This document shows, one piece after another, positions 1-64,000 of a stretch of DNA of 64,000 nt. Position numbers and translations under genes: made by a program. The notes under the pieces were generated by a model. It did not search any database. It was given only the letters and a program-made list of their open reading frames with translations, and was not told the origin of the DNA. Source of the DNA: Terasakiella sp. SH-1 (GTDB taxonomy: Bacteria > Pseudomonadota > Alphaproteobacteria > Rhodospirillales > Terasakiellaceae). The stretch covers positions 590,501 through 654,500 of the forward strand of contig NZ_CP038255.1 in NCBI RefSeq assembly GCF_004564135.1. Reading direction: 5' to 3'. Within the stretch, counting starts at the first letter, position 1. Every line of letters begins with the position of its first letter.

Positions 1-363
1 CTCCTGAATAATCGGTAACAGCGTCTCTGTCTTTGCATTGGGAATGATTGCCGTATAGACCTTGCCACCCCGCTTTAAAAGGCCAAACACAGCCACTTTG
101 CCGCCAGCACCACGACCTCGTTTTCCTTTACGGACACCGCCAAAATAACTTTCATCAGCTTCAATCTCGCCTTGCAAACGATAGCTCGGCAACTTGCTGG
201 CAATCAATTGGCGAAGCCGCATGAAGAAGCGGATCGATGTGTTCGCTTGGATACCTACAATTTCAGCAGTCGCACGAGCCGTGCTGCCTGCGACAAAATG
301 CTCAATCAACTTGCTTTGCTGACGTAAAGTCAGACGACTTTTTCGGATGTACATCGTAGCCAT
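1..363 (-). CDS. IS1595-type transposase (N-terminal 121 residues, cut by window edge)
   Basis: This is a DDE transposase of the IS1595 (ISXO2-like) group, which moves its own element by cut-and-paste. The reading frame starts at the ATG at 363-361 and is open to base 1. An N-terminal helix-rich DNA-binding part is followed by the family signature EADESYFGGVRKGKRGRGAG, where the first catalytic aspartate lies in the ADESYFGG motif, and then by VAVFGLLKRGGKVYT. No frameshift or stop is seen in the visible part, so the copy may be intact. The remaining catalytic residues are outside the window. Confidence 0.85.
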   Translation of the reverse strand, partial: MATMYIRKSRLTLRQQSKLIEHFVAGSTARATAEIVGIQANTSIRFFMRLRQLIASKLPSYRLQGEIEADESYFGGVRKGKRGRGAGGKVAVFGLLKRGGKVYTAIIPNAKTETLLPIIQE

Positions 364-400
364 TATAGAACCTCTTTCAGTCCTTAGCTACTTCAGCCCC
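1..400 (-). mobile_element. IS1595-family insertion sequence, right end (partial)
   Basis: The element runs off the left edge of the window. Its outer end is placed at position 400, where the minus strand begins GGGGCTGAAGTAGC, the type of terminus found on IS1016/IS1595 elements, about 37 bases before the transposase start codon. The adjacent bases aaaaacaa (401-408) could be the target-site duplication, but the other copy lies outside the window. Family assignment rests on the transposase sequence; the exact boundary is inferred. Confidence 0.75.
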
Positions 401-562
401 AAAAACAATAAGGCAGCATCACCTGTATGTAATGCTGCACCTCAAATGTTCGGACGTTTCTTTTTACTTCTTCATGTTGCCAAACAGGCAGTCGTTCAAC
501 GTTTTCTGAAAAGTTGCTGGATATGGAAACCTGTGTTCCATACGCCAGAAGAGGGCTTGTCT
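401..562. other. Short intergenic stretch beside the insertion sequence
   Basis: These 162 bases separate the IS end from the stop codon of the unknown acidic protein. Short open frames cross the stretch on both strands, but none has a ribosome binding site or a recognisable product. I see no terminator hairpin and no gene here. Confidence 0.4.
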
Positions 563-1057
563 TTAAGCGTCCTCTTCAATTTCCTTAACGATCGTACCTT
601 CACCCATTTGGTCAGGTGAATTGAGCGAGCTTCTTTCTTTCTCGCGCATTTTTTGAGCGAAGATAGAAGAAAAAGTCATTAGAACTTTTTCGTGATCTGT
701 CAGATCACCTTTGTTATCCACAATCAGTTCAAACATCGCATCGCGTGCAGCTTCGAATTGATATTCTTCATCCCAGCGTTCACCAGGGAGTTTGACATAT
801 TCGACAACTTCTTCGATACGTTCTTTGACTTTTTCCTGCTGTTTTTCACTGGGTAACATGCCAATGACTTCGTCTGTGTTTTGTGTTCCACGCAGACGTT
901 CCAGCATTTCAATGTGAGGGTGAATTTGGACGACATCTTCAATTTGATCAGGATGACCGCGTTGGCCAAAGTCGTCACCGTTGCCGCCGTTTTCGGCGCG
1001 AGAAATCGCACGCCAAGCTTCCTGGGGCGTTACGTCTCTAATCGGGTCGTTACTCAT
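563..1057 (-). CDS. Unknown acidic soluble protein, 164 aa
   Basis: I do not recognise this family. The protein is acidic, has no signal peptide or membrane segment, and is predicted mainly helical. A charged stretch around residues 68-90 (SEKQQEKVKERIEEVVEYV) could form a short coiled coil. The start ATG at 1057 is preceded by AAGGAG at good spacing, which argues for a real gene. It stands alone, with 213 bases separating it from flgE upstream on the same strand and the insertion sequence downstream. No function is proposed. Confidence 0.75.
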   Translation of the reverse strand: MSNDPIRDVTPQEAWRAISRAENGGNGDDFGQRGHPDQIEDVVQIHPHIEMLERLRGTQNTDEVIGMLPSEKQQEKVKERIEEVVEYVKLPGERWDEEYQFEAARDAMFELIVDNKGDLTDHEKVLMTFSSIFAQKMREKERSSLNSPDQMGEGTIVKEIEEDA

Positions 1058-1270
1058 GACATTGCTCCTTTCTTGGAGGCGCTTCTAAAGTATTTCTATA
1101 CAGTATCAGACTATGATGCCTTATCATAAAACAAGGCAGCGCCAAAAGCAAGATTTACGTGATCTTGTCAAGAGGAAACCGAGAATTAGAGCGAAAAAAT
1201 GGGATGCAGAGCTGTTTGGGTTGGAAAAATCCTTTTAATCTGATCTTAAATTAGATGGGAATCGGGTGAC

Positions 1271-2929
1271 TTATCGTTTCAGGTCACGGGCAACCTGTGT
1301 CATTTCATCAATGGTTTTGACCATGGTGGAGGCCGTGTTATAGGCATTTTGGGTCATGATCATGTTGGTGAATTCGTCGGACATTTCCACGTTGGAGGTT
1401 TCGCGTGCGTTGGGGACAAACTCACCGGCACCTTGACCGCTGGCGGTGCGAACAACCATTTTTCCTGCATTAGGTTCATACTTGTAGACGTTGCCGTTAA
1501 TGGGTTCTAGCGCATCTGGATTTGTGAAAGTCGCCAAAGGCAGTTTATATATTTTGCGTTGTGTTGCATCGGAAAAGCGTCCGATGACTTCCCCGGAAGA
1601 GTTAAATTCAAAACTCTGCAAGCGGGCATCAGAACGTCCATTATATTCATAAAAGACTTCGGCGATACTGCCGGAGGCATAGTTGGTGATTTCAGAAATG
1701 TCCAGGGCAATATCACCAGCAGCAGCTGGAATTGTCAGGTTTGTTGGCGTTTTAAGGGCGCCTGATCCATCAAATTCCAATACCAGTCGGGTTGGGGTGG
1801 TATCAGTGTCAATATTAAGGGCGTTATCTGAGGCGTCATATATTTCCATTGTCCATTGGTTTTTGACCTCAGCTGCTTTGATCCCATCAACGGTGCTGGT
1901 TGCTGTATCTGTTGCCAAAGCCGTTTGGGTCATATTTGAAAGGTCAAGGGCAAAAACAGCCCCGTTTGTGCGGTTGGTATCCACGGTAATGGCAGGAACC
2001 GGGGCATCAATAACACCGCCTGTAAAGGTAATGGGGACGGCGTTGGTAATGCCGTCATCAGTACCGTCGATATCCAGCTCGGTTGATTCTTCAATAACAC
2101 GCAAGTCCCAGGCATCAGCTCCTGTTTTAGTGAATTGCAGGGAGACATCATGGGTGTAGCCATCAACATCGTAAACGGTTACATCCTGTGAGATCGTGTC
2201 GCCGACAGCAGCCGTACTTGATAGATTCCAGTTGGTTGCCACATTTTCTGTGGTGCTCCCCAGAACCAAATTAGTGAATTTGACCTGGAAGCTCGTAAAG
2301 TCCCCATTGTTATCATAGGCTTTGATAAAGGTGGACTCATTGTAATTTAACCCGGCGTCAGAAGGCAGGTTCACCCCAAGAGAGGCTGTGGTTGTTGCTT
2401 CGCCATTTGTGGTAAAGGCTTCTGGGTCAATGCGCAAGGATTGCAAGGAGGCTTCGTCTGTAGGAAAGGTTTCAAGGTCGGGGTTGACAGGCCAGCCTTG
2501 TAGGAAATAGCCGTTTTTATCAACGAGGTAGCCTTCGCGTGATTTAACATTATTCCCATTCACGACAATATCAATTTCATCACCAAGCTGCTGTTCCAGT
2601 GTTCCATCTCGGCCAAAGACCGTAGTGCCACTGCCATCAATTTCGGAATTGAGCATAAAGAAACCATTGCCGTTGATGGCAACATCATAGTTACTGGCAC
2701 TGGAAAGAAGGGCACCTTGCTGGCTGATCATGGAACGGCTGATGCCACGCACACCACCAATATCCATATTATTGCCATAGGTCTTGGCAATCATGGTGGA
2801 GAAATTTGTTTCTGTCCTTTTGTACCCACCTGTATTCAGGTTGGCGACATTCAAACCGATGGTTTCAAGTTTTTTACTTTGTGCCATCATTGCGCCGACA
2901 GGGGCGGCAAATTGTCCGAGAAGGCTCAT
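1271..2929 (-). CDS. flgE: Flagellar hook protein FlgE
   Basis: FlgE polymerises outside the cell into the hook, the universal joint between flagellar rod and filament. The 552-residue frame starts MSLLGQFAAPVGAM and has the conserved N-terminal rod/hook motif (GLNVANLNTGGYKRT, about residues 25-39) and the C-terminal signature NVEMSDEFTNMIMTQNAYN; the two ends form the D0 helices. Between them lie the variable D1/D2 domains, rich in Thr, Asp and Gly, as in surface-exposed hook proteins. The ATG at 2929 is preferred because GAGG sits 6 bases upstream; an in-frame GTG at 2941 would add four residues. A sigma-54 promoter lies upstream at 2988-3002, and fliX is divergent. Confidence 0.93.
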   Translation of the reverse strand: MSLLGQFAAPVGAMMAQSKKLETIGLNVANLNTGGYKRTETNFSTMIAKTYGNNMDIGGVRGISRSMISQQGALLSSASNYDVAINGNGFFMLNSEIDGSGTTVFGRDGTLEQQLGDEIDIVVNGNNVKSREGYLVDKNGYFLQGWPVNPDLETFPTDEASLQSLRIDPEAFTTNGEATTTASLGVNLPSDAGLNYNESTFIKAYDNNGDFTSFQVKFTNLVLGSTTENVATNWNLSSTAAVGDTISQDVTVYDVDGYTHDVSLQFTKTGADAWDLRVIEESTELDIDGTDDGITNAVPITFTGGVIDAPVPAITVDTNRTNGAVFALDLSNMTQTALATDTATSTVDGIKAAEVKNQWTMEIYDASDNALNIDTDTTPTRLVLEFDGSGALKTPTNLTIPAAAGDIALDISEITNYASGSIAEVFYEYNGRSDARLQSFEFNSSGEVIGRFSDATQRKIYKLPLATFTNPDALEPINGNVYKYEPNAGKMVVRTASGQGAGEFVPNARETSNVEMSDEFTNMIMTQNAYNTASTMVKTIDEMTQVARDLKR

Positions 2930-2987
2930 CGCATTCCTCACTCATTTGGAGTTAATATTGGTGTCACGAGGACTTGGAAATGAAAAA

Positions 2988-3002
2988 GCAAAAGGTGTGC
3001 CA
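2988..3002 (-). promoter_or_regulatory. Sigma-54 (RpoN) promoter of flgE
   Basis: Read on the minus strand the bases are TGGCACACCTTTTGC, matching the -24/-12 consensus TGGCAC-N5-TTGC with exact spacing. Transcription would begin near 2976, about 47 bases ahead of the ATG at 2929. In Caulobacter-type flagellar hierarchies, hook genes are sigma-54 dependent and activated by FlbD under FliX control, and fliX is the neighbour here. The motif is seen; the regulation is inferred. Confidence 0.8.
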
Positions 3003-3158
3003 GTTTATAACTTGTTGTTATTGCTGGTTTTTGCTTTGTGTCTTTACCTTTCTTAACCCTGTCCGGAAAAAATTACCGGGCAGAGTTTCCCCACTTGGGA
3101 AGTGTAGGGAATTGGGCTATACTTGAAAAAATGACGAGATAATGAATGGGAAATTGAA

Positions 3159-3590
3159 ATGAAAATTTCAAATGCAGGTCCAACAAAACCAGCGTTGAAA
3201 GGCAAAAAGAAAGAAGCTACGGGACAAACCAGCGGCTTTTCATCTCACCTCAATCGTACGCCAGGGGGGAATGATGGGCAGGTCGAGTTTCAGGAGATTA
3301 ATCCGGTTGCCTCGATGGATTCCATTCTTTCCATTCAGGAAGTTGGTGATGCAACAGAAGAAGAAAACCGCCGTGTGCTTTATCAGCGTGGGGAAGATAT
3401 TCTGGACCGTTTAAGTGAAATTCAACAGGAAATCTTAAGTGGTGCGATCTCGGTTGATCGTTTGCAAAATTTGGCTCATTTGCTACGGGCACGTCGCGAA
3501 ACAGTTGATGATCCTCAGCTGGTACAAATTATTGATGAAATTGAATTACGCGCAGAAGTGGAAATAGCCAAGTGGGGACGCACTAAATAG
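3159..3590 (+). CDS. fliX: Flagellar assembly regulator FliX
   Basis: FliX is an alphaproteobacterial trans-acting factor that couples assembly of early flagellar structures to the activity of the sigma-54 activator FlbD. This 143-residue protein has the family layout: a lysine-rich, flexible N-terminus starting MKISNAG, then a helical C-terminal half with the conserved run RGEDILDRLSEIQQEILSG (about residues 86-104). There is no signal peptide. It is divergent from flgE, which carries a sigma-54 promoter, so the pair fits the known FliX-FlbD circuit; flbD itself is not in the window. Confidence 0.88.
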   Translation: MKISNAGPTKPALKGKKKEATGQTSGFSSHLNRTPGGNDGQVEFQEINPVASMDSILSIQEVGDATEEENRRVLYQRGEDILDRLSEIQQEILSGAISVDRLQNLAHLLRARRETVDDPQLVQIIDEIELRAEVEIAKWGRTK

Positions 3591-3742
3591 TCGGCCAATT
3601 ATGGTCTGATCCCCTAAGTTATTGGGATTTCTGATATAAATAAAGTTGCAACTCATCGAAGAAAACTTCTTGCGATCTTGTCAGACTCTCCTTATATTGC
3701 GGCCAATTTTACAGGGTGGCCGTACATGTAAGGGGTACTGGT

Positions 3743-4159
3743 ATGAGCGTCGATTTGGCAGAAAACTATAAGCCGTCAGATGACGAAGAGTTCATGAATG
3801 AAGATATGCAGGAGTATTTCCGTCAGAAGCTCTTGGCATGGAAAGAAGAACTGATTCGTGAATCCAACGAAACACTGGAACATCTGCAGCAGGAAGACAA
3901 TCAGGCTCCTGATCTTGCAGACCGTGCTTCCATGGAAACGGATCGTGCACTTGAGCTACGTACACGAGACCGAGCCCGCAAGCTGATCAGCAAGATTGAT
4001 GCTGCGCTGGGCCGTCTTGAAGATGGATCTTACGGCTATTGTGAAGAAACGGATGAACCAATTGGTATTCGCCGCCTGGAAGCGCGCCCGATTGCGACAT
4101 TAAGTATTGAAGCGCAGGAACGTCACGAACGTATGGAAAAAACTCATCGTGATGACTAA
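3743..4159 (+). CDS. dksA: RNA polymerase-binding transcription factor DksA
   Basis: DksA binds the secondary channel of RNA polymerase and, with ppGpp, retunes rRNA and amino-acid promoters. The 138 residues show the long coiled-coil arms and the conserved coiled-coil tip DLADRAS (about residues 57-63). The zinc-finger region GYCEETDEPIGIRRLEARPI keeps only one of the four classical cysteines (C100); the others are T103, S121 and A124. This substitution pattern is common in alphaproteobacterial DksA. The ATG at 3743 is chosen because AAGGGG precedes it; an upstream GTG at 3716 is in frame but unlikely. Confidence 0.93.
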   Translation: MSVDLAENYKPSDDEEFMNEDMQEYFRQKLLAWKEELIRESNETLEHLQQEDNQAPDLADRASMETDRALELRTRDRARKLISKIDAALGRLEDGSYGYCEETDEPIGIRRLEARPIATLSIEAQERHERMEKTHRDD

Positions 4160-4181
4160 GCTTTGGCAGTGACGAGATTTG

Positions 4182-4213
4182 AAAGCGGTAATCGAAAGGT
4201 TGCCGCTTTTTTT
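4182..4213 (+). terminator. Rho-independent terminator after dksA
   Basis: A ten-base-pair stem, aaagcggtaa (4182-4191) with ttgccgcttt (4200-4209), is followed by a run of T to 4213. It lies 22 bases after the dksA stop codon. Confidence 0.85.
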
Positions 4214-4295
4214 ATGTTATGTAATTTGAGGTTTGGTTTTAATTTATTCTTAGAATTTTTCTTTCATCATAGATTGGAGGAAAAAGGAGCTTGCT

Positions 4296-4679
4296 ATGTC
4301 TAAATTTGATTATGACTGTTCAAAATGTGCGGCTTTTTGCTGTATTGCCTTGGGGTATGAGCAGTCCGATCAATTCCCTTATGAGAAACCGAAAAATCAA
4401 AGATGTAAAAATTTGGATCATTGTGACTCTTGTCTGATACATGATGACCTTGAGGAAAAAAGGTATAAGGGGTGTATCGCGTTTTCCTGTCATGGGGCAG
4501 GCCCCCATTTAGTTTCGCTATATAGTAAAATTGATTGGAAGAACGATCCTGAATTAACAGAGGAAGTTTATGATAAGTTTCATTTTCTTCGAGCTGCTTT
4601 TCAAATTGCGGAAGTGACGTTAACAACTTTACAATCACGCAATATAAAGACCAAACTTTTGCAAAGAGAGTTTTTTTAA
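4296..4679 (+). CDS. Cysteine-rich protein with a probable metal-binding Cys cluster, 127 aa
   Basis: The N-terminal half carries eight cysteines in an ordered pattern: CSKCAAFCC near residues 8-16, then RCKNLDHCDSC, then GCIAFSCHGAG. The order resembles the YkgJ-like cysteine module found before pentapeptide repeats in some bacterial proteins, but no pentapeptide repeat follows here. The C-terminal half is helical without motifs. There is no signal peptide, so it should be cytoplasmic. The ATG at 4296 has AAAAAGGAG upstream. The local DNA is AT-rich compared with the housekeeping genes, in keeping with an accessory patch. Metal binding is inferred; substrate and role are unknown. Confidence 0.7.
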   Translation: MSKFDYDCSKCAAFCCIALGYEQSDQFPYEKPKNQRCKNLDHCDSCLIHDDLEEKRYKGCIAFSCHGAGPHLVSLYSKIDWKNDPELTEEVYDKFHFLRAAFQIAEVTLTTLQSRNIKTKLLQREFF

Positions 4680-4680
4680 G

Positions 4681-4791
4681 ATGGTTGGTACCCGTCAAAA
4701 AGTTCCGGTGATTTTGGATGAAGAAAAAGCAAATGCTTTTACAGATAAATGGGACCAGGCTATTCGTAGCTTTATTTCAAAGAATGTTTGA
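4681..4791 (+). CDS. Possible small protein, 36 aa
   Basis: An ATG two bases after the stop codon of the cysteine-rich protein opens a 36-residue frame beginning MVGTRQKVPVILDEEKANAF and ending at TGA 4789-4791. A purine-rich stretch (aaagagag) lies about 8 bases upstream, and the spacing suggests translational coupling. I recognise no family. It could be a remnant of a longer gene or a chance frame. Confidence 0.35.
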   Translation: MVGTRQKVPVILDEEKANAFTDKWDQAIRSFISKNV

Positions 4792-4841
4792 AGTGATTTA
4801 TCTTAGCTCCATTCACCCACGTCAATTTAAGTGGTTTTAAT

Positions 4842-4861
4842 GCTAGGGTCCGGACCCTAGC
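4842..4861. repeat. 20-bp perfect palindrome upstream of the aminotransferase
   Basis: The bases GCTAGGGTCCGGACCCTAGC form a perfect palindrome with no spacer, ending 33 bases before the aminotransferase start codon. No T run follows, so a simple terminator is unlikely. It could be an operator or a recombination or IS-insertion scar; the function is unknown. Confidence 0.6.
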
Positions 4862-4894
4862 TTATTGAGAATTAAAATAAAAGAAAGACTAAGA

Positions 4895-6037
4895 ATGTCA
4901 TTTAAACCCTATGCTCGTCCTGATGTGCGCGACAGTGATATTGACGCTGTTGTTGAGGTTCTGAAAAGTCAGTTCTTAACTACAGGACCCAAAGTACCGG
5001 AACTGGAAGCTTTTTTCTCTAAAATAGTGGGCGTACAAGAGGCTGTGGCTTGCTCCAATGGAACAACAGCATTGCATTTAGCTTCTTTAGCTTTGGGTTT
5101 GAAGCCGGGGGATAAGGTGATTGTTCCGGCTTTAACTTTTTTAGCAACAGCCAACGTGGTGCGTATGTGTGGTGCTGATGTTGTTTTCTGTGATGTCGAC
5201 CCTGACACGGGTATTATGCGGCTTGAGGATTTGCAAAAAACGGCAGAACTTACAGGGCAAGGGGTTGTAGCTGTTTATCCCGTCCATATTGGTGGACACT
5301 GTGCTGATATGAAGGCAATTTCTGCCTATGCCCGCAAACGGGGTTGGAAAATTGTTGAAGATGCTTGTCATGCCTTAGGTGGGAGCAATCATGGTCATAG
5401 TGTCGGGGCATGTGCCTATAGCGACTTTGCTTGTTTTTCATTGCATGCGGTTAAGAGCTTTACCTCTTGTGAAGGCGGGGTAGTGACGACGAATGATCCT
5501 GCTATGGCTGAGCGAATGAGGCGTTTGCGAAACCATGGAATAAGCCGCAGTGAAGAGGCTGGGCCTTTACGTTATGAGATGCATGAATTGGGATTTAACT
5601 ATCGTTTGTCAGATGTTCATGCCGCTTTGGCTCTTTCCCAGCTGGAGCGACTGGATGAGGTCGCAAAGCGTCGGGCGGAAATTGTGGAATGCTACCGACA
5701 GGAACTCAATGGTATTGCAGATGCTGTTTGTTCTGTAAAACCAACGCTTCATGGAGTGCCCTTACTTCATCTCTTCCAATTATTAATCGACTTCGAAAAG
5801 CTGGGATTAGCACGAGATGCCGTGGCCCAGACACTGGCTAAGAAAGGGGTCGGGACACAGGTGCACTATCAACCTGTATGCGACCAGCCTTATTATAAAA
5901 AACGATATGGTGTTGCTGATGTACCTGGAGCACGGCGGTTTTATAAAAGAGTATTGGCTTTGCCGCTGTATGCCTCCTTAACTGAGGTTGAGGTCAAGCA
6001 AGTTGTTCAAGCTGTGAAAGAGACTTTTATATATTGA
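4895..6037 (+). CDS. DegT/DnrJ/EryC1-family sugar aminotransferase, PseC-like
   Basis: This PLP-dependent enzyme most resembles PseC, which aminates the UDP-4-keto-6-deoxy-L-sugar intermediate on the way to pseudaminic acid, a sugar used to glycosylate flagellin and cell surface. The 380 residues show the SNGTTALHLA PLP-phosphate motif (about 54-63), VEDACHALGG (about 154-163) and the Schiff-base lysine K187 in FSLHAVKSFT. The ATG at 4895 is favoured; a TTG at 4865 would add ten residues. No other pse gene is present, so this is an orphan beside a decayed transposase. Other sugar 4-aminotransferases of the same family cannot be excluded. Confidence 0.8.
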   Translation: MSFKPYARPDVRDSDIDAVVEVLKSQFLTTGPKVPELEAFFSKIVGVQEAVACSNGTTALHLASLALGLKPGDKVIVPALTFLATANVVRMCGADVVFCDVDPDTGIMRLEDLQKTAELTGQGVVAVYPVHIGGHCADMKAISAYARKRGWKIVEDACHALGGSNHGHSVGACAYSDFACFSLHAVKSFTSCEGGVVTTNDPAMAERMRRLRNHGISRSEEAGPLRYEMHELGFNYRLSDVHAALALSQLERLDEVAKRRAEIVECYRQELNGIADAVCSVKPTLHGVPLLHLFQLLIDFEKLGLARDAVAQTLAKKGVGTQVHYQPVCDQPYYKKRYGVADVPGARRFYKRVLALPLYASLTEVEVKQVVQAVKETFIY

Positions 6038-6084
6038 AAGGTGGTGTTGTGGTCCCGTTCCTATAAAGAGGAGAGTACTTTCTG

Positions 6085-6769
6085 TTAGATTGAGATCAAA
6101 CTTTCTCCACCAACCGTGCAAAAAGTTCTGAACAAAAACGGACAAGGTCATCTTCCCAATCGTTAAAACGCCGTAAGCATCCAAAGCGGTATAACCCCTA
6201 TTCCCGGCGACAGAGTGCAAATTGATGTCTGTAAAGTCGCTCCCGGAATATACCACTATGCTGCCATAGACGATTGTTCTCGCTACAAAGTTCTTGGAAT
6301 TTACCCTCGCAGAACTGCGGCAAATACAATCAAATTCCTTGAGCGTGTCGTTGAAGAAATGCCGTTCCCGATACAGCGTATTCAAACAGACAGGGGACGC
6401 GAGTTCTTTGCCTATAAGGTTCAGGAATGGATGCAGCAATATTGTATCAAGTTCCGCCCTATCAAACCCTATTCACCTCATCTGAACGGCAAGGCCGAAC
6501 GAGGTCATAAAACCGATTTACAGGAGTTCTATGCCACTGCTGATCTGGAAGCACCGGACTTGGAAGACGAACTGGGTTACGGGCAGCATTTTTATAACTA
6601 GCACCGCCCGCACTCTTCACTTGGAGGCAAAACACCAGTTGATCGCTGTCACGAATTAAGCAGTAAGACACCGTTCTGGGACGAGGTTGAAGCCAACTAT
6701 TTTCCAGAGAACGAACCGATACGAGAACAGCATTACAAACTTGATCAGGCCATCAGGAAATTGAAATGA
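6085..6769 (+). pseudogene. Decayed IS481-type transposase
   Basis: This is the remains of a DDE transposase with an integrase core. Recognisable pieces in order are LSPPTVQKVLNKNGQGHLP (from about 6105), KRRKHPKRYN in another frame (about 6168-6198), then PIPGDRVQIDV through the catalytic region (IDDCSRYKVLG, TDRGREFF, PYSPHLNGKAERGHK). After a TAG at 6599 the frame continues HRPHSSLGGKTPVDR to the natural end at 6769. It therefore has at least two frame shifts near 6165 and 6200, one nonsense codon replacing the usual tryptophan before HRPHSS, and no N-terminus. It cannot encode an active enzyme. Confidence 0.85.
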
Positions 6770-7023
6770 TGTCTGTTAACCCCACACTTAAGGCGGTAAA
6801 GCGCGTATCTCTTATCAAGATCAAAGTGGCTGTAATGTTTTCCCATAGCAATTCCAGTCTATAACTGAATTGCACTTCGTTTGTGAATTTAGCCCCCTCC
6901 CTTTCTCGTGTTGACTTATGGCGTATCATCTTGATGGTACGCCATTTTTTTATAACTTGTCGAAATGGTCAGGGCAGTGTTAGTGTTTTTAATCGGTGCA
7001 ATGAACAGGGAAGGCATAGGTCT
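6770..7023. other. Intergenic region between transposase remnant and guaC
   Basis: No gene is seen in these 254 bases. They contain a hairpin terminator (6918-6951) and then about 70 bases leading to guaC. The stretch from 6770 to 6890 may still be part of the decayed insertion sequence, but I cannot identify its terminal repeat. Confidence 0.5.
6918..6951 (+). terminator. Rho-independent terminator upstream of guaC
   Basis: An eight-base-pair stem, atggcgta (6918-6925) with tacgccat (6938-6945), is followed by seven T residues. It lies 73 bases ahead of the guaC start, so it either ends transcription from the accessory patch or acts as an attenuator in the guaC leader. Confidence 0.75.
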
Positions 7024-8169
7024 ATGCGTATTGATACCGAAGTTAAACTGGATTACAAAAATGTTCTGATCCGGCCCAAGCGATCTTATTTGTTATCGCG
7101 CTCCGAAGTGGATATGGAACGCGAATTTCGCTTTCCCCATGCCCCAATAACATGGAAAGGGGTGCCGATCATTGCGGCTAATATGGATACGGTTGGAACT
7201 TTCAAGATGGCCAAGGTGCTGGCCGCTCATGGGGCCATGACAGCCCTTCATAAATTTTATGCACTGGAAGATTATCAGGCATTTGTAAATGGCAACCTGT
7301 TAAATGAAGCTGAGAATATTCCGCTTGATCCGGAACAGGGACTGAATGTCTGGAACAGTACCTTCTTTTCTTTTGGCATTACGGACCAGGATAAGGACAA
7401 ACTGGATGCGGTGATGAAAATTGCTGAACAACGCCCCGAAGGGCAGCCCATTTTCATCTGTCTGGATGTGGCAAATGGATACAGTGAACGGTTTGCTCGC
7501 ATTGTGGAACAAATTCGCAAGAAACATAAAGATTGCATCATCATGGCAGGCAATGTGGTGACGGGAGAAATGACGGAAGAATTAATCCTGTCTGGTGCCG
7601 ATATCGTCAAGGTCGGGATTGGGCCGGGCTCAGTCTGCACCACACGGAAAATGACAGGGGTAGGCTATCCACAACTTTCTGCCGTGATTGAATGTGCCGA
7701 TGCTGCCCACGGGCTAAAGGGGCTGGTGTGTGCCGATGGCGGTTGTACCGTACCGGGCGATGTTGCCAAAGCTTTTGCCGCCGGGGCAGATTTCGCCATG
7801 CTGGGTGGCATGTTAGCCGGTCATGATGAAAGTGACGGTCAAGTTCAAACCCGTCGTTTTCTGACAAACGAGCTGGATGATGCGGGCAAGCAGATTATTC
7901 GTGAAGAAAAATACGTTGAATTTTACGGCATGTCCTCAGATACCGCGATGAATAAACATTATGGCGGTGTGGCAAAATACCGTGCCAGTGAAGGCAAACG
8001 GGTTGAAATTCCTTACCGTGGCCCGGTGGAAGGGACCTTGACGGACATTTTAGGCGGGGTGCGTTCCACTTGCACCTATGTGGGGGCACAAAGCTTGAAG
8101 GAACTGTCCAAACGCACAACCTTTGTGACCGTATCACAGCAGATTAACGAGGTTTTTGGGCCATCCTAA
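7024..8169 (+). CDS. guaC: GMP reductase
   Basis: GuaC reduces GMP to IMP with NADPH and releases ammonia, returning guanine nucleotides to the adenine branch of purine salvage. The 381 residues form a single TIM-barrel of the IMPDH/GMPR family with no CBS domains. The catalytic cysteine C205 sits in [15 protein letters not shown], and the phosphate-binding loop [14 protein letters not shown] and [11 protein letters not shown] follow. The N-terminal start [21 protein letters not shown] matches the family, so ATG 7024 is used rather than in-frame codons further upstream. It is about 30 residues longer than the E. coli enzyme. Its stop lies next to that of the convergent MFS gene. Confidence 0.92.
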
Positions 8170-8171
8170 GG

Positions 8172-9560
8172 CTATCTTTGCGGCCATTTCACATGATGGG
8201 CATCAATCACAAAGGGGTGGGCATGACGGACCTCTTTGTGGCGATGTTCATGGACATGGGGTTCCGGGCCTTCCCAGCCTTCATGGTCATGTTCATGATG
8301 GTGGTCGTTATGGCGATGGGGGTGGTCATGGGTATGGGCCTGATGGGTATGTTCCATCACAACCGGATCATTGGTTGGCCAAAGCTTCAAGGCCCATAAG
8401 GTCAGCAGAAAGGCAAGGCAGGCCAGAATGCTGAATGTTTGGGACAGGCCGATTGTAGCCCCCAGCCATCCGGCAAGGCTATAACCCATAAACCACGCAG
8501 CATGAGAAAGTGCGAAGTTGGCACTGAAATAGGCGGCGCGATCACCACTGGCAGCTGAACGGTTAACAACACGCGCAGCTGGTGTTTGGATAAGGGACCA
8601 GCCAGCCCCCAGCAGGAACCAGATGATCACAATGCCGATCAGCCCGGGCATAATCATTCCCCATAAAAGGGCCGATGCAATCAGACTGCCGCCAAGTATC
8701 ATCATCGGGCGATCAGGCAGGGTGGTGAGAAGTCTTGGCAAACACAGCGCAACCAGCATGGACCCGGCCCCGGAGGCCATCATCACCATGGCGGTTTCAC
8801 TTTCGCCTAGCCCTAGATAGCCGCGTATATAAAGTACCGTATTGACGATCACCATTGCCCCCCCACAGGCAACCGCCCCGTGCAATGCCAACAGGCCCCG
8901 CAGGCGCGGGGTGGTGAGATATGCCTTGATGCCAAACGTGATATTTTTCAAGATAGACGATTCGCGTTCGGTGACAGCGCCCTTGGGTAATGTCGTAATC
9001 AGGACCAGCAGGGCAGAAAGAGCAAAAGTCACGCCATTGAGCATAAACAGTGTGTCAAAGCTCCACAATGTCAGCAACAGGGCTGCAAGGGTGGGGCTGA
9101 GCATATTTTCCAGATCATAGGCCAGTCGGGAATAGCTCAATGCCTTGGTGTAGCGTTCTTCATTGGGTAATAACTCGGGGATGATGGACTGGAATAAGGG
9201 GGTAAAGCAGGCAGAACAGACATTGAGCAGAAAAATCACCCCATAGAGCTGCAAGGGGGTGGATAGAAAGGGCAGGGTTAAGATCAGTCCGGCCCTGATA
9301 ATATCCAGAATAAAGAGCGTTGTTTTTCGGGGGAGAAGGTGTGCAACCCCACCGGCAATGGGGGCCACGCAGACATAGGCCACCATTTTAATGGCAAGGG
9401 CTGTCCCCAGAACCTGTCCGGCCTTGTCCCCGGCCATGTCATAGGCCAGCAGGGCCAAGGCAATGGTCGTTAGACCCGTTCCCAGCAAAGAGGTCACTTG
9501 CGCACAAAAGAGATTGCGATAACTGGGATTTTTTAGCGGCGAGGGGATGGATTGGCTCAT
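8172..9560 (-). CDS. MFS exporter with histidine-rich C-terminal tail (NreB-like)
   Basis: This is a 462-residue major facilitator with about twelve hydrophobic segments between residues 15 and 400, in the inner membrane. Its C-terminal 60 residues are extremely histidine-rich (HTHQAHTHDHPHRHNDHHHE and beyond, over 20 His), a tail typical of nickel exporters such as NreB and of other divalent-metal transporters. Metal efflux is therefore likely, with nickel or cobalt the first guess. The ATG at 9560 (MSQSIPSPLKNPSYRNLF) is chosen over an upstream ATG at 9659 that would overlap the divergent gene. No metal-sensing regulator is adjacent. Confidence 0.8.
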   Translation of the reverse strand: MSQSIPSPLKNPSYRNLFCAQVTSLLGTGLTTIALALLAYDMAGDKAGQVLGTALAIKMVAYVCVAPIAGGVAHLLPRKTTLFILDIIRAGLILTLPFLSTPLQLYGVIFLLNVCSACFTPLFQSIIPELLPNEERYTKALSYSRLAYDLENMLSPTLAALLLTLWSFDTLFMLNGVTFALSALLVLITTLPKGAVTERESSILKNITFGIKAYLTTPRLRGLLALHGAVACGGAMVIVNTVLYIRGYLGLGESETAMVMMASGAGSMLVALCLPRLLTTLPDRPMMILGGSLIASALLWGMIMPGLIGIVIIWFLLGAGWSLIQTPAARVVNRSAASGDRAAYFSANFALSHAAWFMGYSLAGWLGATIGLSQTFSILACLAFLLTLWALKLWPTNDPVVMEHTHQAHTHDHPHRHNDHHHEHDHEGWEGPEPHVHEHRHKEVRHAHPFVIDAHHVKWPQR

Positions 9561-9657
9561 ATGAATGATTTTATGCGTTTTTTTCGATAAGAGAAGGTTC
9601 TTTTCTGCGTGATCATAAGATAAGCTGTTCAGAATTGTTTCAAAAGCCAGAAATGCC

Positions 9658-10083
9658 ATGCAGGTTCTTTTTGTTCTTTCCTTTATTTTGATGGTCGCTG
9701 CTTCCCTGTTTGTTGGAAATGCCTTATCCGGGGGGTATGTGCCCTATATGGGGATGATTGCTGCAGGCTTGTGTCTTTTGGCTCTTTTTATGCCGTTTCT
9801 GAGTGAATATAATATTCTGCATCGGGGCTTTTCCAAAATTGGGGATAATTTCAAAAGCCTGATGGGAGGGCAGGACCATCATCAAGGCGATGTGGAAATC
9901 CTTCTGCCCGGTGAAAGCCATTTGCATGTCCGTGATTTTGAGAAACCTACAACGAAGACATTGCCCATTGGGATGATCATTTTGCTTGTGCTTTCGACCC
10001 TTTTGTTAGGAACGGATGCGGTGACTTACTATTTTGTCGAAGAGGGATTGAAGCCCGATAAGGGGCCCATCAGTAATTTTTAA
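9658..10083 (+). CDS. Unknown small membrane protein, 141 aa
   Basis: The sequence shows two N-terminal membrane segments (about residues 2-21 and 28-48) and one C-terminal segment (about 101-121). A polar loop between them contains the His-rich DHHQGD and SHLHVRDF patches. I recognise no family. It starts at ATG 9658, divergent from the MFS gene, and its stop overlaps that of the convergent psuG gene by four bases. The loop histidines might suggest a link with the neighbouring His-tailed metal exporter, but this is only a guess from position. Confidence 0.65.
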   Translation: MQVLFVLSFILMVAASLFVGNALSGGYVPYMGMIAAGLCLLALFMPFLSEYNILHRGFSKIGDNFKSLMGGQDHHQGDVEILLPGESHLHVRDFEKPTTKTLPIGMIILLVLSTLLLGTDAVTYYFVEEGLKPDKGPISNF

Positions 10084-11009
10084 ACCTTTTGGGCCAAAGA
10101 AGCTGCAATCTGTGCGGCCAGTGCGGCATTATTTTTAAGCAGGGCAATGTTGCTATCCTTGCTTTTGCCTGCACTGAGTTTACCTAATTCAGCTAACAGG
10201 TAAGGGGTGACGTCCCGCCCTGTTGCCGTCATGCTGCTCAAGGCCGTTTCAATCAGCCCTTCGATTTCTTCCTTGGCATATTCATCTGCAAGGGGGATTG
10301 GGTTGCCGATTAACACACCACCGTCAAAACATAAGCCATCGGGCCAGTTGGCAAGGTTCCATTTGTGGATCAATAGGTTGGTAATATCGCTGATTTGATC
10401 CAGCCGGGTGGATCCGTTGACGCCGCTATTGCGATAATAAAAGGCCGGAAAGTCGTCACAGCCATAGGAAATGGTGGGCACACCCTTGGTTTCCAGAACT
10501 TCCAGTGTTTTGGGGATGTCCAGTACCGCTTTGGCCCCGGCGCAGACCACGCAAACAGATGTGTTAGCCAGTTCTTCAAGGTCGGCAGAAATATCAAATG
10601 TCTCTTCCGCCCCGCGATGGACCCCGCCGATCCCGCCTGTGGCAAAAATACGGATGCCTGCCTCTTGGGCGATGAGCATGGTGGTCGCCACTGTGGTGCC
10701 GCCATTTTTATTTAAAGATAAGGCCAGTGGCAGGTCGCGACGGCTGAGTTTCATGGCGTGGTTGTCTTGTGCCAGTGTGGCAAGCTGCAGGTCTGTCAGG
10801 CCCACATGGATTTGCCCCTCTATAACGGCAATGGTGGCTGGAATTCCCCCATGATCGCGCACGGTTTGTTCCAGTTCACGTGCGGTTGCCAGATTATCTG
10901 GATAAGGCAGGCCGTGGGTGATCACCGTACTTTCCAGGGCGACAATACCTTGGCGCTGGGAAAAGGCAGTGCGAACTTCCTCACTGATTGTGATGCGGCG
11001 ATTGGTCAT
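10080..11009 (-). CDS. psuG: Pseudouridine-5'-phosphate glycosidase
   Basis: PsuG splits pseudouridine 5'-phosphate into uracil and ribose 5-phosphate, salvaging a modified nucleoside from RNA turnover. The 309 residues show the family motifs VALESTVITHGLPYPDN (about 23-39), GTTVATTM, FATGGIGGVHRGAEETFDIS (about 131-150) and the C-terminal ALLKNNAALAAQIA. The protein is cytoplasmic and full length. The kinase PsuK that normally supplies its substrate is not adjacent. Confidence 0.92.
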   Translation of the reverse strand: MTNRRITISEEVRTAFSQRQGIVALESTVITHGLPYPDNLATARELEQTVRDHGGIPATIAVIEGQIHVGLTDLQLATLAQDNHAMKLSRRDLPLALSLNKNGGTTVATTMLIAQEAGIRIFATGGIGGVHRGAEETFDISADLEELANTSVCVVCAGAKAVLDIPKTLEVLETKGVPTISYGCDDFPAFYYRNSGVNGSTRLDQISDITNLLIHKWNLANWPDGLCFDGGVLIGNPIPLADEYAKEEIEGLIETALSSMTATGRDVTPYLLAELGKLSAGKSKDSNIALLKNNAALAAQIAASLAQKV

Positions 11010-11101
11010 GTTAAGCCCTTCTTTTTAGAGAGTTTAAGCTTGCGTCAAAGGCGTTCCTAAGAGATGTTATAACAAACAAATTTATTGAGGTGGGCACTAT
11101 A

Positions 11102-11986
11102 ATGTCGTTTCGTTTAAAAGGGTTGCTGTTGGGGGCATGTGGTTTGGTGCTTGGTGCATGTGCAACCCAGCCAAACCCGCTGGAAGTTGCCAAGCTGCGT
11201 GAAATGCCCCAAGTCGTCGATATCCCCAGTTCGATCTTTTATACCGGCTCAACCGAGGCGGAACGCCGTGCGGCCTATAAGACTGATGAAGATGCCTATA
11301 AGGTGCCTGTGACGCGTCAACAAAATTGGTATGAATATGAACTTCCCCATGAACAAGTTCGCCTAAAGCGTTTTTTCATTACTAAAACACCTATTACCAA
11401 CCATCAATATGCTGCCTTTGTTCGCGATACCCATCGTCAGGCCCCGGATGTGGATGTGGTGGATTGGGAAAGCTATGGTTTGAGCCATTCCTTTGCAAGT
11501 ACGCGTAAATATGCCTGGAAAGAAGGGATGTATGGACCGGGACGGGGGGATCACCCGGTTGTGTTGGTCGATTTGGCTGATGCCAAGGCGTATGCCCAGT
11601 GGTTAAGTGATCAGACCGGAAAATATTGGCGCCTGCCCACTGAAAGAGAATGGGAGCTGGCAGCACGTGGGCAAGAGGGATGGGCTTATCCATGGGGGAA
11701 CCATTTTAACCCGGCCAAGGCCAATACGGCAGACCTTGGGCCTTATGATACCTTGCCTGTGGGGTCTTTTCCACGCGGGGCTAGCCCGTTTGGCGTATTA
11801 GATATGGCTGGGCAGGTTTATGAATGGACGACCACACCGGGAGAAAAGGGGCGCATTACGGTTAAAGGCGGGGCCTGGGATGATCGCGGATGTGGTGTTT
11901 GCCGGGCGGCTGCACGACATCATCGACGCCCGGATATGAAGCATATTTTAATCGGTTTTCGCCTTATTCGGGAAATTGATGAGTAA
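11102..11986 (+). CDS. SUMF1/FGE-sulfatase-domain lipoprotein
   Basis: The first residues (MSFRLKGLLLGACGLVLGAC) form a lipoprotein signal with LGAC lipobox-like sites at both cysteines, so the protein should be membrane-anchored. The rest is a formylglycine-generating-enzyme-like fold: KTPITNHQYAAFVRDT, YWRLPTEREWELAARG, YPWGNHFN, VLDMAGQVYEWT and a C-terminal GFRLIRE. The cysteines near the C-terminus are in RGCGVCR, spaced by two residues rather than four as in true formylglycine-generating enzymes, so sulfatase activation is not supported. ATG 11102 is preferred, with GAGGTGGG upstream. The 294-residue protein stands alone. Confidence 0.8.
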   Translation: MSFRLKGLLLGACGLVLGACATQPNPLEVAKLREMPQVVDIPSSIFYTGSTEAERRAAYKTDEDAYKVPVTRQQNWYEYELPHEQVRLKRFFITKTPITNHQYAAFVRDTHRQAPDVDVVDWESYGLSHSFASTRKYAWKEGMYGPGRGDHPVVLVDLADAKAYAQWLSDQTGKYWRLPTEREWELAARGQEGWAYPWGNHFNPAKANTADLGPYDTLPVGSFPRGASPFGVLDMAGQVYEWTTTPGEKGRITVKGGAWDDRGCGVCRAAARHHRRPDMKHILIGFRLIREIDE

Positions 11987-12047
11987 TCTATCTTGAATTC
12001 ATAATCAGGGTACTTACCTCTATGAATGGGATGCTTAAGGAGGTCAT

Positions 12048-13127
12048 ATGAAAGCGGCACCAATTCCTGAAAATGACAAGGAACGTCTTGAATCCCTTCG
12101 TAAAATGAATTTGCTGTCAACGGCAAGGGAAGGGGATCTTGACCGGGTTACTCGTACGGCGCAAAAATTCTTTCAAATCGAAATTGCGCTGATTTCCCTG
12201 ATTGATGAAGAACGCCAATGGTTTAAATCGCGTTGTGGGCTGGATGTGGCCCAAACCGGGCGTGATATTTCTTTTTGCGGTCATGCGATTATGGGGGCAG
12301 ATGTTTTCATCGTTGAAAATGCCCTTGATGATGAACGTTTTTTTGATAACCCATTAGTGACAGGTGGGCCGGAAATTCGCTTTTATGCCGGACAGCCTTT
12401 AAGTAATACTGAGGGACATCACATCGGGACCTTGTGTATCATTTCCCCCAAGAGACGAAGCTTGAGTGAAAGTGATGCGCAGGCTTTACGGGATTTTGCC
12501 CGTATGGTGGAAATTGTTCTGGAAAACAGGCATCTAAATGAAATGCAGCTTAGCTTGCTTTCGGCCCTTGAAAATGCCCAACGCGATGCCATGCTTGATA
12601 CGCTGACGGGCATTTGGAACAGGGATGCCTTTCATAATTTTTTTGAACGTCAAAAAGAACAAGCGCTGCGTGAAGGGAGTTCTTTTGGGCTGGCGCTGGT
12701 TGACCTTGATGATTTTAAGAAATTGAATGACCAGTTTGGGACAGAGGTCGGGGATCTGGTGATCAAGGAAACGGCTTCTATTTTGGTGGATAATTCACGC
12801 TCTGCCGATTTTGTTGTGCGTATGGGCAGCGAGTTATTTGCCCTGATCTTCCATGATGTGGATGAGTTGACCCTGCCTTATATGGGGGAAAAATATCTGA
12901 CGGCCTTTCGCAGGCGGGGCGAAATTCAAACAGAAAGTGGTCCCTGTCGTTTTACGGCCAGCATCGGAATGGTCTTTGTAAATCCGGCTATTGATGTGGG
13001 GGATCTGGAAAAAGTCGTGCTTGATCAGGCTGAAGAAGCCTTGTTTGAAGCAAAAAAAGCAGGAAAAGCCTGTTCACGGATTAAAGATTTTCAGGAAGAG
13101 GTTCTTAAGGCATTGGCCTTATCGTAA
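12048..13127 (+). CDS. GAF-GGDEF protein with a degenerate active site
   Basis: Residues about 25-165 form a GAF sensor domain (ISLIDEERQWFKSRCGLD, SFCGHAI) and about 178-345 a GGDEF domain of the diguanylate cyclase family. The domain keeps DTLTGIWNR and the metal-site motif ALVDLDDFKKLND, but the signature that should read GG(D/E)EF is GSELF at residues 260-264. Loss of the second glycine and of the last acidic residue predicts no cyclic-di-GMP synthesis. It may bind GTP or c-di-GMP or act through protein contacts. There is no membrane segment. AAGGAGG lies upstream of the ATG. The gene is monocistronic, ending at the terminator shared with efp. Confidence 0.85.
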   Translation: MKAAPIPENDKERLESLRKMNLLSTAREGDLDRVTRTAQKFFQIEIALISLIDEERQWFKSRCGLDVAQTGRDISFCGHAIMGADVFIVENALDDERFFDNPLVTGGPEIRFYAGQPLSNTEGHHIGTLCIISPKRRSLSESDAQALRDFARMVEIVLENRHLNEMQLSLLSALENAQRDAMLDTLTGIWNRDAFHNFFERQKEQALREGSSFGLALVDLDDFKKLNDQFGTEVGDLVIKETASILVDNSRSADFVVRMGSELFALIFHDVDELTLPYMGEKYLTAFRRRGEIQTESGPCRFTASIGMVFVNPAIDVGDLEKVVLDQAEEALFEAKKAGKACSRIKDFQEEVLKALALS

Positions 13128-13130
13128 AAC

Positions 13131-13162
13131 AAAAAAAGGCTCCGCAGATCGGGAGCCTTTTC
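13131..13162. terminator. Bidirectional terminator between the GAF-GGDEF gene and efp
   Basis: The stem ggctcc (13138-13143) pairs with ggagcc (13152-13157). It is flanked by seven A residues on the left and T residues on the right, so it can stop transcripts from both convergent genes. Confidence 0.75.
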
Positions 13163-13184
13163 CGTATCGAATATGTCGCTGTGC

Positions 13185-13754
13185 TTAGTCTTTGGCACGT
13201 TCCACATAGGTGCCGTCCATTGTGTTGACCACAATGCGTGTTCCTGCACCAATGTGCGGCGGAACAAGGATTTTAACGCCATTGTCCAGAACAGCCGGTT
13301 TGAAGGAAGAAGACTGGGTTTGACCTTTTACAACCGCATCGGCCTCGGCAATTTCAAACGTCATTTTTTCCGGCAGTTTGACACCGAGGATTTCACCTTC
13401 ATAGGTTTCAATCTCAGCGGTGATACCGTCTTTTAAAAACGGGGCTTGTTCTTCCAGCAGCATAGAGCTGTTGGCTTCAATTTGCTCATATGTTTCATTG
13501 TCCATGAATGTCAGCAGTTCGCCATCGCTGTAGAGATACTGATATTCTTTTTGTTCCAGGCTGACACGTTCAACGGTTTCAGACGCACGGAAACGTTCGT
13601 TCAATTTTGTTCCAACGCGGATGTCTTTGAGTTCGACTTGGTTGAAAGCACCGCCTTTACCCGGTTTTACGGCCTGACATTTAACTGCACGCCACAACGC
13701 ACCCTTATGGCTGATGACATTACCGGGGCGAATTTCGTTACCGTTGATTTTCAT
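13185..13754 (-). CDS. efp: Elongation factor P
   Basis: EF-P enters the ribosomal E site and relieves stalling at consecutive prolines. The 189 residues comprise the three beta-barrel domains, with the modified-loop motif KPGKGGAF near the N-terminus. The lysine at position 33 equals E. coli K34, the residue beta-lysylated by EpmA, so that type of modification is expected; epmA/epmB are not in the window. The C-terminal signature runs through [18 protein letters not shown]. It is followed on the same strand by the terminator at 13131-13162. Confidence 0.95.
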
Positions 13755-13830
13755 AGCTTGAATATTTCCACAAAAAATAAGACTGAAATCTGGCGCGCAA
13801 CCTAACAGGAAGTGCGCGCAAACGCAATTA

Positions 13831-14448
13831 TCACTTCAAAAGTTGGTTGAATTTTTTTACGGCTGCCTCTGGGCCTTCGGGGTGTTCCCATACACCGGAA
13901 CTTACCGCAAGAAAGTCGGCCCCTGCCTCAACAAGGGGGGCGGCATTTTCTGTCGTAATGCCACCAATGGCGACACAGGGGACTTCAAACATGGTGGACC
14001 ACCATTCCAAAATCCACGGTTCAGCCTTTGATTTGGCTTCTTTGGTCTGGGTCGGGTAAAACGCACCAAAGGCCACGTAATCAGCACCTTGTTCACCGGC
14101 GATCATCGCCAGGTGTTTCGAATCGTGGCAGGTCACGCCCACAATGGCATCTTTGCCGACAATCTCACGTGCCTTTTTATAAGGCGTATCATCTTGGCCC
14201 ACATGGACCCCGTCACAGCCCATTTCCTTGGCGAGTTTCGGATTGTCATTAAGCACAAAGGCAATGTTGCGGCCCTGAACAATAGGGGCCAGCTTTTCAC
14301 ACGCCGTGCGCACCACATCATCACTGACATCTTTTAGGCGCAGCTGTACACAGGCAACATCGCTTGCATCCAGTGTGCTTTCCAGTATGGGGGCGAATGT
14401 ATCGAGATCAATAGCAGGCGGGGTGATGAGGTAAAGTTCAGCGCTCAT
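13831..14448 (-). CDS. thiE: Thiamine-phosphate synthase
   Basis: ThiE joins HMP pyrophosphate with the thiazole phosphate to give thiamine phosphate. The 205-residue TIM-barrel has the family motifs VQLRLKD (about 35-41), [22 protein letters not shown] (two halves of the pyrophosphate site, about 66-87), [10 protein letters not shown] and [10 protein letters not shown] near the C-terminus. It lies three bases after the gap stop codon on the same strand, so the two are probably co-transcribed. No TPP riboswitch is seen upstream; thiD is present separately at 35879. Confidence 0.9.
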
Positions 14449-14451
14449 ATC

Positions 14452-15462
14452 TTAAAATCCGGCTTGGGCCATAGCAATGGCGGTATCTGACATGCGGTTG
14501 GAAAAACCCCATTCATTGTCATACCACGACAAGACGCGAACAAAATTGCCATCCATCACGGTGGTTTGTGTCAGGTCAAAGGCCGAAGAATCCGGGTTGT
14601 GGTTATAATCAATGGAGACCAGCTGTACATCATAAGCCCCAAGCACCCCTTTTAAGCGGCCATTGGCAGCCTCAACAATGGCTGTGTTGATTTCTTCCAC
14701 CGTGGTGTCGCGCCCGGCATCAAAGGTTAAGTCGATCAGCGACACATTCGGGGTCGGGACACGAATGGCACAGCCATCCAGCTTACCCGCCAGTTCAGGG
14801 ATGACCAGCCCGGTAGCGCGTGCGGCCCCGGTGGTTGTCGGGATCATGGAAACAGCCCCTGCGCGTGCGCGGCGCATATCACGGTGCAGGGCATCCACCG
14901 TATTCTGGTCCCCGGTATAGGAATGCACAGTTGTCATATAGCCTTTTTTGATTCCCACAAGCTTATGCAGGACATCTGCGACCGGCGCGAGACAGTTGGT
15001 CGTGCAGGAGGCATTGGAAACGATCTTGTGATCTTTGCTCAAAAGGTCATGATTGATCCCGTACACAACAGTGAGGTCAGCATCCTTACCCGGTGCGGAG
15101 ATCAGCACTTTTTTCGCCCCGGCATCCAGATGGGCCTGGGCTTGATCTCTTTCCTTAAATTTTCCGGTGCATTCAAAAACGATATCCACATCCAGCTCTG
15201 CCCAGGGCAGGTTTTTGGGGTCGCTTTCAGAGGTAAATTTAATCACCTTGCCATCAATGGTCATGGAGTCGGCACTGGAAGAGACATCTGCATTTAAGAT
15301 CCCATGGGCAGAATCGTATTTCAGCAGATGGGCATTGCTGTCAACCGGGCCAAGATCGTTGATGGCGACCACGTTGATATCATCACGCTTGTTTTCGATC
15401 ATTGCGCGCAGGCAAAGACGACCAATGCGGCCAAAGCCATTAATTGCTACGCGAAGCGCCAT
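14452..15462 (-). CDS. gap: Type I glyceraldehyde-3-phosphate dehydrogenase
   Basis: The enzyme interconverts glyceraldehyde 3-phosphate and 1,3-bisphosphoglycerate with NAD(P)+, in glycolysis or gluconeogenesis. The 336 residues begin with the Rossmann motif VAINGFGRIGRLCLRA; the catalytic cysteine is C153 in SNASCTTNCLAP, and the C-terminal WYDNEWGFSNRM is present. ATG 15462 is preferred because GGAGG lies 7 bases upstream; an in-frame start at 15474 exists. The tkt and pgk genes that often flank gap in alphaproteobacteria are absent; thiE follows directly. Confidence 0.95.
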   Translation of the reverse strand: MALRVAINGFGRIGRLCLRAMIENKRDDINVVAINDLGPVDSNAHLLKYDSAHGILNADVSSSADSMTIDGKVIKFTSESDPKNLPWAELDVDIVFECTGKFKERDQAQAHLDAGAKKVLISAPGKDADLTVVYGINHDLLSKDHKIVSNASCTTNCLAPVADVLHKLVGIKKGYMTTVHSYTGDQNTVDALHRDMRRARAGAVSMIPTTTGAARATGLVIPELAGKLDGCAIRVPTPNVSLIDLTFDAGRDTTVEEINTAIVEAANGRLKGVLGAYDVQLVSIDYNHNPDSSAFDLTQTTVMDGNFVRVLSWYDNEWGFSNRMSDTAIAMAQAGF

Positions 15463-15649
15463 TGCATCCTCCATAAGGCTCGAAAAAGATTAGGGATTCT
15501 ATAGCATGGAGTCTGAGGGAAAAACCAGAGTCTGATCACTTGTTTTTTACTTTTAAGCTTCTTTCATGGCTTCGGTCTTGCCCAACGGGTAATTTTTTGT
15601 CATTACCTAGGGCTTGGAATTTTCAATTTAACGGCATTGAGGCATTTTC

Positions 15650-16024
15650 TTGTCCGGTCTTGCACAGATTTCACCACGGGTTTTATCCGCTTTTGAGCGA
15701 CTCGAAAAAGCTGTCGAGCGTCTGAACAAGGTGTGCGAGTCGCAGTCTGACAAGGTAGATGCCAGCGAACTGGATATCCTTCAGGCACAGGTGAAAGGAT
15801 TACAAGATGATAATCTGGCCTTGTCTGAAGCACTCGAAGTTCATACGCAGGCCGATTATGATGCTCAGTTCGAACAGCTTAATGACAAGATTATTGCCTT
15901 GAGCGATCAAAACCGTGAACTGGCTGAAAGCAATACTTCGCTTAAAGAAATGAATAGCGGTTTTTCACAGCGTCTGGAAAAGCTGATCGGAAATGTTCAG
16001 CAGGTCTTGCAGGAGGAAGAATAA
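15650..16024 (+). CDS. Small coiled-coil protein encoded before ZapA
   Basis: The 124 residues are almost wholly helical with a coiled-coil heptad pattern from about residue 15 to the end (for example AFERLEKAVERLNKV and FEQLNDKIIALSDQNRELAE). This resembles the DUF4164-type proteins found before zapA in alphaproteobacteria. It begins with TTG at 15650, supported by GAGG 8 bases upstream. Its stop codon overlaps the zapA start as TAATG, so the two are translationally coupled. A role beside ZapA in cell division is inferred from position only. Confidence 0.78.
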   Translation: MSGLAQISPRVLSAFERLEKAVERLNKVCESQSDKVDASELDILQAQVKGLQDDNLALSEALEVHTQADYDAQFEQLNDKIIALSDQNRELAESNTSLKEMNSGFSQRLEKLIGNVQQVLQEEE

Positions 16025-16416
16025 TGGCTTCTGTTGCGATTACGGTGAATGGACGGCGTTATGAAATTGCCTGTGAAGAAGGTCAAGAAGCTCAGCTTGC
16101 GCGTTTGGGGCGTTATGTCGATGAACGGGTGCGTCAGCTGGCTGCAGCCGTTGGGCAATTGGGCGACAGCCGTCTGATGGTGATGACAGCCTTGCTGCTG
16201 GCTGATGAACTCAGTGAAAAGAATAACGAACTGGAAGCTTATAAAGTCGAACATAATGCGTCTGTTCGCGATCGAAAAGAAGAAATTATTGCGGAAAAAC
16301 TAGACCTTATGACAGGGCGAATTGTCAAGATTGCCGAAGCCCTGGAAGGTGAAGAAAGGCTGGATTTAGAGGTTCCGCAAGGTCGCGGCGAAGATGAGGC
16401 GCCAGAAGAGGCGTGA
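16024..16416 (+). CDS. zapA: Cell division protein ZapA
   Basis: ZapA bundles FtsZ protofilaments and stabilises the cytokinetic ring. The 130-residue protein has the typical N-terminal globular domain (VAITVNGRRYEIACEEGQEA, then LGRYVDERVRQLA) and a C-terminal helix that dimerises. The 3' extension is acidic and ends EEA. It is coupled to the upstream coiled-coil gene and followed by the 6S RNA gene and the 5-formyl-THF cyclo-ligase gene, the standard arrangement in this class. Confidence 0.9.
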   Translation: MASVAITVNGRRYEIACEEGQEAQLARLGRYVDERVRQLAAAVGQLGDSRLMVMTALLLADELSEKNNELEAYKVEHNASVRDRKEEIIAEKLDLMTGRIVKIAEALEGEERLDLEVPQGRGEDEAPEEA

Positions 16417-16441
16417 CATTTAATTTAAGAATGACTATATA

Positions 16442-16610
16442 GCGCGGTGTGAGGCTGCGAAGTGCGTAGGTGTTCGTGAGTCCCCGGGGCCAATAACGAA
16501 ACCATAGGGAGCTGTCCCTGTCCACCTCGTGGGGTGGTTACACGGCGCCCACCTGCTTTGGCAGGCCTATGGTGGACCTAGAAAACATCACGGCTTATGT
16601 GGCTTCACCC
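16442..16610 (+). ncRNA. ssrS: 6S RNA
   Basis: 6S RNA mimics an open promoter and sequesters the housekeeping RNA polymerase in stationary phase. The spacer between zapA and the cyclo-ligase gene is the conserved location for it. The ends can pair (gcggtgtgaggc near 16443 with ggcttcacccg near 16601), and the inner part has the typical features GAGTCCCCGGGGCCAATAAC and GGGAGCTGTCCCTGTCCACC. A TATA-like sequence (gactatata) stands just upstream at 16433-16441. Exact ends are estimated to within about 10 bases. Confidence 0.85.
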
Positions 16611-16630
16611 GATTTCTTGATGAGGTACGA

Positions 16631-17188
16631 TTGCCTTCACTGGCTGAACAAAAGGCGCAGTTGCGCAAGGAAATGTCACGCAAGCGCAAAACGCTGGGTG
16701 GACCAGATTATGCGCAACAGGTTGAAGCTCGCTTTTTTTCCTCCCCTACCTTACAGGCTTTCACAAAAATTGCGGGATATTGGCCCATAGCGGGGGAGCT
16801 GGATATCTGCCCGTTGTTAGGCAGCTTGTGCCAGAAAGGGCATATCTGTGCGTTGCCTGTTGTGAAGAAAAAAGACCATCCCTTATGTTTTTTGCGCTGG
16901 CAAACGGGTGATCAGCTGGAAGCTGGTGATCATGGAACACAACAGCCCCAATTCGGTGCTGAGGCTATTGAACCGGATTTAGCGCTGATTCCCTTATTAG
17001 CGTTTGACCGACAAGGTGGGCGACTGGGGTTTGGTGGGGGCTATTATGATCGGACGCTTGCTGCTTTTAAGGGAATGAAAGCGGTCGGGATTGCGTATGA
17101 TGAACAGGAGGTTGAGGCGATTCCGATGGATCGCTTCGATCAAAGAATGGACTGGATTGTCACCCCGACACGGGTTATTGAAGTGTAA
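16631..17188 (+). CDS. 5-formyltetrahydrofolate cyclo-ligase
   Basis: This enzyme (YgfA/MTHFS family) uses ATP to convert 5-formyl-THF to 5,10-methenyl-THF, returning stored folate to one-carbon metabolism. From the chosen start the protein has 185 residues. It has the substrate-site motifs KKDHPLCFLRW and PLLAFDRQGGRLGFGGGYYDR (in two parts), and the C-terminal DWIVTPTRVI. The TTG at 16631 is preferred because GAGG precedes it by 5 bases and the protein begins LPSLAEQKAQLRKEM as in the family. An open frame back to 16529 runs through the 6S RNA and is not taken as coding. Confidence 0.88.
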   Translation: MPSLAEQKAQLRKEMSRKRKTLGGPDYAQQVEARFFSSPTLQAFTKIAGYWPIAGELDICPLLGSLCQKGHICALPVVKKKDHPLCFLRWQTGDQLEAGDHGTQQPQFGAEAIEPDLALIPLLAFDRQGGRLGFGGGYYDRTLAAFKGMKAVGIAYDEQEVEAIPMDRFDQRMDWIVTPTRVIEV

Positions 17189-17212
17189 TCTTCTTATTTA
17201 AAAGGTAGTCAA

Positions 17213-18022
17213 ATGCGTTTTCTTTACTGTGGTGATGTGATGGGCCGGGCCGGGCGCAAGGCAATCTTAGAAGGGGTACCGCAGTTAAAAGATCGTTTGG
17301 GGCTGGATTTTGTTATTGTAAACGGAGAAAATTCAGCCCACGGCTTTGGCATTACGCGTAAAATCTGTGATGCCTTTTATGAGGCCGGAGTGGATGTGAT
17401 TACCACAGGCAATCATGCCTGGGATCAGCGCGAAGTGATGAATTTTATTGATGATGAGCCCCGCTTGCTCCGTCCGCTCAATTATCCGGAAGGCACACCG
17501 GGGCGGGGCTTTCATGTCTATGACATGAGTGATGGCCGCAAGTTTTTTGTCGCTCAGGTGATGGGACGGCTGTTTATGGACCCACTGGATGATCCCTTTA
17601 GTATGATTTCCGCTGTTTTGGATAAGCATGTTTTAGGTCGTGATATTCAGGCTGCTTTGATTGATGTTCATGCCGAAGCCACCAGTGAGAAAATGGCGAT
17701 GGGGCAGTATCTGGATGGCCGCGTCTCTTTGGTGGCGGGAACCCATTCTCATATCCCGACAGCGGATGCACAAATCTTGCCTAAAGGGACGGCCTATCAG
17801 ACTGATGTGGGTATGTGCGGGGATTATGACAGTGTGATCGGTATGGAAAAGACAGTGCCGATTGAACGGTTTACCAAGAAGATCAGTGGCCGTTTGTCTC
17901 CTGCAGATGGCCCCGCCACGCTGTGTGCGGTTTTTGTTGAAACAGACGATGCAACAGGCTTGGCAAAACGAGTCTCGCCTGTTCGGGTCGGTGGCCGCTT
18001 GATTGAGGTTGTGCCGGAGTAA
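17213..18022 (+). CDS. YmdB-family metallophosphoesterase
   Basis: Members of this family (TIGR00282, YmdB) are binuclear-metal phosphoesterases; the Bacillus protein hydrolyses 2',3'-cyclic nucleotides. The 269 residues show the metal-binding motifs GDVMGRAGR (N-terminus), VNGENSAHGFG (about 40-50), TTGNHAWDQRE (about 64-74), DVHAEATSEK and GTHSHIPTAD. There is no signal peptide, so it is cytoplasmic. It lies 24 bases after the cyclo-ligase gene and is probably co-transcribed with it. Confidence 0.88.
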   Translation: MRFLYCGDVMGRAGRKAILEGVPQLKDRLGLDFVIVNGENSAHGFGITRKICDAFYEAGVDVITTGNHAWDQREVMNFIDDEPRLLRPLNYPEGTPGRGFHVYDMSDGRKFFVAQVMGRLFMDPLDDPFSMISAVLDKHVLGRDIQAALIDVHAEATSEKMAMGQYLDGRVSLVAGTHSHIPTADAQILPKGTAYQTDVGMCGDYDSVIGMEKTVPIERFTKKISGRLSPADGPATLCAVFVETDDATGLAKRVSPVRVGGRLIEVVPE

Positions 18023-18034
18023 CCAGAATAAAAT

Positions 18035-18061
18035 GTCATTCTCGGATTTGATACGAGATCC
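18035..18061. repeat. REP-like palindrome, degenerate copy
   Basis: The bases begin gtcattctcgg, pass through a short loop and end cgagatcc, a diverged version of the half-site GTCATTCCCGC...GCGGGAATC seen at 62335. It lies just after the YmdB-family gene. Confidence 0.5.
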
Positions 18062-18120
18062 AGCCTTTCTTTTAAAGCCCTTCTGGAACCTCAATCGAGT
18101 TGAGGGTGACTGTTAATCAT

Positions 18121-18151
18121 AAAAAAGCCCGCCAAAATCGGCGGGCTTTTT
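18121..18151. terminator. Bidirectional terminator between ymdB-like and chemotaxis genes
   Basis: The stem gcccgcc (18127-18133) pairs with ggcgggc (18140-18146), with A residues before and T residues after, serving both convergent genes. Confidence 0.9.
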
Positions 18152-18170
18152 CGTTGTTCCTTTTGGAAGC

Positions 18171-20333
18171 TTAGTTACTGCGGACCTGATGGAGGAACTG
18201 GTTCACAACATCTTTCAGTGATGTTGCTTGCGAGTTCAAACCACTGGAGGCTTCCAGAACCATCTGTGCGGCATTGCCTGTTTCAGCAGCTGCCATATTC
18301 ACATTTTCGATGTTCTTGGTCACTTCAACGGTCCCGTTAGCAGCTTCCTGAACGTTTTTGGAAATTTCTACGGTTGCCGTGCCTTGTTCTTCAACAGCAA
18401 TGGCAATGCTTTCAGAAATATCGTTCATGTTATCAATAGTTTGGGCAATGCTGCCAATCGCGCCAACGGCGTTGCTGGTGGCACTTTGCATCGCATCAAT
18501 CTGTTCGGTGATTTCTGCTGTTGCACGTGCTGTTTGGTCGGCAAGGTTTTTCACCTCACTGGCCACAACCGCGAACCCTTTACCTGCTTCACCTGCACGG
18601 GCCGCCTCAATGGTGGCGTTCAGGGCAAGAAGATTGGTTTGTTCGGCAATAGAGGTAATCAGTTCAACAACCTCACCAACCTTGTTGGCAGCCGAAGACA
18701 GGCTTTCAACTGTGCTGGTGGCTTGTTGGGCTTCGCTCACCGCACCTTTGGCGATATCGCGAGACTGATCAACCTGACGTGAAATCTCAGAAATGGAAGC
18801 TGACAGTTCTTCTGCTGCAGATGCCACGGTCTGAACGTTGCCCGTTGCATGTTCGGCTGCTGAGGCCACCACATTGGACTGTTCAGAGGTTGAGGCCGCA
18901 GTAGAAGACATGCTTTGAGCTGTGTTTTCCATGTCTTGAGCTGCTGTACCAACTGCGGCAACAACACCGGAAACATTGTTTTCGAAGTCATCTGCCATCT
19001 TATGCAGAACGACGCGTTGTTTTTCTTCAGCCTGGCGCTGGTTTTCTTCCTGTTCTTCGCGCAGGCGTTCAACTTCCTGTGCATTTTTGCGGAAAATACG
19101 AAGCGCATCGGCCATTTCACCAACTTCGTCGGCACGAGTGTCGGCCAGAATTTTAACCTCAAGGTTCCCTTCGGCCAGCACATGCATCACTTTGGTCATA
19201 TCGGAAATCGGGTTGGCGATGTTGCGTGCCACGATCAGGCCGATGATAATGACGACAACCAGTGTCAGGCCCGCACCAACAATGATAAAGGTCCGCATGG
19301 TGTGGACACTTTCCAGAACCTCTCCTTGTGACATTTCAGCAACCACGCCCCATGTCAGTCCCATGAATTTCAAGGGAGCATAGGCGGCAAAAACATCATC
19401 GCCTTTATAGTCGGTGGTCTCTGTCAGGCCCGTTTGCCCCAGCAGAACCTGTGTCACGGCATCATTGTCGATTTTTTGTTTCAGGATTGTCTTTTCTTTG
19501 ACGAGACGCAGATCACTGCGCAGGCGCTTGTCTTTACCAATGATATACGTTTCACCCGTTTTGCCAAGGCCACGGGCATTTTGCATTACATGGTCAATAC
19601 TTTTGATCGGCATACGTACCACAAGGGCACCGACAAATTCGTCTTCTTCGTTTTTAACCGGGCTACCCATGAAGCTGGCGGGTTCGTTATTATCTCCAGC
19701 GTAGGCTGCAAAGTCGGTCAGGGTAACATATTCTTCATTGTTTCCATTCGCCTTTATATCTTTGAAAATATTGGCAAAATCAGTATTTTTCCATTTGCCC
19801 TTTTCAAGGTTGGTGGCGAAGTCACCGGATTTAAAAACAGAATAAATTACATTGCCTTTGGCATCTACGATGAACAGATCATGATAATGGCGCGAATGGG
19901 TCAGTGGACGAAACCAGGCATGATAGCGTTCGTGTGTATCGTGATAGGCGTCTTCTGAATCGCCACGCCATAGTTTATCACGTTCCCCTGCCTTATGCGG
20001 GTTGGCTTCGATATATTGTTTTTGCAGGAAGCTTGTCGCATCACCATGTTCAGAACCGATATCTTCAAAATCAACGGCGAGTTCAACAAGGGCGTCTTTT
20101 ACCATCTGGTTGCTGGACAGAATGCCCAAATCCTGGCGGATCCCCTCAAGGAGGTTTTTAATCGTTGCCTTACGGCTGTCGATCAATGTCTGCATGTTCT
20201 CTTCGGCAACAGTCGTCATGTTATCGGCAGATTTGAAATAAGCCAGCATGCCAGTCACCAAAATGGAAACCAGTGATAGCACAACGAGAATTGCAGGAAG
20301 TTTTACTGAGATTTTGACGTTAGACAGAGTCAT
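18171..20333 (-). CDS. Methyl-accepting chemotaxis protein
   Basis: This is a 720-residue transmembrane receptor that signals through CheA/CheW. A first membrane segment at about residues 13-31 is followed by a large periplasmic sensor of the Cache/PDC type (about 35-340; [47 protein letters not shown]). A second segment lies at about 349-369, then a HAMP domain, then the cytoplasmic signalling domain with the hairpin tip [20 protein letters not shown] and [15 protein letters not shown]. The ligand is unknown. The gene is monocistronic, with 360 bases upstream and a terminator downstream. Confidence 0.92.
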
Positions 20334-20693
20334 TTATTTATCCGTTCTGAAGGTGTGCCTTAACCTGTGTTCCTACAGTTCGTAAGCGACAAGTTTCTCA
20401 AAAATGATGCGCACAAAATTCTTAATTATTTATGACACAATAGATAAGCCGAACGATAGGAAAAAAAATTGATTTAACTCAAGATAAATCAACGTTTCTT
20501 GTATATTTATCAGAACTATCGTAATGATTATCTACAAAAGTAGTATCACGAAACTCTTGACACATACTTTATGTAAAAAAAGCAAATCTTTCAAGCTGTG
20601 CGTTGTTTGTCATAGAGACTTTGTGCTAATAGATTCCCAGAAGAAGAAACTCTCATTTATTTTCTATGAAAAATAAGGATTAAAAGTAGGACC
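20334..20693. other. AT-rich intergenic region between divergent mcp and yebC
   Basis: These 360 bases must hold promoters for both divergent genes. A TTGACA sequence at 20557-20562 faces yebC but lacks a clear -10 element at the right distance. I see no open frame, terminator or recognisable RNA structure. Confidence 0.5.
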
Positions 20694-21443
20694 ATGGCAG
20701 GCCATTCCAAGTTCAAAAACATTATGCACCGCAAAGGCGCCCAAGATAAAAAACGCGCTAAAGAATTTGCCAAACTGTCAAAAGAAATCATGGTTGCTGC
20801 CGGGATGGGCACACCTGATCCGGATATGAACCCGCGCCTTCGTACCGCCATTGCTGCGGCAAAAGGGGCGTCCATGCCCAAGGACAATATCGAACGGGCC
20901 GTCAAAAAAGGCTCTGGCGAGATGGATGGCGATAATTTCGTGGAAATGCGCTACGAAGGTTATGGTCCAGGCGGTGTTGCCGTGATCGTGGAATGTTTGA
21001 CGGATAATAAGAACCGCACAGCATCTGATGTGCGTTCTACTTTTTCCAAGCGTGGCGGGAATCTGGGTGAAACAGGGTCTGTTGCCTTTTCCTTTGAACG
21101 TCGCGGTTTGATTACATATGCTGCCGATGTCACTGATGCGGACGCCATGTTTGAAGCGGGCCTGGAAGCAGGCGCAACAGAAGTGGAAAGCAATGATGAT
21201 GTTCATGAAATTTCCTGTGAACCGGAAGAATTGCACGCTGTTCTGGATGAATTGGTAAAACAGTTTGGCGATGCCAAGGGGGCTGCATTGGATTGGAAGC
21301 CAACCAACACAACAGAACTGGATGCTGATAAAGCAGAAAGCCTGATGGGGCTTGTGGAAGCACTGGAAGATTTGGATGACGTTCAGGAAGTCTTCACCAA
21401 CATGGAAGTCTCCGAAGAAGTCATGGCCAATCTGGCTGGTTAA
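20694..21443 (+). CDS. yebC: YebC/PmpR-family protein
   Basis: YebC-family proteins were described as transcriptional regulators; members have since been linked to relief of ribosome stalling at proline stretches. The 249-residue protein begins with the invariant AGHSKFKNIMHRKGAQDKKR and continues with the three-domain fold (NIERAVKKG, YEGYGPGGVAVIVE, NLGETGSVAFSFERRG). It is cytoplasmic and full length. The gene heads the run yebC-ruvC-ruvA-ruvB, separated from ruvC by 3 bases, a widely conserved order. Confidence 0.95.
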   Translation: MAGHSKFKNIMHRKGAQDKKRAKEFAKLSKEIMVAAGMGTPDPDMNPRLRTAIAAAKGASMPKDNIERAVKKGSGEMDGDNFVEMRYEGYGPGGVAVIVECLTDNKNRTASDVRSTFSKRGGNLGETGSVAFSFERRGLITYAADVTDADAMFEAGLEAGATEVESNDDVHEISCEPEELHAVLDELVKQFGDAKGAALDWKPTNTTELDADKAESLMGLVEALEDLDDVQEVFTNMEVSEEVMANLAG

Positions 21444-21446
21444 CCC

Positions 21447-21941
21447 ATGCGGTTGTTGGGGCTTGACCCCGGATTGCGTATCACCGGGTGGGGAATCATC
21501 GACATTGATGGCAACAGGATGAGCTGTGTGGCCGATGGGGCCATCAAAACCGATGCCAAATTGCCTCTGGCCGAACGGCTTGTTCAATTGAACGAAGGGA
21601 TCGAAAGCGTGATCAAACGCTTTGGTCCCGTTGAGGCCGCTGTTGAAGAGACTTTTGTCAATAAAAACCCGACTTCGACGTTGAAACTGGGGCAAGCTCG
21701 CGGGGTTGTGATGTTAACCCCTGCGCGTGCGGGACTGAGCGTATTTGAATATACACCCAATCAGGTGAAAAAGACGGTGGTTGGTGCAGGACATGCGCAA
21801 AAAGAACAAGTGCAGATGATGGTGAAAACATTATTGCCAGCCGCCAAACTTGAAATTGCCGATGCTGCCGATGCTCTGGCCGTGGCGATTTGTCATGCCC
21901 AACATCGCAATACACCGGATAAATGGGGGAGCGTATCATGA
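21447..21941 (+). CDS. ruvC: Holliday junction resolvase RuvC
   Basis: RuvC cuts Holliday junctions during recombinational repair, working with RuvAB. The 164 residues have the RNase H-like fold with catalytic acids in GLDPGLRITGWG (D7), AAVEETF (E66/E67 region) and IADAADALAVAICHA near the C-terminus. The stop overlaps the ruvA start as ATGA, giving coupled translation. Confidence 0.95.
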   Translation: MRLLGLDPGLRITGWGIIDIDGNRMSCVADGAIKTDAKLPLAERLVQLNEGIESVIKRFGPVEAAVEETFVNKNPTSTLKLGQARGVVMLTPARAGLSVFEYTPNQVKKTVVGAGHAQKEQVQMMVKTLLPAAKLEIADAADALAVAICHAQHRNTPDKWGSVS

Positions 21942-22564
21942 TTGCCAAATTAAAGGGGCTGGTGGATAGCTTTGGAGAAGATTGGGTCATCATGGATGTT
22001 AATGGCGTGGGCTATCTGGTCTTTGCCTCTTCCAAAACACTGGCGAAATTGCCTAAGGCGGGCGAAGCCTGTTCCCTGATGATTGAAACCCATGTGCGAG
22101 AAGATCATATCCACCTGTATGGTTTTGCCGATGCGGGGGAACGTGACTGGTTCAAGCTGTTGACGACGGTACAAGGGGTGGGGGCCAAGGTTGGTCTGGC
22201 AATCCTGTCAACCTTGTCTGCACAAGATATTGTCCATGCCATTGCGGCTCAGGACAAAAAGGCATTGACCCGTGCCAATGGGGTGGGGCCAAAGGTCGCA
22301 ACGCGTATTCTCACAGAATTAAAAGATAAAGCGGGGGCGATTGCCCTGACGCCTTCGGCTACGGGAAGTTCGGACACAGGTGAAGCCCCTGCCAGTGCAA
22401 GTTTTGGCGGTGCGCCTGTGGAAGCGGCCTCAGCTTTGGTGAATTTGGGCTATAATCGGTCCGATGCATTGGCTGCTGTGTCCAAAGCCAATAAGAAACT
22501 TGGCGGGGAAGGCAAGCTGGATGACCTGATCCGTGAAGGGTTGAAAGAATTGTCGATTTTATGA
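21938..22564 (+). CDS. ruvA: Holliday junction branch migration protein RuvA
   Basis: RuvA binds the four-way junction as a tetramer and loads the RuvB motor. The 208 residues contain the N-terminal OB domain (MIAKLKGLVDSFGEDW), the helix-hairpin-helix region (VQGVGAKVGLAIL, NGVGPKVATRILTELKDK) and the C-terminal domain III that contacts RuvB (EAASALVNLGYNRSDALAAV). ATG 21938, overlapping ruvC, is preferred to an in-frame GTG at 21923. Confidence 0.95.
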   Translation: MIAKLKGLVDSFGEDWVIMDVNGVGYLVFASSKTLAKLPKAGEACSLMIETHVREDHIHLYGFADAGERDWFKLLTTVQGVGAKVGLAILSTLSAQDIVHAIAAQDKKALTRANGVGPKVATRILTELKDKAGAIALTPSATGSSDTGEAPASASFGGAPVEAASALVNLGYNRSDALAAVSKANKKLGGEGKLDDLIREGLKELSIL

Positions 22565-22578
22565 TGATGTCAGGTGTT

Positions 22579-22650
22579 GTCATCCTCGCGACTGCGGGGA
22601 TCTATTTGAATATGGAAAAAGGTCCCCGCGTTCGTGAGGGCGACAAGGAT
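22579..22650. repeat. REP/BIME-like pair between ruvA and ruvB
   Basis: The half-site gtcatcctcgcgactgcggg at 22579 is followed after a short spacer by its inverted relative ggtccccgcgttcgtgaggg at 22621. Together they form the same two-arm arrangement as at 32691-32759 and 62335-62395. The pair sits inside the ruv operon and reaches the ruvB ribosome binding site. Confidence 0.65.
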
Positions 22651-22657
22651 GGGCAGA

Positions 22658-23710
22658 ATGTATGAAGATGAAGACCGCGTTGTTTCGGCTGAACGCAGTG
22701 CGGAAGACAGCCCGGAAAATTCCCTGCGTCCGTTAAATCTGGACGAATTTATCGGCCAGAAACAGGTCCGTGAAAACCTGAAAATCTTTGTTGAAGCTGC
22801 CAAGGCCCGTGGCGATGCCATGGACCATGTGTTGTTTTATGGCCCACCAGGGCTGGGTAAAACCACCTTGGCCCAAATCGTTGCGCGCGAACTGGGGGTG
22901 GGCTTTCGCGCCACATCCGGCCCTGTCATTGCCAAAGCTGGGGATTTGGCCGCACTTTTGACCAACCTTCAACCCCATGATGTGTTGTTTATTGATGAAA
23001 TTCATCGCCTTAACCCGGCGATCGAAGAAGTTCTTTATCCGGCCATGGAAGATTTCCAGCTTGACCTGATCATTGGCGAAGGTCCGGCGGCGCGTTCGGT
23101 GCGGATTGATTTGCCCCCCTTTACTTTGGTCGGGGCGACAACGCGCTCTGGTTTGATTACAACGCCGCTGCGTGATCGTTTTGGTATTCCATTGCGGATG
23201 AATTTCTATGAAGTGGATGAACTGGAAGAAATTGTGACGCGTGGGGCACGTATTTTGGGCATGGAAATGACCTCAGACGGGGCCAATGAAGTTGCCAAGC
23301 GTGCCCGTGGCACACCACGTGTGGCAGGTCGCTTGCTACGTCGGGTGCGCGATTTTGCTCATGTGGCAGGTGTTAATCCCGTGGATGCAGCCTGTGCCGA
23401 TGGGGCGCTTAATCGTTTAAATGTGGATCATCGCGGCTTGGACGAGATGGATCGGCGCTATCTTGCCTGTATTTGTGAAAATTATGGCGGTGGCCCTGTA
23501 GGGGTGGAAACCATGGCCGCTGCTTTGTCTGAACAGCGCGACACCATCGAAGAGGTGATGGAGCCGTATTTGATCCAGCAAGGGTTGTTAATGCGCACTC
23601 CACGCGGGCGGATGCTGTCCGATGCGGCCTATCGCCATTTGGGGCTGGATGCGCCGCGCGGTCGGGAAGCTGCTCAGATGGATTTACTTAAAGGAACGAA
23701 AGCGAAATGA
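22658..23710 (+). CDS. ruvB: Holliday junction branch migration helicase RuvB
   Basis: RuvB is the hexameric AAA+ motor of branch migration. The protein has Walker A ([14 protein letters not shown]), Walker B ([11 protein letters not shown]), sensor 1 ([10 protein letters not shown]), an arginine finger region (PLRDRFGI) and the C-terminal winged helix ending in [11 protein letters not shown]. Starts at 22649 and 22658 are both possible; 22658 ([10 protein letters not shown]) has AAGG nine bases upstream. The stop overlaps the ybgC start by four bases. Confidence 0.94.
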
Positions 23711-24147
23711 CCCAAGGCCGTATTGAAGGTTCAACCTTTATTTTTCCTGTTCGTATTTATTATGAAGATACGGATGCAGGGGAAATCGTTTATTACGCAA
23801 ATTACCTGAAGTTTGCTGAACGTGCCCGCACAGAATTTTTGCGTCATTTTGGTATTTATCAATCTGAACTGCTGGAAAAAGACCGGATTGCCTTTGCGGT
23901 GCGCAAGGCCGAGGCTGATTACCGCAAACCTGCAAAATTGGATGATTTACTGGACGTTCATACCCGCTTGGTGAAACTTGGTGGGGCGTCGCTGGAAATG
24001 GTGCAAGAGTTGAAACGCGGTGAAGAGACTTTAGTTTCTGTGAAAGTTCGGGTAGCTTGTATCCATCTTGAAGGGCGCCCTGTGCCCATTCCAACGAATT
24101 TGCGTCACACTTTCGAAGAAATGTTAGGGGAAAACCATGGAAGGTAA
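23707..24147 (+). CDS. ybgC: Tol-Pal-associated acyl-CoA thioesterase YbgC
   Basis: YbgC is a hotdog-fold thioesterase with acyl-CoA or acyl-ACP substrates that is almost always encoded at the head of tol-pal operons and is thought to touch phospholipid metabolism. The 146 residues carry the active-site motif [20 protein letters not shown] (about 12-31), in which the aspartate (D18) is catalytic, and [11 protein letters not shown]. It overlaps ruvB by ATGA and tolQ by 11 bases. Confidence 0.92.
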
Positions 24148-24868
24148 CGTGGTCGAAGCCGCTGTTCTGGCAGGCTCACTTGAAGCACCGGATCTCAGCA
24201 TGTGGGGCCTGTTTATGCGCGCAGACCTTGTGGTGCAATCTGTCATGGTGGGCTTGCTTCTGGCCTCTATTTGGTGTTGGGCCATTATCATTGATAAGGT
24301 TTTCCGTCTGCGCAAACTCAACCAGATGGCCGATGTATTCGAAGATAAATTCTGGTCAGGCCAGTCATTGGATCAGCTTTATGATGCGCAGGGTAATAAC
24401 CCCAAAGACCCGATGACGGCTGTTTTTGTCACAGCCATGCGTGAAGTGCGTCGCACACAGGCGAAATCAAACACCGCCGGGGATGAAATGCGTACCCGCT
24501 TGCAAGACCGGGTGGACCGGGTGATGCAGATCACGGTGGGGCGTGAGATGGACCGGGTGGAAAAAAGCATGACTTTCTTGGCTTCAACCGGCTCAACAGC
24601 GCCATTTATTGGTCTGTTCGGTACTGTATGGGGGATTATGAATGCCTTTACCGCCATTGCCCAAACCAAAAATACCACACTGGCTGTTGTTGCCCCCGGT
24701 ATTGCCGAAGCTCTGTTTGCAACAGCGCTTGGTCTGGTTGCAGCGATCCCTGCTGTTGTGGCCTATAACAAGCTAAATCGTGATCTGGACCGTTATGCCG
24801 GGCGTCTGGATAGTTTTTCCGGTGAATTTGGAGCGATCCTGTCGCGCCAGCTCGATGAAAAGAAGTAA
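24137..24868 (+). CDS. tolQ: Tol-Pal proton channel subunit TolQ
   Basis: TolQ and TolR form the inner-membrane proton-driven stator that energises TolA and helps outer-membrane invagination at division. The 243 residues show three membrane segments (about 34-54, 142-165 and 180-202) and the family signature STGSTAPFIGLFGTVWGIMN, followed by VVAPGIAEALFATALGL. The start overlaps ybgC. Confidence 0.94.
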   Translation: MEGNVVEAAVLAGSLEAPDLSMWGLFMRADLVVQSVMVGLLLASIWCWAIIIDKVFRLRKLNQMADVFEDKFWSGQSLDQLYDAQGNNPKDPMTAVFVTAMREVRRTQAKSNTAGDEMRTRLQDRVDRVMQITVGREMDRVEKSMTFLASTGSTAPFIGLFGTVWGIMNAFTAIAQTKNTTLAVVAPGIAEALFATALGLVAAIPAVVAYNKLNRDLDRYAGRLDSFSGEFGAILSRQLDEKK

Positions 24869-24873
24869 GACCC

Positions 24874-25329
24874 ATGGGCGCTTCATTAAATCAACGCCGC
24901 AATAAAGGCCATTATGGTCGGCGTCGCAATTCAACGCAGATGTCGGAAATCAACGTCACGCCGATGGTGGATGTCATGTTGGTGCTCTTGGTTATTTTCA
25001 TGGTAACGGCACCACTTCTGACTGTTGGGGTTGAAGTCGATTTACCGAAAACCAAAGCTGGTGAAATCCGTGGTCAGGATGAGCCTCTGGCTGTGAGTAT
25101 TGACAAAGAGGGTAACCTCTTTGTTCAGGACACACAGGTTGAATTGGATGGTCTGGCTCCTCTCTTGTTGGAGATCAGTAAAAACAATCAGGATGTCCGC
25201 ATCTTTGTACGCGGGGATGAAGCGATTGATTACGGCACGGTCATGCAGGTCATGGGTGTGTTGAACAAGGCGGGCTTTGGCAAGGTGGCCTTGATTACCC
25301 GGAATCCCGATCAAGGCAGAAAGAAATAA
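24874..25329 (+). CDS. tolR: Tol-Pal subunit TolR
   Basis: TolR is the ExbD-like partner of TolQ. The 151 residues have a basic N-terminus, one membrane segment at about 34-50 containing the proton-carrying aspartate in VTPMVDVMLVLLVIFMV, and a periplasmic domain with VSIDKEGNLFV and FVRGDEAIDYGTVMQVM. It lies 5 bases after tolQ. Confidence 0.94.
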   Translation: MGASLNQRRNKGHYGRRRNSTQMSEINVTPMVDVMLVLLVIFMVTAPLLTVGVEVDLPKTKAGEIRGQDEPLAVSIDKEGNLFVQDTQVELDGLAPLLLEISKNNQDVRIFVRGDEAIDYGTVMQVMGVLNKAGFGKVALITRNPDQGRKK

Positions 25330-25338
25330 GCGGGCCTG

Positions 25339-26223
25339 ATGCGCAATAGTTTTTTCATATCGGTCTTTCTCCACATTTTTGTTTTTGTCGTGGCCTATGT
25401 CGGGATTCCGATGTTGCCGGATGATGACTTGATTGTGGAAGCGCCCATTGTGGTGGAGGTGGTGAATATTGATGATGTGTCAAATGTGCCCGCACCTCAG
25501 CCCAAGGCGAAGAAGCCGGATGTGAAAAAGCCACAGCCCAAAAAAGCTAAGCCAAAACCACCACCGCCAGCCCCACCTAAGCCGGAACCTGCCCCAGAAC
25601 CTGCCCGAGAACCGGAAGAGGCTGAAATTATTCCGGATAAAAAGTCTAAGCCGAAGCCAAAGAAAAAAGAGCCTGAACAACAGGTTCAGAAACCAGCCCC
25701 GCGGGTGAAGTCTGTTAAACTGGCACGCAAACCTAAGCCGCCACAAAAAAATGATTTTGAATCCCTGATGAAAAATCTGGCCCCAACCCTGGATAAGGTC
25801 CCAAAGGCGGATAAGAAAAAAGAGCAGGAAGATTTCAAGCTGGACGATTTGGCAAAAGAAATTCAGGAAGCCATTAAAAAACCAAGCAAGTTTTCCGATC
25901 CGAACAAAAAACTCAGCATCTCGGAAATTGATGCGCTGCGTGCGCATATTGAAAAATGCTGGAACCCGCCGATTGGGGCACGAGAGGCTGAAAACCTGAA
26001 GATTGAAATCCGGATTGCCATGAATCCGGACGGAACGCCGCGCTCTTACGGGATTGTGTCTAATCCGCGCATGTCTGATCCGTTTTATCGGGCGGCTGCG
26101 GAAAGTGCGAGGCGTGCTGTTGGCAACCGTCGTTGCTGGCCCTATCCCTTGTCGCCTGAGACCTATCAGCAATGGCGTGACTTGACATTGGTCTTTGATC
26201 CCAAGCATTTGCTGGGGCTTTAG
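25339..26223 (+). CDS. tolA: Tol-Pal protein TolA
   Basis: TolA spans the periplasm and links the TolQR motor to TolB/Pal. It has one N-terminal membrane segment ([19 protein letters not shown]). A long, low-complexity Pro/Lys/Glu-rich domain follows at about 50-155, with many KPKP, PAPP and EPAPEP runs. The C-terminal globular domain (about 195-294) has IEKCWNPP and a final LTLVFDP. The 294-residue length is usual for alphaproteobacteria. It begins 9 bases after tolR. Confidence 0.92.
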
Positions 26224-26307
26224 CACTTTTGGGGTAAAACACCCCTTGGCATCTCAGGTTGATCTGCGTATCTTCTTGGCAAATGTTTTCTGTTGGGATG
26301 ATCCGTG

Positions 26308-27621
26308 ATGAAGTTTGCCGTGAAAGTTGTGGCCCTGTTTGCCTTTGCATTAAGTGCGTTTCCCGCATGGGCTGAACTACGTGTTGATATTACACAAGGC
26401 CGTGTGGAGCCCATGCCTTTGGCCGTGGTGGAATTTACAGGCGACAATCTTGAGGCCGCTCAAATCGGCAGTCAGATTGCCAAGGTTATTCAGGCGGATT
26501 TGGAACGATCTGGCCTGTTTCGCCCGATTGATCCGAAAGCCTTCATCCAAAAAGAATTATCCATGTCCACATTGCCGCGCTTTGGGGATTGGCGAATTTT
26601 GAATGCTCAAGCTTTGGTTCAAGGTCATGCGGTCCCACAAGCTGATGGGCAACTGGCCATTCAATTCCGTTTGTGGGATGTGTTTGCTGAACAGCAAATG
26701 GTCGGTCTGGCTTATAATACAGTTGCGGATAACTGGCGTCGTGTGGCCCATATTATTGCCGATACGATTTATCAGCGTATTACTGGGGAAAGCGGCTATT
26801 TTGATACCCGTGTGGTTTATGTGGCTGAATCCGGTCCGGCCAATCGGCGTGTGAAACGTTTGGCGATCATGGATCAGGATGGGGCGAATCACCGTTTCCT
26901 GACCGACGGACTGGATATGGTGTTGACACCACGTTTTTCACCGACCCTGCAGGAAATTACCTATCTGTCTTATTACCAAAACACCCCGCGTGTGTATCTG
27001 TTTAATATTGATTCCGGGCGTCAGGCCATTTTAGGCGATTTTCCGGGTATGACTTTTGCCCCACGTTTTTCTTTTGACGGGACCAAGGTCATCATGTCTA
27101 TGGCTCAGGATGGTAATTCTGATATCTACACGATGGATATTGCCACACGCCAGTCGCGCCGATTGACGCGCCATAGTGCGATTGATACGTCGCCAAGTTA
27201 TTCACCGGACGGCAAACAGATCGCTTTTAACTCGGATCGAGGGGGCTCTCAACAGATCTATGTTATGGATTCGAATGGGAAAAATGTGCGTCGGATCAGT
27301 TTTGGCAAGGGAAGATACGCCACACCGGTCTGGTCACCGCGTGGAGATTTAATTGCTTTTACCAAAATGTTGTCGGGTAAATTCTACATTGGTGTGATGC
27401 GCACCGATGGGTCTGGTGAACGCCTGCTGGCCGATGGCTATTTGGTCGAAAGCCCAACGTGGTCGCCCAATGGCAGGGTTTTGATGTTCTTCCGCGAGAC
27501 GCTTCGTGGTGGTGAAAAAACAACCAAACTCTATAGCATTGATCTTACAGGATATAACGAAAGAGAGATTATTACGCCGCTTGAAGCATCTGACCCTGCA
27601 TGGTCCCCCTTGATTCCTTGA
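26308..27621 (+). CDS. tolB: Tol-Pal beta-propeller TolB
   Basis: TolB is the periplasmic adaptor between TolA and Pal. A cleavable signal peptide ([16 protein letters not shown]) precedes an N-terminal alpha/beta domain (about 20-160). A six-bladed propeller built of WD40-like repeats follows, seen as [48 protein letters not shown] and [15 protein letters not shown] 26308 is used; a GTG one codon earlier is possible. Confidence 0.94.
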
Positions 27622-27736
27622 TAAGGTACGCATATAGTCACTGACAAGGCTACTGGCGTATTTCTAATCAGGGGGCGTCGATCAGTCTGTTTAATTTAAT
27701 GTTTAAAATATAATTAGTCCTACAAGGGGATTGCTC

Positions 27737-28228
27737 ATGCGTAAGTTTCTCGGTCTGGTTGGTGCTGTAGCTCTGCTCGCGGCTTGTGAGACCGCTCCTC
27801 AAGATGGTGCCAATGCATCTGCCGATGCAGCAGCTGCTCAAAAACTGGGGCCGGCTGCTGGTACAGCTCAAGATTTTGTTGTTAACGTTGGTGACCGTGT
27901 TTTCTTCGGTTTCGATCAGTACAACCTCACTGCTGATGCTCGTTCCACACTGGAAAAGCAAGCAATGTGGCTGAAAAAATATCCAAGTGCGACAATCGCA
28001 CTGGAAGGCCACTGTGACGAGCGCGGTACACGCGAATACAACTTGGCTCTGGGTGAGCGTCGTGCAAATGCGGCGAAAGAATATCTGGTAAGCCTTGGTG
28101 TTGATGCAATGCGCATCAAAACAATCTCTTTCGGTAAAGAGCGTCCAGTTGCTCTGGGCCATAACGAAGCTGCTTGGACACAGAACCGTCGTTCTGTAAC
28201 AGTTGTTTCTATGGGTGCAGGTTCCTAA
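27737..28228 (+). CDS. pal: Peptidoglycan-associated lipoprotein Pal
   Basis: Pal anchors the outer membrane to peptidoglycan and completes the Tol system. The 163 residues start with a lipoprotein signal (MRKFLGLVGAVALLAAC; lipobox LAAC, acylated C17). A short Ala-rich linker leads to the OmpA-like peptidoglycan-binding domain with LEGHCDERGTREYNLALGER and IKTISFGKERP. ATG 27737 has AAGGGGA upstream; the TTG at 27731 is rejected. A strong terminator follows. Confidence 0.95.
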   Translation: MRKFLGLVGAVALLAACETAPQDGANASADAAAAQKLGPAAGTAQDFVVNVGDRVFFGFDQYNLTADARSTLEKQAMWLKKYPSATIALEGHCDERGTREYNLALGERRANAAKEYLVSLGVDAMRIKTISFGKERPVALGHNEAAWTQNRRSVTVVSMGAGS

Positions 28229-28260
28229 TTTTTTAGGAATTTCACTTAGAAAGACTTTCG

Positions 28261-28306
28261 AACAAGGCGTTTGCTGCATATCTTGTGGCAAACGCCTTGT
28301 TTTTTG
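28261..28306 (+). terminator. Strong rho-independent terminator after pal
   Basis: A 14-base-pair perfect stem, aacaaggcgtttgc (28261-28274) with gcaaacgccttgtt (28288-28301), is followed by a T run. It separates tolB-pal from cpoB, so cpoB needs read-through or its own promoter. Confidence 0.92.
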
Positions 28307-28361
28307 GGGCGATTACAGGCACAAATGGTGAAACGATAAAACTATTGCAGGTTCGCGACCG

Positions 28362-29402
28362 ATGAAAACCACGTTAAAGATACTTCTCAGCACCAGCTTT
28401 TTGCTGACGGCCCCTCTTTTACCAGCCTCTGCCCAGGATGCTGATATGCAGGCTTTGTTGGACCGTCTTGAACGGATGGACCGTGATATTAAGGCGTTGA
28501 ACCTGAAAGTGTACCGTACAGGTGGTGCAACAGCAGAAGGTGCGGCCTCCACACCTGCAATAGGTGAAGATGTTTCCGGCCCGTTGGGTGCGCGTTTGAG
28601 CGTACGCATTAACGAGTTGGAAAGCCAGATGCGCCAAATGACAGGACAATTGGAAGAAACAGCCTTTCGAATTTCTCAATTGACCAGCCGTTTGGACAAG
28701 CTGGTGGTTGATGTGGATTATCGTCTGACAGCCCTTGAAGGTGGCACACCGGGAATGGAGCCCCAAGCCAGCCTTGCTCCACAAACGCAAGGTGAGGTGA
28801 AGCTCCCCACAGGCATGACAGGGCAGCAATTGGCCCCACCAAGCAGCACATTGACACCGCCGGTGCAGACGCAACCAACTGCCCCGCAACCGGGCGTGTT
28901 GGGGACGCTTTCCGGGTCTGATATGAAAAACCCGGCTTTGACGGCACCCAAACCTGTTGCATCAACGCCGCCTGCGCCGACCCAACCTGCGGTCCCTGTT
29001 CAGGAAACGGTGAAATTAACACCCAAGGCGCAGTATGAAAAATCTCGTCAAATGTTGATGCGTGGGGAATTTGGCCCGGCAGAAAAGAGCTTTAAATCCT
29101 TCCTTGAAACAAACAAGGACCACAAGCTGGCGGGCAATGTGCGCTATTGGCTGGGGGAAACCTATTATGTACAAGGTAATTATGCGCAGGCGGCTTCCAC
29201 TTTCCTTGAAGGTTATCAAAAAGCACCGCGTGGGGCAAAAGCACCGGACAGTTTGTTGAAGTTGGGAATGTCATTGACGCATATGGACAAAAAGCGTGAA
29301 GCCTGTGCGACGTTTTCAAAGCTGCGTGCTGATTTCCCGAAAATGCCAGCCCATTTGTCTAAAACGCTGGAACGTTCCCGTTCTGCGGCAAAATGCAACT
29401 AA
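28362..29402 (+). CDS. cpoB: Tol-Pal-associated periplasmic coordinator CpoB (YbgF)
   Basis: CpoB coordinates peptidoglycan synthesis with Tol-driven outer-membrane constriction. The 346 residues have a signal peptide ending PASAQ and an N-terminal coiled coil that trimerises (MQALLDRLERMDRDIKALNL, and a second coil at about 80-125). A long Pro/Thr/Gln linker (about 128-220) leads to a C-terminal TPR domain (QYEKSRQMLMRGEFGPAEKS, YWLGETYYVQGNYAQAAS, KLGMSLTHMDKKREACATF). The stop overlaps tilS by 10 bases. Confidence 0.9.
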   Translation: MKTTLKILLSTSFLLTAPLLPASAQDADMQALLDRLERMDRDIKALNLKVYRTGGATAEGAASTPAIGEDVSGPLGARLSVRINELESQMRQMTGQLEETAFRISQLTSRLDKLVVDVDYRLTALEGGTPGMEPQASLAPQTQGEVKLPTGMTGQQLAPPSSTLTPPVQTQPTAPQPGVLGTLSGSDMKNPALTAPKPVASTPPAPTQPAVPVQETVKLTPKAQYEKSRQMLMRGEFGPAEKSFKSFLETNKDHKLAGNVRYWLGETYYVQGNYAQAASTFLEGYQKAPRGAKAPDSLLKLGMSLTHMDKKREACATFSKLRADFPKMPAHLSKTLERSRSAAKCN

Positions 29403-30631
29403 GCACACAGTCTTTTGCAGACTTAATGAAGCCCCTGCCTGAGGTCGGGGCAAAATTTGCCGTGGCGGTTTCCGGCGGGGCAGATAGCCTTGCCCTGTGC
29501 CTGTTGGCTCATGAATGGGCACAAAATCATGGAAAAGAACTGGTTGCCTTAAGCGTTGATCACGGTTTGCGTGTTGAGTCTGCTCAGGAATGCCTGTGGG
29601 TGCAGCAGGCCCTGAAAACACGGGGCATTTCCCATCATATTTTGGTTTGGGAAGGGGAAAAGCCGAAAAGTGATATTCAGGCGGCTGCGCGTGCTGCCCG
29701 TTATGGTTTGATGGCTCAGTGGTGTGCAGAACAAGGTGTTGCAGACGTCTTTGTCGCTCATCACCAAGATGATCAGGCGGAGACATTTCTGTTGCGTTTG
29801 GCGCGTGGCAGTGGGGTGGAGGGGCTATCGGCTATGCGTCCCTATAGCCAGCAAGGGGGGATAAACCTGTATCGTCCGCTCTTATCCTGCCCGAAAGCCA
29901 GCTTGATAGCCTATTTAAAGGAAAATGATCAGGATTGGATTGAAGACCCTTCCAATCGTAATGAGGCTTATGAACGGGTGAAAATTCGCCAAGCCCGTGA
30001 AATCTTAAGTGAGTTGGGGCTCACACCTGTCCGATTGGCCCAAACAGCGCAGGCAATGGCGCGCACCCGTGATGTGATGGCCCGGCTGTGTCGGGACTGG
30101 CTGGAAAGCTATGTGGGGATGGAGGAGGCCGGTTATGTCCGCTTGGATATGGCGGGACTTTGGGCATGTGAAGATGAGATTATCCTGCGCAGCCTGTCGC
30201 GAATCGGTATGGCCGTGGCTGGGGGGGCGTATCCCCCACGTTTTGAGAAATTACAGCATTTGCTGAAGAAGCTTAGGCAAGGAGAAGATGCCACCTTGAT
30301 GGGCTGTCGCTGGTTTGGGCAGGAAAACCACGTGTTTGTTTGCCGTGAGGTACGAAAAACGGAGCTAAAAGAAAAGATTTATCATATTGATAATCATCAT
30401 TCTTTCGCCAATGTTGATGTGCGATTACTGGGGCAGGAAGGCTGGGAGAATATTCTGTCTCACCAACCAGATCTGAAAAGCTTAGACCAGCCTCGTCCTG
30501 TGATTTATGCCATGGTGTCTTTTTGGGATAATGAGGGGGTTTTGGCTGTCCCGCATTTGGAATATGTACGTATGGGCGAATGTTTTGAGGCTGAATTGAC
30601 ATTAATTGCTAAAAAACGGCTGTTTGCATAA
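29393..30631 (+). CDS. tilS: tRNA(Ile)-lysidine synthetase
   Basis: TilS attaches lysine to C34 of the minor tRNA-Ile, changing its decoding from AUG to AUA; the step is essential. The 412-residue protein has the ATP-PPase motif SGGADS at residues 27-32, LSVDHGLRVESAQE, VAHHQDDQAETFLLRLARGSG and RPLLSCPKASLIAYL, then a C-terminal substrate-binding region with low conservation. The start overlaps cpoB. The frame is intact. Confidence 0.92.
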   Translation: MQLSTQSFADLMKPLPEVGAKFAVAVSGGADSLALCLLAHEWAQNHGKELVALSVDHGLRVESAQECLWVQQALKTRGISHHILVWEGEKPKSDIQAAARAARYGLMAQWCAEQGVADVFVAHHQDDQAETFLLRLARGSGVEGLSAMRPYSQQGGINLYRPLLSCPKASLIAYLKENDQDWIEDPSNRNEAYERVKIRQAREILSELGLTPVRLAQTAQAMARTRDVMARLCRDWLESYVGMEEAGYVRLDMAGLWACEDEIILRSLSRIGMAVAGGAYPPRFEKLQHLLKKLRQGEDATLMGCRWFGQENHVFVCREVRKTELKEKIYHIDNHHSFANVDVRLLGQEGWENILSHQPDLKSLDQPRPVIYAMVSFWDNEGVLAVPHLEYVRMGECFEAELTLIAKKRLFA

Positions 30632-30709
30632 GTTTCGCCTTGCGCAAGACTGAAAATAGCTTATCTCTAATTCACAAAGTTTAAGTCTACGACGAAGAGG
30701 AATTCAAAC

Positions 30710-32632
30710 GTGAACTTTAGCAGGAACCTGGCGTTATGGGTCATTATCGCATTGCTGATCTTTGCGCTGTTCAATCTGTTCCAAAGCTCCAGCCAGCATA
30801 TGGACCAGTCGACTGTACCGTTCTCCACCCTGATGGATGCGGTTGAAGAAGGCAAAGTCCAGGATGTGGTTATTCAGGATAATACGATCAGCGGGACATA
30901 TCGTGATGGCATTAAGTTCCAGTCTTATGCGCCGAACGATCCAAACCTGATTACCACGCTACGTGACAAAGGTGTGAAAATCACGGCGATGCCGAAAGAT
31001 GAAAGCGTGTCTTTCTTCTCCATCCTGATTAGCTGGTTCCCGATGTTGCTGTTGATCGGTGTTTGGATTTTCTTCATGCGCCAGATGCAAGGCGGTGGCG
31101 GTAAAGCCATGGGCTTTGGTAAATCCAAGGCGCGCCAGCTGACAGAAAAGCAAGGCCGTGTGACCTTTGAAGATGTCGCGGGTATCGAAGAAGCCAAGCA
31201 GGAACTGGAAGAGGTGGTTGAATTCCTTAAAGACCCATCCAAGTTCCAGCGTCTAGGCGGTAAAATTCCACGCGGTTGTCTGCTGGTTGGCCCTCCGGGA
31301 ACAGGTAAGACATTGCTGGCCCGTGCCATTGCCGGGGAAGCCAACGTTCCGTTCTTCACCATTTCCGGTTCTGACTTCGTTGAAATGTTCGTTGGTGTCG
31401 GTGCATCACGTGTTCGTGACATGTTTGAACAGGGCAAGAAAAACGCCCCTTGTATCATTTTTATTGACGAGATTGACGCGGTGGGTCGTCATCGTGGTGC
31501 CGGCCTTGGCGGTGGTAACGATGAACGCGAACAGACATTGAACCAGTTGCTGGTGGAAATGGATGGTTTCACCGATAACGAAGGTGTGATTCTGATTGCG
31601 GCGACCAACCGTCCAGACGTTCTGGACCCGGCATTGTTGCGCCCCGGTCGTTTTGACCGTCAGGTTGTTGTGCCGAACCCGGATATTCAGGGCCGTGAGC
31701 ATATCTTGCAAGTTCACATGAAAAAAGTGCCGTTGGGTCCGGATGTGGATGCACATACAATTGCGCGTGGCACACCGGGTTTTTCTGGTGCAGACCTTGC
31801 TAACCTTGTGAACGAAGCAGCCTTGTTGGCGGCACGTCGTAACAAGCGTCTGGTGACAAATGCAGAATTTGAAGATGCCAAAGACAAGGTCATGATGGGT
31901 GCAGAGCGCAAATCCATGGTCATGTCTGATGAAGAGAAAAAACTCACAGCCTTCCACGAAGCGGGTCATGCGCTGTGTGCCCTTCATATGGAAGCTTCTG
32001 ACCCGATCCATAAGGCGACAATCATTCCACGTGGTCGTGCGTTGGGGATGGTGATGCGCCTGCCTGAAGCAGACCGTGTGTCTCTGTCCGTTGAAAAACT
32101 GCGTGCTGATCTGGTTGTTGCTTTTGGTGGCCGTGTGGCAGAGGAACTCTGCTTTGGTGCTGATAAGGTGACAACGGGTGCGTCTAACGACATCAAGCAA
32201 GCTACCAACATGGCCAAACATATGGTGATGGAATGGGGCATGTCTGAAAAGCTTGGTCCGATTGCCTATAGCGAGAATGAACAGGAAGTTTTCTTGGGCC
32301 ATTCAGTCACGCAAACGCAGAATAATTCTGAAGAAACAGCAAAAGCCATTGATTCAGAAGTTCGTAACATCATTGATGTCGCCTATAAGAAGGCTGAAGA
32401 AATTCTGACGAAATATCGTGACCAACTGGATATCATTGGTGACGGGTTGATTGAATATGAAACCCTGACAGGTGATGAGATCAAAGAGTTGATTGATGGC
32501 AATCCACCCAAGCGCGGTGGTTCTGGTCCAGCCAATGGCGAAAAACGCCGCAGCAGTATTCCAACTGCGGGCCAGAAAAAAGACTCATCGGATGGCAATG
32601 GTGTTGAGCCTGAGCCACAGCCGGGTGAGTAA
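30710..32632 (+). CDS. ftsH: ATP-dependent zinc metalloprotease FtsH
   Basis: FtsH is the membrane-anchored AAA+ protease that removes damaged membrane proteins and regulators. The 640 residues show two membrane segments (about 7-24 and 102-123) around a small periplasmic domain. Then come Walker A (GPPGTGKT, about 194-201), Walker B ([16 protein letters not shown]), the second region of homology ([18 protein letters not shown]) and the zinc site HEAGH with the distal aspartate region. The C-terminus is a low-complexity tail. It starts with GTG at 30710, with GACGAAGAGG upstream. It follows tilS, as is usual. Confidence 0.95.
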
Positions 32633-32650
32633 TAAAGCCTATATCCATGT

Positions 32651-32682
32651 CATCCCGCACTTGTTGCGGGATGATTTTTTTT
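32651..32682 (+). terminator. Terminator after ftsH, formed by a REP-like hairpin
   Basis: The stem catcccgca (32651-32659) pairs with tgcgggatg (32665-32673), followed by eight T residues. The stem resembles the REP half-site and sits directly before another REP pair, so the terminator may have arisen from the repeat. Confidence 0.85.
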
Positions 32683-32690
32683 GAAATATT

Positions 32691-32759
32691 GTCATTCCCA
32701 ATTTGATTGGGAATCTTTCTCCCATCAGGAAGAAGATCCCCGCTTTTGCGAGGATGACA
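32691..32759. repeat. REP/BIME-like pair between ftsH and folP
   Basis: The half-site gtcattcccaatttgattgg at 32691 and the inverted half-site gatccccgcttttgcgagga at 32735 flank a 19-base spacer. This is the same arrangement as at 62335-62395. A long folP open frame runs back through it, but the repeat is not coding. Confidence 0.75.
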
Positions 32760-32783
32760 TTTACGTTCAAGCTGGCACATATC

Positions 32784-33872
32784 ATGACCATCTATACCAA
32801 TGATTTCGGTTCCCCCTCTTTACCGCGTGGCTTTTGCACGCCGGACGGTGATCTTTCCAAGACTGTTTATATCCGCCCGCTTGCACCGTTTAAAAAAGGT
32901 CAGTTTGACTTTCCCTTATATGAAGTTGCCCTGCGCACAAATAGCGAGGTCTGGCGTTTTAAGGTGACTCATAATGCCTTGATGTCCTGGGCTGAAGAGG
33001 AAGGCGAGGATTTGGTCGTTCATGTGGGCAAGCTGCTGGAACATGTTGAAAGCCCAAGAAAGAATTTTGCTGGCCTTGAGGTCGGTATGCGTCCCTTGAT
33101 CATGGGGATTGTCAATGTCACCCCGGACAGCTTTTCTGATGGTGGGGATAACTTTAATCCGCAGCACGCCATCGAACATGCCAAACAGATGGTCGCCAAT
33201 GGGGTAGATATTCTGGATATTGGGGGCGAATCAACGCGCCCGGGGGCACAGGCTGTGGGGACAGATGAAGAAATGCGCCGGGTCTTGCCTGTGATCCGTG
33301 GTATTCGTGCTGCCGGGCTTCAGGCCAAGGTTTCTATCGATACTCGCCATGCCTTGGTGATGAAAGCAGCCATTGAAGAAGGGGCCGATATCATCAATGA
33401 TGTGACCGCATTGGAAGGCGAAGGCGCGTTAGAAGTCGCGGCCCAGCTGGATGTGCCTGTCATGTTGATGCATATGCAGGGCGAGCCGCAAACCATGCAG
33501 GAAAACCCGACCTATGATGATTGCACACTCGATATTTATGATTATCTCCATGAACGGGTGCGTGCTTGTGAGGCTGTTGGTTTGAAGCAGGAAAATATCT
33601 GTGTTGATCCCGGCATCGGGTTTGGCAAGACGCTGGACCACAACATGGCGATCATGGATCAATTGGCCCTTTATCACGGTTTGAATTGCCCGGTTTTGCT
33701 GGGGGCATCGCGCAAAAGCTTTATTGCGAAAATTTGTGGGGATGTGGCGGCAAAAGACCGTTTGCCCGGTTCACTGGCGGCGGCCATCAAAGGGGCTAAT
33801 GCCGGGGCGCAGGTCGTGCGGGTCCATGATGTGGCCGAAACCAGACAAGCCCTTGATGTTTGGTCGGCTTAA
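32784..33872 (+). CDS. folP: Dihydropteroate synthase with an N-terminal extension
   Basis: FolP condenses p-aminobenzoate with dihydropterin pyrophosphate, the sulfonamide-sensitive step of folate synthesis. The catalytic TIM-barrel starts near residue 105 with PLIMGIVNVTPDSFSDGG, followed by DILDIGGESTRPGA, ASRKSFI and the C-terminal VRVHDVAETRQAL. About 100 residues precede it (IYTNDFGSPSLPRGFCTP onward), longer than in E. coli; extensions of this kind occur in alphaproteobacteria and their role is not known to me. ATG 32784 is chosen because translation further upstream crosses a REP repeat. The stop overlaps the convergent YigZ gene. Confidence 0.9.
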   Translation: MTIYTNDFGSPSLPRGFCTPDGDLSKTVYIRPLAPFKKGQFDFPLYEVALRTNSEVWRFKVTHNALMSWAEEEGEDLVVHVGKLLEHVESPRKNFAGLEVGMRPLIMGIVNVTPDSFSDGGDNFNPQHAIEHAKQMVANGVDILDIGGESTRPGAQAVGTDEEMRRVLPVIRGIRAAGLQAKVSIDTRHALVMKAAIEEGADIINDVTALEGEGALEVAAQLDVPVMLMHMQGEPQTMQENPTYDDCTLDIYDYLHERVRACEAVGLKQENICVDPGIGFGKTLDHNMAIMDQLALYHGLNCPVLLGASRKSFIAKICGDVAAKDRLPGSLAAAIKGANAGAQVVRVHDVAETRQALDVWSA

Positions 33873-34432
33873 TAATTCATAGCCTGCCATTTTAGCTCCA
33901 GATTTGTGACAGTCTCTTCATCACCGCAGATATCAATTTCAATGCCGCTTTCTGTGTAGCGGCGTTCTTGAACCATATCTGGGGATAACAACCGTTCCAG
34001 ATCACTGGTGCGATTGAAATCGGCACATAAGGTTGTGGTGGCTTGATGGGCGAAAGTTTGCAGTTCAGCGATTTCACAGACGGATTTGGTCGCCCCTGCA
34101 TAAGCGCGTGCCATGCCACCCGTGCCAAGCTTGATACCACCGAAATAACGCACGATGATCACAGCAACATTTACCAGTTCATAGCCTTGAAGAACCTTTA
34201 AGGTGGGCATTCCAGCAGAGCCACTGGGTTCACCATCGTCTTTGGCCCCTTCATGCAGTCGTTTATCTGTATCGAAATAACGAAAGGCAGAGACATGATG
34301 ATTGGCTTTTGGATGCTGTTCACGCAGCTTGTTTAGCGTGTCTTCATACTGGTCATAAGGGCAGAGAAAGGCGAGAAAACGTGATTTTTTCTCTTCTGTT
34401 TCTTCAAAAGCGGGAATCGAGAGGGTTTTCAT
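33869..34432 (-). CDS. YigZ/IMPACT-family protein
   Basis: The 187-residue protein belongs to the UPF0029/IMPACT family. It has the N-terminal domain around KSRFLAFL and PKANHHVSAFRYF, DGEPSGSAGMPTLKVLQG, and VIIVRYFGGIKLGTGGMARAY, then a smaller C-terminal domain. The eukaryotic relative regulates Gcn2; the bacterial role is unclear. ATG 34432 (MKTLSIPAFEE) is preferred to an upstream in-frame ATG at 34492. It is convergent with folP and overlaps its stop by four bases. Confidence 0.88.
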   Translation of the reverse strand: MKTLSIPAFEETEEKKSRFLAFLCPYDQYEDTLNKLREQHPKANHHVSAFRYFDTDKRLHEGAKDDGEPSGSAGMPTLKVLQGYELVNVAVIIVRYFGGIKLGTGGMARAYAGATKSVCEIAELQTFAHQATTTLCADFNRTSDLERLLSPDMVQERRYTESGIEIDICGDEETVTNLELKWQAMNY

Positions 34433-34538
34433 CAAAAAAAAGCAGAAAATGTCAGGGAATTTCAGGCAACTGTTTGCTAAGAAGCCTACCAAGTGCTAAA
34501 CAAAATGTAACGCTTTTTAATAACGAATGAAGACCACA

Positions 34539-35882
34539 ATGACACGTAAATTCTTTGGTACAGATGGTATTCGCGGCACAGCCAACAGTTATCCCATGAC
34601 GGCGGAAATCGCCATGAAAGTCGGGATGGCGGCAGGTCATTATTTTGTACGCGGCGATCACCGCCACCGTGTGGTGATTGGTAAAGATACCCGTTTGTCC
34701 GGTTATATGATTGAACCTGCGCTTGTGGCTGGCTTTACCGCCATGGGGATGGATGTGTTGCTGGTTGGTCCCATGCCGACCCCGGCGGTGGCCATGTTGA
34801 CCCATTCCATGCGTTGTGATTTGGGCGTGATGATTTCAGCATCCCACAATCCCTTTGGCGATAACGGCATTAAGCTGTTCGGCCCGGATGGATTTAAGCT
34901 GCCAGATGAGGTAGAGCTGAAACTGGAAGAGCTGATTGAAAGTGATCTGTCTTCGAAATTTGTCGCACCGGATCAATTGGGCCGGGCGAAACGTTTGGAT
35001 GATGCCTCTGGCCGTTATGTGGAATTTGCCAAAAATACCTTCCCAGATGATTTGCGCCTTGATGGCTTAAAGATCGTACTCGATTGTGCAAATGGCGCGG
35101 CTTATAACGTGGCCCCGGAAGTCTTGTGGGAATTGGGTGCGGAAGTCATTCCGGTGGGGGTGAATCCCAATGGCTTTAACATCAATAAAGAATGTGGCTC
35201 AACCTACACGGCGACCTTGAGTGAACAGGTTGTGGCCCATCAGGCCGATATTGGTATTGCCCTTGATGGGGATGCAGACCGGGTGATTATTTGTGATGAA
35301 CATGGTCAGGTGGTTGATGGCGATCAGATCATGGGGCTAGTTACGACCCATATGCATAAACGCGGTCTGTTAAAAGGCGGCGGTTTGGTGGCAACTGTCA
35401 TGTCCAACATGGGGCTTGAAAAATACCTGGAAGATTACGGACTGACGCTGGAGCGTACACAGGTTGGTGATCGCTATGTGGTGGAACGCATGCGCAATGA
35501 TGGCTTTAATGTGGGTGGGGAACAATCCGGTCACATCGTGTTGGGCGATTATGCCACAACTGGGGACGGTTTGGTTGCGGCCTTGCAGGTTTTGGCTGTG
35601 GTGGTGGAACAAGGCAAGCCAACCTCAGAAGTCTGCAAACTGTTTGAACCTTTCCCGCAAATCTTGAAAAATGTGCGTTATGGTGCAACCTTCCCGCTGG
35701 ATGAAGACAGTGTGAAAGAGGCGATTTCTTCTGGGGAAGAGCGCTTAAATGGCTGTGGCCGGGTCTTGATCCGCAAATCAGGCACTGAACCGCTGATCCG
35801 CGTTATGGCCGAAGGTCAGGATTCACAGCTTGTGGAACAGGTTGTGGACGATATTGTCGCTGCGGTTTCTGCGGTCGCATGA
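34539..35882 (+). CDS. glmM: Phosphoglucosamine mutase
   Basis: GlmM converts glucosamine 6-phosphate to the 1-phosphate on the way to UDP-GlcNAc, needed for peptidoglycan and LPS. The 447 residues carry the start [15 protein letters not shown], the phosphoserine loop [17 protein letters not shown], the metal loop [16 protein letters not shown], the sugar loop GGEQSGHIV and the C-terminal phosphate site [16 protein letters not shown] start at 34527 would add four residues. The stop overlaps thiD by ATGA. The usual partner ftsH lies three genes upstream. Confidence 0.94.
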
Positions 35883-36682
35883 CGGGCCGTGTCCTGATCA
35901 TTGCGGGTTCTGACAGTGGCGGGGGCGCTGGTATTCAGGCGGACCTGAAAACCGTCACCTGCCTGGGGGGCTATGCCATGACGGCAATTACGGCCCTGAC
36001 CGCGCAAAATACCCATGGGGTGAGTGCCATCCATGATGTGCCCGCTGATTTTATTAAAGAACAAATCCGTGTCGTGTTGACGGACCTTGGGGCGGATTGT
36101 CTCAAAACTGGGATGCTTAGCCAGCCTGCGACCATTCATGCCATCTGTGATGTGCTGGATGAATTGGGGATGGATATTCCCATGGTCGTGGACCCGGTGA
36201 TGGTAGCTAAAGGCGGGGCGTCTTTACTGGCCCAACAAGCTCTTGAGGCCCTGAAAACCCGCTTGATCCCGCGTGCGACTGTTCTGACGCCCAATGTACC
36301 GGAAGCCGAAAGCCTAACCGGGCTTGTTATTCAATCAGCTGAAGATATGAAAAAAGCGGCTGAAAAATTGTTTGAGCTGGGGCCACAAGCGGTTTTGATG
36401 AAAGGCGGTCATTTACATGAAGAATCGACTGCGGTAACAGATTACTTGTTTGCATCTGATGGCATGGTTCACATCTTTGAAGGCCAACGGCTGAAAACTC
36501 GCCATACCCATGGTACGGGTTGCACTACCGCATCGGCCATTGCCTGTGGCATTGCCCAAGGTATGAGCGTGGATAAAGCGGTCAAACGAGCCAAAGGGTA
36601 TGTGTTTGAAGCCATCCGTACGGCACCCGGCTATGGCGGGGGGCATGGGCCGTTAAATCACGGTCATACCGTCAAGGGATAA
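35879..36682 (+). CDS. thiD: Hydroxymethylpyrimidine/phosphomethylpyrimidine kinase
   Basis: ThiD phosphorylates HMP twice to supply HMP-PP for ThiE (encoded here at 13831). The 267-residue ribokinase-fold protein has [20 protein letters not shown] at the N-terminus, [10 protein letters not shown] in the middle and the catalytic [15 protein letters not shown] near the C-terminus. It is translationally coupled to glmM. No TPP riboswitch precedes it. Confidence 0.93.
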
Positions 36683-36782
36683 AAGACCCTACTTTTTGCT
36701 GGTTTTTGATGAATGTTATTTCGGGTATTCTGTATCTGCATTATCAATAGGCTAATAGAATTAAAGAAATAGAGCTGCCATT

Positions 36783-37772
36783 ATGAAGGATACCTTCGGT
36801 CGTACCATCACATATTTGCGTGTTTCCGTCACAGACCGCTGTGATTTTCGTTGTACCTATTGTATGGCGGAAGATATGACCTTTTTACCTCGCCAAGAGA
36901 TTCTGTCTTTTGAAGAGATGGAACGGATTTGCACGGCCTTTATCAATCGCGGTGTGACAAAAATTCGCTTAACTGGTGGGGAACCATTGGTGCGCCACGG
37001 TATTATGGATTTAATTGCACAGCTCAGCCATCATTTAAAAACAGGCGCGTTGAAAGAACTGACCTTGACGACCAACGGGTCGCAACTGTCAAAACGTGCA
37101 GATCAACTGGCGGAACTTGGGGTAAAGCGCATCAATGTGTCTCTGGATACGCTTAATGCCGCCCGTTTTGCCGAGATTACCCGCCATGGCAAGCTGGAAA
37201 CGGTTTTGGCTGGCTTGGAAGCAGCGAAACAGGCGGGGTTAAAGGTCAAAATCAATACAGTGGCTTTGAAAGGTCAGACGGACGAAGAACTGGATGACCT
37301 TTTACAGTTTGTTGCCGATAACGGTTTTGACCTGACCTTTATTGAAACCATGCCCTTAGGCGAAATTGGTGGATCTCGTGTGGACCATTATTTGCCGTTG
37401 ACTGAAGTGCGGGCCAATATTGCCAAACGTTGGACAATTGAAGAATCTGATTATAATTCCGGCGGTCCGGCACGTTATGTCGATGTGGCTGAGACAGGCA
37501 AACGTATTGGCTTTATTACGCCGCTAAGTCATGGGTTTTGTGAGAGCTGCAACCGTATGCGCCTGACCTGTAAGGGCACATTGTTTATGTGTTTGGGCCA
37601 GGATGGGAATGTGGATTTACGCGAAGTCGTACGTTCATCTGAAAGTAATGAACCGTTACAGGCCGCCATTGACAAGGCTTTGAACCTTAAGCCGGAAGGT
37701 CATGAGTTTATTATTGAAGAAGGGCGTGATGGTCCGGCCTTAAATCGTCATATGAGCGTGACAGGCGGATAA
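36783..37772 (+). CDS. moaA: GTP 3',8-cyclase MoaA
   Basis: MoaA is the radical-SAM enzyme that begins molybdenum cofactor synthesis from GTP. The 329 residues have the SAM-cluster motif CDFRCTYC (CX3CX2C) at about 20-27, the TGGEPLVR motif, the second cluster cysteines in CESCNRMRLTCKG and the C-terminal double glycine of SVTGG. The window also holds modABC and mobA at 57075-60103, so Moco use is supported at two loci. No Moco riboswitch is evident in the 100-base leader. Confidence 0.95.
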   Translation: MKDTFGRTITYLRVSVTDRCDFRCTYCMAEDMTFLPRQEILSFEEMERICTAFINRGVTKIRLTGGEPLVRHGIMDLIAQLSHHLKTGALKELTLTTNGSQLSKRADQLAELGVKRINVSLDTLNAARFAEITRHGKLETVLAGLEAAKQAGLKVKINTVALKGQTDEELDDLLQFVADNGFDLTFIETMPLGEIGGSRVDHYLPLTEVRANIAKRWTIEESDYNSGGPARYVDVAETGKRIGFITPLSHGFCESCNRMRLTCKGTLFMCLGQDGNVDLREVVRSSESNEPLQAAIDKALNLKPEGHEFIIEEGRDGPALNRHMSVTGG

Positions 37773-37815
37773 GACTGAGGCATAGTAGGGCCATGTTCAC
37801 CAGAAGGTTAAAGTG

Positions 37816-38583
37816 ATGGCTCATCCCAAGATTGCGTTTGTCGCGGGTAAAACAGATACCGCACAGGATGCGATGTCCAAACTATGTGGCAAGTATGACC
37901 ATGTGACACCGGATAAGGCCGATGTGATTGTCGCCCTTGGCGGGGATGGCTTTATGCTGCGTACCCTTCATAAATATCTTCACCTTAAAAAGCCTGTTTT
38001 TGGAATGAATCGCGGGTCGGTCGGTTTCTTGATGAATGAATATCGTGAAGATGATCTGATGGAACGCATTGGCCGTATGGAATCTTTTGAAATCCATCCC
38101 TTGCGCATGGAAGCGGAATGTAAAGGCGGTAAACACCACGAGGCCATCGCTTATAATGAAGTCTCCTTATTTCGCGAAACTGGCCAAGCGGCCCATATCC
38201 GCGTCAGTGTGGATGATGTGGTGCGATTGGAAGAAATGGTCTGTGATGGGCTGTTGATCTCGACCCCGGCAGGGTCCACGGCCTATAACATGTCCGCCTA
38301 TGGCCCTATTTTGCCGCTGGGGGCGGGGGTTTTGGCCTTAACAGCGATCTCAGCCTATCGTCCTCGACGTTGGCGTGGGGCGATTTTGCCACATAGTGCC
38401 TCCGTAAGTTTTGAAATTCTCAATGAAGAAAAGCGCCCGGTGGGGGTTTCTGCCGACTTTAACGAGTTTCGTGATGTGTTGAAGGTGAAAGTCTATGAAG
38501 ACCGTAGCCTTTATTCCATGGTGCTGTATGACCCAGAACATAATCTGGAAGAACGTATCTTACAGGAACAGTTTATGGGGTAG
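37816..38583 (+). CDS. nadK: NAD kinase
   Basis: NAD kinase makes NADP+ from NAD+ and ATP. The 255-residue protein has the invariant GGDGFMLRTLH (about 43-53), GMNRGSVGFLMNEY, NEVSLFRETGQAA, DGLLISTPAGSTAYNMSAYG and GAVLALTAISAYRPR-type motifs. ATG 37816 is preceded by AGAAGG; an overlapping GTG lies one codon earlier. It follows moaA by 43 bases. Confidence 0.92.
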   Translation: MAHPKIAFVAGKTDTAQDAMSKLCGKYDHVTPDKADVIVALGGDGFMLRTLHKYLHLKKPVFGMNRGSVGFLMNEYREDDLMERIGRMESFEIHPLRMEAECKGGKHHEAIAYNEVSLFRETGQAAHIRVSVDDVVRLEEMVCDGLLISTPAGSTAYNMSAYGPILPLGAGVLALTAISAYRPRRWRGAILPHSASVSFEILNEEKRPVGVSADFNEFRDVLKVKVYEDRSLYSMVLYDPEHNLEERILQEQFMG

Positions 38584-38661
38584 TGGGTAGTTTATCATTT
38601 ACATTTCAATTTTAGATTTATACTTTAAGTGAATTTTCTATGATAACTTGAGAAACTCCCC

Positions 38662-39189
38662 ATGTATGACATTATTGGTTATCTTTTAACTCTGGTTATG
38701 CTTGTCCTTTTTTTGCGTGAACTAGCCAAGAAAAAGAAGCGAAATCATTTCCAGCAATATGATCTCAGTGATCCCAATAATCAGCTTCGTTTTGTTTCAA
38801 ATGCATCTTTCAAGTCAAAACCTTTGATGGAACGAAAGGTTGCCCATGTTTTTTACGATATCGAGAATAAATTGAAGGCAAGGGATTTAGGGGAAAGAGT
38901 TTTTAGTGAAGTTGCTCTTGGTGCGTATTTAAATACGGTGCAGCGTGACGATAATGCTTTTAAGTCTATAAATTCAAAACGATGTGATTTCTTAATTATC
39001 AACCGTTATGGTCAGCCCATATGCGCTGTGGAGTATCAAGGAAAAGAACATTATCAAGGAACAGCTCGTCACCGTGATGCGATTAAGGCAATCGCCCATG
39101 AAAAAGCAGGTGTGGCATTTCTTGAACTTTTCCCAGAAGATTCAAAAGATATTATTCATGCCAAGCTGGAAAGAGCGTTAGCGGCGTAA
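38662..39189 (+). CDS. DUF2726-type membrane-anchored protein
   Basis: The 175 residues begin with one membrane segment (IIGYLLTLVMLVLFLREL), then a Lys-rich stretch and a DUF2726-like domain from about residue 50 (LMERKVAHVFYDIENKL, FKSINSKRCDFLIINRYGQP, CAVEYQGKEHYQG). The D...E-x-Q/K pattern in DFLI and VEYQGK resembles the PD-(D/E)XK nuclease fold with which this domain is grouped, so nuclease activity is possible but unproven. It is convergent with the next gene; the two stops are adjacent. Confidence 0.8.
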   Translation: MYDIIGYLLTLVMLVLFLRELAKKKKRNHFQQYDLSDPNNQLRFVSNASFKSKPLMERKVAHVFYDIENKLKARDLGERVFSEVALGAYLNTVQRDDNAFKSINSKRCDFLIINRYGQPICAVEYQGKEHYQGTARHRDAIKAIAHEKAGVAFLELFPEDSKDIIHAKLERALAA

Positions 39190-40431
39190 TTACCTCACCA
39201 AAGAATGCACCATGCTGGTCACGGTGATTTTTTCTTCAACCAGTTGGACTTTCATTTTCTCCCAATTGGGCTTTTCTTCTCCAAATGAACTGCGCAACAT
39301 GCGGTTGACCGCATCGCCCAAGGGGCTGGAAGAGGCCAAAGCAACAATGCGGTAATCAATGGTTTTGCTCAGGTTTTTAGGGAGGATCATGCGCCAGCCA
39401 ATCAGACCTTTCTGCATGTCAGCTTCCAGCAAGCCTTCACGGTCAGCCAGCAGGAAATGACCATCTTCCAACCGCTGGGCAAAAGCCCACATATAGGCCG
39501 GTGCGCCCATGTTATTAACGGTGATTTCCAACGCACACAGTCCGTTCAAAGAACTGCTGGGGAAACTGGAGCCATCACGTTGCAGTGGGATTGTATCGGG
39601 GGACTGACAGCCCTTATCGGTATTAGCACGCAGTTCTGAAATGCCGATTTTCAGACTACCTGCACGCAAGGCGATGATATTATCTTCAAACTGCATATAA
39701 AGGCCGACACCCAAGGCGACCAGGCAGAGGCCAAGGGCAATCAGTTTACCCAGACGGTTGTCTTTCAGGGGCGGCGGGGCGTTCGGGTCTGGTTTATAGA
39801 GGTCAATAACCTCGTCATCATCACCCTCGTCTTCATCCTCTTCTGTTTCAGGAAGGGGAGGGGGCAGCTCAAAACGTTGGATAATACGATGAACATCAAT
39901 AAGGGATTCAAGATGGAGAAGATCACCGTCCACACCCAGTTCTTCTAAGAACTCGTCCTCAGGAACCAATCCCGCTCCACTGGGGAGGAAACAAAAAACC
40001 CGGATATTTTGTTCACGCAGCTGTTGGAACAAGGCTTGTGAAGCCAGAAGCTTTTCCTTGATATGATCAACCGGGCGAACTTTCAGGTCTCGGTCCAGCT
40101 CACCCGTGCACCAAAGAACGGTATCAATTTCATCTTCTGGGCCGGCCAGTTCTTCTTCATTTTCCAGAGCATGGGCCACGAAGGCACCAAGTTGCCAGCT
40201 GTTGCCATCGGTAATGACCCGATCTACATCCATACGATAGGAGGGATGAGCGTATGATCGCTGAACCACGCCTGTAGGCTCTTTGACAAAACTGTCATAG
40301 GCGCGTGAAATCGGCAGGGCCTTGGCTGTCCCGTTTAGGCAGACCACGCTGCGCACATCCGGGTCTTCACGGCTGATGCGCTGGATGCAAACCGGGCCTT
40401 CAGTCGTGGCGATATAAACTCTCATGCTCAT
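39190..40431 (-). CDS. Unknown single-pass membrane protein, 413 aa (third gene of coupled operon)
   Basis: I do not recognise this family with certainty. Residues 1-230 look soluble (YIATTEGPVCIQRI, RSVVCLNGTAKALPISRAYD, DTVLWCTGELDRDL). An acidic stretch follows (ETEEDEDEGDDDEVIDLYKP, about 196-215) and one membrane segment at about 229-248 (LIALGLCLVALGVGLYM). The C-terminal 160 residues contain a possible DUF4384-like region (LEDGHFLLADREGLLE, IVALASSSPLGD). The predicted topology is cytoplasmic N-terminus and periplasmic C-terminus. Its start overlaps the previous stop as TGATG, so translation is coupled. Confidence 0.75.
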   Translation of the reverse strand: MSMRVYIATTEGPVCIQRISREDPDVRSVVCLNGTAKALPISRAYDSFVKEPTGVVQRSYAHPSYRMDVDRVITDGNSWQLGAFVAHALENEEELAGPEDEIDTVLWCTGELDRDLKVRPVDHIKEKLLASQALFQQLREQNIRVFCFLPSGAGLVPEDEFLEELGVDGDLLHLESLIDVHRIIQRFELPPPLPETEEDEDEGDDDEVIDLYKPDPNAPPPLKDNRLGKLIALGLCLVALGVGLYMQFEDNIIALRAGSLKIGISELRANTDKGCQSPDTIPLQRDGSSFPSSSLNGLCALEITVNNMGAPAYMWAFAQRLEDGHFLLADREGLLEADMQKGLIGWRMILPKNLSKTIDYRIVALASSSPLGDAVNRMLRSSFGEEKPNWEKMKVQLVEEKITVTSMVHSLVR

Positions 40432-40952
40432 CAGCGCAGAATGACTTCACTTTTCACATTACGCAAGGCTTTGACGATCTCATCATCGCTGAAAAGTAAA
40501 ATTTGTGCTTCGCCGTCAAAAAAATCATCAATGACAAGGCGCAAGATAGGCCCATCTTCCTGTTCAATGAAAAGAAGGTTAAGAGACAATTCGGGATTAT
40601 AGGATTGAATGAGGAGATATACCTGATCCGGATTGGATTTTGAGGGGGTCAGACTGAGCTTGACTTCCTCGTTATCACGCACGACAAGTTCGCCTGAACT
40701 GGCGGCAACAGCACGTGGAATAAAGCTGATTGCCTGTTTGTCCAGTAATCGGCGCAGGTCACGGCGGGTTTTCAGGTTGGTGGATAGGGCGTGGACTAAG
40801 GCTTCTGAGGGGGTATGGGCCGGGTTTGTTGCATACGCATAGAGTTCACTGAAGGTGACGGCTTTTTGGCTTTGCCCATGCCCCATAATCTGGTCCAGAT
40901 CGTTCAGGGCCTTGAAAATCTCTTGGGCCTGTTTGTTTGGGGGATGGGTCAT
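40431..40952 (-). CDS. Unknown soluble protein, 173 aa (second gene of coupled operon)
   Basis: No family is recognised. The first 85 residues are helical and end with the basic stretch KTRRDLRRLLDKQ. The rest is predicted mainly beta strand (GELVVRDNEEVKLSLTPSKS, QVYLLIQSYNPELSLNLLFI, ILRLVIDDFFDGEAQILLF). The beta-rich half could be a small sandwich like those in partner-binding proteins. There is no signal peptide or membrane segment. It overlaps its neighbours by four bases (ATGA) upstream and one base (TGATG) downstream, so the three products are probably made in proportion. Confidence 0.72.
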   Translation of the reverse strand: MTHPPNKQAQEIFKALNDLDQIMGHGQSQKAVTFSELYAYATNPAHTPSEALVHALSTNLKTRRDLRRLLDKQAISFIPRAVAASSGELVVRDNEEVKLSLTPSKSNPDQVYLLIQSYNPELSLNLLFIEQEDGPILRLVIDDFFDGEAQILLFSDDEIVKALRNVKSEVILR

Positions 40953-42580
40953 GACATGCCTCCATAGATTTTACTGAATTGGCCGTTGAACAGGGTGCGG
41001 TCATAGGAAAACTGGGATTGCCAGCCCCCACCGGCGAGAGCCATACAGTCCAGCCGTTCTAAAAAGGCATCAATATCGCGTGCAATGTCTAACAAAAGGT
41101 CAGCCCCTTGGGCAAAGGCGATGCACAGTTCAGGATGTTCGTGCACATCTTCCTTGAAACCTTTGCGTGACAATTTTTTATAAGCGATTTCTGAGGTACT
41201 CATCATTTCGGCGACTTTGGGTCCCACAGCTTGAGGATCGTGCAAGATGCTCATAAAACGATCTGTGATGGCGTTTGTATGAAGTGTGACCACATTTGTA
41301 TCTTTCTCTTTCTCATCAATAAGATGTTGTGCCAGCGAGGAAAAATCAATATCGGGTTCCAGTTTTAACATCACATTGACGGCATCTTTATGGCGGGCTG
41401 TCGCCAAAGCATGAAGACTGGCATAAACGCTACGTTCCAGATGTTGGCGCAAGGACTGATAGGTCATCTGGCGGTCTTGATAGGTTTCATCAGGCCCTTC
41501 GTCGATAAGATTCTGGAGTTCACTTGTCCCGACATGACGGCGCAGGGCCTGTGTCAGTCGTGCCTGTGATCCACTGAAAATATCACTACGCAAAATGGAC
41601 AAGGGCAGGCGCAGGGCCAATGTACCTGCACTGAGGAGCCCCTCAAGATCAGCCTGTTCCTGTTTGTTGAGAAATTTGACCTGATTGAGAGGGCTGGAGG
41701 TAAGCTGCAGTAAAGGAGATAGGGTTTCCTGTACCGAATCGATGGTTTGGGACAGAAGGTCGGGATTGATTTCCCCGGCCTCATGATCATGGCCGATGGC
41801 CCCGGCATTATGCAGGGCAGAGAGGTCGCGCGCACTTTCAATCGCCTGTATGACGCGAATAAAAGTCAGGAGAACGCTGTCAAATGTTTTGAAATCAACG
41901 CCTTTTTCTGGATTCAGGGACGCTTCCTGCCAGAAATTCAGGATCATGGTGTCATCAATATTTTCAACGTCATTTTCACAATAGGCAAGGATCTTGCGAA
42001 ATTTCCGTTGGGACTGAGCCGGGGGCAGGTGGGTGCGAAGATACGCATAGAGCAGGCGGCTTAGATTATTAGCAGCATCTGAGACCGCCTTTTTCGTCGG
42101 AGGGGCTTGGCATAGGAGGTCCTGCAAAATCTCATCAATATCGCTATAGCCAAGGGCGGTCAGTAAAAATTCAAACAAGGCTGATAAGACGGGCATGCGG
42201 CTATATTGAATGGAAAATTCACCATCGGGGTAGGATATGGTTAGTCCTTTGGGCGATAAGCTGACCTGTTCACAGGTGTTTTCAGCTTCTGCCTGACAGC
42301 AATAATGCTGGAAATGGGAGCTTTGGGCAGGGCCGCTATCCCAGAAAAAGAATTCATAGCGCCCTGTCTCTATGGAGAGGTCGCTGGCGGCAACAATAAG
42401 GTGAGACAGTTCCAGCAAGGCGCTGGCATAATTGCGACAGACGATCAGCTTGCCGATTTCACGACAAACCATTGGTGAGAATTTCATTTCACCATCAATC
42501 TCACATTCTGCCATCGTATGTAAGACAGCGCTCAGTTCGTTGCTTTTTCCTGCTTCCAGCAGCAATTCTTCTGATCCCAT
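40949..42580 (-). CDS. Unknown large helical protein, 543 aa (first gene of coupled operon)
   Basis: No known domain is recognised. The protein is predicted almost entirely helical and cytoplasmic, with a cysteine-containing segment at about 90-106 (HYCCQAEAENTCEQ). Leu-rich amphipathic helices follow, for example LYAYLRTHLPPAQSQRKFRK and LERSVYASLHALATARHKDA. There is no signal peptide and no membrane segment. It heads the three-gene coupled operon and lies downstream of two PAS-GGDEF genes on the same strand, 81 bases from the nearer. A scaffold or regulatory role is possible, but no function is proposed. Confidence 0.75.
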   Translation of the reverse strand: MGSEELLLEAGKSNELSAVLHTMAECEIDGEMKFSPMVCREIGKLIVCRNYASALLELSHLIVAASDLSIETGRYEFFFWDSGPAQSSHFQHYCCQAEAENTCEQVSLSPKGLTISYPDGEFSIQYSRMPVLSALFEFLLTALGYSDIDEILQDLLCQAPPTKKAVSDAANNLSRLLYAYLRTHLPPAQSQRKFRKILAYCENDVENIDDTMILNFWQEASLNPEKGVDFKTFDSVLLTFIRVIQAIESARDLSALHNAGAIGHDHEAGEINPDLLSQTIDSVQETLSPLLQLTSSPLNQVKFLNKQEQADLEGLLSAGTLALRLPLSILRSDIFSGSQARLTQALRRHVGTSELQNLIDEGPDETYQDRQMTYQSLRQHLERSVYASLHALATARHKDAVNVMLKLEPDIDFSSLAQHLIDEKEKDTNVVTLHTNAITDRFMSILHDPQAVGPKVAEMMSTSEIAYKKLSRKGFKEDVHEHPELCIAFAQGADLLLDIARDIDAFLERLDCMALAGGGWQSQFSYDRTLFNGQFSKIYGGMS

Positions 42581-42661
42581 GAGGTGTTCCTGTGTTTTAG
42601 TTTCTCGTTATTGTAGTGAAAAACCGTCTAAGGTCTACTATGGAAGGATCAGGGTGGTTTT

Positions 42662-43645
42662 TTATTCGCTTGTTACCCGGTTGCGTCCGCCTTCTTTGGA
42701 TTGATAAAGCGCTTTATCTGCCCGGCGGAACATGTCATCCAGGCTGTCGCCCTGATGAAAGGTTGTGACACCAAAGCTGCCTGTAACTTTGACTTCATGT
42801 TCACCGCTATGAACGGTGCTTTTTTCAATGAGCTTACGAATGCGTTCGGCAAAGCCAATGGCGCTGTTCAGGTCCGTCTGGGGCAGGGTGACGGCAAATT
42901 CTTCCCCACCGATTCGGGCAAGGTGGCTGTCGTTACTGCGTTCATCACTCATATTCATGTGGCGTGAATGATCATGCCAAAGCGAAACCACCATTTTGAG
43001 GACATCATCCCCGGCATCGTGACCATAACTGTCATTGATTTGTTTAAACCAGTCCAAATCAAAGATAATCAGGCTGAGAGGACAGTTTGTCTCGTGAGCT
43101 TTTTCAAGGGCCTTGCCTGCTTCTTGCATGAAATAGCGGCGATTATAGGCCCCTGTGAGCGGGTCTGTCATGGACAGGCGGACCAATTCACGTTCTTTCA
43201 TGATCAGTTCTGTGACGTCTTGAAGAACGATTTGCACACAATGCAAGCCTTCCCACGGCAGGCGACCAATGCTGATATTCACAATATGACAGCTGCCATC
43301 CTGTGTATGCAATTCAACTTCGGAAAGATTGACCGGGTTGGGATCGTGAAAGGCATTCATAAACAGGGGGAGCAGTCTTTCGCGTAATTCATCGGTCATA
43401 AAGTCAAGCAAGTGTTTCCCCAGCATGTCATCATGACTGGTGTTAAACATGCGGCAGACTTCATTATTGACAAACAGCATGGCTTGGGGCTGATGGATCA
43501 GCAACCCCATGGGGATCACATTTGGCAGAAGGTCCAGCAACGCACCAAGACGTTCTTGTGTATCCATCAAATGTTGTTGAGTCTGTACGGCCTGTTCAGT
43601 GCCGTCGCGGTCATCCCAAAAGAAATCAACCAAGTGCTTATCCAT
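42662..43645 (-). CDS. PAS-GGDEF diguanylate cyclase (copy 1)
   Basis: Residues about 35-150 form a PAS sensor domain (QPQAMLFVNNEVCRMFN, then CVQIVLQDVTELIMKERE). Residues about 155-325 form a GGDEF domain with DPLTGAYNRRYF, IIFDLDWFKQINDSYGHDAG and an intact RIGGEEF active site. Synthesis of cyclic-di-GMP is therefore expected. An RxxD product-inhibition site is not obvious ahead of the active site. The 327-residue protein lacks membrane segments. It is closely similar to the next gene upstream, so the pair arose by tandem duplication. Confidence 0.9.
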   Translation of the reverse strand: MDKHLVDFFWDDRDGTEQAVQTQQHLMDTQERLGALLDLLPNVIPMGLLIHQPQAMLFVNNEVCRMFNTSHDDMLGKHLLDFMTDELRERLLPLFMNAFHDPNPVNLSEVELHTQDGSCHIVNISIGRLPWEGLHCVQIVLQDVTELIMKERELVRLSMTDPLTGAYNRRYFMQEAGKALEKAHETNCPLSLIIFDLDWFKQINDSYGHDAGDDVLKMVVSLWHDHSRHMNMSDERSNDSHLARIGGEEFAVTLPQTDLNSAIGFAERIRKLIEKSTVHSGEHEVKVTGSFGVTTFHQGDSLDDMFRRADKALYQSKEGGRNRVTSE

Positions 43646-43733
43646 CTGTCTAAGAGCTAGGGACAGTAAATTAATAGATCCTGACCCTATAACATATTCA
43701 GTATATATATGAATGCGTTATATTGATAGGTGG

Positions 43734-44699
43734 TTATGCAAATTCTACTCGGTTTCGGCCATTTTCTTTGGCTTGATAAAGGGCCCTGTCAGCCCGTCTG
43801 ATCAGGTCATCCAACTTCTGGTCATCGCCTTGTAAGGACGTTAAACCAAAGCTTGCTGTAATGCTGAAACGGTTGTCTTCAAAAATGATGACTTCATGTT
43901 CAATGGCGCGACGAATACGTTCTGCAATTGCTTTTGCACCTTCTTCATCCACATTGGGCAGATAAATGGCAAATTCTTCCCCGCCAATTCGCGACAGGGT
44001 GCCATCATTTTTGCGGTTATCAAATTCATTATGGCGGGTATTCAGCCGCCAGACTTTTGAAATGATTTTCAGGGCTTCATCACCGGCCAGATGGCCGTAG
44101 GTATCGTTGACCTGTTTAAACCAGTCAATATCAAAAATCATGAGGCTGAAAGGTTTGCCTTCATCCAGGGCATGGGTAATGCATTCTTCGGCATGTTGAA
44201 CGAAATAGCGTCGGTTGTAGGCCCCGGTCAGCACATCATGGAAGGTCAGTTTTTGGAGTTCATCGGCTTGAAGGCGCAGTTCGGTGACATCTTCCAGCAT
44301 GATTTGCACAACACTGGTCCCTTCCCAGGGCAGGCGTGATGCTGTGACCTGAATATAGAGTGTACGCCCGGCAGATTGTTCAAGCTTAATCTCAGGAAAG
44401 CGCACAGGCTCATCACGCATGAAGGTGGTCATGAACAATTCGCTGCATTTTTCCCGCTGGTCTTCTGATACGAAGTCGAGAAAGTGCTTTCCGACAAGAG
44501 TGGTGACGTTTTCATCCAGCAGGTAGAGGGCCTGCTGATTGGCAAACAACATCCCTTGCATTTGGTGGATAATCAACCCCGTTGGCATGAGGTCAAGCAG
44601 AGTGCCCAGTTTTTCTTGGGTGTCAACAAGGGTCTGATGGGTTAAGGCCGCATCACTAGTCCCCTCATTGTCATCAAAGAATAATTCTTCGTTTTCCAT
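43734..44699 (-). CDS. PAS-GGDEF diguanylate cyclase (copy 2)
   Basis: This 321-residue protein has the same layout as its neighbour. An acidic N-terminus (ENEELFFDDNEG) is followed by the shared linker LVDTQEKLGTLLDLMPTGLI, a PAS domain, and a GGDEF domain with LTGAYNRRYFV, IFDIDWFKQVNDTYGHLAG and an intact RIGGEEFAIYL. It is cytoplasmic. It lies 88 bases upstream of copy 1 on the same strand. The N-terminal residues differ most between the copies, suggesting different partners or inputs. Confidence 0.9.
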   Translation of the reverse strand: MENEELFFDDNEGTSDAALTHQTLVDTQEKLGTLLDLMPTGLIIHQMQGMLFANQQALYLLDENVTTLVGKHFLDFVSEDQREKCSELFMTTFMRDEPVRFPEIKLEQSAGRTLYIQVTASRLPWEGTSVVQIMLEDVTELRLQADELQKLTFHDVLTGAYNRRYFVQHAEECITHALDEGKPFSLMIFDIDWFKQVNDTYGHLAGDEALKIISKVWRLNTRHNEFDNRKNDGTLSRIGGEEFAIYLPNVDEEGAKAIAERIRRAIEHEVIIFEDNRFSITASFGLTSLQGDDQKLDDLIRRADRALYQAKENGRNRVEFA

Positions 44700-44773
44700 T
44701 TTTTCCGAACTTATTTGTTTGGGGTAGAATAACGACGTTCGACTTTAGATGCAAAACTAACTTTTCCATGGTG

Positions 44774-44809
44774 ACAAAAAAGTGAAGGGGGATTTTATTC
44801 TCCCCCTTC
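44774..44809 (-). terminator. Rho-independent terminator of the five-gene envelope operon
   Basis: On the minus strand the stem GAAGGGGGA (44809-44801) pairs with TCCCCCTTC (44792-44784), followed by a run of six T residues (44780-44775). It lies 12 bases beyond the last gene's stop codon. Confidence 0.85.
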
Positions 44810-44820
44810 TAATAAAGCCT

Positions 44821-45369
44821 TTACCAGCCTGATTTATAACCCGGTCCAAAGTCATCGTTTGAACGGTTAACCTGATTGCCCCCTAATTCATCGGAGAGAT
44901 TTTCCCATGTCCCCCGGTTGTGGTGGCGCTCTTCTCTACGATCTTTGCGTCGATTGTCTGCACGTTGTGGGTTACGATCCCAACGGTTGGAGATCAAATA
45001 CCAGGGGACATTATCTTCGCGACAGGCAATTGCCGTCCCATTGAGCCATTTGTTATTGACCATGACGGCATGGCGAAAACGTCGACAATCGCGATCACGG
45101 CGGTCACGCACATCCCCGGTTGGGCGCAAACGGGCGCTGACACCGGCATACCAGTTGGTTGTTAGGCCATTATCTGAGAAAAATAGGGCTTTTTCGATTT
45201 CACTGTTCATTTTGTCTTCATTGGCGCGGCTGATATTTAGGTTCGCCTCTGAGGTCAGGATAGAGCCGATATCTGTGCCATAGACCTCACCGGGGCGCAA
45301 AGACCCTGTTGTTTGACAAGCGCTCAGGACTGTCAGGGCGCATAACCCAAGAAGTGTCTTTTTCATCAT
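44821..45369 (-). CDS. Unknown lipoprotein, 182 aa (last gene of envelope operon)
   Basis: A lipoprotein signal (MKKTLLGLCALTVLSAC, lipobox LSAC) predicts lipid anchoring, probably in the outer membrane. The mature part contains DIGSILTSEANLNISRANED, then a segment with two cysteines (DRDCRRFRH and GTAIACRED) that could pair, and a very Arg/Asn-rich hydrophilic tail from about residue 130. The middle section resembles small surface-antigen or RT0821-type lipoproteins in style, but I cannot assign a family. It begins 17 bases after the transglycosylase gene. Confidence 0.75.
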   Translation of the reverse strand: MMKKTLLGLCALTVLSACQTTGSLRPGEVYGTDIGSILTSEANLNISRANEDKMNSEIEKALFFSDNGLTTNWYAGVSARLRPTGDVRDRRDRDCRRFRHAVMVNNKWLNGTAIACREDNVPWYLISNRWDRNPQRADNRRKDRREERHHNRGTWENLSDELGGNQVNRSNDDFGPGYKSGW

Positions 45370-45386
45370 AACCTCTTTGTTAAAGT

Positions 45387-46592
45387 TTAGCTGTCCCAGC
45401 TCGCAAATGTCTTGGTGTCTTTATGTACACGTGCGAGGTAGGTTTTGGTTTCTGCATAAGGCAGATGGGCTTGCAGATGCTTGTAGATGGCATCGGCATC
45501 CATCTGGTTAATTTTTTGAATGGCAGGGCGGAGTTTCATTTTCCCGGTGAAGGCTTTGGCAACATTGCCTGCTCCGGTGTTATAGGCGGAAATCACCAGA
45601 TATTGCCGGGCGGTTTCATTGGTTACTTTGCCGAAATAGCGGGTGTTGAGCAAATGAAGGTAAGTTGCCCCCAACATGATATTTTCATAGGGGTCATATA
45701 AAACATCCGGCCCCGGTGTAGCTTCGTGCCCCAAAAGATAGCTATAGGCTTCTTTTCCGCCGCTGGTGGCAACCAGTTGCATCAGCCCCATGGCATTGGC
45801 GTGGGAACGTGCACGGGGGTTAAAAGAGCTTTCGTTTTTGATCACCGACAGGATCAGAGAGCGGGGCAGCATATATTTTTGTGCGGCTTCCAAAATCGGA
45901 CCGCGCAGGGCCTGTGCGCTCAGTTGATCGCGGTTTTTGCGCAAGGGAATCGTGATACGGGAAAGCTGGGCACGTTTGCCTTTGCTTAACGCCACATTGC
46001 GTTTGATAAATTTGGGGCGTACACGTGGGGCAACTAATGTGGAGAGTTCGCGTGGGCGTTTCCATTGAATGGTGGCGTCTTGTTTGGGGCGCTTCCAGCT
46101 GCTGCGTGGGCGTTTTTCACGGGGCTGGTCTTGAACAATATTTTCCTGGCGTTGCCAGAACTGGTCGGATTTTTCTTTCAGTTTTTTGCGCAGTAAGGCA
46201 CGTTCGTCCAACTGGCTGCTGTCTTCCATGAGAATTTCCTGAAAGTCCCCGAAAAGGTCCTTTTCTTCCTTATCAAGACCTTCGATGGACATTTCCCCGC
46301 GTTCATAATCCACAATAATCCGGCTGGTTTTATCCTTGTTATAGCCAACCCAGACTTTGGGTTCGGGCAGTTGGCGACTGTCCCCCCAGATGTCGGCCAG
46401 CTCACGGTCCAGTTCTTCAACTCCTTCACGCAAGGCTTTATCAAAGGCTGCATCTGTTTTTTGGAAGGTTTGTTCAAACTGGCTATCTATTTTATCCAGC
46501 CAGTCTGCTTGTGCCCAGCCTAGTGCAGGGATAGCGACTGCGCAAGCAAGGGTGCCACAAAGTAAACGATATGAAAAACGGGAACGCGTCAT
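45387..46592 (-). CDS. MltC-like lytic transglycosylase
   Basis: This enzyme cleaves peptidoglycan glycan strands with formation of 1,6-anhydro-muramyl ends. The signal peptide (LLCGTLACAVAIPALGWAQA) lacks a lipobox, unlike E. coli MltC. Residues about 30-125 match the N-terminal DUF3393-type domain of MltC (WGDSRQLPEPKVWVGYNKDK), followed by a basic linker. The SLT domain starts near residue 230: LSVIKNESSFNPRARSHANA contains the catalytic glutamate in KNESSF, then GLMQLVATSGG and YLVISAYNTGAGNVAKAF. It is the only gene of the operon with a clear enzymatic activity. Confidence 0.88.
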   Translation of the reverse strand: MTRSRFSYRLLCGTLACAVAIPALGWAQADWLDKIDSQFEQTFQKTDAAFDKALREGVEELDRELADIWGDSRQLPEPKVWVGYNKDKTSRIIVDYERGEMSIEGLDKEEKDLFGDFQEILMEDSSQLDERALLRKKLKEKSDQFWQRQENIVQDQPREKRPRSSWKRPKQDATIQWKRPRELSTLVAPRVRPKFIKRNVALSKGKRAQLSRITIPLRKNRDQLSAQALRGPILEAAQKYMLPRSLILSVIKNESSFNPRARSHANAMGLMQLVATSGGKEAYSYLLGHEATPGPDVLYDPYENIMLGATYLHLLNTRYFGKVTNETARQYLVISAYNTGAGNVAKAFTGKMKLRPAIQKINQMDADAIYKHLQAHLPYAETKTYLARVHKDTKTFASWDS

Positions 46593-46597
46593 AGGCT

Positions 46598-47431
46598 TTA
46601 ATCCAGTGCGACAATCATGCGGCCTTGCTTGACAGCATCCAGAGTGCGGATTTTATCGCTATCGTTATTGGAGACAACGATCTGGTTTTCCGCTGTGATG
46701 CGCAGGGCTTTGATGATTTTGGGGCTTGGGCCGCTGATCTCCAGTTGTTTGGCTTTTTCAACAGACTTGGCATAGTGGATCAGGCCCTTATCGACAATTG
46801 TGTTTTCTGCAACGGTATCTTGGGAATAAATGATGGTCCCGCTTTCATTGACCACTTCCGGGCTCAGTGCAGGCAGATACATGGCTTGTTCCAGATCAAT
46901 AATCACGGCACTTGTGTCTGTGGAAGGCGGTGTTTTTTGTGTTGTAGGGGAGGATTTAAGGCCAAGGGTCGCTTTGGTCAGGTTTTCAGGTGTGGCCTGA
47001 CAGGTCGGGGAAATACAGACCCGCAAGGTCACTTCGGCCATCACAACTTCGCCACGGCGGCTGGATTTGTCTTTATGCCAGCTGATTTTTTCATCAATGG
47101 TTTGTGCCCCTTTCAGGGTGCCTTTAATGCGTGTTGCTGCACGGGTGTCTCCTGCGCCATGTGTGCCAATGGTGGTTAAGCCGGTTAGACGAATGCCTTT
47201 AATCGTTTCCAGCAGGCGGGCCTGTGCAGTGGTACGTGCGGCCTGTTTGGCCATGAGTTCTTCTTGAATGCGATTGCCCATATAGCGTGATGTGCCTTGC
47301 CCGGTGGCTTCAACGTAGCCTTCAGACCAGTCTGTCAGGGCATGCTTGCCTGCTTCAACCCAGCCGTCTTGGGCAAGGGCAAGGCAGGAAAAGGCCATGG
47401 TAAAGGCGGCTGTGATCAACGGCAATTTCAT
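46598..47431 (-). CDS. Exported LPP20/FlgP-like protein
   Basis: A signal peptide ends at about residue 20 (FSCLALAQDG). The N-terminal half has the LPP20-type pattern: a glycine-containing strand with VEATGQGTSR, then the helix MAKQAARTTAQARLLETIKG and a strand with GIRLTGLTTIG. Two cysteines lie in RVCISPTCQA. The C-terminal half is beta-rich. FlgP of Vibrio and Campylobacter flagellar outer rings belongs to the same superfamily. There is no lipobox here, so the protein should be free in the periplasm. It ends 5 bases before the transglycosylase start. Confidence 0.65.
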   Translation of the reverse strand: MKLPLITAAFTMAFSCLALAQDGWVEAGKHALTDWSEGYVEATGQGTSRYMGNRIQEELMAKQAARTTAQARLLETIKGIRLTGLTTIGTHGAGDTRAATRIKGTLKGAQTIDEKISWHKDKSSRRGEVVMAEVTLRVCISPTCQATPENLTKATLGLKSSPTTQKTPPSTDTSAVIIDLEQAMYLPALSPEVVNESGTIIYSQDTVAENTIVDKGLIHYAKSVEKAKQLEISGPSPKIIKALRITAENQIVVSNNDSDKIRTLDAVKQGRMIVALD

Positions 47432-47503
47432 CAGGGTTTCCTCAAACGGGCTGGAAGGTTTAGGGGCGGGGAAGAGTGGGACCCTTCCCCAAAGAAGGGC
47501 TGC

Positions 47504-48490
47504 TTACCACTTACTGCCATCGTTATAATAACGGCTGCGGCGTTTGTTCACTTTGGAAATGTTGAATTCCTTGCCCTGATAACGTACCCGGCCAGACATG
47601 CCGAGATATTCAAGCGCACGCACCAGATTGCGTTTCAACTTGGCCGTATGCAGGCGTGTTTTATAGACATATTCGTGGGTGCGCCCGTGAGAGCCTGCTG
47701 GGCGGTGATCCACATAACAGGAAAATTTCGCCAGAATGACATCTTCGATATCCAGCATTTCCTGTTCTGTGAAGTTTTGGAAGTTGAGGAAAACATCCTG
47801 AACACGGCCACGACAACCATCATTTCCACGGCGGCGCGCCATATCTTTGGTGGAACCGTTGCCATAGCCATCGCGATCATCATAATCGTCACGGTCATCA
47901 TAGCCGTAGTCAACTTCATCGCCCAGTTTCTGGACCAGAACATCGGCCACATCACGGGCCAGCAGGCGGGCATTATCCCCGACAGTTTCCAAAATACATT
48001 CGCGATTACAATTGACCGGGGCACGGAAGTTACGCGGGGAAGAAACTTCAAAGTTCCCCATGCGGCGACCGGAATGGACATCAAGGAGACGACCGGACAA
48101 ACGGGTGCGAACCTTGGTGGTATAATCCAGACGTTCTGCGCTGGCATAAATTTCAAAAAGAACGACAATATCAATGGGTGGGCGGGTGATAGAACGGGCC
48201 ACATCAATCAGTTCTGCATCGCTGCGCCGTGAACGCCCTTGCGCATAATCATCCAGTGAGACAGCCGTTTCATCATAGACATCAAAGCCATCGGCATTCA
48301 TGGCTTCGGCCAGTTCGTTCAGGACACGGCGAAAAACACGACTGTCACGCGGAATGGCATCTTGGTCATTATCTTCACCCATGATCATCAGATAAGGCAG
48401 TTCGGCTGCCTGTGATTTGTTTGACAGCAGGACGGTTGCACATAGCAAGCTGAAGGCTGCAATCATGAAGGTTGTGGTCAGGCGTTTCAT
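47504..48490 (-). CDS. Exported protein with a possible CsgG/TolB-N-like domain, 328 aa
   Basis: A signal peptide ends near residue 28 (SNKSQAAELP). The next 170 residues alternate strands and helices (LPYLMIMGEDND, FRRVLNELAEAMNADGFDVY, IDIVVLFEIYASAERLDY, ARDVADVLVQKLGDE), a pattern typical of CsgG/LpoB/TolB-N-type periplasmic domains. An Asp/Gly/Tyr-rich linker (about 205-225) leads to a second domain with cysteines in NDGCRGR and KFSCYVDH, which could form a disulfide. Cysteines also occur in VNCNRECIL. I cannot name the family. It begins 24 bases after the FlgT-like gene. Confidence 0.65.
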   Translation of the reverse strand: MKRLTTTFMIAAFSLLCATVLLSNKSQAAELPYLMIMGEDNDQDAIPRDSRVFRRVLNELAEAMNADGFDVYDETAVSLDDYAQGRSRRSDAELIDVARSITRPPIDIVVLFEIYASAERLDYTTKVRTRLSGRLLDVHSGRRMGNFEVSSPRNFRAPVNCNRECILETVGDNARLLARDVADVLVQKLGDEVDYGYDDRDDYDDRDGYGNGSTKDMARRRGNDGCRGRVQDVFLNFQNFTEQEMLDIEDVILAKFSCYVDHRPAGSHGRTHEYVYKTRLHTAKLKRNLVRALEYLGMSGRVRYQGKEFNISKVNKRRSRYYNDGSKW

Positions 48491-48514
48491 TCTATTCCCC
48501 TAAAATAAAAGCAA

Positions 48515-49621
48515 TTATTCAAACATTGGATCATCAAATTGATACGTCAGGTTGCGGCCCTTTATCCTGAACTCAAATGGAATATCCTGAGAACTCAGCA
48601 AGCTGGATATTTCTGTGTTCAAGGTTGAAGGTTTCAACAAAGACCAATAGGAAAGGGTTAGGGCATTTTTTTTCTGCCCTGCCAATTTATGGCGCACATA
48701 ACCGCTGAGGTTTGCCAGATCCGTTTCAAGATATTTGATGGTTTTTGCATCAAATTTTGAAAAATGGATCTCGTAGCGCTGTCCCTCTTCATAGACTTCT
48801 TTTTTGATGTTTTTGATTAAGGCCGCAGCGACTTGGGCACTGGGGCCATAAATATGATCTTTGGCTTCATTAATAATGGCGGCACGATTATTTTTTTCAT
48901 CGCGTGTCCAGTTTGCCATGTCGAAATTGATTTCTTCGCGTGCAAGGGAGCGATTGCTGGCAACGTCAAGGCTTTCCAAACGTAGAACATAAGGTGCGTT
49001 GCGGCCTTTAAGGATTTCAACAAAGATAATGAAATTGGCCTTGGCTCGCCTTGCCCGTTTCAGGTTGTTTTTACGGTCTGTATGGCGGTAGTGATCTCGT
49101 CCGGCCTGACGTGTGGCTTCAAAGTCCAGTGTTTCGAAACGAAAGTCTTCGCGTAACGTGCTTTCAACACTTTCTGTTAAGAGGCGGAAATCATCACTCA
49201 GGCTGGAGATCGAATCAAAATCTTCGTCCAGACCTGCGACCAAAACCCGTGGGTGTGCAGCCATTTTCATCAGGGTGGACAGGGCCTCTGTACTGTCTTC
49301 CAATGATTTTTCATCAACTTCGGCATCAATGGTGATATCAACCATACCACTGGGATCAACCGTTTTGTGAAGGACTTTATAGGAACGCACAAACCCTTTT
49401 GTATGGCTCAGGATTTGTTGGCGCACGACCTGAAAGTTTTCAACCAGTGTATTGTTTTCAATGGATGTTCCCAAGCTCATTTCCACGGCTTGACGCAGGG
49501 CATTGTTCAGGGCCTGACGCTGGTTACTGCCTTGGGCACTGACTTCAATAGCCTGTGTACTGTAAAGGGGGAGCAGGGTTAAAAGTGCGGCTGTGGGCAA
49601 CAAAAGAAAAGGGCGTTTCAT
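48515..49621 (-). CDS. Exported protein with FlgT-like N-terminal domain, 368 aa
   Basis: After a signal peptide ending near STQA, residues about 25-110 match the pattern of the FlgT N-terminal domain: VSAQGSNQRQALNNALRQAV, then LVENFQVVRQQILSHTKGFV and RSYKVL with a beta strand pair. FlgT is part of the periplasmic H ring of Vibrio flagella. A middle alpha/beta domain (about 125-245; PRVLVAGLDEDFDS, RRAKANFIIFVEILKG) and a C-terminal domain (about 260-368) follow. It is the first gene of the five-gene operon. Full FlgT function is not shown by the sequence. Confidence 0.7.
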   Translation of the reverse strand: MKRPFLLLPTAALLTLLPLYSTQAIEVSAQGSNQRQALNNALRQAVEMSLGTSIENNTLVENFQVVRQQILSHTKGFVRSYKVLHKTVDPSGMVDITIDAEVDEKSLEDSTEALSTLMKMAAHPRVLVAGLDEDFDSISSLSDDFRLLTESVESTLREDFRFETLDFEATRQAGRDHYRHTDRKNNLKRARRAKANFIIFVEILKGRNAPYVLRLESLDVASNRSLAREEINFDMANWTRDEKNNRAAIINEAKDHIYGPSAQVAAALIKNIKKEVYEEGQRYEIHFSKFDAKTIKYLETDLANLSGYVRHKLAGQKKNALTLSYWSLLKPSTLNTEISSLLSSQDIPFEFRIKGRNLTYQFDDPMFE

Positions 49622-49776
49622 GATCTATAAACCTGACGATAAAACAATTGTGTCTGTTGCCTTCATCTATGAAAGGGGCAGAGGGATTATTCTTTAAAAA
49701 GGACGTTATCATGTCTTTTTACACGTTAAAAGATATCTTTGGTGCAGGAGTTTGTTTTTTATGACAAATTCACAAT

Positions 49777-49812
49777 AAAAAAACCGCAAGGCATGAACCT
49801 TGCGGTTTTTAA
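49777..49812 (-). terminator. Terminator after the cytochrome c gene
   Basis: The stem aaccgcaagg (49782-49791) pairs with ccttgcggtt (49798-49807). On the minus strand it is followed by a T run, 28 bases after the cytochrome stop codon. Confidence 0.88.
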
Positions 49813-49839
49813 AAGAAAAGCTGTGCTCAGCTTTGTCGC

Positions 49840-50244
49840 TTATTTGTTCTCTTTCAAATAAGCGATGACGTTTTTACGGTCTTTTTCTTTTTTCAGTTTG
49901 AAAGTCATTTTGGATTTAACTTTCTTGCCAGCTTGTGCAGACAGGTACTTGGACGGGTCTTTCAGGTATTCCATCAGAGCAGCATCGTCCCAAGTCAGGT
50001 TGCCAGCGGCAGCCATGTAACCTTTAGAGTATTTGTAGCCTTCAGCGGAACCGCCAGACTGACCAACAACACCAAACAGGTTCGGGCCTACTTTGTGTTT
50101 GCCGCCTTGCTCGATTGTGTGGCAAGACTTACATTTTTTAAATACTTTAGCGCCCTTTTTTGCATCGCCATGACCGTCTGCCAGTGCAGAACCGCCAGCA
50201 AATGCTACCATGCCAGCTACGGCCAGTGCTAGAACCTTACGCAT
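49840..50244 (-). CDS. Class I cytochrome c (c2/c550 type)
   Basis: This is a small periplasmic electron carrier. A signal peptide ([19 protein letters not shown]) precedes a single heme domain with CKSCH at about residues 37-41, [11 protein letters not shown] and a probable axial methionine in KSKMTFKL. The mature protein is lysine-rich, as expected for a carrier that docks with oxidases or reductases. ATG 50244 has AGGAG upstream; an in-frame start at 50289 is rejected. The 134-residue precursor is a single-gene unit. Confidence 0.92.
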
Positions 50245-50444
50245 AGTTATTCTCCTAAGCTTAGAATACTGTGAATCGATCGACGACATATTATCAAGCC
50301 AATCGGGTTTGGCAATACCTTTAACTCGCTATTTTCACGTTTTTAAAGGTATATTCTGTTTTTCTGAAGTTCCTCCTTTCTCCTGATGTAAATACATCCG
50401 ATTCTCTGAGTTTGTTATGGAGAGCTTAGAGGGCGTTTTTTGTA

Positions 50445-50798
50445 TTAATGGACCAATTCATTAATCGCATGGACTAATTTTCTGGGGTCAAACGGTTTGG
50501 CAAAAAAATGATCGACATTCAGGCTGCGTGAAATTTCTTCTTCACTTAAACGATCTTTCATTTGGCCGGAAACGGCAATGATAGGCATGCGGCGACAAAT
50601 CTTCGAGATGGTTTCAATACCGCCACTGTACGGCATGAACAGGTCGACGATGGCCAGATCAAAATCTTGTTTTTGGATCATATCCATCGCTTCGATACCA
50701 TTGCGTGCCAAAGTGACATGGAAGTCATAAGCTTCCAGAAATAGCTTTGTGCTATCAAGGATCTGTGGATCGTCATCGACGAGCAGAACGCTAACCAT
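50445..50798 (-). CDS. Single-domain response regulator
   Basis: This 117-residue receiver domain has no output domain. It has the acidic pair in VLLVDDDPQILD, the phosphoacceptor aspartate (about residue 51) in AIVDLFMP, the threonine/serine switch position in IIAVSGQ and the lysine in FFAKPFD. It likely works as a CheY- or DivK-like phospho-relay partner. No histidine kinase is adjacent. Confidence 0.9.
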   Translation of the reverse strand: MVSVLLVDDDPQILDSTKLFLEAYDFHVTLARNGIEAMDMIQKQDFDLAIVDLFMPYSGGIETISKICRRMPIIAVSGQMKDRLSEEEISRSLNVDHFFAKPFDPRKLVHAINELVH

Positions 50799-51160
50799 AG
50801 GATATTGCCGTTAAACTATAAATTACATGAAACGGCATCTATGATATTTCAGATTTTACTGATTTTAATCACCCAAATGGGGGAGAAGCTTTTAGGTCGT
50901 AAACTCATAAAATAGACTTGCTTTGGTTTCCCTAAAATATAGGCAAGACAAGGCAAAGGCTTGCAGGAAGTACTTGTACTTTCAAAAGACTTTAACGCAG
51001 TAATGCCTATATTTTAGGGAAATCCCGTAAGGGACGGGATGTATTTGAGGATAGAGCTGCGTTATAAAACCCTTAAAGTGCTCGCACTTCTGCGGGTTTC
51101 ATGCCTTGTCTATCCTCAAATACATCTCCGCCAAACAAGTCTATTTTATGAGTTTACGCC
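50799..51160. other. Gene-free region occupied mostly by the nested palindromic element
   Basis: Bases 50799-50897 contain the response-regulator promoter region; no motif is clear. From 50898 to 51158 the region is filled by the inverted-repeat element described separately. No open frame with a ribosome binding site is present. Confidence 0.6.
50898..51158. repeat. Nested inverted-repeat element (two diverged hairpin units)
   Basis: The 23-base outer arms (50898-50920 and 51136-51158) are perfect inverted copies. Inside lie two long hairpins. Unit A has perfect 19-base arms at 50927-50945 and 51004-51022; unit B has 17-base arms at 51038-51054 and 51110-51126. Their loops are related: in opposite orientation both contain agacaaggca, a short palindrome (aagtacttgtactt at 50969; aagtgctcgcactt at 51076) and aacgcag. 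A small hairpin (tcccgtaagggacggga) joins them. It looks like a MITE-type element inserted into, or paired with, an inverted relative. Confidence 0.85.
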
Positions 51161-52324
51161 CTAGTATTCATCCCGTTCTTTGCCGAGTTCGCTCATTTCC
51201 TGCCAGGTTTGGCGGGTTTTGAGGAAGCTGTTTAAATCTTCCCATGTTTCGCGGAAAGTCTGGTTACGTCGGGCTTCTTCTGCCAGTACATCGTTCCAGG
51301 CATCTTTCAGGGGCTCAAGGATATAGGCTGGCAGTTTCTGTAATTTTACATCCTGTTTTGCCAGTTCCCCTAATCCGTCGATTTGTTTTTGGGCGGCTTT
51401 GGCATGGCTTAAGGCTGTATGTTGATCACAGGATGTTTTCAACAGGGATTTTCGTTCCTGATCCAGCTTTTTCCATGTTTTTGCATTGATCAACAGTAAC
51501 AGGGGCTGCCCTTGATTTTGCCAGCCAGGATAATAATAATTTTGGGCAAAACGCCTATAATCGGATTTGGCGTCCATTTCCGGACTGGAGAACACAGCAC
51601 CGTCCAGTTTATCTTGATCAAAGGCCCCCATGACCTCTTCCGGTGTGATGGGAGAGACAACGGCCCCCGCTTTTGCCCAGACTTTTGCACCAAGACCGGA
51701 GATGCGAATACGCAAGTTCTGAATATCTTCGCTGCTATTGAATTCTTTCACAAACCAGCCGCTGGATTCGGCAGGCAGGAAACCACAGACAAGCGGGTGG
51801 AGGTTATGAGCGGACAGAATCTCCCGAAGTCTTTTTACACCGTTGCCCGCTTGTAGCCAGGCCAGTGTCTCTTCGGGTTTAGGGCCAAAGGGAATGGCGG
51901 AAAACAGGGAAAGGGCAGGTTCTTTGTCAACAGCGATATCGGCTGTGGCAAAGAGTGCATCAATACGGCCCAGAGCGACGGCTGCAAATAAACGATCCGA
52001 TGCGATCACATCCTTGGCAGGCAGAACCGGCAAGATCATTTTTTCACCAGATAAAATTTGCAGCTGTTTGGCAAATTCACGTGCCTGTATGGCGACATTG
52101 GGGCGATCTGAGGGGAATGGCGGGGCTGAGCGCCAATGAATGGCATCACCTTGTTGTAAGGAGGCCAGAACCGCAGGCGTAACGCTGCTTCCTTTTTCAA
52201 GGTCGCGTTCACTTAAAACAGCTTTGGAGGCCGCATGGGTCTTAATTTTCGGTGTGAGAATGGTGACGCCCAAGACCACACCAATAACAAGGCCGATTAC
52301 AAGACCGATGACAATATTGCGCAT
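51161..52324 (-). CDS. Membrane-anchored TRAP-type solute-binding protein, orphan
   Basis: This 387-residue protein is a relative of the TRAP binding protein encoded at 61195; compare PFGPKPEETLAWLQAGNGVK here with PFGPEAGEYMAWLYYGNGMK there. It keeps the SGWFVKEFNSSEDIQNLRIR and YYYPGWQNQGQPLLLLINAK motifs. Its N-terminus is a hydrophobic anchor without a clear signal-peptidase site (NIVIGLVIGLVIGVVLGVTI), so it probably stays tethered to the inner membrane. No DctQ/DctM genes are adjacent. It may act as a sensor or share permeases with another TRAP system; both are inference. Confidence 0.85.
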   Translation of the reverse strand: MRNIVIGLVIGLVIGVVLGVTILTPKIKTHAASKAVLSERDLEKGSSVTPAVLASLQQGDAIHWRSAPPFPSDRPNVAIQAREFAKQLQILSGEKMILPVLPAKDVIASDRLFAAVALGRIDALFATADIAVDKEPALSLFSAIPFGPKPEETLAWLQAGNGVKRLREILSAHNLHPLVCGFLPAESSGWFVKEFNSSEDIQNLRIRISGLGAKVWAKAGAVVSPITPEEVMGAFDQDKLDGAVFSSPEMDAKSDYRRFAQNYYYPGWQNQGQPLLLLINAKTWKKLDQERKSLLKTSCDQHTALSHAKAAQKQIDGLGELAKQDVKLQKLPAYILEPLKDAWNDVLAEEARRNQTFRETWEDLNSFLKTRQTWQEMSELGKERDEY

Positions 52325-52468
52325 TTTTCTCGTCCATTATCCTTGTTCACAAGACTGAGCCGTGGGCAAAGAAACTAGCTCAAGCAATTTAAAACGGCAA
52401 GCTCTTGTAATTCATCGGGACTCTCCCAAGCTGCAATAAGGTGGAATTGATAATGTATGGAGCTGATT

Positions 52469-53272
52469 ATGGCACGCTTTGTAAAAGTTCTTATGTGTGT
52501 TTGTTTTGTATCTTTTACCCTTTCAGGGCAGGTACAGGCCAAGGTCGTGGGTGAAGAAATCAAATATCATGTTGATGGGCAGGAATTTACCGGATATCTC
52601 GCCTATGATGACCGGATGGAAGGCGCAAGGCCCGGTATACTGGTTGTTCATGAATGGTGGGGGCATAACCCTTACGCCCGCAAACGTGCTGAAATGCTGG
52701 CCGCACTTGGCTATACAGCGTTGGCCTTGGATATGTATGGTACAGGCAAACTGGCCCAGCACCCCAAAGATGCCAAGGCTTTTATGATGGCAACAGTTTC
52801 AAATATGGAAGTGGCTGAAAAACGTTTTGACGCCGCCCATGCGTTATTGAAAAGCCTGACGGTTGTAAATGAAAAGAAAACAGCTGCACTTGGTTATTGT
52901 TTTGGCGGCGGGATGGTTTTACATGCAGCCAGAACAGGACGTGATTTAAAAGGGGTGGTCAGTTATCACGGTTCTTTAAAAGCCAAAACAAAGGCAATGC
53001 CCGGTAAGGTAAAGGCAAAAATACGTGTCTTTAACGGGGCTGATGACCCTTTTATCAAGGCTGATCATATTACGGCTTTTCAGCAGGAAATGAAGGGTGC
53101 AGGTGTGGATTATGATTTTGTCAATTATGCCGGGGCTGTGCATAGTTTCACCAATCCTGAGGCAGATAAATTTGCAACAAAATTCAAAATGCCCGTGGGG
53201 TATAATGCACAGGCTGATGCGGATAGCTGGATGCGGACACGGGCTTTTTTGCAGGATTTATTTGCACAGTAA
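52469..53272 (+). CDS. Exported dienelactone hydrolase-family protein
   Basis: This is an alpha/beta hydrolase with a signal peptide (VLMCVCFVSFTLSGQVQA). The catalytic cysteine lies in LGYCFGGGMV, with the aspartate in FNGADDPFI and the histidine in GAVHSFTNPEAD, the Cys-Asp-His triad of dienelactone hydrolases. Unlike the cytoplasmic enzymes it is directed to the periplasm. ATG 52469 is favoured by GGAG 8 bases upstream; ATG 52457 is alternative. The substrate is unknown. It is the first of three co-directional genes. Confidence 0.87.
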   Translation: MARFVKVLMCVCFVSFTLSGQVQAKVVGEEIKYHVDGQEFTGYLAYDDRMEGARPGILVVHEWWGHNPYARKRAEMLAALGYTALALDMYGTGKLAQHPKDAKAFMMATVSNMEVAEKRFDAAHALLKSLTVVNEKKTAALGYCFGGGMVLHAARTGRDLKGVVSYHGSLKAKTKAMPGKVKAKIRVFNGADDPFIKADHITAFQQEMKGAGVDYDFVNYAGAVHSFTNPEADKFATKFKMPVGYNAQADADSWMRTRAFLQDLFAQ

Positions 53273-53345
53273 CTTGTGATGGGCGGGACTTCGGCTTATC
53301 TAGGCTGCACTTGATTGTATTTTAATGCCGAAGGGATAGTGAACT

Positions 53346-55133
53346 GTGGCCCAAAACCCGCGTCTGATGGATCGCCCAAAAAGCAAGAACCTGAATGTTC
53401 TGGTTCGTCTGTTTTCATTTCTTAAGCCTTATAAAGGGCGTGTCGTTCTGGCCTTTATTGCACTGAGCACAGTGGTTGTCGCGACTTTGGGGTTGGGCCA
53501 GGGGTTACGCCAGCTTATTGATACGGGCTTTAGTGCGCAAAATCCCGATGCCTTGGATACGGCTCTGATGATGTTGGTGGGACTGTCGGTTGTTATGGCA
53601 GTTGGGACCTTTGTGCGGTTTTACATGGTGTCCTGGATCGGGGAGCGCGTGGTTGCCGATATTCGTCAAGCTGTGTTTCAACGTATCCTGTCTTTGGACA
53701 GTGCTTTTTTTGAAGTCACCAAAACTGGGGAAATCCTGTCGCGTTTAACAACGGATACCACCTTGTTACAATCGGTTATTGGTTCCAGTGCATCCATGGC
53801 CTTGCGCAATATCATGAATTTAATCGGCGGTATTGTGATGTTGTTTATCACCAATGTAAAGCTGACCGGGCTGGTTTTACTGGTGGTGCCTTTGGTGGTG
53901 ATCCCGATCATTTTTTATGGCCGCAAGGTGCGCAAGCTTTCCAAAGAAAGTCAGGACAGGGTGGCCGATGTCGGGGCTTATGCCGAAGAAAGTATCAATG
54001 CTATGTCCACCGTTCAGGCATTTACCCATGAGCAGGAAGATTCCAAACGCTTCTTTGGGGAAGTTACAGGGGCGTTTGATGCTGCCATTCGTCGTATTCA
54101 GGCGCGTTCCATCCTGACCGCAACAGTGATTTTGCTGGTTTTTGGCGCCATTGGTGCGGTGTTGTGGGTTGGCGGGCGCGATGTCATGGAAGGTGTCATC
54201 AGCGGTGGTGAACTTGCCGCCTTTTTATTTTATGCCACGATGGTTGCCTTTAGTGTCGGTGTGATCAGTGAGGTCATGGGCGAATTACAGCGCGCTGCCG
54301 GGGCAACAGAACGTCTTGTTGAATTGCTGGATACTGAAAGTCAGGTCAGTGCCCCACAAAATCCGGTTGCTTTACCTGATTACCATGAAGGAGGGGTGAA
54401 ATTTGATACTGTGAATTTCCGCTATCCTTCCCGCCCGGATATTGCAGCGTTAACGGAGGTTTCGCTTACTATTGCACCGGGGGAGACGGTGGCTTTGGTG
54501 GGGCCAAGCGGGGCAGGTAAAACCACACTGATGCAATTGATGTTGCGTTTTTATAATCTGGATTCCGGCTCTGTTGAGATCGACGGGGTGGATATTGCCC
54601 ATGCTGATCCGGTTGAAGTCAGAAAGCGCATGGCCTTGGTTCCGCAAGACCCGGTGATTTTTTCCGCCAATGCCTGGGAGAATATCCGCTATGGCCGACC
54701 CGAAGCCAGTGACGAAGACGTACGGGCCGCAGCCGATGCAGCACAGGCAACAGAATTTCTGGAAAAACTGCCCGATGGGTTTGATACGTTTCTGGGGGAA
54801 AAGGGGACGCGCCTGTCAGGTGGGCAGCGTCAGCGTTTGTCTATTGCCCGTGCATTATTACGTGATCCGTCAATCTTGTTATTGGATGAAGCCACCAGTG
54901 CACTGGATGCGGAAAATGAACGGATTGTGCAACAGGCTCTGGATCGTTTAATGGTTGGGCGCACGACCTTGATCATTGCACACCGTTTAGCCACTGTGGT
55001 GAATGCAGATCGGATTTGTGTGATTGATCAGGGCTGCATTAAGGCCATTGGCACCCATCAGGAGCTTTTAGAAAACAGCGAACTTTATGCCAAGCTTGCA
55101 AAGTTGCAGTTCTCCGCCGATATGACACAATAG
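53346..55133 (+). CDS. ABC exporter, fused permease and ATPase (MsbA-related)
   Basis: This is a 595-residue half-transporter that would work as a homodimer. The N-terminal 330 residues contain six membrane segments. The ATPase domain from about residue 355 has Walker A (GPSGAGKTT), the Q loop (ALVPQDPVIFSANAWENIRY), the signature LSGGQRQRLSIARALL, Walker B (SILLLDEATSALD) and the H loop (IIAHRLATV). It starts with GTG at 53346, with AAGGGA upstream. This subfamily (MsbA-related, TIGR02204-like) is common in alphaproteobacteria; its substrate, possibly lipid or drug, is not known. Confidence 0.92.
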   Translation: MAQNPRLMDRPKSKNLNVLVRLFSFLKPYKGRVVLAFIALSTVVVATLGLGQGLRQLIDTGFSAQNPDALDTALMMLVGLSVVMAVGTFVRFYMVSWIGERVVADIRQAVFQRILSLDSAFFEVTKTGEILSRLTTDTTLLQSVIGSSASMALRNIMNLIGGIVMLFITNVKLTGLVLLVVPLVVIPIIFYGRKVRKLSKESQDRVADVGAYAEESINAMSTVQAFTHEQEDSKRFFGEVTGAFDAAIRRIQARSILTATVILLVFGAIGAVLWVGGRDVMEGVISGGELAAFLFYATMVAFSVGVISEVMGELQRAAGATERLVELLDTESQVSAPQNPVALPDYHEGGVKFDTVNFRYPSRPDIAALTEVSLTIAPGETVALVGPSGAGKTTLMQLMLRFYNLDSGSVEIDGVDIAHADPVEVRKRMALVPQDPVIFSANAWENIRYGRPEASDEDVRAAADAAQATEFLEKLPDGFDTFLGEKGTRLSGGQRQRLSIARALLRDPSILLLDEATSALDAENERIVQQALDRLMVGRTTLIIAHRLATVVNADRICVIDQGCIKAIGTHQELLENSELYAKLAKLQFSADMTQ

Positions 55134-55161
55134 GAACTTCATTGCGCTGAAAGGGCTGGTT

Positions 55162-55854
55162 ATGCGAACGGCTTTTATTTTCTGTTTTGTTTTCTTGCTG
55201 AATGCTCAAGCACAGGCTCAAAGCGAGAAACTTACCCTGAAAAGTCTAATCGCGCAGTTTAATACGGTTGTTTTTGTCCATGAACATGGCAAAAATGGAC
55301 GTGAGCCCAAACCCTTGATTAAGTGGAACCGCCCGATTGTTTATTCTCCATCTGGCACATTGACGCGTGATCAGGTCGAGAAGTTTTTCACTTTGATGAA
55401 ACGGATCAAACGCTTGACCAACCTGAACATGCGCATGGCAAAAAAAGGGGAAAAGGCCAATTTGATCATTACCTATCTGCCGAAAAAAGCATTGGCGAGA
55501 AAGGCCAAGCCGGGGATTAATTGTTTTGGTAAAATCAGTGTGGATAAAAAGAGTTTTGAGATCATTGGGGCCAAAGCTTATATTCCATCGGACCGTCCCG
55601 ATAAAACCGATCATTGCTTGATTGAAGAAACAGTACAGCTGTTTGGGCTGACCAATGACAGTACGGTCCTTAAAAAATCCATGTTTTATGAACATTCCAA
55701 ACGCACGAGCCTGTCGGTTTCTGACCAGATTTTGCTCAAAGGTCTGTATGACCCCCGTTTAAAGGCTGGTATGAAGCGCGAAGATGCCCAGCCAATGGTG
55801 CGCAAGGTTCTTTTTGATATTGTTCAAAAGGCCAGCAAGAAGAAAAATAGATAG
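55162..55854 (+). CDS. DUF2927-family exported protein
   Basis: After a signal peptide (TAFIFCFVFLLNAQAQAQ), the protein shows the DUF2927 pattern: IKWNRPIVYSPSG, a run with two conserved cysteines (GINCFGKISVD and DHCLIEETVQLFGLTNDS), and SVSDQILLKGLYDPRLKAGM near the end. Some members resemble metalloprotease-like folds, but no HExxH motif is present here. It lies 28 bases after the ABC exporter gene and is probably co-transcribed. The function is unknown. Confidence 0.85.
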   Translation: MRTAFIFCFVFLLNAQAQAQSEKLTLKSLIAQFNTVVFVHEHGKNGREPKPLIKWNRPIVYSPSGTLTRDQVEKFFTLMKRIKRLTNLNMRMAKKGEKANLIITYLPKKALARKAKPGINCFGKISVDKKSFEIIGAKAYIPSDRPDKTDHCLIEETVQLFGLTNDSTVLKKSMFYEHSKRTSLSVSDQILLKGLYDPRLKAGMKREDAQPMVRKVLFDIVQKASKKKNR

Positions 55855-56020
55855 GATCAACTGGCGTTTCTTATCGTAAAAGAGCAGGAAAATATTGCCT
55901 CTTGATGGGGTGTTGTAACCACAGGTATAGTTAAAGAAAAAGAGGTCAGAAGGGCCTCATCTCTACGCCTTTGAGGGAATTACTCATTTTTATTGACAGA
56001 AAGTCATCGGAGTTATTCAT
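55855..56020. other. Intergenic region before the small ORF
   Basis: No gene is seen in these 166 bases. It presumably contains the promoter of the small ORF and the pentaheme cytochrome gene. I looked for an FNR box (TTGAT-N4-ATCAA) and found only a half-site-like ttgat at 55902. Confidence 0.4.
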
Positions 56021-56161
56021 ATGACACAGCCATATCAACAACATACAGATGCTAAGCAAAACCCTGGCGTTTTGATCGGTTCGGCAGAACTTGAAAAGTT
56101 TTTGCAGTTTGTCGAAAAAATTTCACGCACAAATGATGATAAAAAGCTTGAGGTAAAATAG
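56021..56161 (+). CDS. Small protein, 46 aa
   Basis: The frame starts at ATG 56021 with GGAG 8 bases upstream and encodes a hydrophilic protein beginning MTQPYQQHTDAKQNPGVLIG, with a helical middle (SAELEKFLQFVEKISR) and a Lys-rich end. It has no membrane segment. It lies 89 bases ahead of the pentaheme cytochrome gene on the same strand. I do not recognise a family; the good ribosome binding site argues that it is translated. Confidence 0.5.
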   Translation: MTQPYQQHTDAKQNPGVLIGSAELEKFLQFVEKISRTNDDKKLEVK

Positions 56162-56250
56162 GCTCAAGCCCAAAAAACTCTTTTTCCTGTGGTCAAATAT
56201 GTGAAATAAGCAGACCCTCATCATGGTCGGGCCGAAAAAAAGAGTGAAAA

Positions 56251-57045
56251 ATGATAAAAATCTGGAATTGGTTCTGGACGAAAAGTAACCGTTATACGTT
56301 TGCTTGCGCACTCTTTGTGATTGGCGTGGTGTGCTGGGGTGGTTTTCACATGGCGCTGGATTATACCAATCAGACGGAATTCTGCATTTCATGTCATGAG
56401 ATGAAGGATAATGTTTATGAAGAATATAAACGCACCGTCCATTATCAAAACCCTTCAGGCGTGCGTGCTGGCTGTGCTGATTGTCATGTCCCTAAAGACT
56501 GGGGGGCAAAGCTGGTTCGTAAAATCAAGGCCACAGGCGAGCTTTACGGCGCAATGATCGGGAAAATTGATACGAAAGAAAAATTCAACGCTCATCGTAT
56601 GGACATGGCGCGCAAGGTTTGGAACCAAATGCGTGAAAATGGCTCACAAGAATGTAAAAATTGCCATTCTTATGAGGCCATGCATCTGGATAAACAAGGC
56701 GAAAATGCCCAAAAATTTATGCGCCCTGCTGCCCAAAAAGGGGAAGCCTGCATTGATTGCCACAAAGGGGTGGCACACCGTTTACCCAATTTGTTCAAAA
56801 CCTATGACCAATGGGAAGAAGAGTTTGAAGCAGTGAAAGCCATGGGCGATGATGCACAGATTACTAAAGCCAAAGAGACTTATGTGGCGAATTTATGGGA
56901 AGTCGACTGTGGACTGTGCCATGCCCTTTATGACCCTAAAGACTATAGCGCTGATGATTGGACCGGCCATATGAAAGTGATGGAACGCTATACCAGCTTA
57001 AATGAAAAACAATTTGGCTTGGTGCTGGAATATTTGCATAAATAA
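56251..57045 (+). CDS. NapC/NirT-type membrane-anchored pentaheme cytochrome c
   Basis: Proteins of this family take electrons from quinol and pass them to periplasmic reductases. One N-terminal membrane anchor (about 15-35) precedes five CxxCH heme sites: C45-H49 (CISCH), C75-H79 (CADCH), C135-H139 (CKNCH), C167-H171 (CIDCH) and C220-H224 (CGLCH). The first four match the NapC tetraheme core. The fifth recalls TorC, but the C-terminal part (about 40 residues after it) is far shorter than the TorC mono-heme domain. The 264-residue protein is followed by modABC; no reductase is in the window. Confidence 0.9.
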   Translation: MIKIWNWFWTKSNRYTFACALFVIGVVCWGGFHMALDYTNQTEFCISCHEMKDNVYEEYKRTVHYQNPSGVRAGCADCHVPKDWGAKLVRKIKATGELYGAMIGKIDTKEKFNAHRMDMARKVWNQMRENGSQECKNCHSYEAMHLDKQGENAQKFMRPAAQKGEACIDCHKGVAHRLPNLFKTYDQWEEEFEAVKAMGDDAQITKAKETYVANLWEVDCGLCHALYDPKDYSADDWTGHMKVMERYTSLNEKQFGLVLEYLHK

Positions 57046-57074
57046 CCCATGTGCAATCGGGGAAGTTTCTGTTT

Positions 57075-57767
57075 ATGAAATTCATTTGGGCAATGATGGT
57101 GGGCTTGGTCTGGCATGTCTCGGCGTGGGCCGGGTCGGTGCATGTGGCCGTGGCGTCCAATTTTACGGCCCCGATGAAAGAGATCGCCCATGTTTTTGAA
57201 AAAGAGACCGGGCATCGGGTGATTGTCAGTTTTGGCTCCACAGGGAAGCTTTATGCACAAATCCTGCATGGGGCGCCTTATGAGGTGTTTTTAGCGGCTG
57301 ATCAACACCGCCCCCGCTTGGCTGAAGAAAAGGGACTGGCTGTTCAGGGAACCCGCTTTACCTATGCGCTGGGCCGTTTGGCCCTTGTGCCTCAGATTGA
57401 TTTGAAGGTTGAGAAATTTTCCAAACTTGCGATGGCAAACCCGAAGACAGCACCTTATGGTCAAGCCGCTCAAGCCACCTTGCAGGCACTGGGGGTGTAT
57501 GATCAGCTCAAGGATAAACTGATTTTTGGGGAAAATATTGCCCAAACTTACCAATTCAGCCAAAGCAGCCCGCAGATTGTCGGCCTTGTTGCCTTGTCAC
57601 AGGTGAAGGGCCAAAAAGATATCTGGGTTGTGCCTGAAAAATTGCATCAACCGATTGCTCAGGATGCCGTCCTGTTAAAAGAAACAACGCTGGGCAAAGC
57701 TTTTCTTGCTTATCTGCAAGGGACGCAGGCAAAGGCCATCATCACCCATTATGGTTATGGGGGCTGA
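57075..57767 (+). CDS. modA: Molybdate ABC transporter substrate-binding protein
   Basis: ModA captures molybdate (and tungstate) in the periplasm. A signal peptide ([18 protein letters not shown]) precedes the binding fold with [40 protein letters not shown] and [15 protein letters not shown], whose serines and main-chain amides hold the oxyanion. ATG 57075 is favoured (GGGGAAG upstream); the frame also has an earlier TTG-type start. The gene begins 29 bases after the cytochrome gene and overlaps modB. Confidence 0.92.
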
Positions 57768-58434
57768 TGTGCTGGAAACCATTCTCCTTACTTTGAAACT
57801 TGCGGGTTTAACTACCCTTATCTTATTGCTGTTGGGGACGCCACTGGCGTGGTGGTTGGCGAGGTCTGAGGCATGGTTTAAAGAAGCAATTGGCGCAGTG
57901 GTGGCTTTGCCGCTTGTCCTGCCCCCGACCGTGTTGGGTTTTTATCTGCTGATTGCACTGGGGCCGCATAGTCCAGTGGGACAATTGGCAACGTCCCTGT
58001 TTGGGCAGAGCTTGCCTTTTAGTTTTGCAGGTTTGGTCGTTGGTTCTGTTGTTTACTCCTTGCCGTTTGTTGTCCAGCCTGTGCGCAATGCCTTTGAAGC
58101 CATTGGTCATAAACCGTTGGAAGCCGCAGCGACCTTGCGCGCTTCACCACTGGATGCCTTTTTAAATGTGGCCTTGCCCTTGGCCCGACCAGGCTTGTTA
58201 ACCGGGGCGGTCTTGGGGTTTGCTCATACGGTGGGGGAATTTGGCGTGGTCTTGATGATCGGGGGGAATATCCCCGGTGAAACCAAGGTGCTGTCCATTG
58301 CCATTTATGATCATGTGGAAAGTTTGGAATGGATGCAGGCTCATGTTTTATCCGCAGGCATGTTGGTCTTTAGCTTTTGTGTGATCCTGATCATGATGGT
58401 TCTGGAAAAACGTTTGAGACGGGGGCGGGTATGA
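57757..58434 (+). CDS. modB: Molybdate ABC transporter permease
   Basis: ModB forms the inner-membrane channel as a dimer. The roughly 225-residue protein shows about five membrane segments and the EAA loop motif [20 protein letters not shown] contacting ModC, followed by [20 protein letters not shown]. Start choice is uncertain: ATG 57751, ATG 57757 and GTG 57769 (with GGGGG at 57759-57763) are all in frame. It overlaps modA, and its stop overlaps modC by ATGA. Confidence 0.92.
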
Positions 58435-59525
58435 GCAAGATTTCCGCACGTTTTCAAACCCAGCTGGATCAATTCGCCTTGGATGTGGATGTTCATATTC
58501 CGGAAAAAGGGGTAACGGCCCTGTTTGGGCAGTCGGGCTGTGGTAAAACAACAGTACTGCGCTGCCTTGCCGGGCTTCATCGTGTTGAGACAGGCTTTCT
58601 TCAGGTAGGGGAGGAGGTCTGGCAGGATGACCATACCTTTGTCCCCCCTCATAAACGTGCCATTGGCTATGTTTTTCAGGATGCTAATTTGTTTGATCAT
58701 CTCTCTGTCAAGGGCAACCTGCGTTTTGGTTATAAACGGGCCAAGACCCAACAAGATGGGCTGGATTTTGATGAGGTTGTGAACCTGTTGGGGCTTACTT
58801 CTTTATTAGAGCGTAGCCCCTCGCACCTTTCTGGGGGGGAGCGTCAACGCGTCGCCATTGCGCGTGCGCTGCTTAATGCACCCAAGATGTTGTTGATGGA
58901 TGAACCGCTCAGTGCGCTGGATCGCTTTAGCAAGGATGAAATTATTCCTTATCTGGAAAAGCTTAATGACGTGCTGTCCATTCCCATTGTCTTTATTTCC
59001 CATGATACGGACGAGGTGGAACGGCTGGCTGATCATATGATCCTGATGGAAAAAGGGCAGGTGCGCGCAAATGGCCCTTTGTTGGATATTCTTGCTGACC
59101 CCAGCCTATTCATTGCCAAAAGCTCTAAAACCGCCAGTGTGTTTGAGGCTGTTATTGAAGGCTTTGAGAGTCAGGACCAACTTTCGACACTCCGGCTCAG
59201 TGGGGCACAGCTGCTGGTCCCCGGTTATGTGGGGGAGATTGGGGAAAAGCGCCGGGTGCGGATTTTGGCAACCGATGTCAGTCTGGCTGTTGAAAAGCCA
59301 TCTAAAACAACCATTTTGAATGTTTTGCAGGCCAATATTTGTGATATTCATGCGGTGGATGAGGCACGGGTCAATATTGTTTTATGTTTGGGTGAAGAGA
59401 TGCAGGCCCGCTTGATTGCCCGTATTACCACGCGTTCGCTCCATAGTTTTGGCTTTGAAGTCGGGCAGACGGTTTATGCACAGGTCAAGGGTGTCTCTAT
59501 GGTCAAGCGCAGGGGGCTGAAATGA
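58431..59525 (+). CDS. modC: Molybdate ABC transporter ATPase
   Basis: ModC powers molybdate uptake. The 364 residues have Walker A (GQSGCGKTT), the Q loop ([10 protein letters not shown]), the signature [16 protein letters not shown], Walker B ([12 protein letters not shown]) and the H loop ([12 protein letters not shown]). A C-terminal MOP/TOBE domain (about 290-360) binds molybdate and can act as a feedback switch. It is coupled to modB by ATGA and overlaps mobA by four bases. Confidence 0.94.
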
Positions 59526-60103
59526 GTGAAATTTACGGTGTGTTGCTGGCGGGTGGCCTTGCCCGACGTATGGGCGGTGGAGATAAAGGCTTTCGCACGG
59601 TTGATGGGGTGCCGCTTATTGAACGGGTGCTGGCAACCATTACTCCTCAGGTCAAGGAGCTGGTGATCAACGCCAATGGGGAGGCCAGCCGTTTTGATCA
59701 TTTAGGGCTTCCTGTGGTATCAGACAGTGTGGAAGGGTTCATTGGACCATTGGCCGGGGTGTTGGCGGGAATGGACCATTTCAAAGGGCAAGGCGATTGG
59801 CTGTTATCTGTCCCAACAGATACGCCCTTTTTACCGGATGATCTGGTGGAACGCTTGATGCAGGTAGCACTGGACCAAGAAGCACAGATCGTCATGGCAC
59901 GATCTGGCGGGTTTGATCATCCTGTTGTTGGATTATGGTCCATAGCCTTGGTGGAAGAATTACGTAGCGCTCTTGTTGAAGAAGACATCCGTAAATTAAA
60001 ACAATGGATCAAGCGCTATCGTCATGCCTCGGTTGAATGGTCAACTGAACCGCGTGATCCGTTTTATAATGCCAACAGACCAGAAGATTTGGACGTTTCC
60101 TAA
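59522..60103 (+). CDS. mobA: Molybdenum cofactor guanylyltransferase
   Basis: MobA attaches GMP to molybdopterin to give the bis-MGD form used by the DMSO-reductase family of enzymes. The 193 residues show the nucleotide-binding loop LAGGLARRMGGGDKGF (about 9-24), the central VPTDTPFLPDDLVERL and HPVVGLWS. It is the last gene of the modABC-mobA run, which makes a bis-MGD periplasmic reductase the likely client of the nearby pentaheme cytochrome. Confidence 0.92.
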   Translation: MSEIYGVLLAGGLARRMGGGDKGFRTVDGVPLIERVLATITPQVKELVINANGEASRFDHLGLPVVSDSVEGFIGPLAGVLAGMDHFKGQGDWLLSVPTDTPFLPDDLVERLMQVALDQEAQIVMARSGGFDHPVVGLWSIALVEELRSALVEEDIRKLKQWIKRYRHASVEWSTEPRDPFYNANRPEDLDVS

Positions 60104-60106
60104 AAA

Positions 60107-60130
60107 ATTCCCGCATCCGCAAGGATGATG
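60107..60130. repeat. REP-like palindrome, single half-site
   Basis: The bases attcccgcatccgcaaggat lie between the convergent mobA and gntR-family genes. They match one arm of the REP-like family seen at 62335 with a few changes. Confidence 0.5.
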
Positions 60131-60131
60131 C

Positions 60132-60908
60132 TTACTTCGCCATTTTCTGTTTATAGCGTTCCAAGCGCTGGCTGGAAACTTGCTGGCGCATTTCTTCACG
60201 TTCCAGGTCCCGCATGACATCTTGTACATAACTTAAATGAGCTTTGGCAGCTTTGCGCGCTTCGTCTGGGTCGCCTGACATGACGGGCTCATAGATGGCA
60301 CGGTGTTGTTTGAGCAACAGGTCACGTGCCCCGCGACGGGTGTAAAGTTGCATGCGGTTGTAAAAGACCCCTTCACGCAGCACGTTGACCATGGCCCGCA
60401 TAATATGAAGCAGCACCACATTATGAGACGCTTCGGCAATGGCAAGGTGGAAGTCTGCATCAATATCGGCTTCTTCATGGGGGTCGTCTTCGGCATGGGC
60501 TTTTTCCATGGCCTCAAAACACCCCTTTAGAATCTCCCGATCAGCATCTGTGGAACGAAGGGCGGCATAATAAGCGGCATTGCCTTCAATGATGGAGCGA
60601 AATTCAACAAAGTCACTGGCCGTATCAGGATGGGTTTGTAACATTTCCATCAGTGGATCAGTCAGGCTTTGGGCAAGGAAATTTTTCACATAGGTGCCAC
60701 CGCCCTGTTTGGTTTCCACGAGCCCCTGCTTTTCCAATTGTTGAATCGCGGTGCGCAGACTCGGGCGCGAAACGGACATTTGAACGGCCAGTTCGCGTTC
60801 AGCGGGCAAGCGATCGCCGGGCACCCATAATCCCTGGAGAATATTGTTTTCCAGTTTCTTTGCCACCACATCTGCGACTTTTTCCTGTTTAACCTTTTTA
60901 TAAGTCAT
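60132..60908 (-). CDS. GntR-family regulator, FadR subfamily
   Basis: The 258-residue protein has an N-terminal winged helix-turn-helix (GDRLPAERELAVQMSVSRPS, then LEKQGLVETKQGGGTYV) and a C-terminal all-helical FCD ligand-binding domain (about 85-235) with the metal-binding pattern DADFHLAIAEASHN and KQHRAIYEPVMSGD. Members such as LldR, PdhR and GlcC respond to small organic acids. It is divergent from the TRAP transporter operon, with inverted repeats between them, so it probably controls that operon and itself. The effector is unknown. Confidence 0.92.
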   Translation of the reverse strand: MTYKKVKQEKVADVVAKKLENNILQGLWVPGDRLPAERELAVQMSVSRPSLRTAIQQLEKQGLVETKQGGGTYVKNFLAQSLTDPLMEMLQTHPDTASDFVEFRSIIEGNAAYYAALRSTDADREILKGCFEAMEKAHAEDDPHEEADIDADFHLAIAEASHNVVLLHIMRAMVNVLREGVFYNRMQLYTRRGARDLLLKQHRAIYEPVMSGDPDEARKAAKAHLSYVQDVMRDLEREEMRQQVSSQRLERYKQKMAK

Positions 60909-61194
60909 TGAGTTATCGCCGTTTTTCTGAGTCTGAGTTCAATTTTGCCAATCAGCATATTAGATATAGCAGAAAATTACCCGTACCCAAAACTACTTAG
61001 GCGCTCCCTACGAATTAATTGGTAAATTAAATTTACCTATTTACAAAATTGGTAAAAAAATATAACCAATTTATATGACGTAGCTCAAGAGATGAATTTC
61101 TCAAGGGCCAATAATAAGAAAAAGTCACCATTTTATTTGTTTTAACGGTCAAGCCTTTTGACCAATTTATGTAACCTTGGGAGGTTATAATTTA
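60909..61194. promoter_or_regulatory. Divergent control region with inverted-repeat operator candidates
   Basis: This AT-rich region separates the regulator from the TRAP operon. Two inverted repeats are seen: GGTAAATTAAATTTACC at 61021-61037 (8-base arms, one-base spacer), and aaattggt (61046-61053) with accaattt (61065-61072). A further half-site gaccaattt lies at 61160-61168. The repeated TTGGT/ACCAA motif fits FadR-subfamily operators, and two close sites suggest cooperative repression. The ribosome binding site GGGAGG precedes the first TRAP gene. Confidence 0.65.
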
Positions 61195-62244
61195 ATGCGT
61201 AAGCTTATTCTTGCTACGGCTGCTGCGGCAGCACTCTCTCTTTCCGCTGCACCGGCAATGGCTGGTAAAGTTCTTTTGAAAACACCGGTTGCGTTTGGTA
61301 CGCACCTGCCGGGTCTGGGTACGCCGATCGTACGCGTTGCAGAAGAACTGAAGAATGCTTCTGGCGGCGACATCAAAATGAAAGTGTACGAGCCGAAGAA
61401 ACTCGTTGCACCGTTTGAAATCCTTGATGCGGTTTCCACTGGTAAAGTAAACGCTGGTTATTCCACAGCGGGTTACTGGGCTGGTAAAATGAAAGCGGCA
61501 CCGCTGTTCTCTGCTGTACCGTTCGGCCCGGAAGCGGGTGAATATATGGCGTGGTTGTACTATGGTAACGGTATGAAGCTGTATCAAGAAATGTACGACA
61601 CAGCTGGCTACAACGTAAAAGTTCTGCCTTGTGCGATCATCGCACCGGAAACTTCTGGCTGGTTCTCTAAACCGATTGAAAAGCCGGAAGACCTGCAAGG
61701 TCTGAAAATGCGCTTCTTCGGTCTGGGTGGTAAAGTGATGCAGAAACTGGGCGTTTCCACATCCCTGCTGCCAGGCGGCGAAATTTTCCCGGCACTTGAG
61801 AAAAAAGCAATTGATGCCACTGAATTCTCCATGCCGGCAATCGACAAGAAACTCGGTTTCCACAAACTGGTTAAATACAACTACTTCCCGGGCTGGCACC
61901 AGCAAGCAACAGTTTTCGAACTGCTGATCAATGGCGACACTTGGAAGAAAATGGACGCGTCTCAACAAGCAACTGTTGAAAACGTCTGTAAAGCATCCAT
62001 GGCACATTCCTTCGCAGAAGGTGAAGCCATCCAGTTTGAAGCTATGAAAGAAAACGTTGAGAAAAACGGCGTTAAAATCATGACTTGGAACGACACAATG
62101 CTGTCCACTTTCAAAAACACTTGGGAAGAAGTTGCTGCTGAAGAAGCAAAAGACGCTGGCTTCAAGAAAGTTTACGACGATCTGACAACTTTCCGCGACG
62201 GGTACGCAATCTGGAAAGCAAACGCTTTCTTGCCTCGTAAGTAA
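61195..62244 (+). CDS. TRAP transporter solute-binding protein (DctP family)
   Basis: This periplasmic receptor delivers an organic acid to the DctQM permease. The 349 residues have a signal peptide (LILATAAAAALSLSAAPAMA), then the family motifs NAGYSTAGYWAGKMKAAPLF, APETSGWFSKPIEKPEDLQG (SGWF loop), MRFFGLGGKVMQKLG with the carboxylate-binding arginine, and YNYFPGWHQQATVFELLING. The FPGWHQ pattern resembles the alpha-keto-acid binding TakP group. Codon use is strongly biased, pointing to high expression. ATG 61195 has GGGAGG upstream. Confidence 0.92.
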   Translation: MRKLILATAAAAALSLSAAPAMAGKVLLKTPVAFGTHLPGLGTPIVRVAEELKNASGGDIKMKVYEPKKLVAPFEILDAVSTGKVNAGYSTAGYWAGKMKAAPLFSAVPFGPEAGEYMAWLYYGNGMKLYQEMYDTAGYNVKVLPCAIIAPETSGWFSKPIEKPEDLQGLKMRFFGLGGKVMQKLGVSTSLLPGGEIFPALEKKAIDATEFSMPAIDKKLGFHKLVKYNYFPGWHQQATVFELLINGDTWKKMDASQQATVENVCKASMAHSFAEGEAIQFEAMKENVEKNGVKIMTWNDTMLSTFKNTWEEVAAEEAKDAGFKKVYDDLTTFRDGYAIWKANAFLPRK

Positions 62245-62278
62245 GATACGCCTCCCTAGAGTATCTGACTTATAAACT

Positions 62279-62320
62279 GGGGCGTGGTGGACTAACCCGA
62301 ACACCGCGCCCCCTTTTTTT
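62279..62320 (+). terminator. Terminator or attenuator inside the TRAP operon
   Basis: The stem ggggcgtggtg (62279-62289) pairs with caccgcgcccc (62302-62312) and is followed by a run of seven T residues. It lies between the binding-protein gene and dctQ, so it should reduce permease transcripts relative to the binding protein. Confidence 0.85.
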
Positions 62321-62334
62321 ACCGCCCATGCATC

Positions 62335-62395
62335 GTCATTCCCGCGCAAGCGGGAATCAAAAGGATCAATCGATCCCCGCTTCCGCGAGGATGAC
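62335..62395. repeat. REP/BIME-like pair, best-conserved copy
   Basis: The first arm at 62335-62358 begins gtcattcccgcgcaagcggg. The second, inverted arm at 62372-62395 begins gatccccgcttccgcgagga. A 13-base spacer separates them. It lies just after the terminator and ahead of dctQ. Confidence 0.8.
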
Positions 62396-62425
62396 CATAG
62401 GGCACAAAAACTGGAGGATCACCAG

Positions 62426-63007
62426 ATGGGTACACCAAACGATCTCCCCCCACATCCCCATGTGGCGGAGAAAGTCGACGAACTAAAAATCCATGAGGAT
62501 GAAAAACACGTCGCTTTCCCTGACTTTCTTGACAATCTTATTCGTCATATCGGCCATGCGGTCTGCGGTGTGAATGCACTTTTGATAGCTGCCATTATCG
62601 GCAATGTGGCCCTGCGTTATGGCTTTTCCAACGGTCAGGTCTGGATGGAAGAACTGCAATGGCACTTCTACGCCATCGGTGTGATGATGGGCTTGTCTTA
62701 TGCGCAAGTAAACGACAGTCACATCCGCGTGGATATTCTTCATGCCCGTTTTTCTGATCGCACCAAACGCATTGTCGAAATCATCGGTATCTTCCTGTTT
62801 GTCATGCCGTTTATCTGGGTGGTTTTCTATCACTCTCTCGATTTCGTTGCGGATGCCTTCCGTACAAGCGAACGATCTGATGCACCGTTGGGCCTGCCGT
62901 TTCGTTGGGCAATTAAGGCTGTGATCCCACTGTCTTTCGGCCTGCTGGGTCTGGCTGTGTTCTCTCGTCTTTCTCGTGATGTTTACCTGCTTGTGAAGGG
63001 GAAATAA
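62426..63007 (+). CDS. TRAP transporter small permease (DctQ)
   Basis: DctQ is the small four-helix membrane subunit. The 193 residues have a hydrophilic N-terminus and then four membrane segments (about 45-65, 80-98, 118-138 and 160-180). The conserved region WMEELQWHFYAIGVMMGLSY is followed by DSHIRVDILHARFSDRTKRI. The gene follows the terminator and REP pair, with GGAGG upstream of its ATG, and is 4 bases from dctM. Confidence 0.9.
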   Translation: MGTPNDLPPHPHVAEKVDELKIHEDEKHVAFPDFLDNLIRHIGHAVCGVNALLIAAIIGNVALRYGFSNGQVWMEELQWHFYAIGVMMGLSYAQVNDSHIRVDILHARFSDRTKRIVEIIGIFLFVMPFIWVVFYHSLDFVADAFRTSERSDAPLGLPFRWAIKAVIPLSFGLLGLAVFSRLSRDVYLLVKGK

Positions 63008-63011
63008 GACC

Positions 63012-64000
63012 ATGGAAAACGAAATCATCGTTGGCGCAATGTTCGCCACTTTCATTATCTTCCTCTTTTTGGGGATTCCGGTGGCCTGGGTTCTGGGCGG
63101 TGTCGGTGTCCTGTTTGCCGGTGTTGGTTATTTTGCCGATATCTATCTGGACACAATGACGGGTCTGGATTTCCTCACCCTTGGCCTTGTGGTCAACCGT
63201 GTCTTCAAGATCATGGATAACTGGGTGCTTGTCGCCTTGCCCATGTTCATCTTTATGGGCCTCATGCTTGATGAATCCGGTATTGCTGAACGTCTGATGA
63301 AATCTATGCAGGAATTGTTCGGTAAGGTCCGCGGTGGTCTGGCGATTACGGTGACCTGTATCGGGATTATTCTGGCGGCTTCCACGGGTATTATCGGGGC
63401 GTCTGTTGTTCTGCTCGGTCTGTTGTCCCTGCAACCCATGTTGCAACAAGGCTATAACAAGCAACTGGCTGTGGGTACGGTCGCAGCGTCTGGCTGTCTT
63501 GGTATCCTGATCCCGCCATCTATCATGTTGGTGATCATGGCCGATCAGCTTGCCCTGTCTGTTGGTGATCTGTTCATGGGGGCTGTCTTCCCCGGTTTGT
63601 TGCTCGGTGCACTTTACATCATCTATATCACCTTTTACGGCCTGATTAAGCCGGATCAAGCGCCGCTATCTGATGATCGCCGCGAACTTGAACTTCATGT
63701 CATCTGGGATGTAGCCAAGGCTGTTCTTCCTGCTGTCTTGCTGATCTTTGCTGTACTGGGTTCTATCTTTGCCGGGATGGCAACACCGACGGAAGCTTCC
63801 GGTGTGGGTGCACTGGGTGCAACGCTGCTGGCGGGTTTTTATCGTAACCTGAACTTTAAAGTCTTTTTTGAGGTTTGTAAGGCAACGTTTAACACCACGG
63901 CTTATATCTTCGCCATTTTCCTCGGTGCCACATGTTTTGCCCTTGTTCTGCGTGAGTTGGGCGGTGATGAAATCATCGAAGGGATGCTGACAGGTCTGCC
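63012..64000 (+). CDS. TRAP transporter large permease (DctM), cut by window end
   Basis: DctM is the ion-coupled transport subunit of about 12 membrane helices. The frame runs from ATG 63012 to the window edge (329 codons). It contains ALPMFIFMGLMLDESGIAER, the STGIIGASVVLLGLLSL helix and ASGCLGILIPPSIMLVIMAD, all typical of the family, and MATPTEASGVGALGA further on. The missing C-terminus lies beyond base 64000. The substrate is set by the binding protein and is probably an organic acid. Confidence 0.92.
   Translation, partial: MENEIIVGAMFATFIIFLFLGIPVAWVLGGVGVLFAGVGYFADIYLDTMTGLDFLTLGLVVNRVFKIMDNWVLVALPMFIFMGLMLDESGIAERLMKSMQELFGKVRGGLAITVTCIGIILAASTGIIGASVVLLGLLSLQPMLQQGYNKQLAVGTVAASGCLGILIPPSIMLVIMADQLALSVGDLFMGAVFPGLLLGALYIIYITFYGLIKPDQAPLSDDRRELELHVIWDVAKAVLPAVLLIFAVLGSIFAGMATPTEASGVGALGATLLAGFYRNLNFKVFFEVCKATFNTTAYIFAIFLGATCFALVLRELGGDEIIEGMLTGL

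Follow-up and report, generated by a model that had tools for sequence, protein, structure and literature searches.

Which envelope structure would be built by a set of exported proteins that resemble the outer rings of the flagellum and are encoded together with their own peptidoglycan-cleaving enzyme? This question is raised by a gene unit of the marine bacterium Terasakiella sp. SH-1, which lies in an analysed stretch of 64,000 nucleotides (hereafter, the window) of a single-contig genome of 3.83 Mb. The initial annotation of this unit described an uncharacterised alphaproteobacterial envelope assembly and offered three functions for it: a flagellar ring, a secretion portal or a peptidoglycan-remodelling device. 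Here, the five exported-protein genes are labelled A to E, and three downstream companion genes of the Terasakiella window are labelled H, I and J.

Results

Organization of the gene unit

The genes A, B, C, D and E form, in this order, one minus-strand unit (44821-49621) in which each open reading frame starts with ATG and the intergenic gaps A/B, B/C, C/D and D/E measure 24, 72, 5 and 17 bases, respectively. A (48515-49621) encodes a 368-aa protein, B (47504-48490) a 328-aa protein, C (46598-47431) a 277-aa protein, D (45387-46592) a lytic transglycosylase and E (44821-45369) a 182-aa lipoprotein; ordinary signal sequences are present at the N-termini of A to D, and E carries instead the lipobox LSAC. 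On the 3' side of E, the unit is closed by a minus-strand terminator hairpin (44784-44809; GAAGGGGGA...TCCCCCTTC, ACTTTTTTG) with a 9-bp perfect stem and a T-rich tail, and a separate terminator (49810-49779) closes the cytochrome c gene that lies upstream of A. A hairpin scan returned 15 hairpins vs 14 expected from shuffles, and our trust is therefore limited to these two strong gene-end hairpins. The layout that had been described, with five open reading frames separated by 5-72 bases, a closing terminator, five exported products and a lipoprotein as the last of them, is borne out in full.

The order A-B-C-D-E and its neighbourhood are kept in all six Terasakiella genomes, with protein identities of 54-88% and with B as the most conserved of the five; this conservation of order exceeds chance expectation. 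The five genes were correctly grouped in the initial annotation, which missed the companions H, I and J (39190-42580) that accompany them in Terasakiella, where one contig stops within I. All three lie on the minus strand: H (40949-42580) encodes a 543-aa predicted cytosolic protein; I (40431-40952), between H and J, a 173-aa predicted cytosolic protein; and J (39190-40431) a 413-aa protein in which a single membrane segment near residues 226-249 follows a cytosolic N-terminal part and precedes a predicted periplasmic C-terminal part. In other genomes, H accompanies B-like genes. The interval between E and H holds, in the window, a tandem pair of PAS-GGDEF diguanylate cyclase genes (42662-44699) as a variable insertion; across Terasakiella, this spacing contains 0 to 2 such genes (none in Terasakiella brassicae), and we dropped them as members of the unit because of this variation in copy number within one genus. 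We also rejected an anti-phage defence role, PADLOC having given no match for A to E or H to J.

Domain structure of the exported proteins

The predicted model of A (six sequences; pLDDT 60.6, a moderate to weak confidence) has the three-domain N-M-C fold of FlgT (3W1E), with a FlgP/LPP20-type N-terminal domain (residues ~25-120), a TolB-N-like middle domain (~125-275) and a C-terminal domain (~281-361) of beta-alpha-beta-beta-alpha-beta topology. Among 350,542 PDB chains, its best fold match is the LPHT ring (8z5n_0; E 2.1e-7) and its second best is FlgT (3w1e; E 3.7e-7), in alignments that span ~396-399 columns, nearly the full length, with low global TM-scores of 0.24-0.27; TolB and LpoB rank below these two. 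The Pfam FlgT_N domain scores below its gathering threshold in the A of the window (15.0 vs 28.8 bits; E 0.035), is found in 23 of the 25 close relatives of A (best E 6.9e-5) and passes the cut-off in a distant relative from genome G1080 (50.2 bits). We regard A as a predicted FlgT-like protein whose nearest solved relative is Vibrio FlgT, and the FlgT-like N-terminal domain that had been noted is supported weakly by sequence and more clearly by fold.

B is composed of a domain resembling TolB-N, CsgG, GNA1162 and the FlgT middle domain (~33-192), a low-confidence linker (193-225) and a C-terminal domain (231-313). Its model (18 sequences; pLDDT 73.6) matches GNA1162, CsgG, FlgT and PelC, which confirms, at the level of predicted structure, the CsgG/TolB-N-style fold originally assigned to it. 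At the sequence level, no Pfam family, CsgG and TolB-N included, matched B at E below 1, a PDB profile search with 27 sequences gave nothing significant, and a lipobox is absent; on these search results, identity of B with FlgO was rejected. The models of A and B are alike in the outline of their last two domains, and B-like proteins are weakly found by the profile of A.

C consists of a FlgP-like domain (~38-140) and a C-terminal domain (~176-277) with similarity to part of Treponema Tp0624. A profile built from six sequences gave no significant match; with the Desulfovibrionia relatives described below (23 sequences), the profile matches FlgP of the LPHT ring (8z5n_2; E 8.1e-10) and other FlgP-type lipoproteins (9hmf, the best, at 4.2e-10; 9yec, 9yfg and 9yds), and its C-terminal part matches Tp0624 (E 7.2e-6). 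No gap interrupts the alignment of C with FlgP in the segment that joins the first helix to the strand after it, where FlgP has its ring-forming hairpin; by profile comparison, C has an SHS2-like FlgP domain that includes this hairpin region. According to PMC12222027, Lpp20, FlgP and FlgT have a common fold, and ring formation in the family is associated with an insert at this position. The LPP20-like fold first proposed for C is supported through these FlgP matches; the Pfam LPP20 domain itself was found in one of the 23 C-family members (E 0.2), and C has no lipobox and therefore does not share the outer-membrane lipoprotein character of FlgP and LPP20. In a single-protein search, C was found, among 100 relatives, in Terasakiella only.

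D contains an Mltc_N domain (52-110; 24.7 bits vs a cut-off of 22.6) and an SLT domain (233-353; E 1.4e-25) with Glu254 (codon at 45831-45833, minus strand) in the motif NESSFNPRA...GLMQ, which is invariant in seven of seven sequences; we take this residue to be the catalytic Glu of known SLT enzymes. The best NCBIfam model for D is MltC (E 9.7e-47), yet the score is 159.8 bits vs an equivalog cut-off of 375 and a lipobox is absent; D is an MltC-like transglycosylase, as annotated, outside the lipid-anchored MltC equivalogs. E has Gln at position +2, and no known domain was found in it apart from the lipid attachment site.

Relatives outside Terasakiella

Among 289 alphaproteobacterial genomes, close relatives of A occur only in Terasakiella, and full-length close relatives are present in ~19 of 199 Desulfovibrionia genomes. 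Sixteen Desulfovibrionia genomes have the arrangement B, A, a TPR/SLH lipoprotein, C, a YhdP-like protein, a beta-helix/TPR protein and SpoIID. Cleavage of glycan strands by a SpoIID homologue has been demonstrated (PMC6635528). In one genome (G489, locus L161), a second copy comprises A, two other genes, C and D, and this D aligns with Terasakiella D from end to end (237 bits), with Mltc_N and SLT both present. Between A and C at locus L161 lies a gene (11899-15039) whose 1046-aa product has an extended array of GGDDAxL repeats. Comparison of the Terasakiella and Desulfovibrionia gene sets indicates that, in both phyla, A, B and C have stayed linked to an enzyme that cuts glycan strands. All five genes remain together in Terasakiella; outside this genus, E is not retained. 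The alphaproteobacterial scope initially given to the assembly was accordingly too narrow, the A-B-C core being conserved in Desulfovibrionia with looser relatives elsewhere. SLT and SpoIID substitute for each other in the gene set, and the occurrence of two unrelated glycan-strand cutters in the same place suggests that wall cleavage is part of its job.

More widely, the profile of A detects FlgT-like proteins of ~400 aa in 79 of 297 Desulfobacterota and in some Pseudomonadota. These looser relatives adjoin a C relative and a TPR protein at four loci (L205, L211, L213 and L214) and a D-like SLT protein at a fifth (L216). The profile of B reaches other alphaproteobacteria, Alteromonadales, Desulfovibrio and a Marinimicrobia MAG, where the B relatives mostly occur with OmpA-, DUF4384-, caspase-like, SLT, H-, I- or J-like genes; flagellar genes were not recognised in this larger B-containing system. 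H, I and J link the Terasakiella locus to this uncharacterised system with its OmpA, SLT and caspase-like genes. In a B tree, the Terasakiella and Desulfovibrionia proteins fall into one neighbourhood (SH-aLRT 85), which we do not count as proof because a few sequences from A-less loci lie inside it and the tree was a quick one only.

A second, larger system of this kind is present in the same Terasakiella genome (locus L048, C1:284501-304500, at 7098-19227), with relatives in Alteromonas and other alphaproteobacteria. It contains genes for a caspase-like protein, a B-like protein, a small membrane protein, SLT, H, I, J (whose relative here contains DUF4384), a coiled-coil protein, a 171-aa membrane protein, a protein with a Pro/Lys-rich linker that resembles TonB or TolA, and lipoproteins. 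The 171-aa protein is present in all six Terasakiella genomes and has a MotA/TolQ-like appearance; its identity as TolQ was judged by eye only and is unproved (Pfam E 0.78, in one member), PADLOC gave only ZorA at E 0.0056, and PDB profile matches to elastase are spurious. This system may be an undescribed ion-driven envelope machine. Methylobacterium and relatives (L073-L111) have a conserved cluster that lacks A, C and E and in which B-like genes mostly accompany H, I, J, OmpA-like and caspase-like genes. In a Hahellaceae MAG (L064) and Aestuariibacter (L068), consecutive B-like paralogues are interspersed with genes that, by eye, are apparent protein kinases and phosphatases.

Discussion

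We give about an even chance to the reading in which A to E are a non-flagellar envelope module that builds a ring or portal and brings its own wall-cutting enzyme; the assembly of a ring is an inference from the folds. A FlgT/FlgP-type domain carries a hairpin that makes subunits join into rings, and the TolB-N/CsgG-like domain serves in periplasmic docking. In the proposed mechanism, the five products would interact in a ring or collar at the outer membrane and peptidoglycan: A and C would join into rings through the hairpins of their FlgT/FlgP-type domains, B would dock to A through the domains common to both, D would make a local opening in the wall for the seating of the ring, and E would tether the assembly to the outer membrane. 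At the inner membrane, the machine may end in J together with the cytosolic H and I.

This module probably belongs to a machine other than the flagellum; it would be a relative, and not a component, of the flagellar H ring, and would work independently of the flagellum in Terasakiella itself. The first alternative, which we consider unlikely, is that A to E form an accessory ring of Terasakiella's flagellar motor, with A as FlgT, C as FlgP, B in the position of FlgO, D as a flagellum-specific transglycosylase and E as a lipoprotein anchor. A and C resemble two proteins of a single Vibrio ring complex, and the order A-B-C corresponds by fold to that of the consecutive flgT, flgO and flgP of Vibrio fischeri (VF_1885, VF_1884 and VF_1883; PMC3948606), although B has no Pfam FlgO match. 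H-ring homologues are moreover known in the alphaproteobacterium Cereibacter sphaeroides (PMC13023049). Against this assignment, no flagellar genes were recognised at any locus examined in Terasakiella or Desulfovibrionia, so that A lacks the flagellar gene context of FlgT. The genome of the window is flagellated, and ~1.7 Mb separate FlgH (2.32 Mb) from the unit (0.64 Mb); on long Desulfovibrionia contigs, the distance between A and FlgH is likewise large (e.g. 2.62 Mb for A vs 1.13 Mb for FlgH in G461).

Within the close family, co-occurrence with flagella carries little weight either way. The 25 genomes that encode close relatives of A (6 Terasakiella and 19 Desulfovibrionia) all contain FlgH, so a flagellar ring keeps some probability for the close family. 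As a test in Desulfovibrionia, this association was discarded as uninformative because flagella are near-universal in that background (FlgH in 19 of 19 A-positive vs 35 of 40 A-negative genomes); A is, in turn, absent from most of the flagellated Desulfovibrionia sampled. To our knowledge, every flagellar export gate includes FlhA, and FlhA was not found in 27 of 54 genomes with confident, mostly distant A relatives, an absence that exceeds what MAG incompleteness readily explains, although completeness is not given for most of the FlhA-free genomes. These genomes hold only the more distant A relatives, which are neighbours of C in two of them (G1080 and G1022), and FlgH was not found in two genomes that carry the wider B family (G215 and G387). 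Among the three functions first offered, the flagellar ring thus becomes less likely, given A- and C-like pairs without FlhA and no flagellar genes nearby. A gene set kept in other phyla, with looser relatives of its ring proteins in genomes where no flagellar export gene was detected, suggests that the product may be a wall-crossing machine and not a flagellar part.

It is quite improbable, in our view, that A, B and C act without forming a ring, as LpoB/TolB-like adaptors that localise or activate D in peptidoglycan remodelling for growth or division. LpoB activates or localises a wall synthase in this manner; both LpoB and TolB appear among the fold matches to A, an A-like protein at L216 has a weak LpoB match (E 0.04), and a transglycosylase or SpoIID is usually nearby. 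The best matches of A and C are, however, ring-forming flagellar proteins and not LpoB or TolB, and the ring hairpin region is kept in C. A CsgG/PelC-type outer-membrane export portal, in which B would oligomerise into a pore and D would clear the wall, is very improbable, for although CsgG, PelC and GNA1162 are fold neighbours of B, this protein has no lipobox, no CsgG family match and no conserved substrate gene beside it.

The folds are known, and the predicted structures and profiles agree with the analogies to FlgT, FlgP and CsgG/TolB-N drawn at the outset. The FlgT and FlgP families come closest; the unit falls outside them by its gene context, by the missing lipobox of C and by the low FlgT_N score of A. 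The unit shares with the Vibrio H ring/LPHT ring (3w1e, 8z5n) the three-domain layout of A and the FlgP domain with hairpin region of C; unlike that ring, it has no flagellar neighbours, a C with an extra domain and without a lipobox, a B that sequence searches do not identify as FlgO, a dedicated transglycosylase alongside a lipoprotein, and looser relatives of its ring proteins in FlhA-free genomes. D resembles MltC and the SLT family in its SLT domain, catalytic Glu, Mltc_N and best NCBIfam match, and differs from MltC in lacking a lipobox, in scoring below the equivalog cut-off and in being a fixed partner of A to C. The predicted fold of B and of the middle domain of A is that of CsgG, TolB-N, PelC and GNA1162, whereas the absence of sequence matches to those families and of a lipobox and the extra C-terminal domain set B apart. 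The C-terminal domain of C corresponds to residues 136-261 of Tp0624 (PDB 5jir; E 7e-6), which runs on into an OmpA-like domain, whereas C starts with a FlgP-like domain. Our literature search, which covered few subscription journals, found no paper describing the A-E gene set, in keeping with its initial description as uncharacterised.

The outer rings of polar flagella (H ring and basal disk) are commonly regarded as late additions to the flagellum. We tentatively suggest, as a possible but rather doubtful extension, that a family of non-flagellar trans-envelope machines in at least two phyla, with FlgT/FlgP-type rings passing through peptidoglycan that a dedicated transglycosylase has opened, was the source of the flagellar H ring and basal disk. 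The presence of two ring folds and a wall cutter in one conserved set, together with the FlhA-free pairs, makes the origin of the flagellar rings testable, and the gene set itself points to a wall-crossing machine that is, as far as we have found, undescribed.
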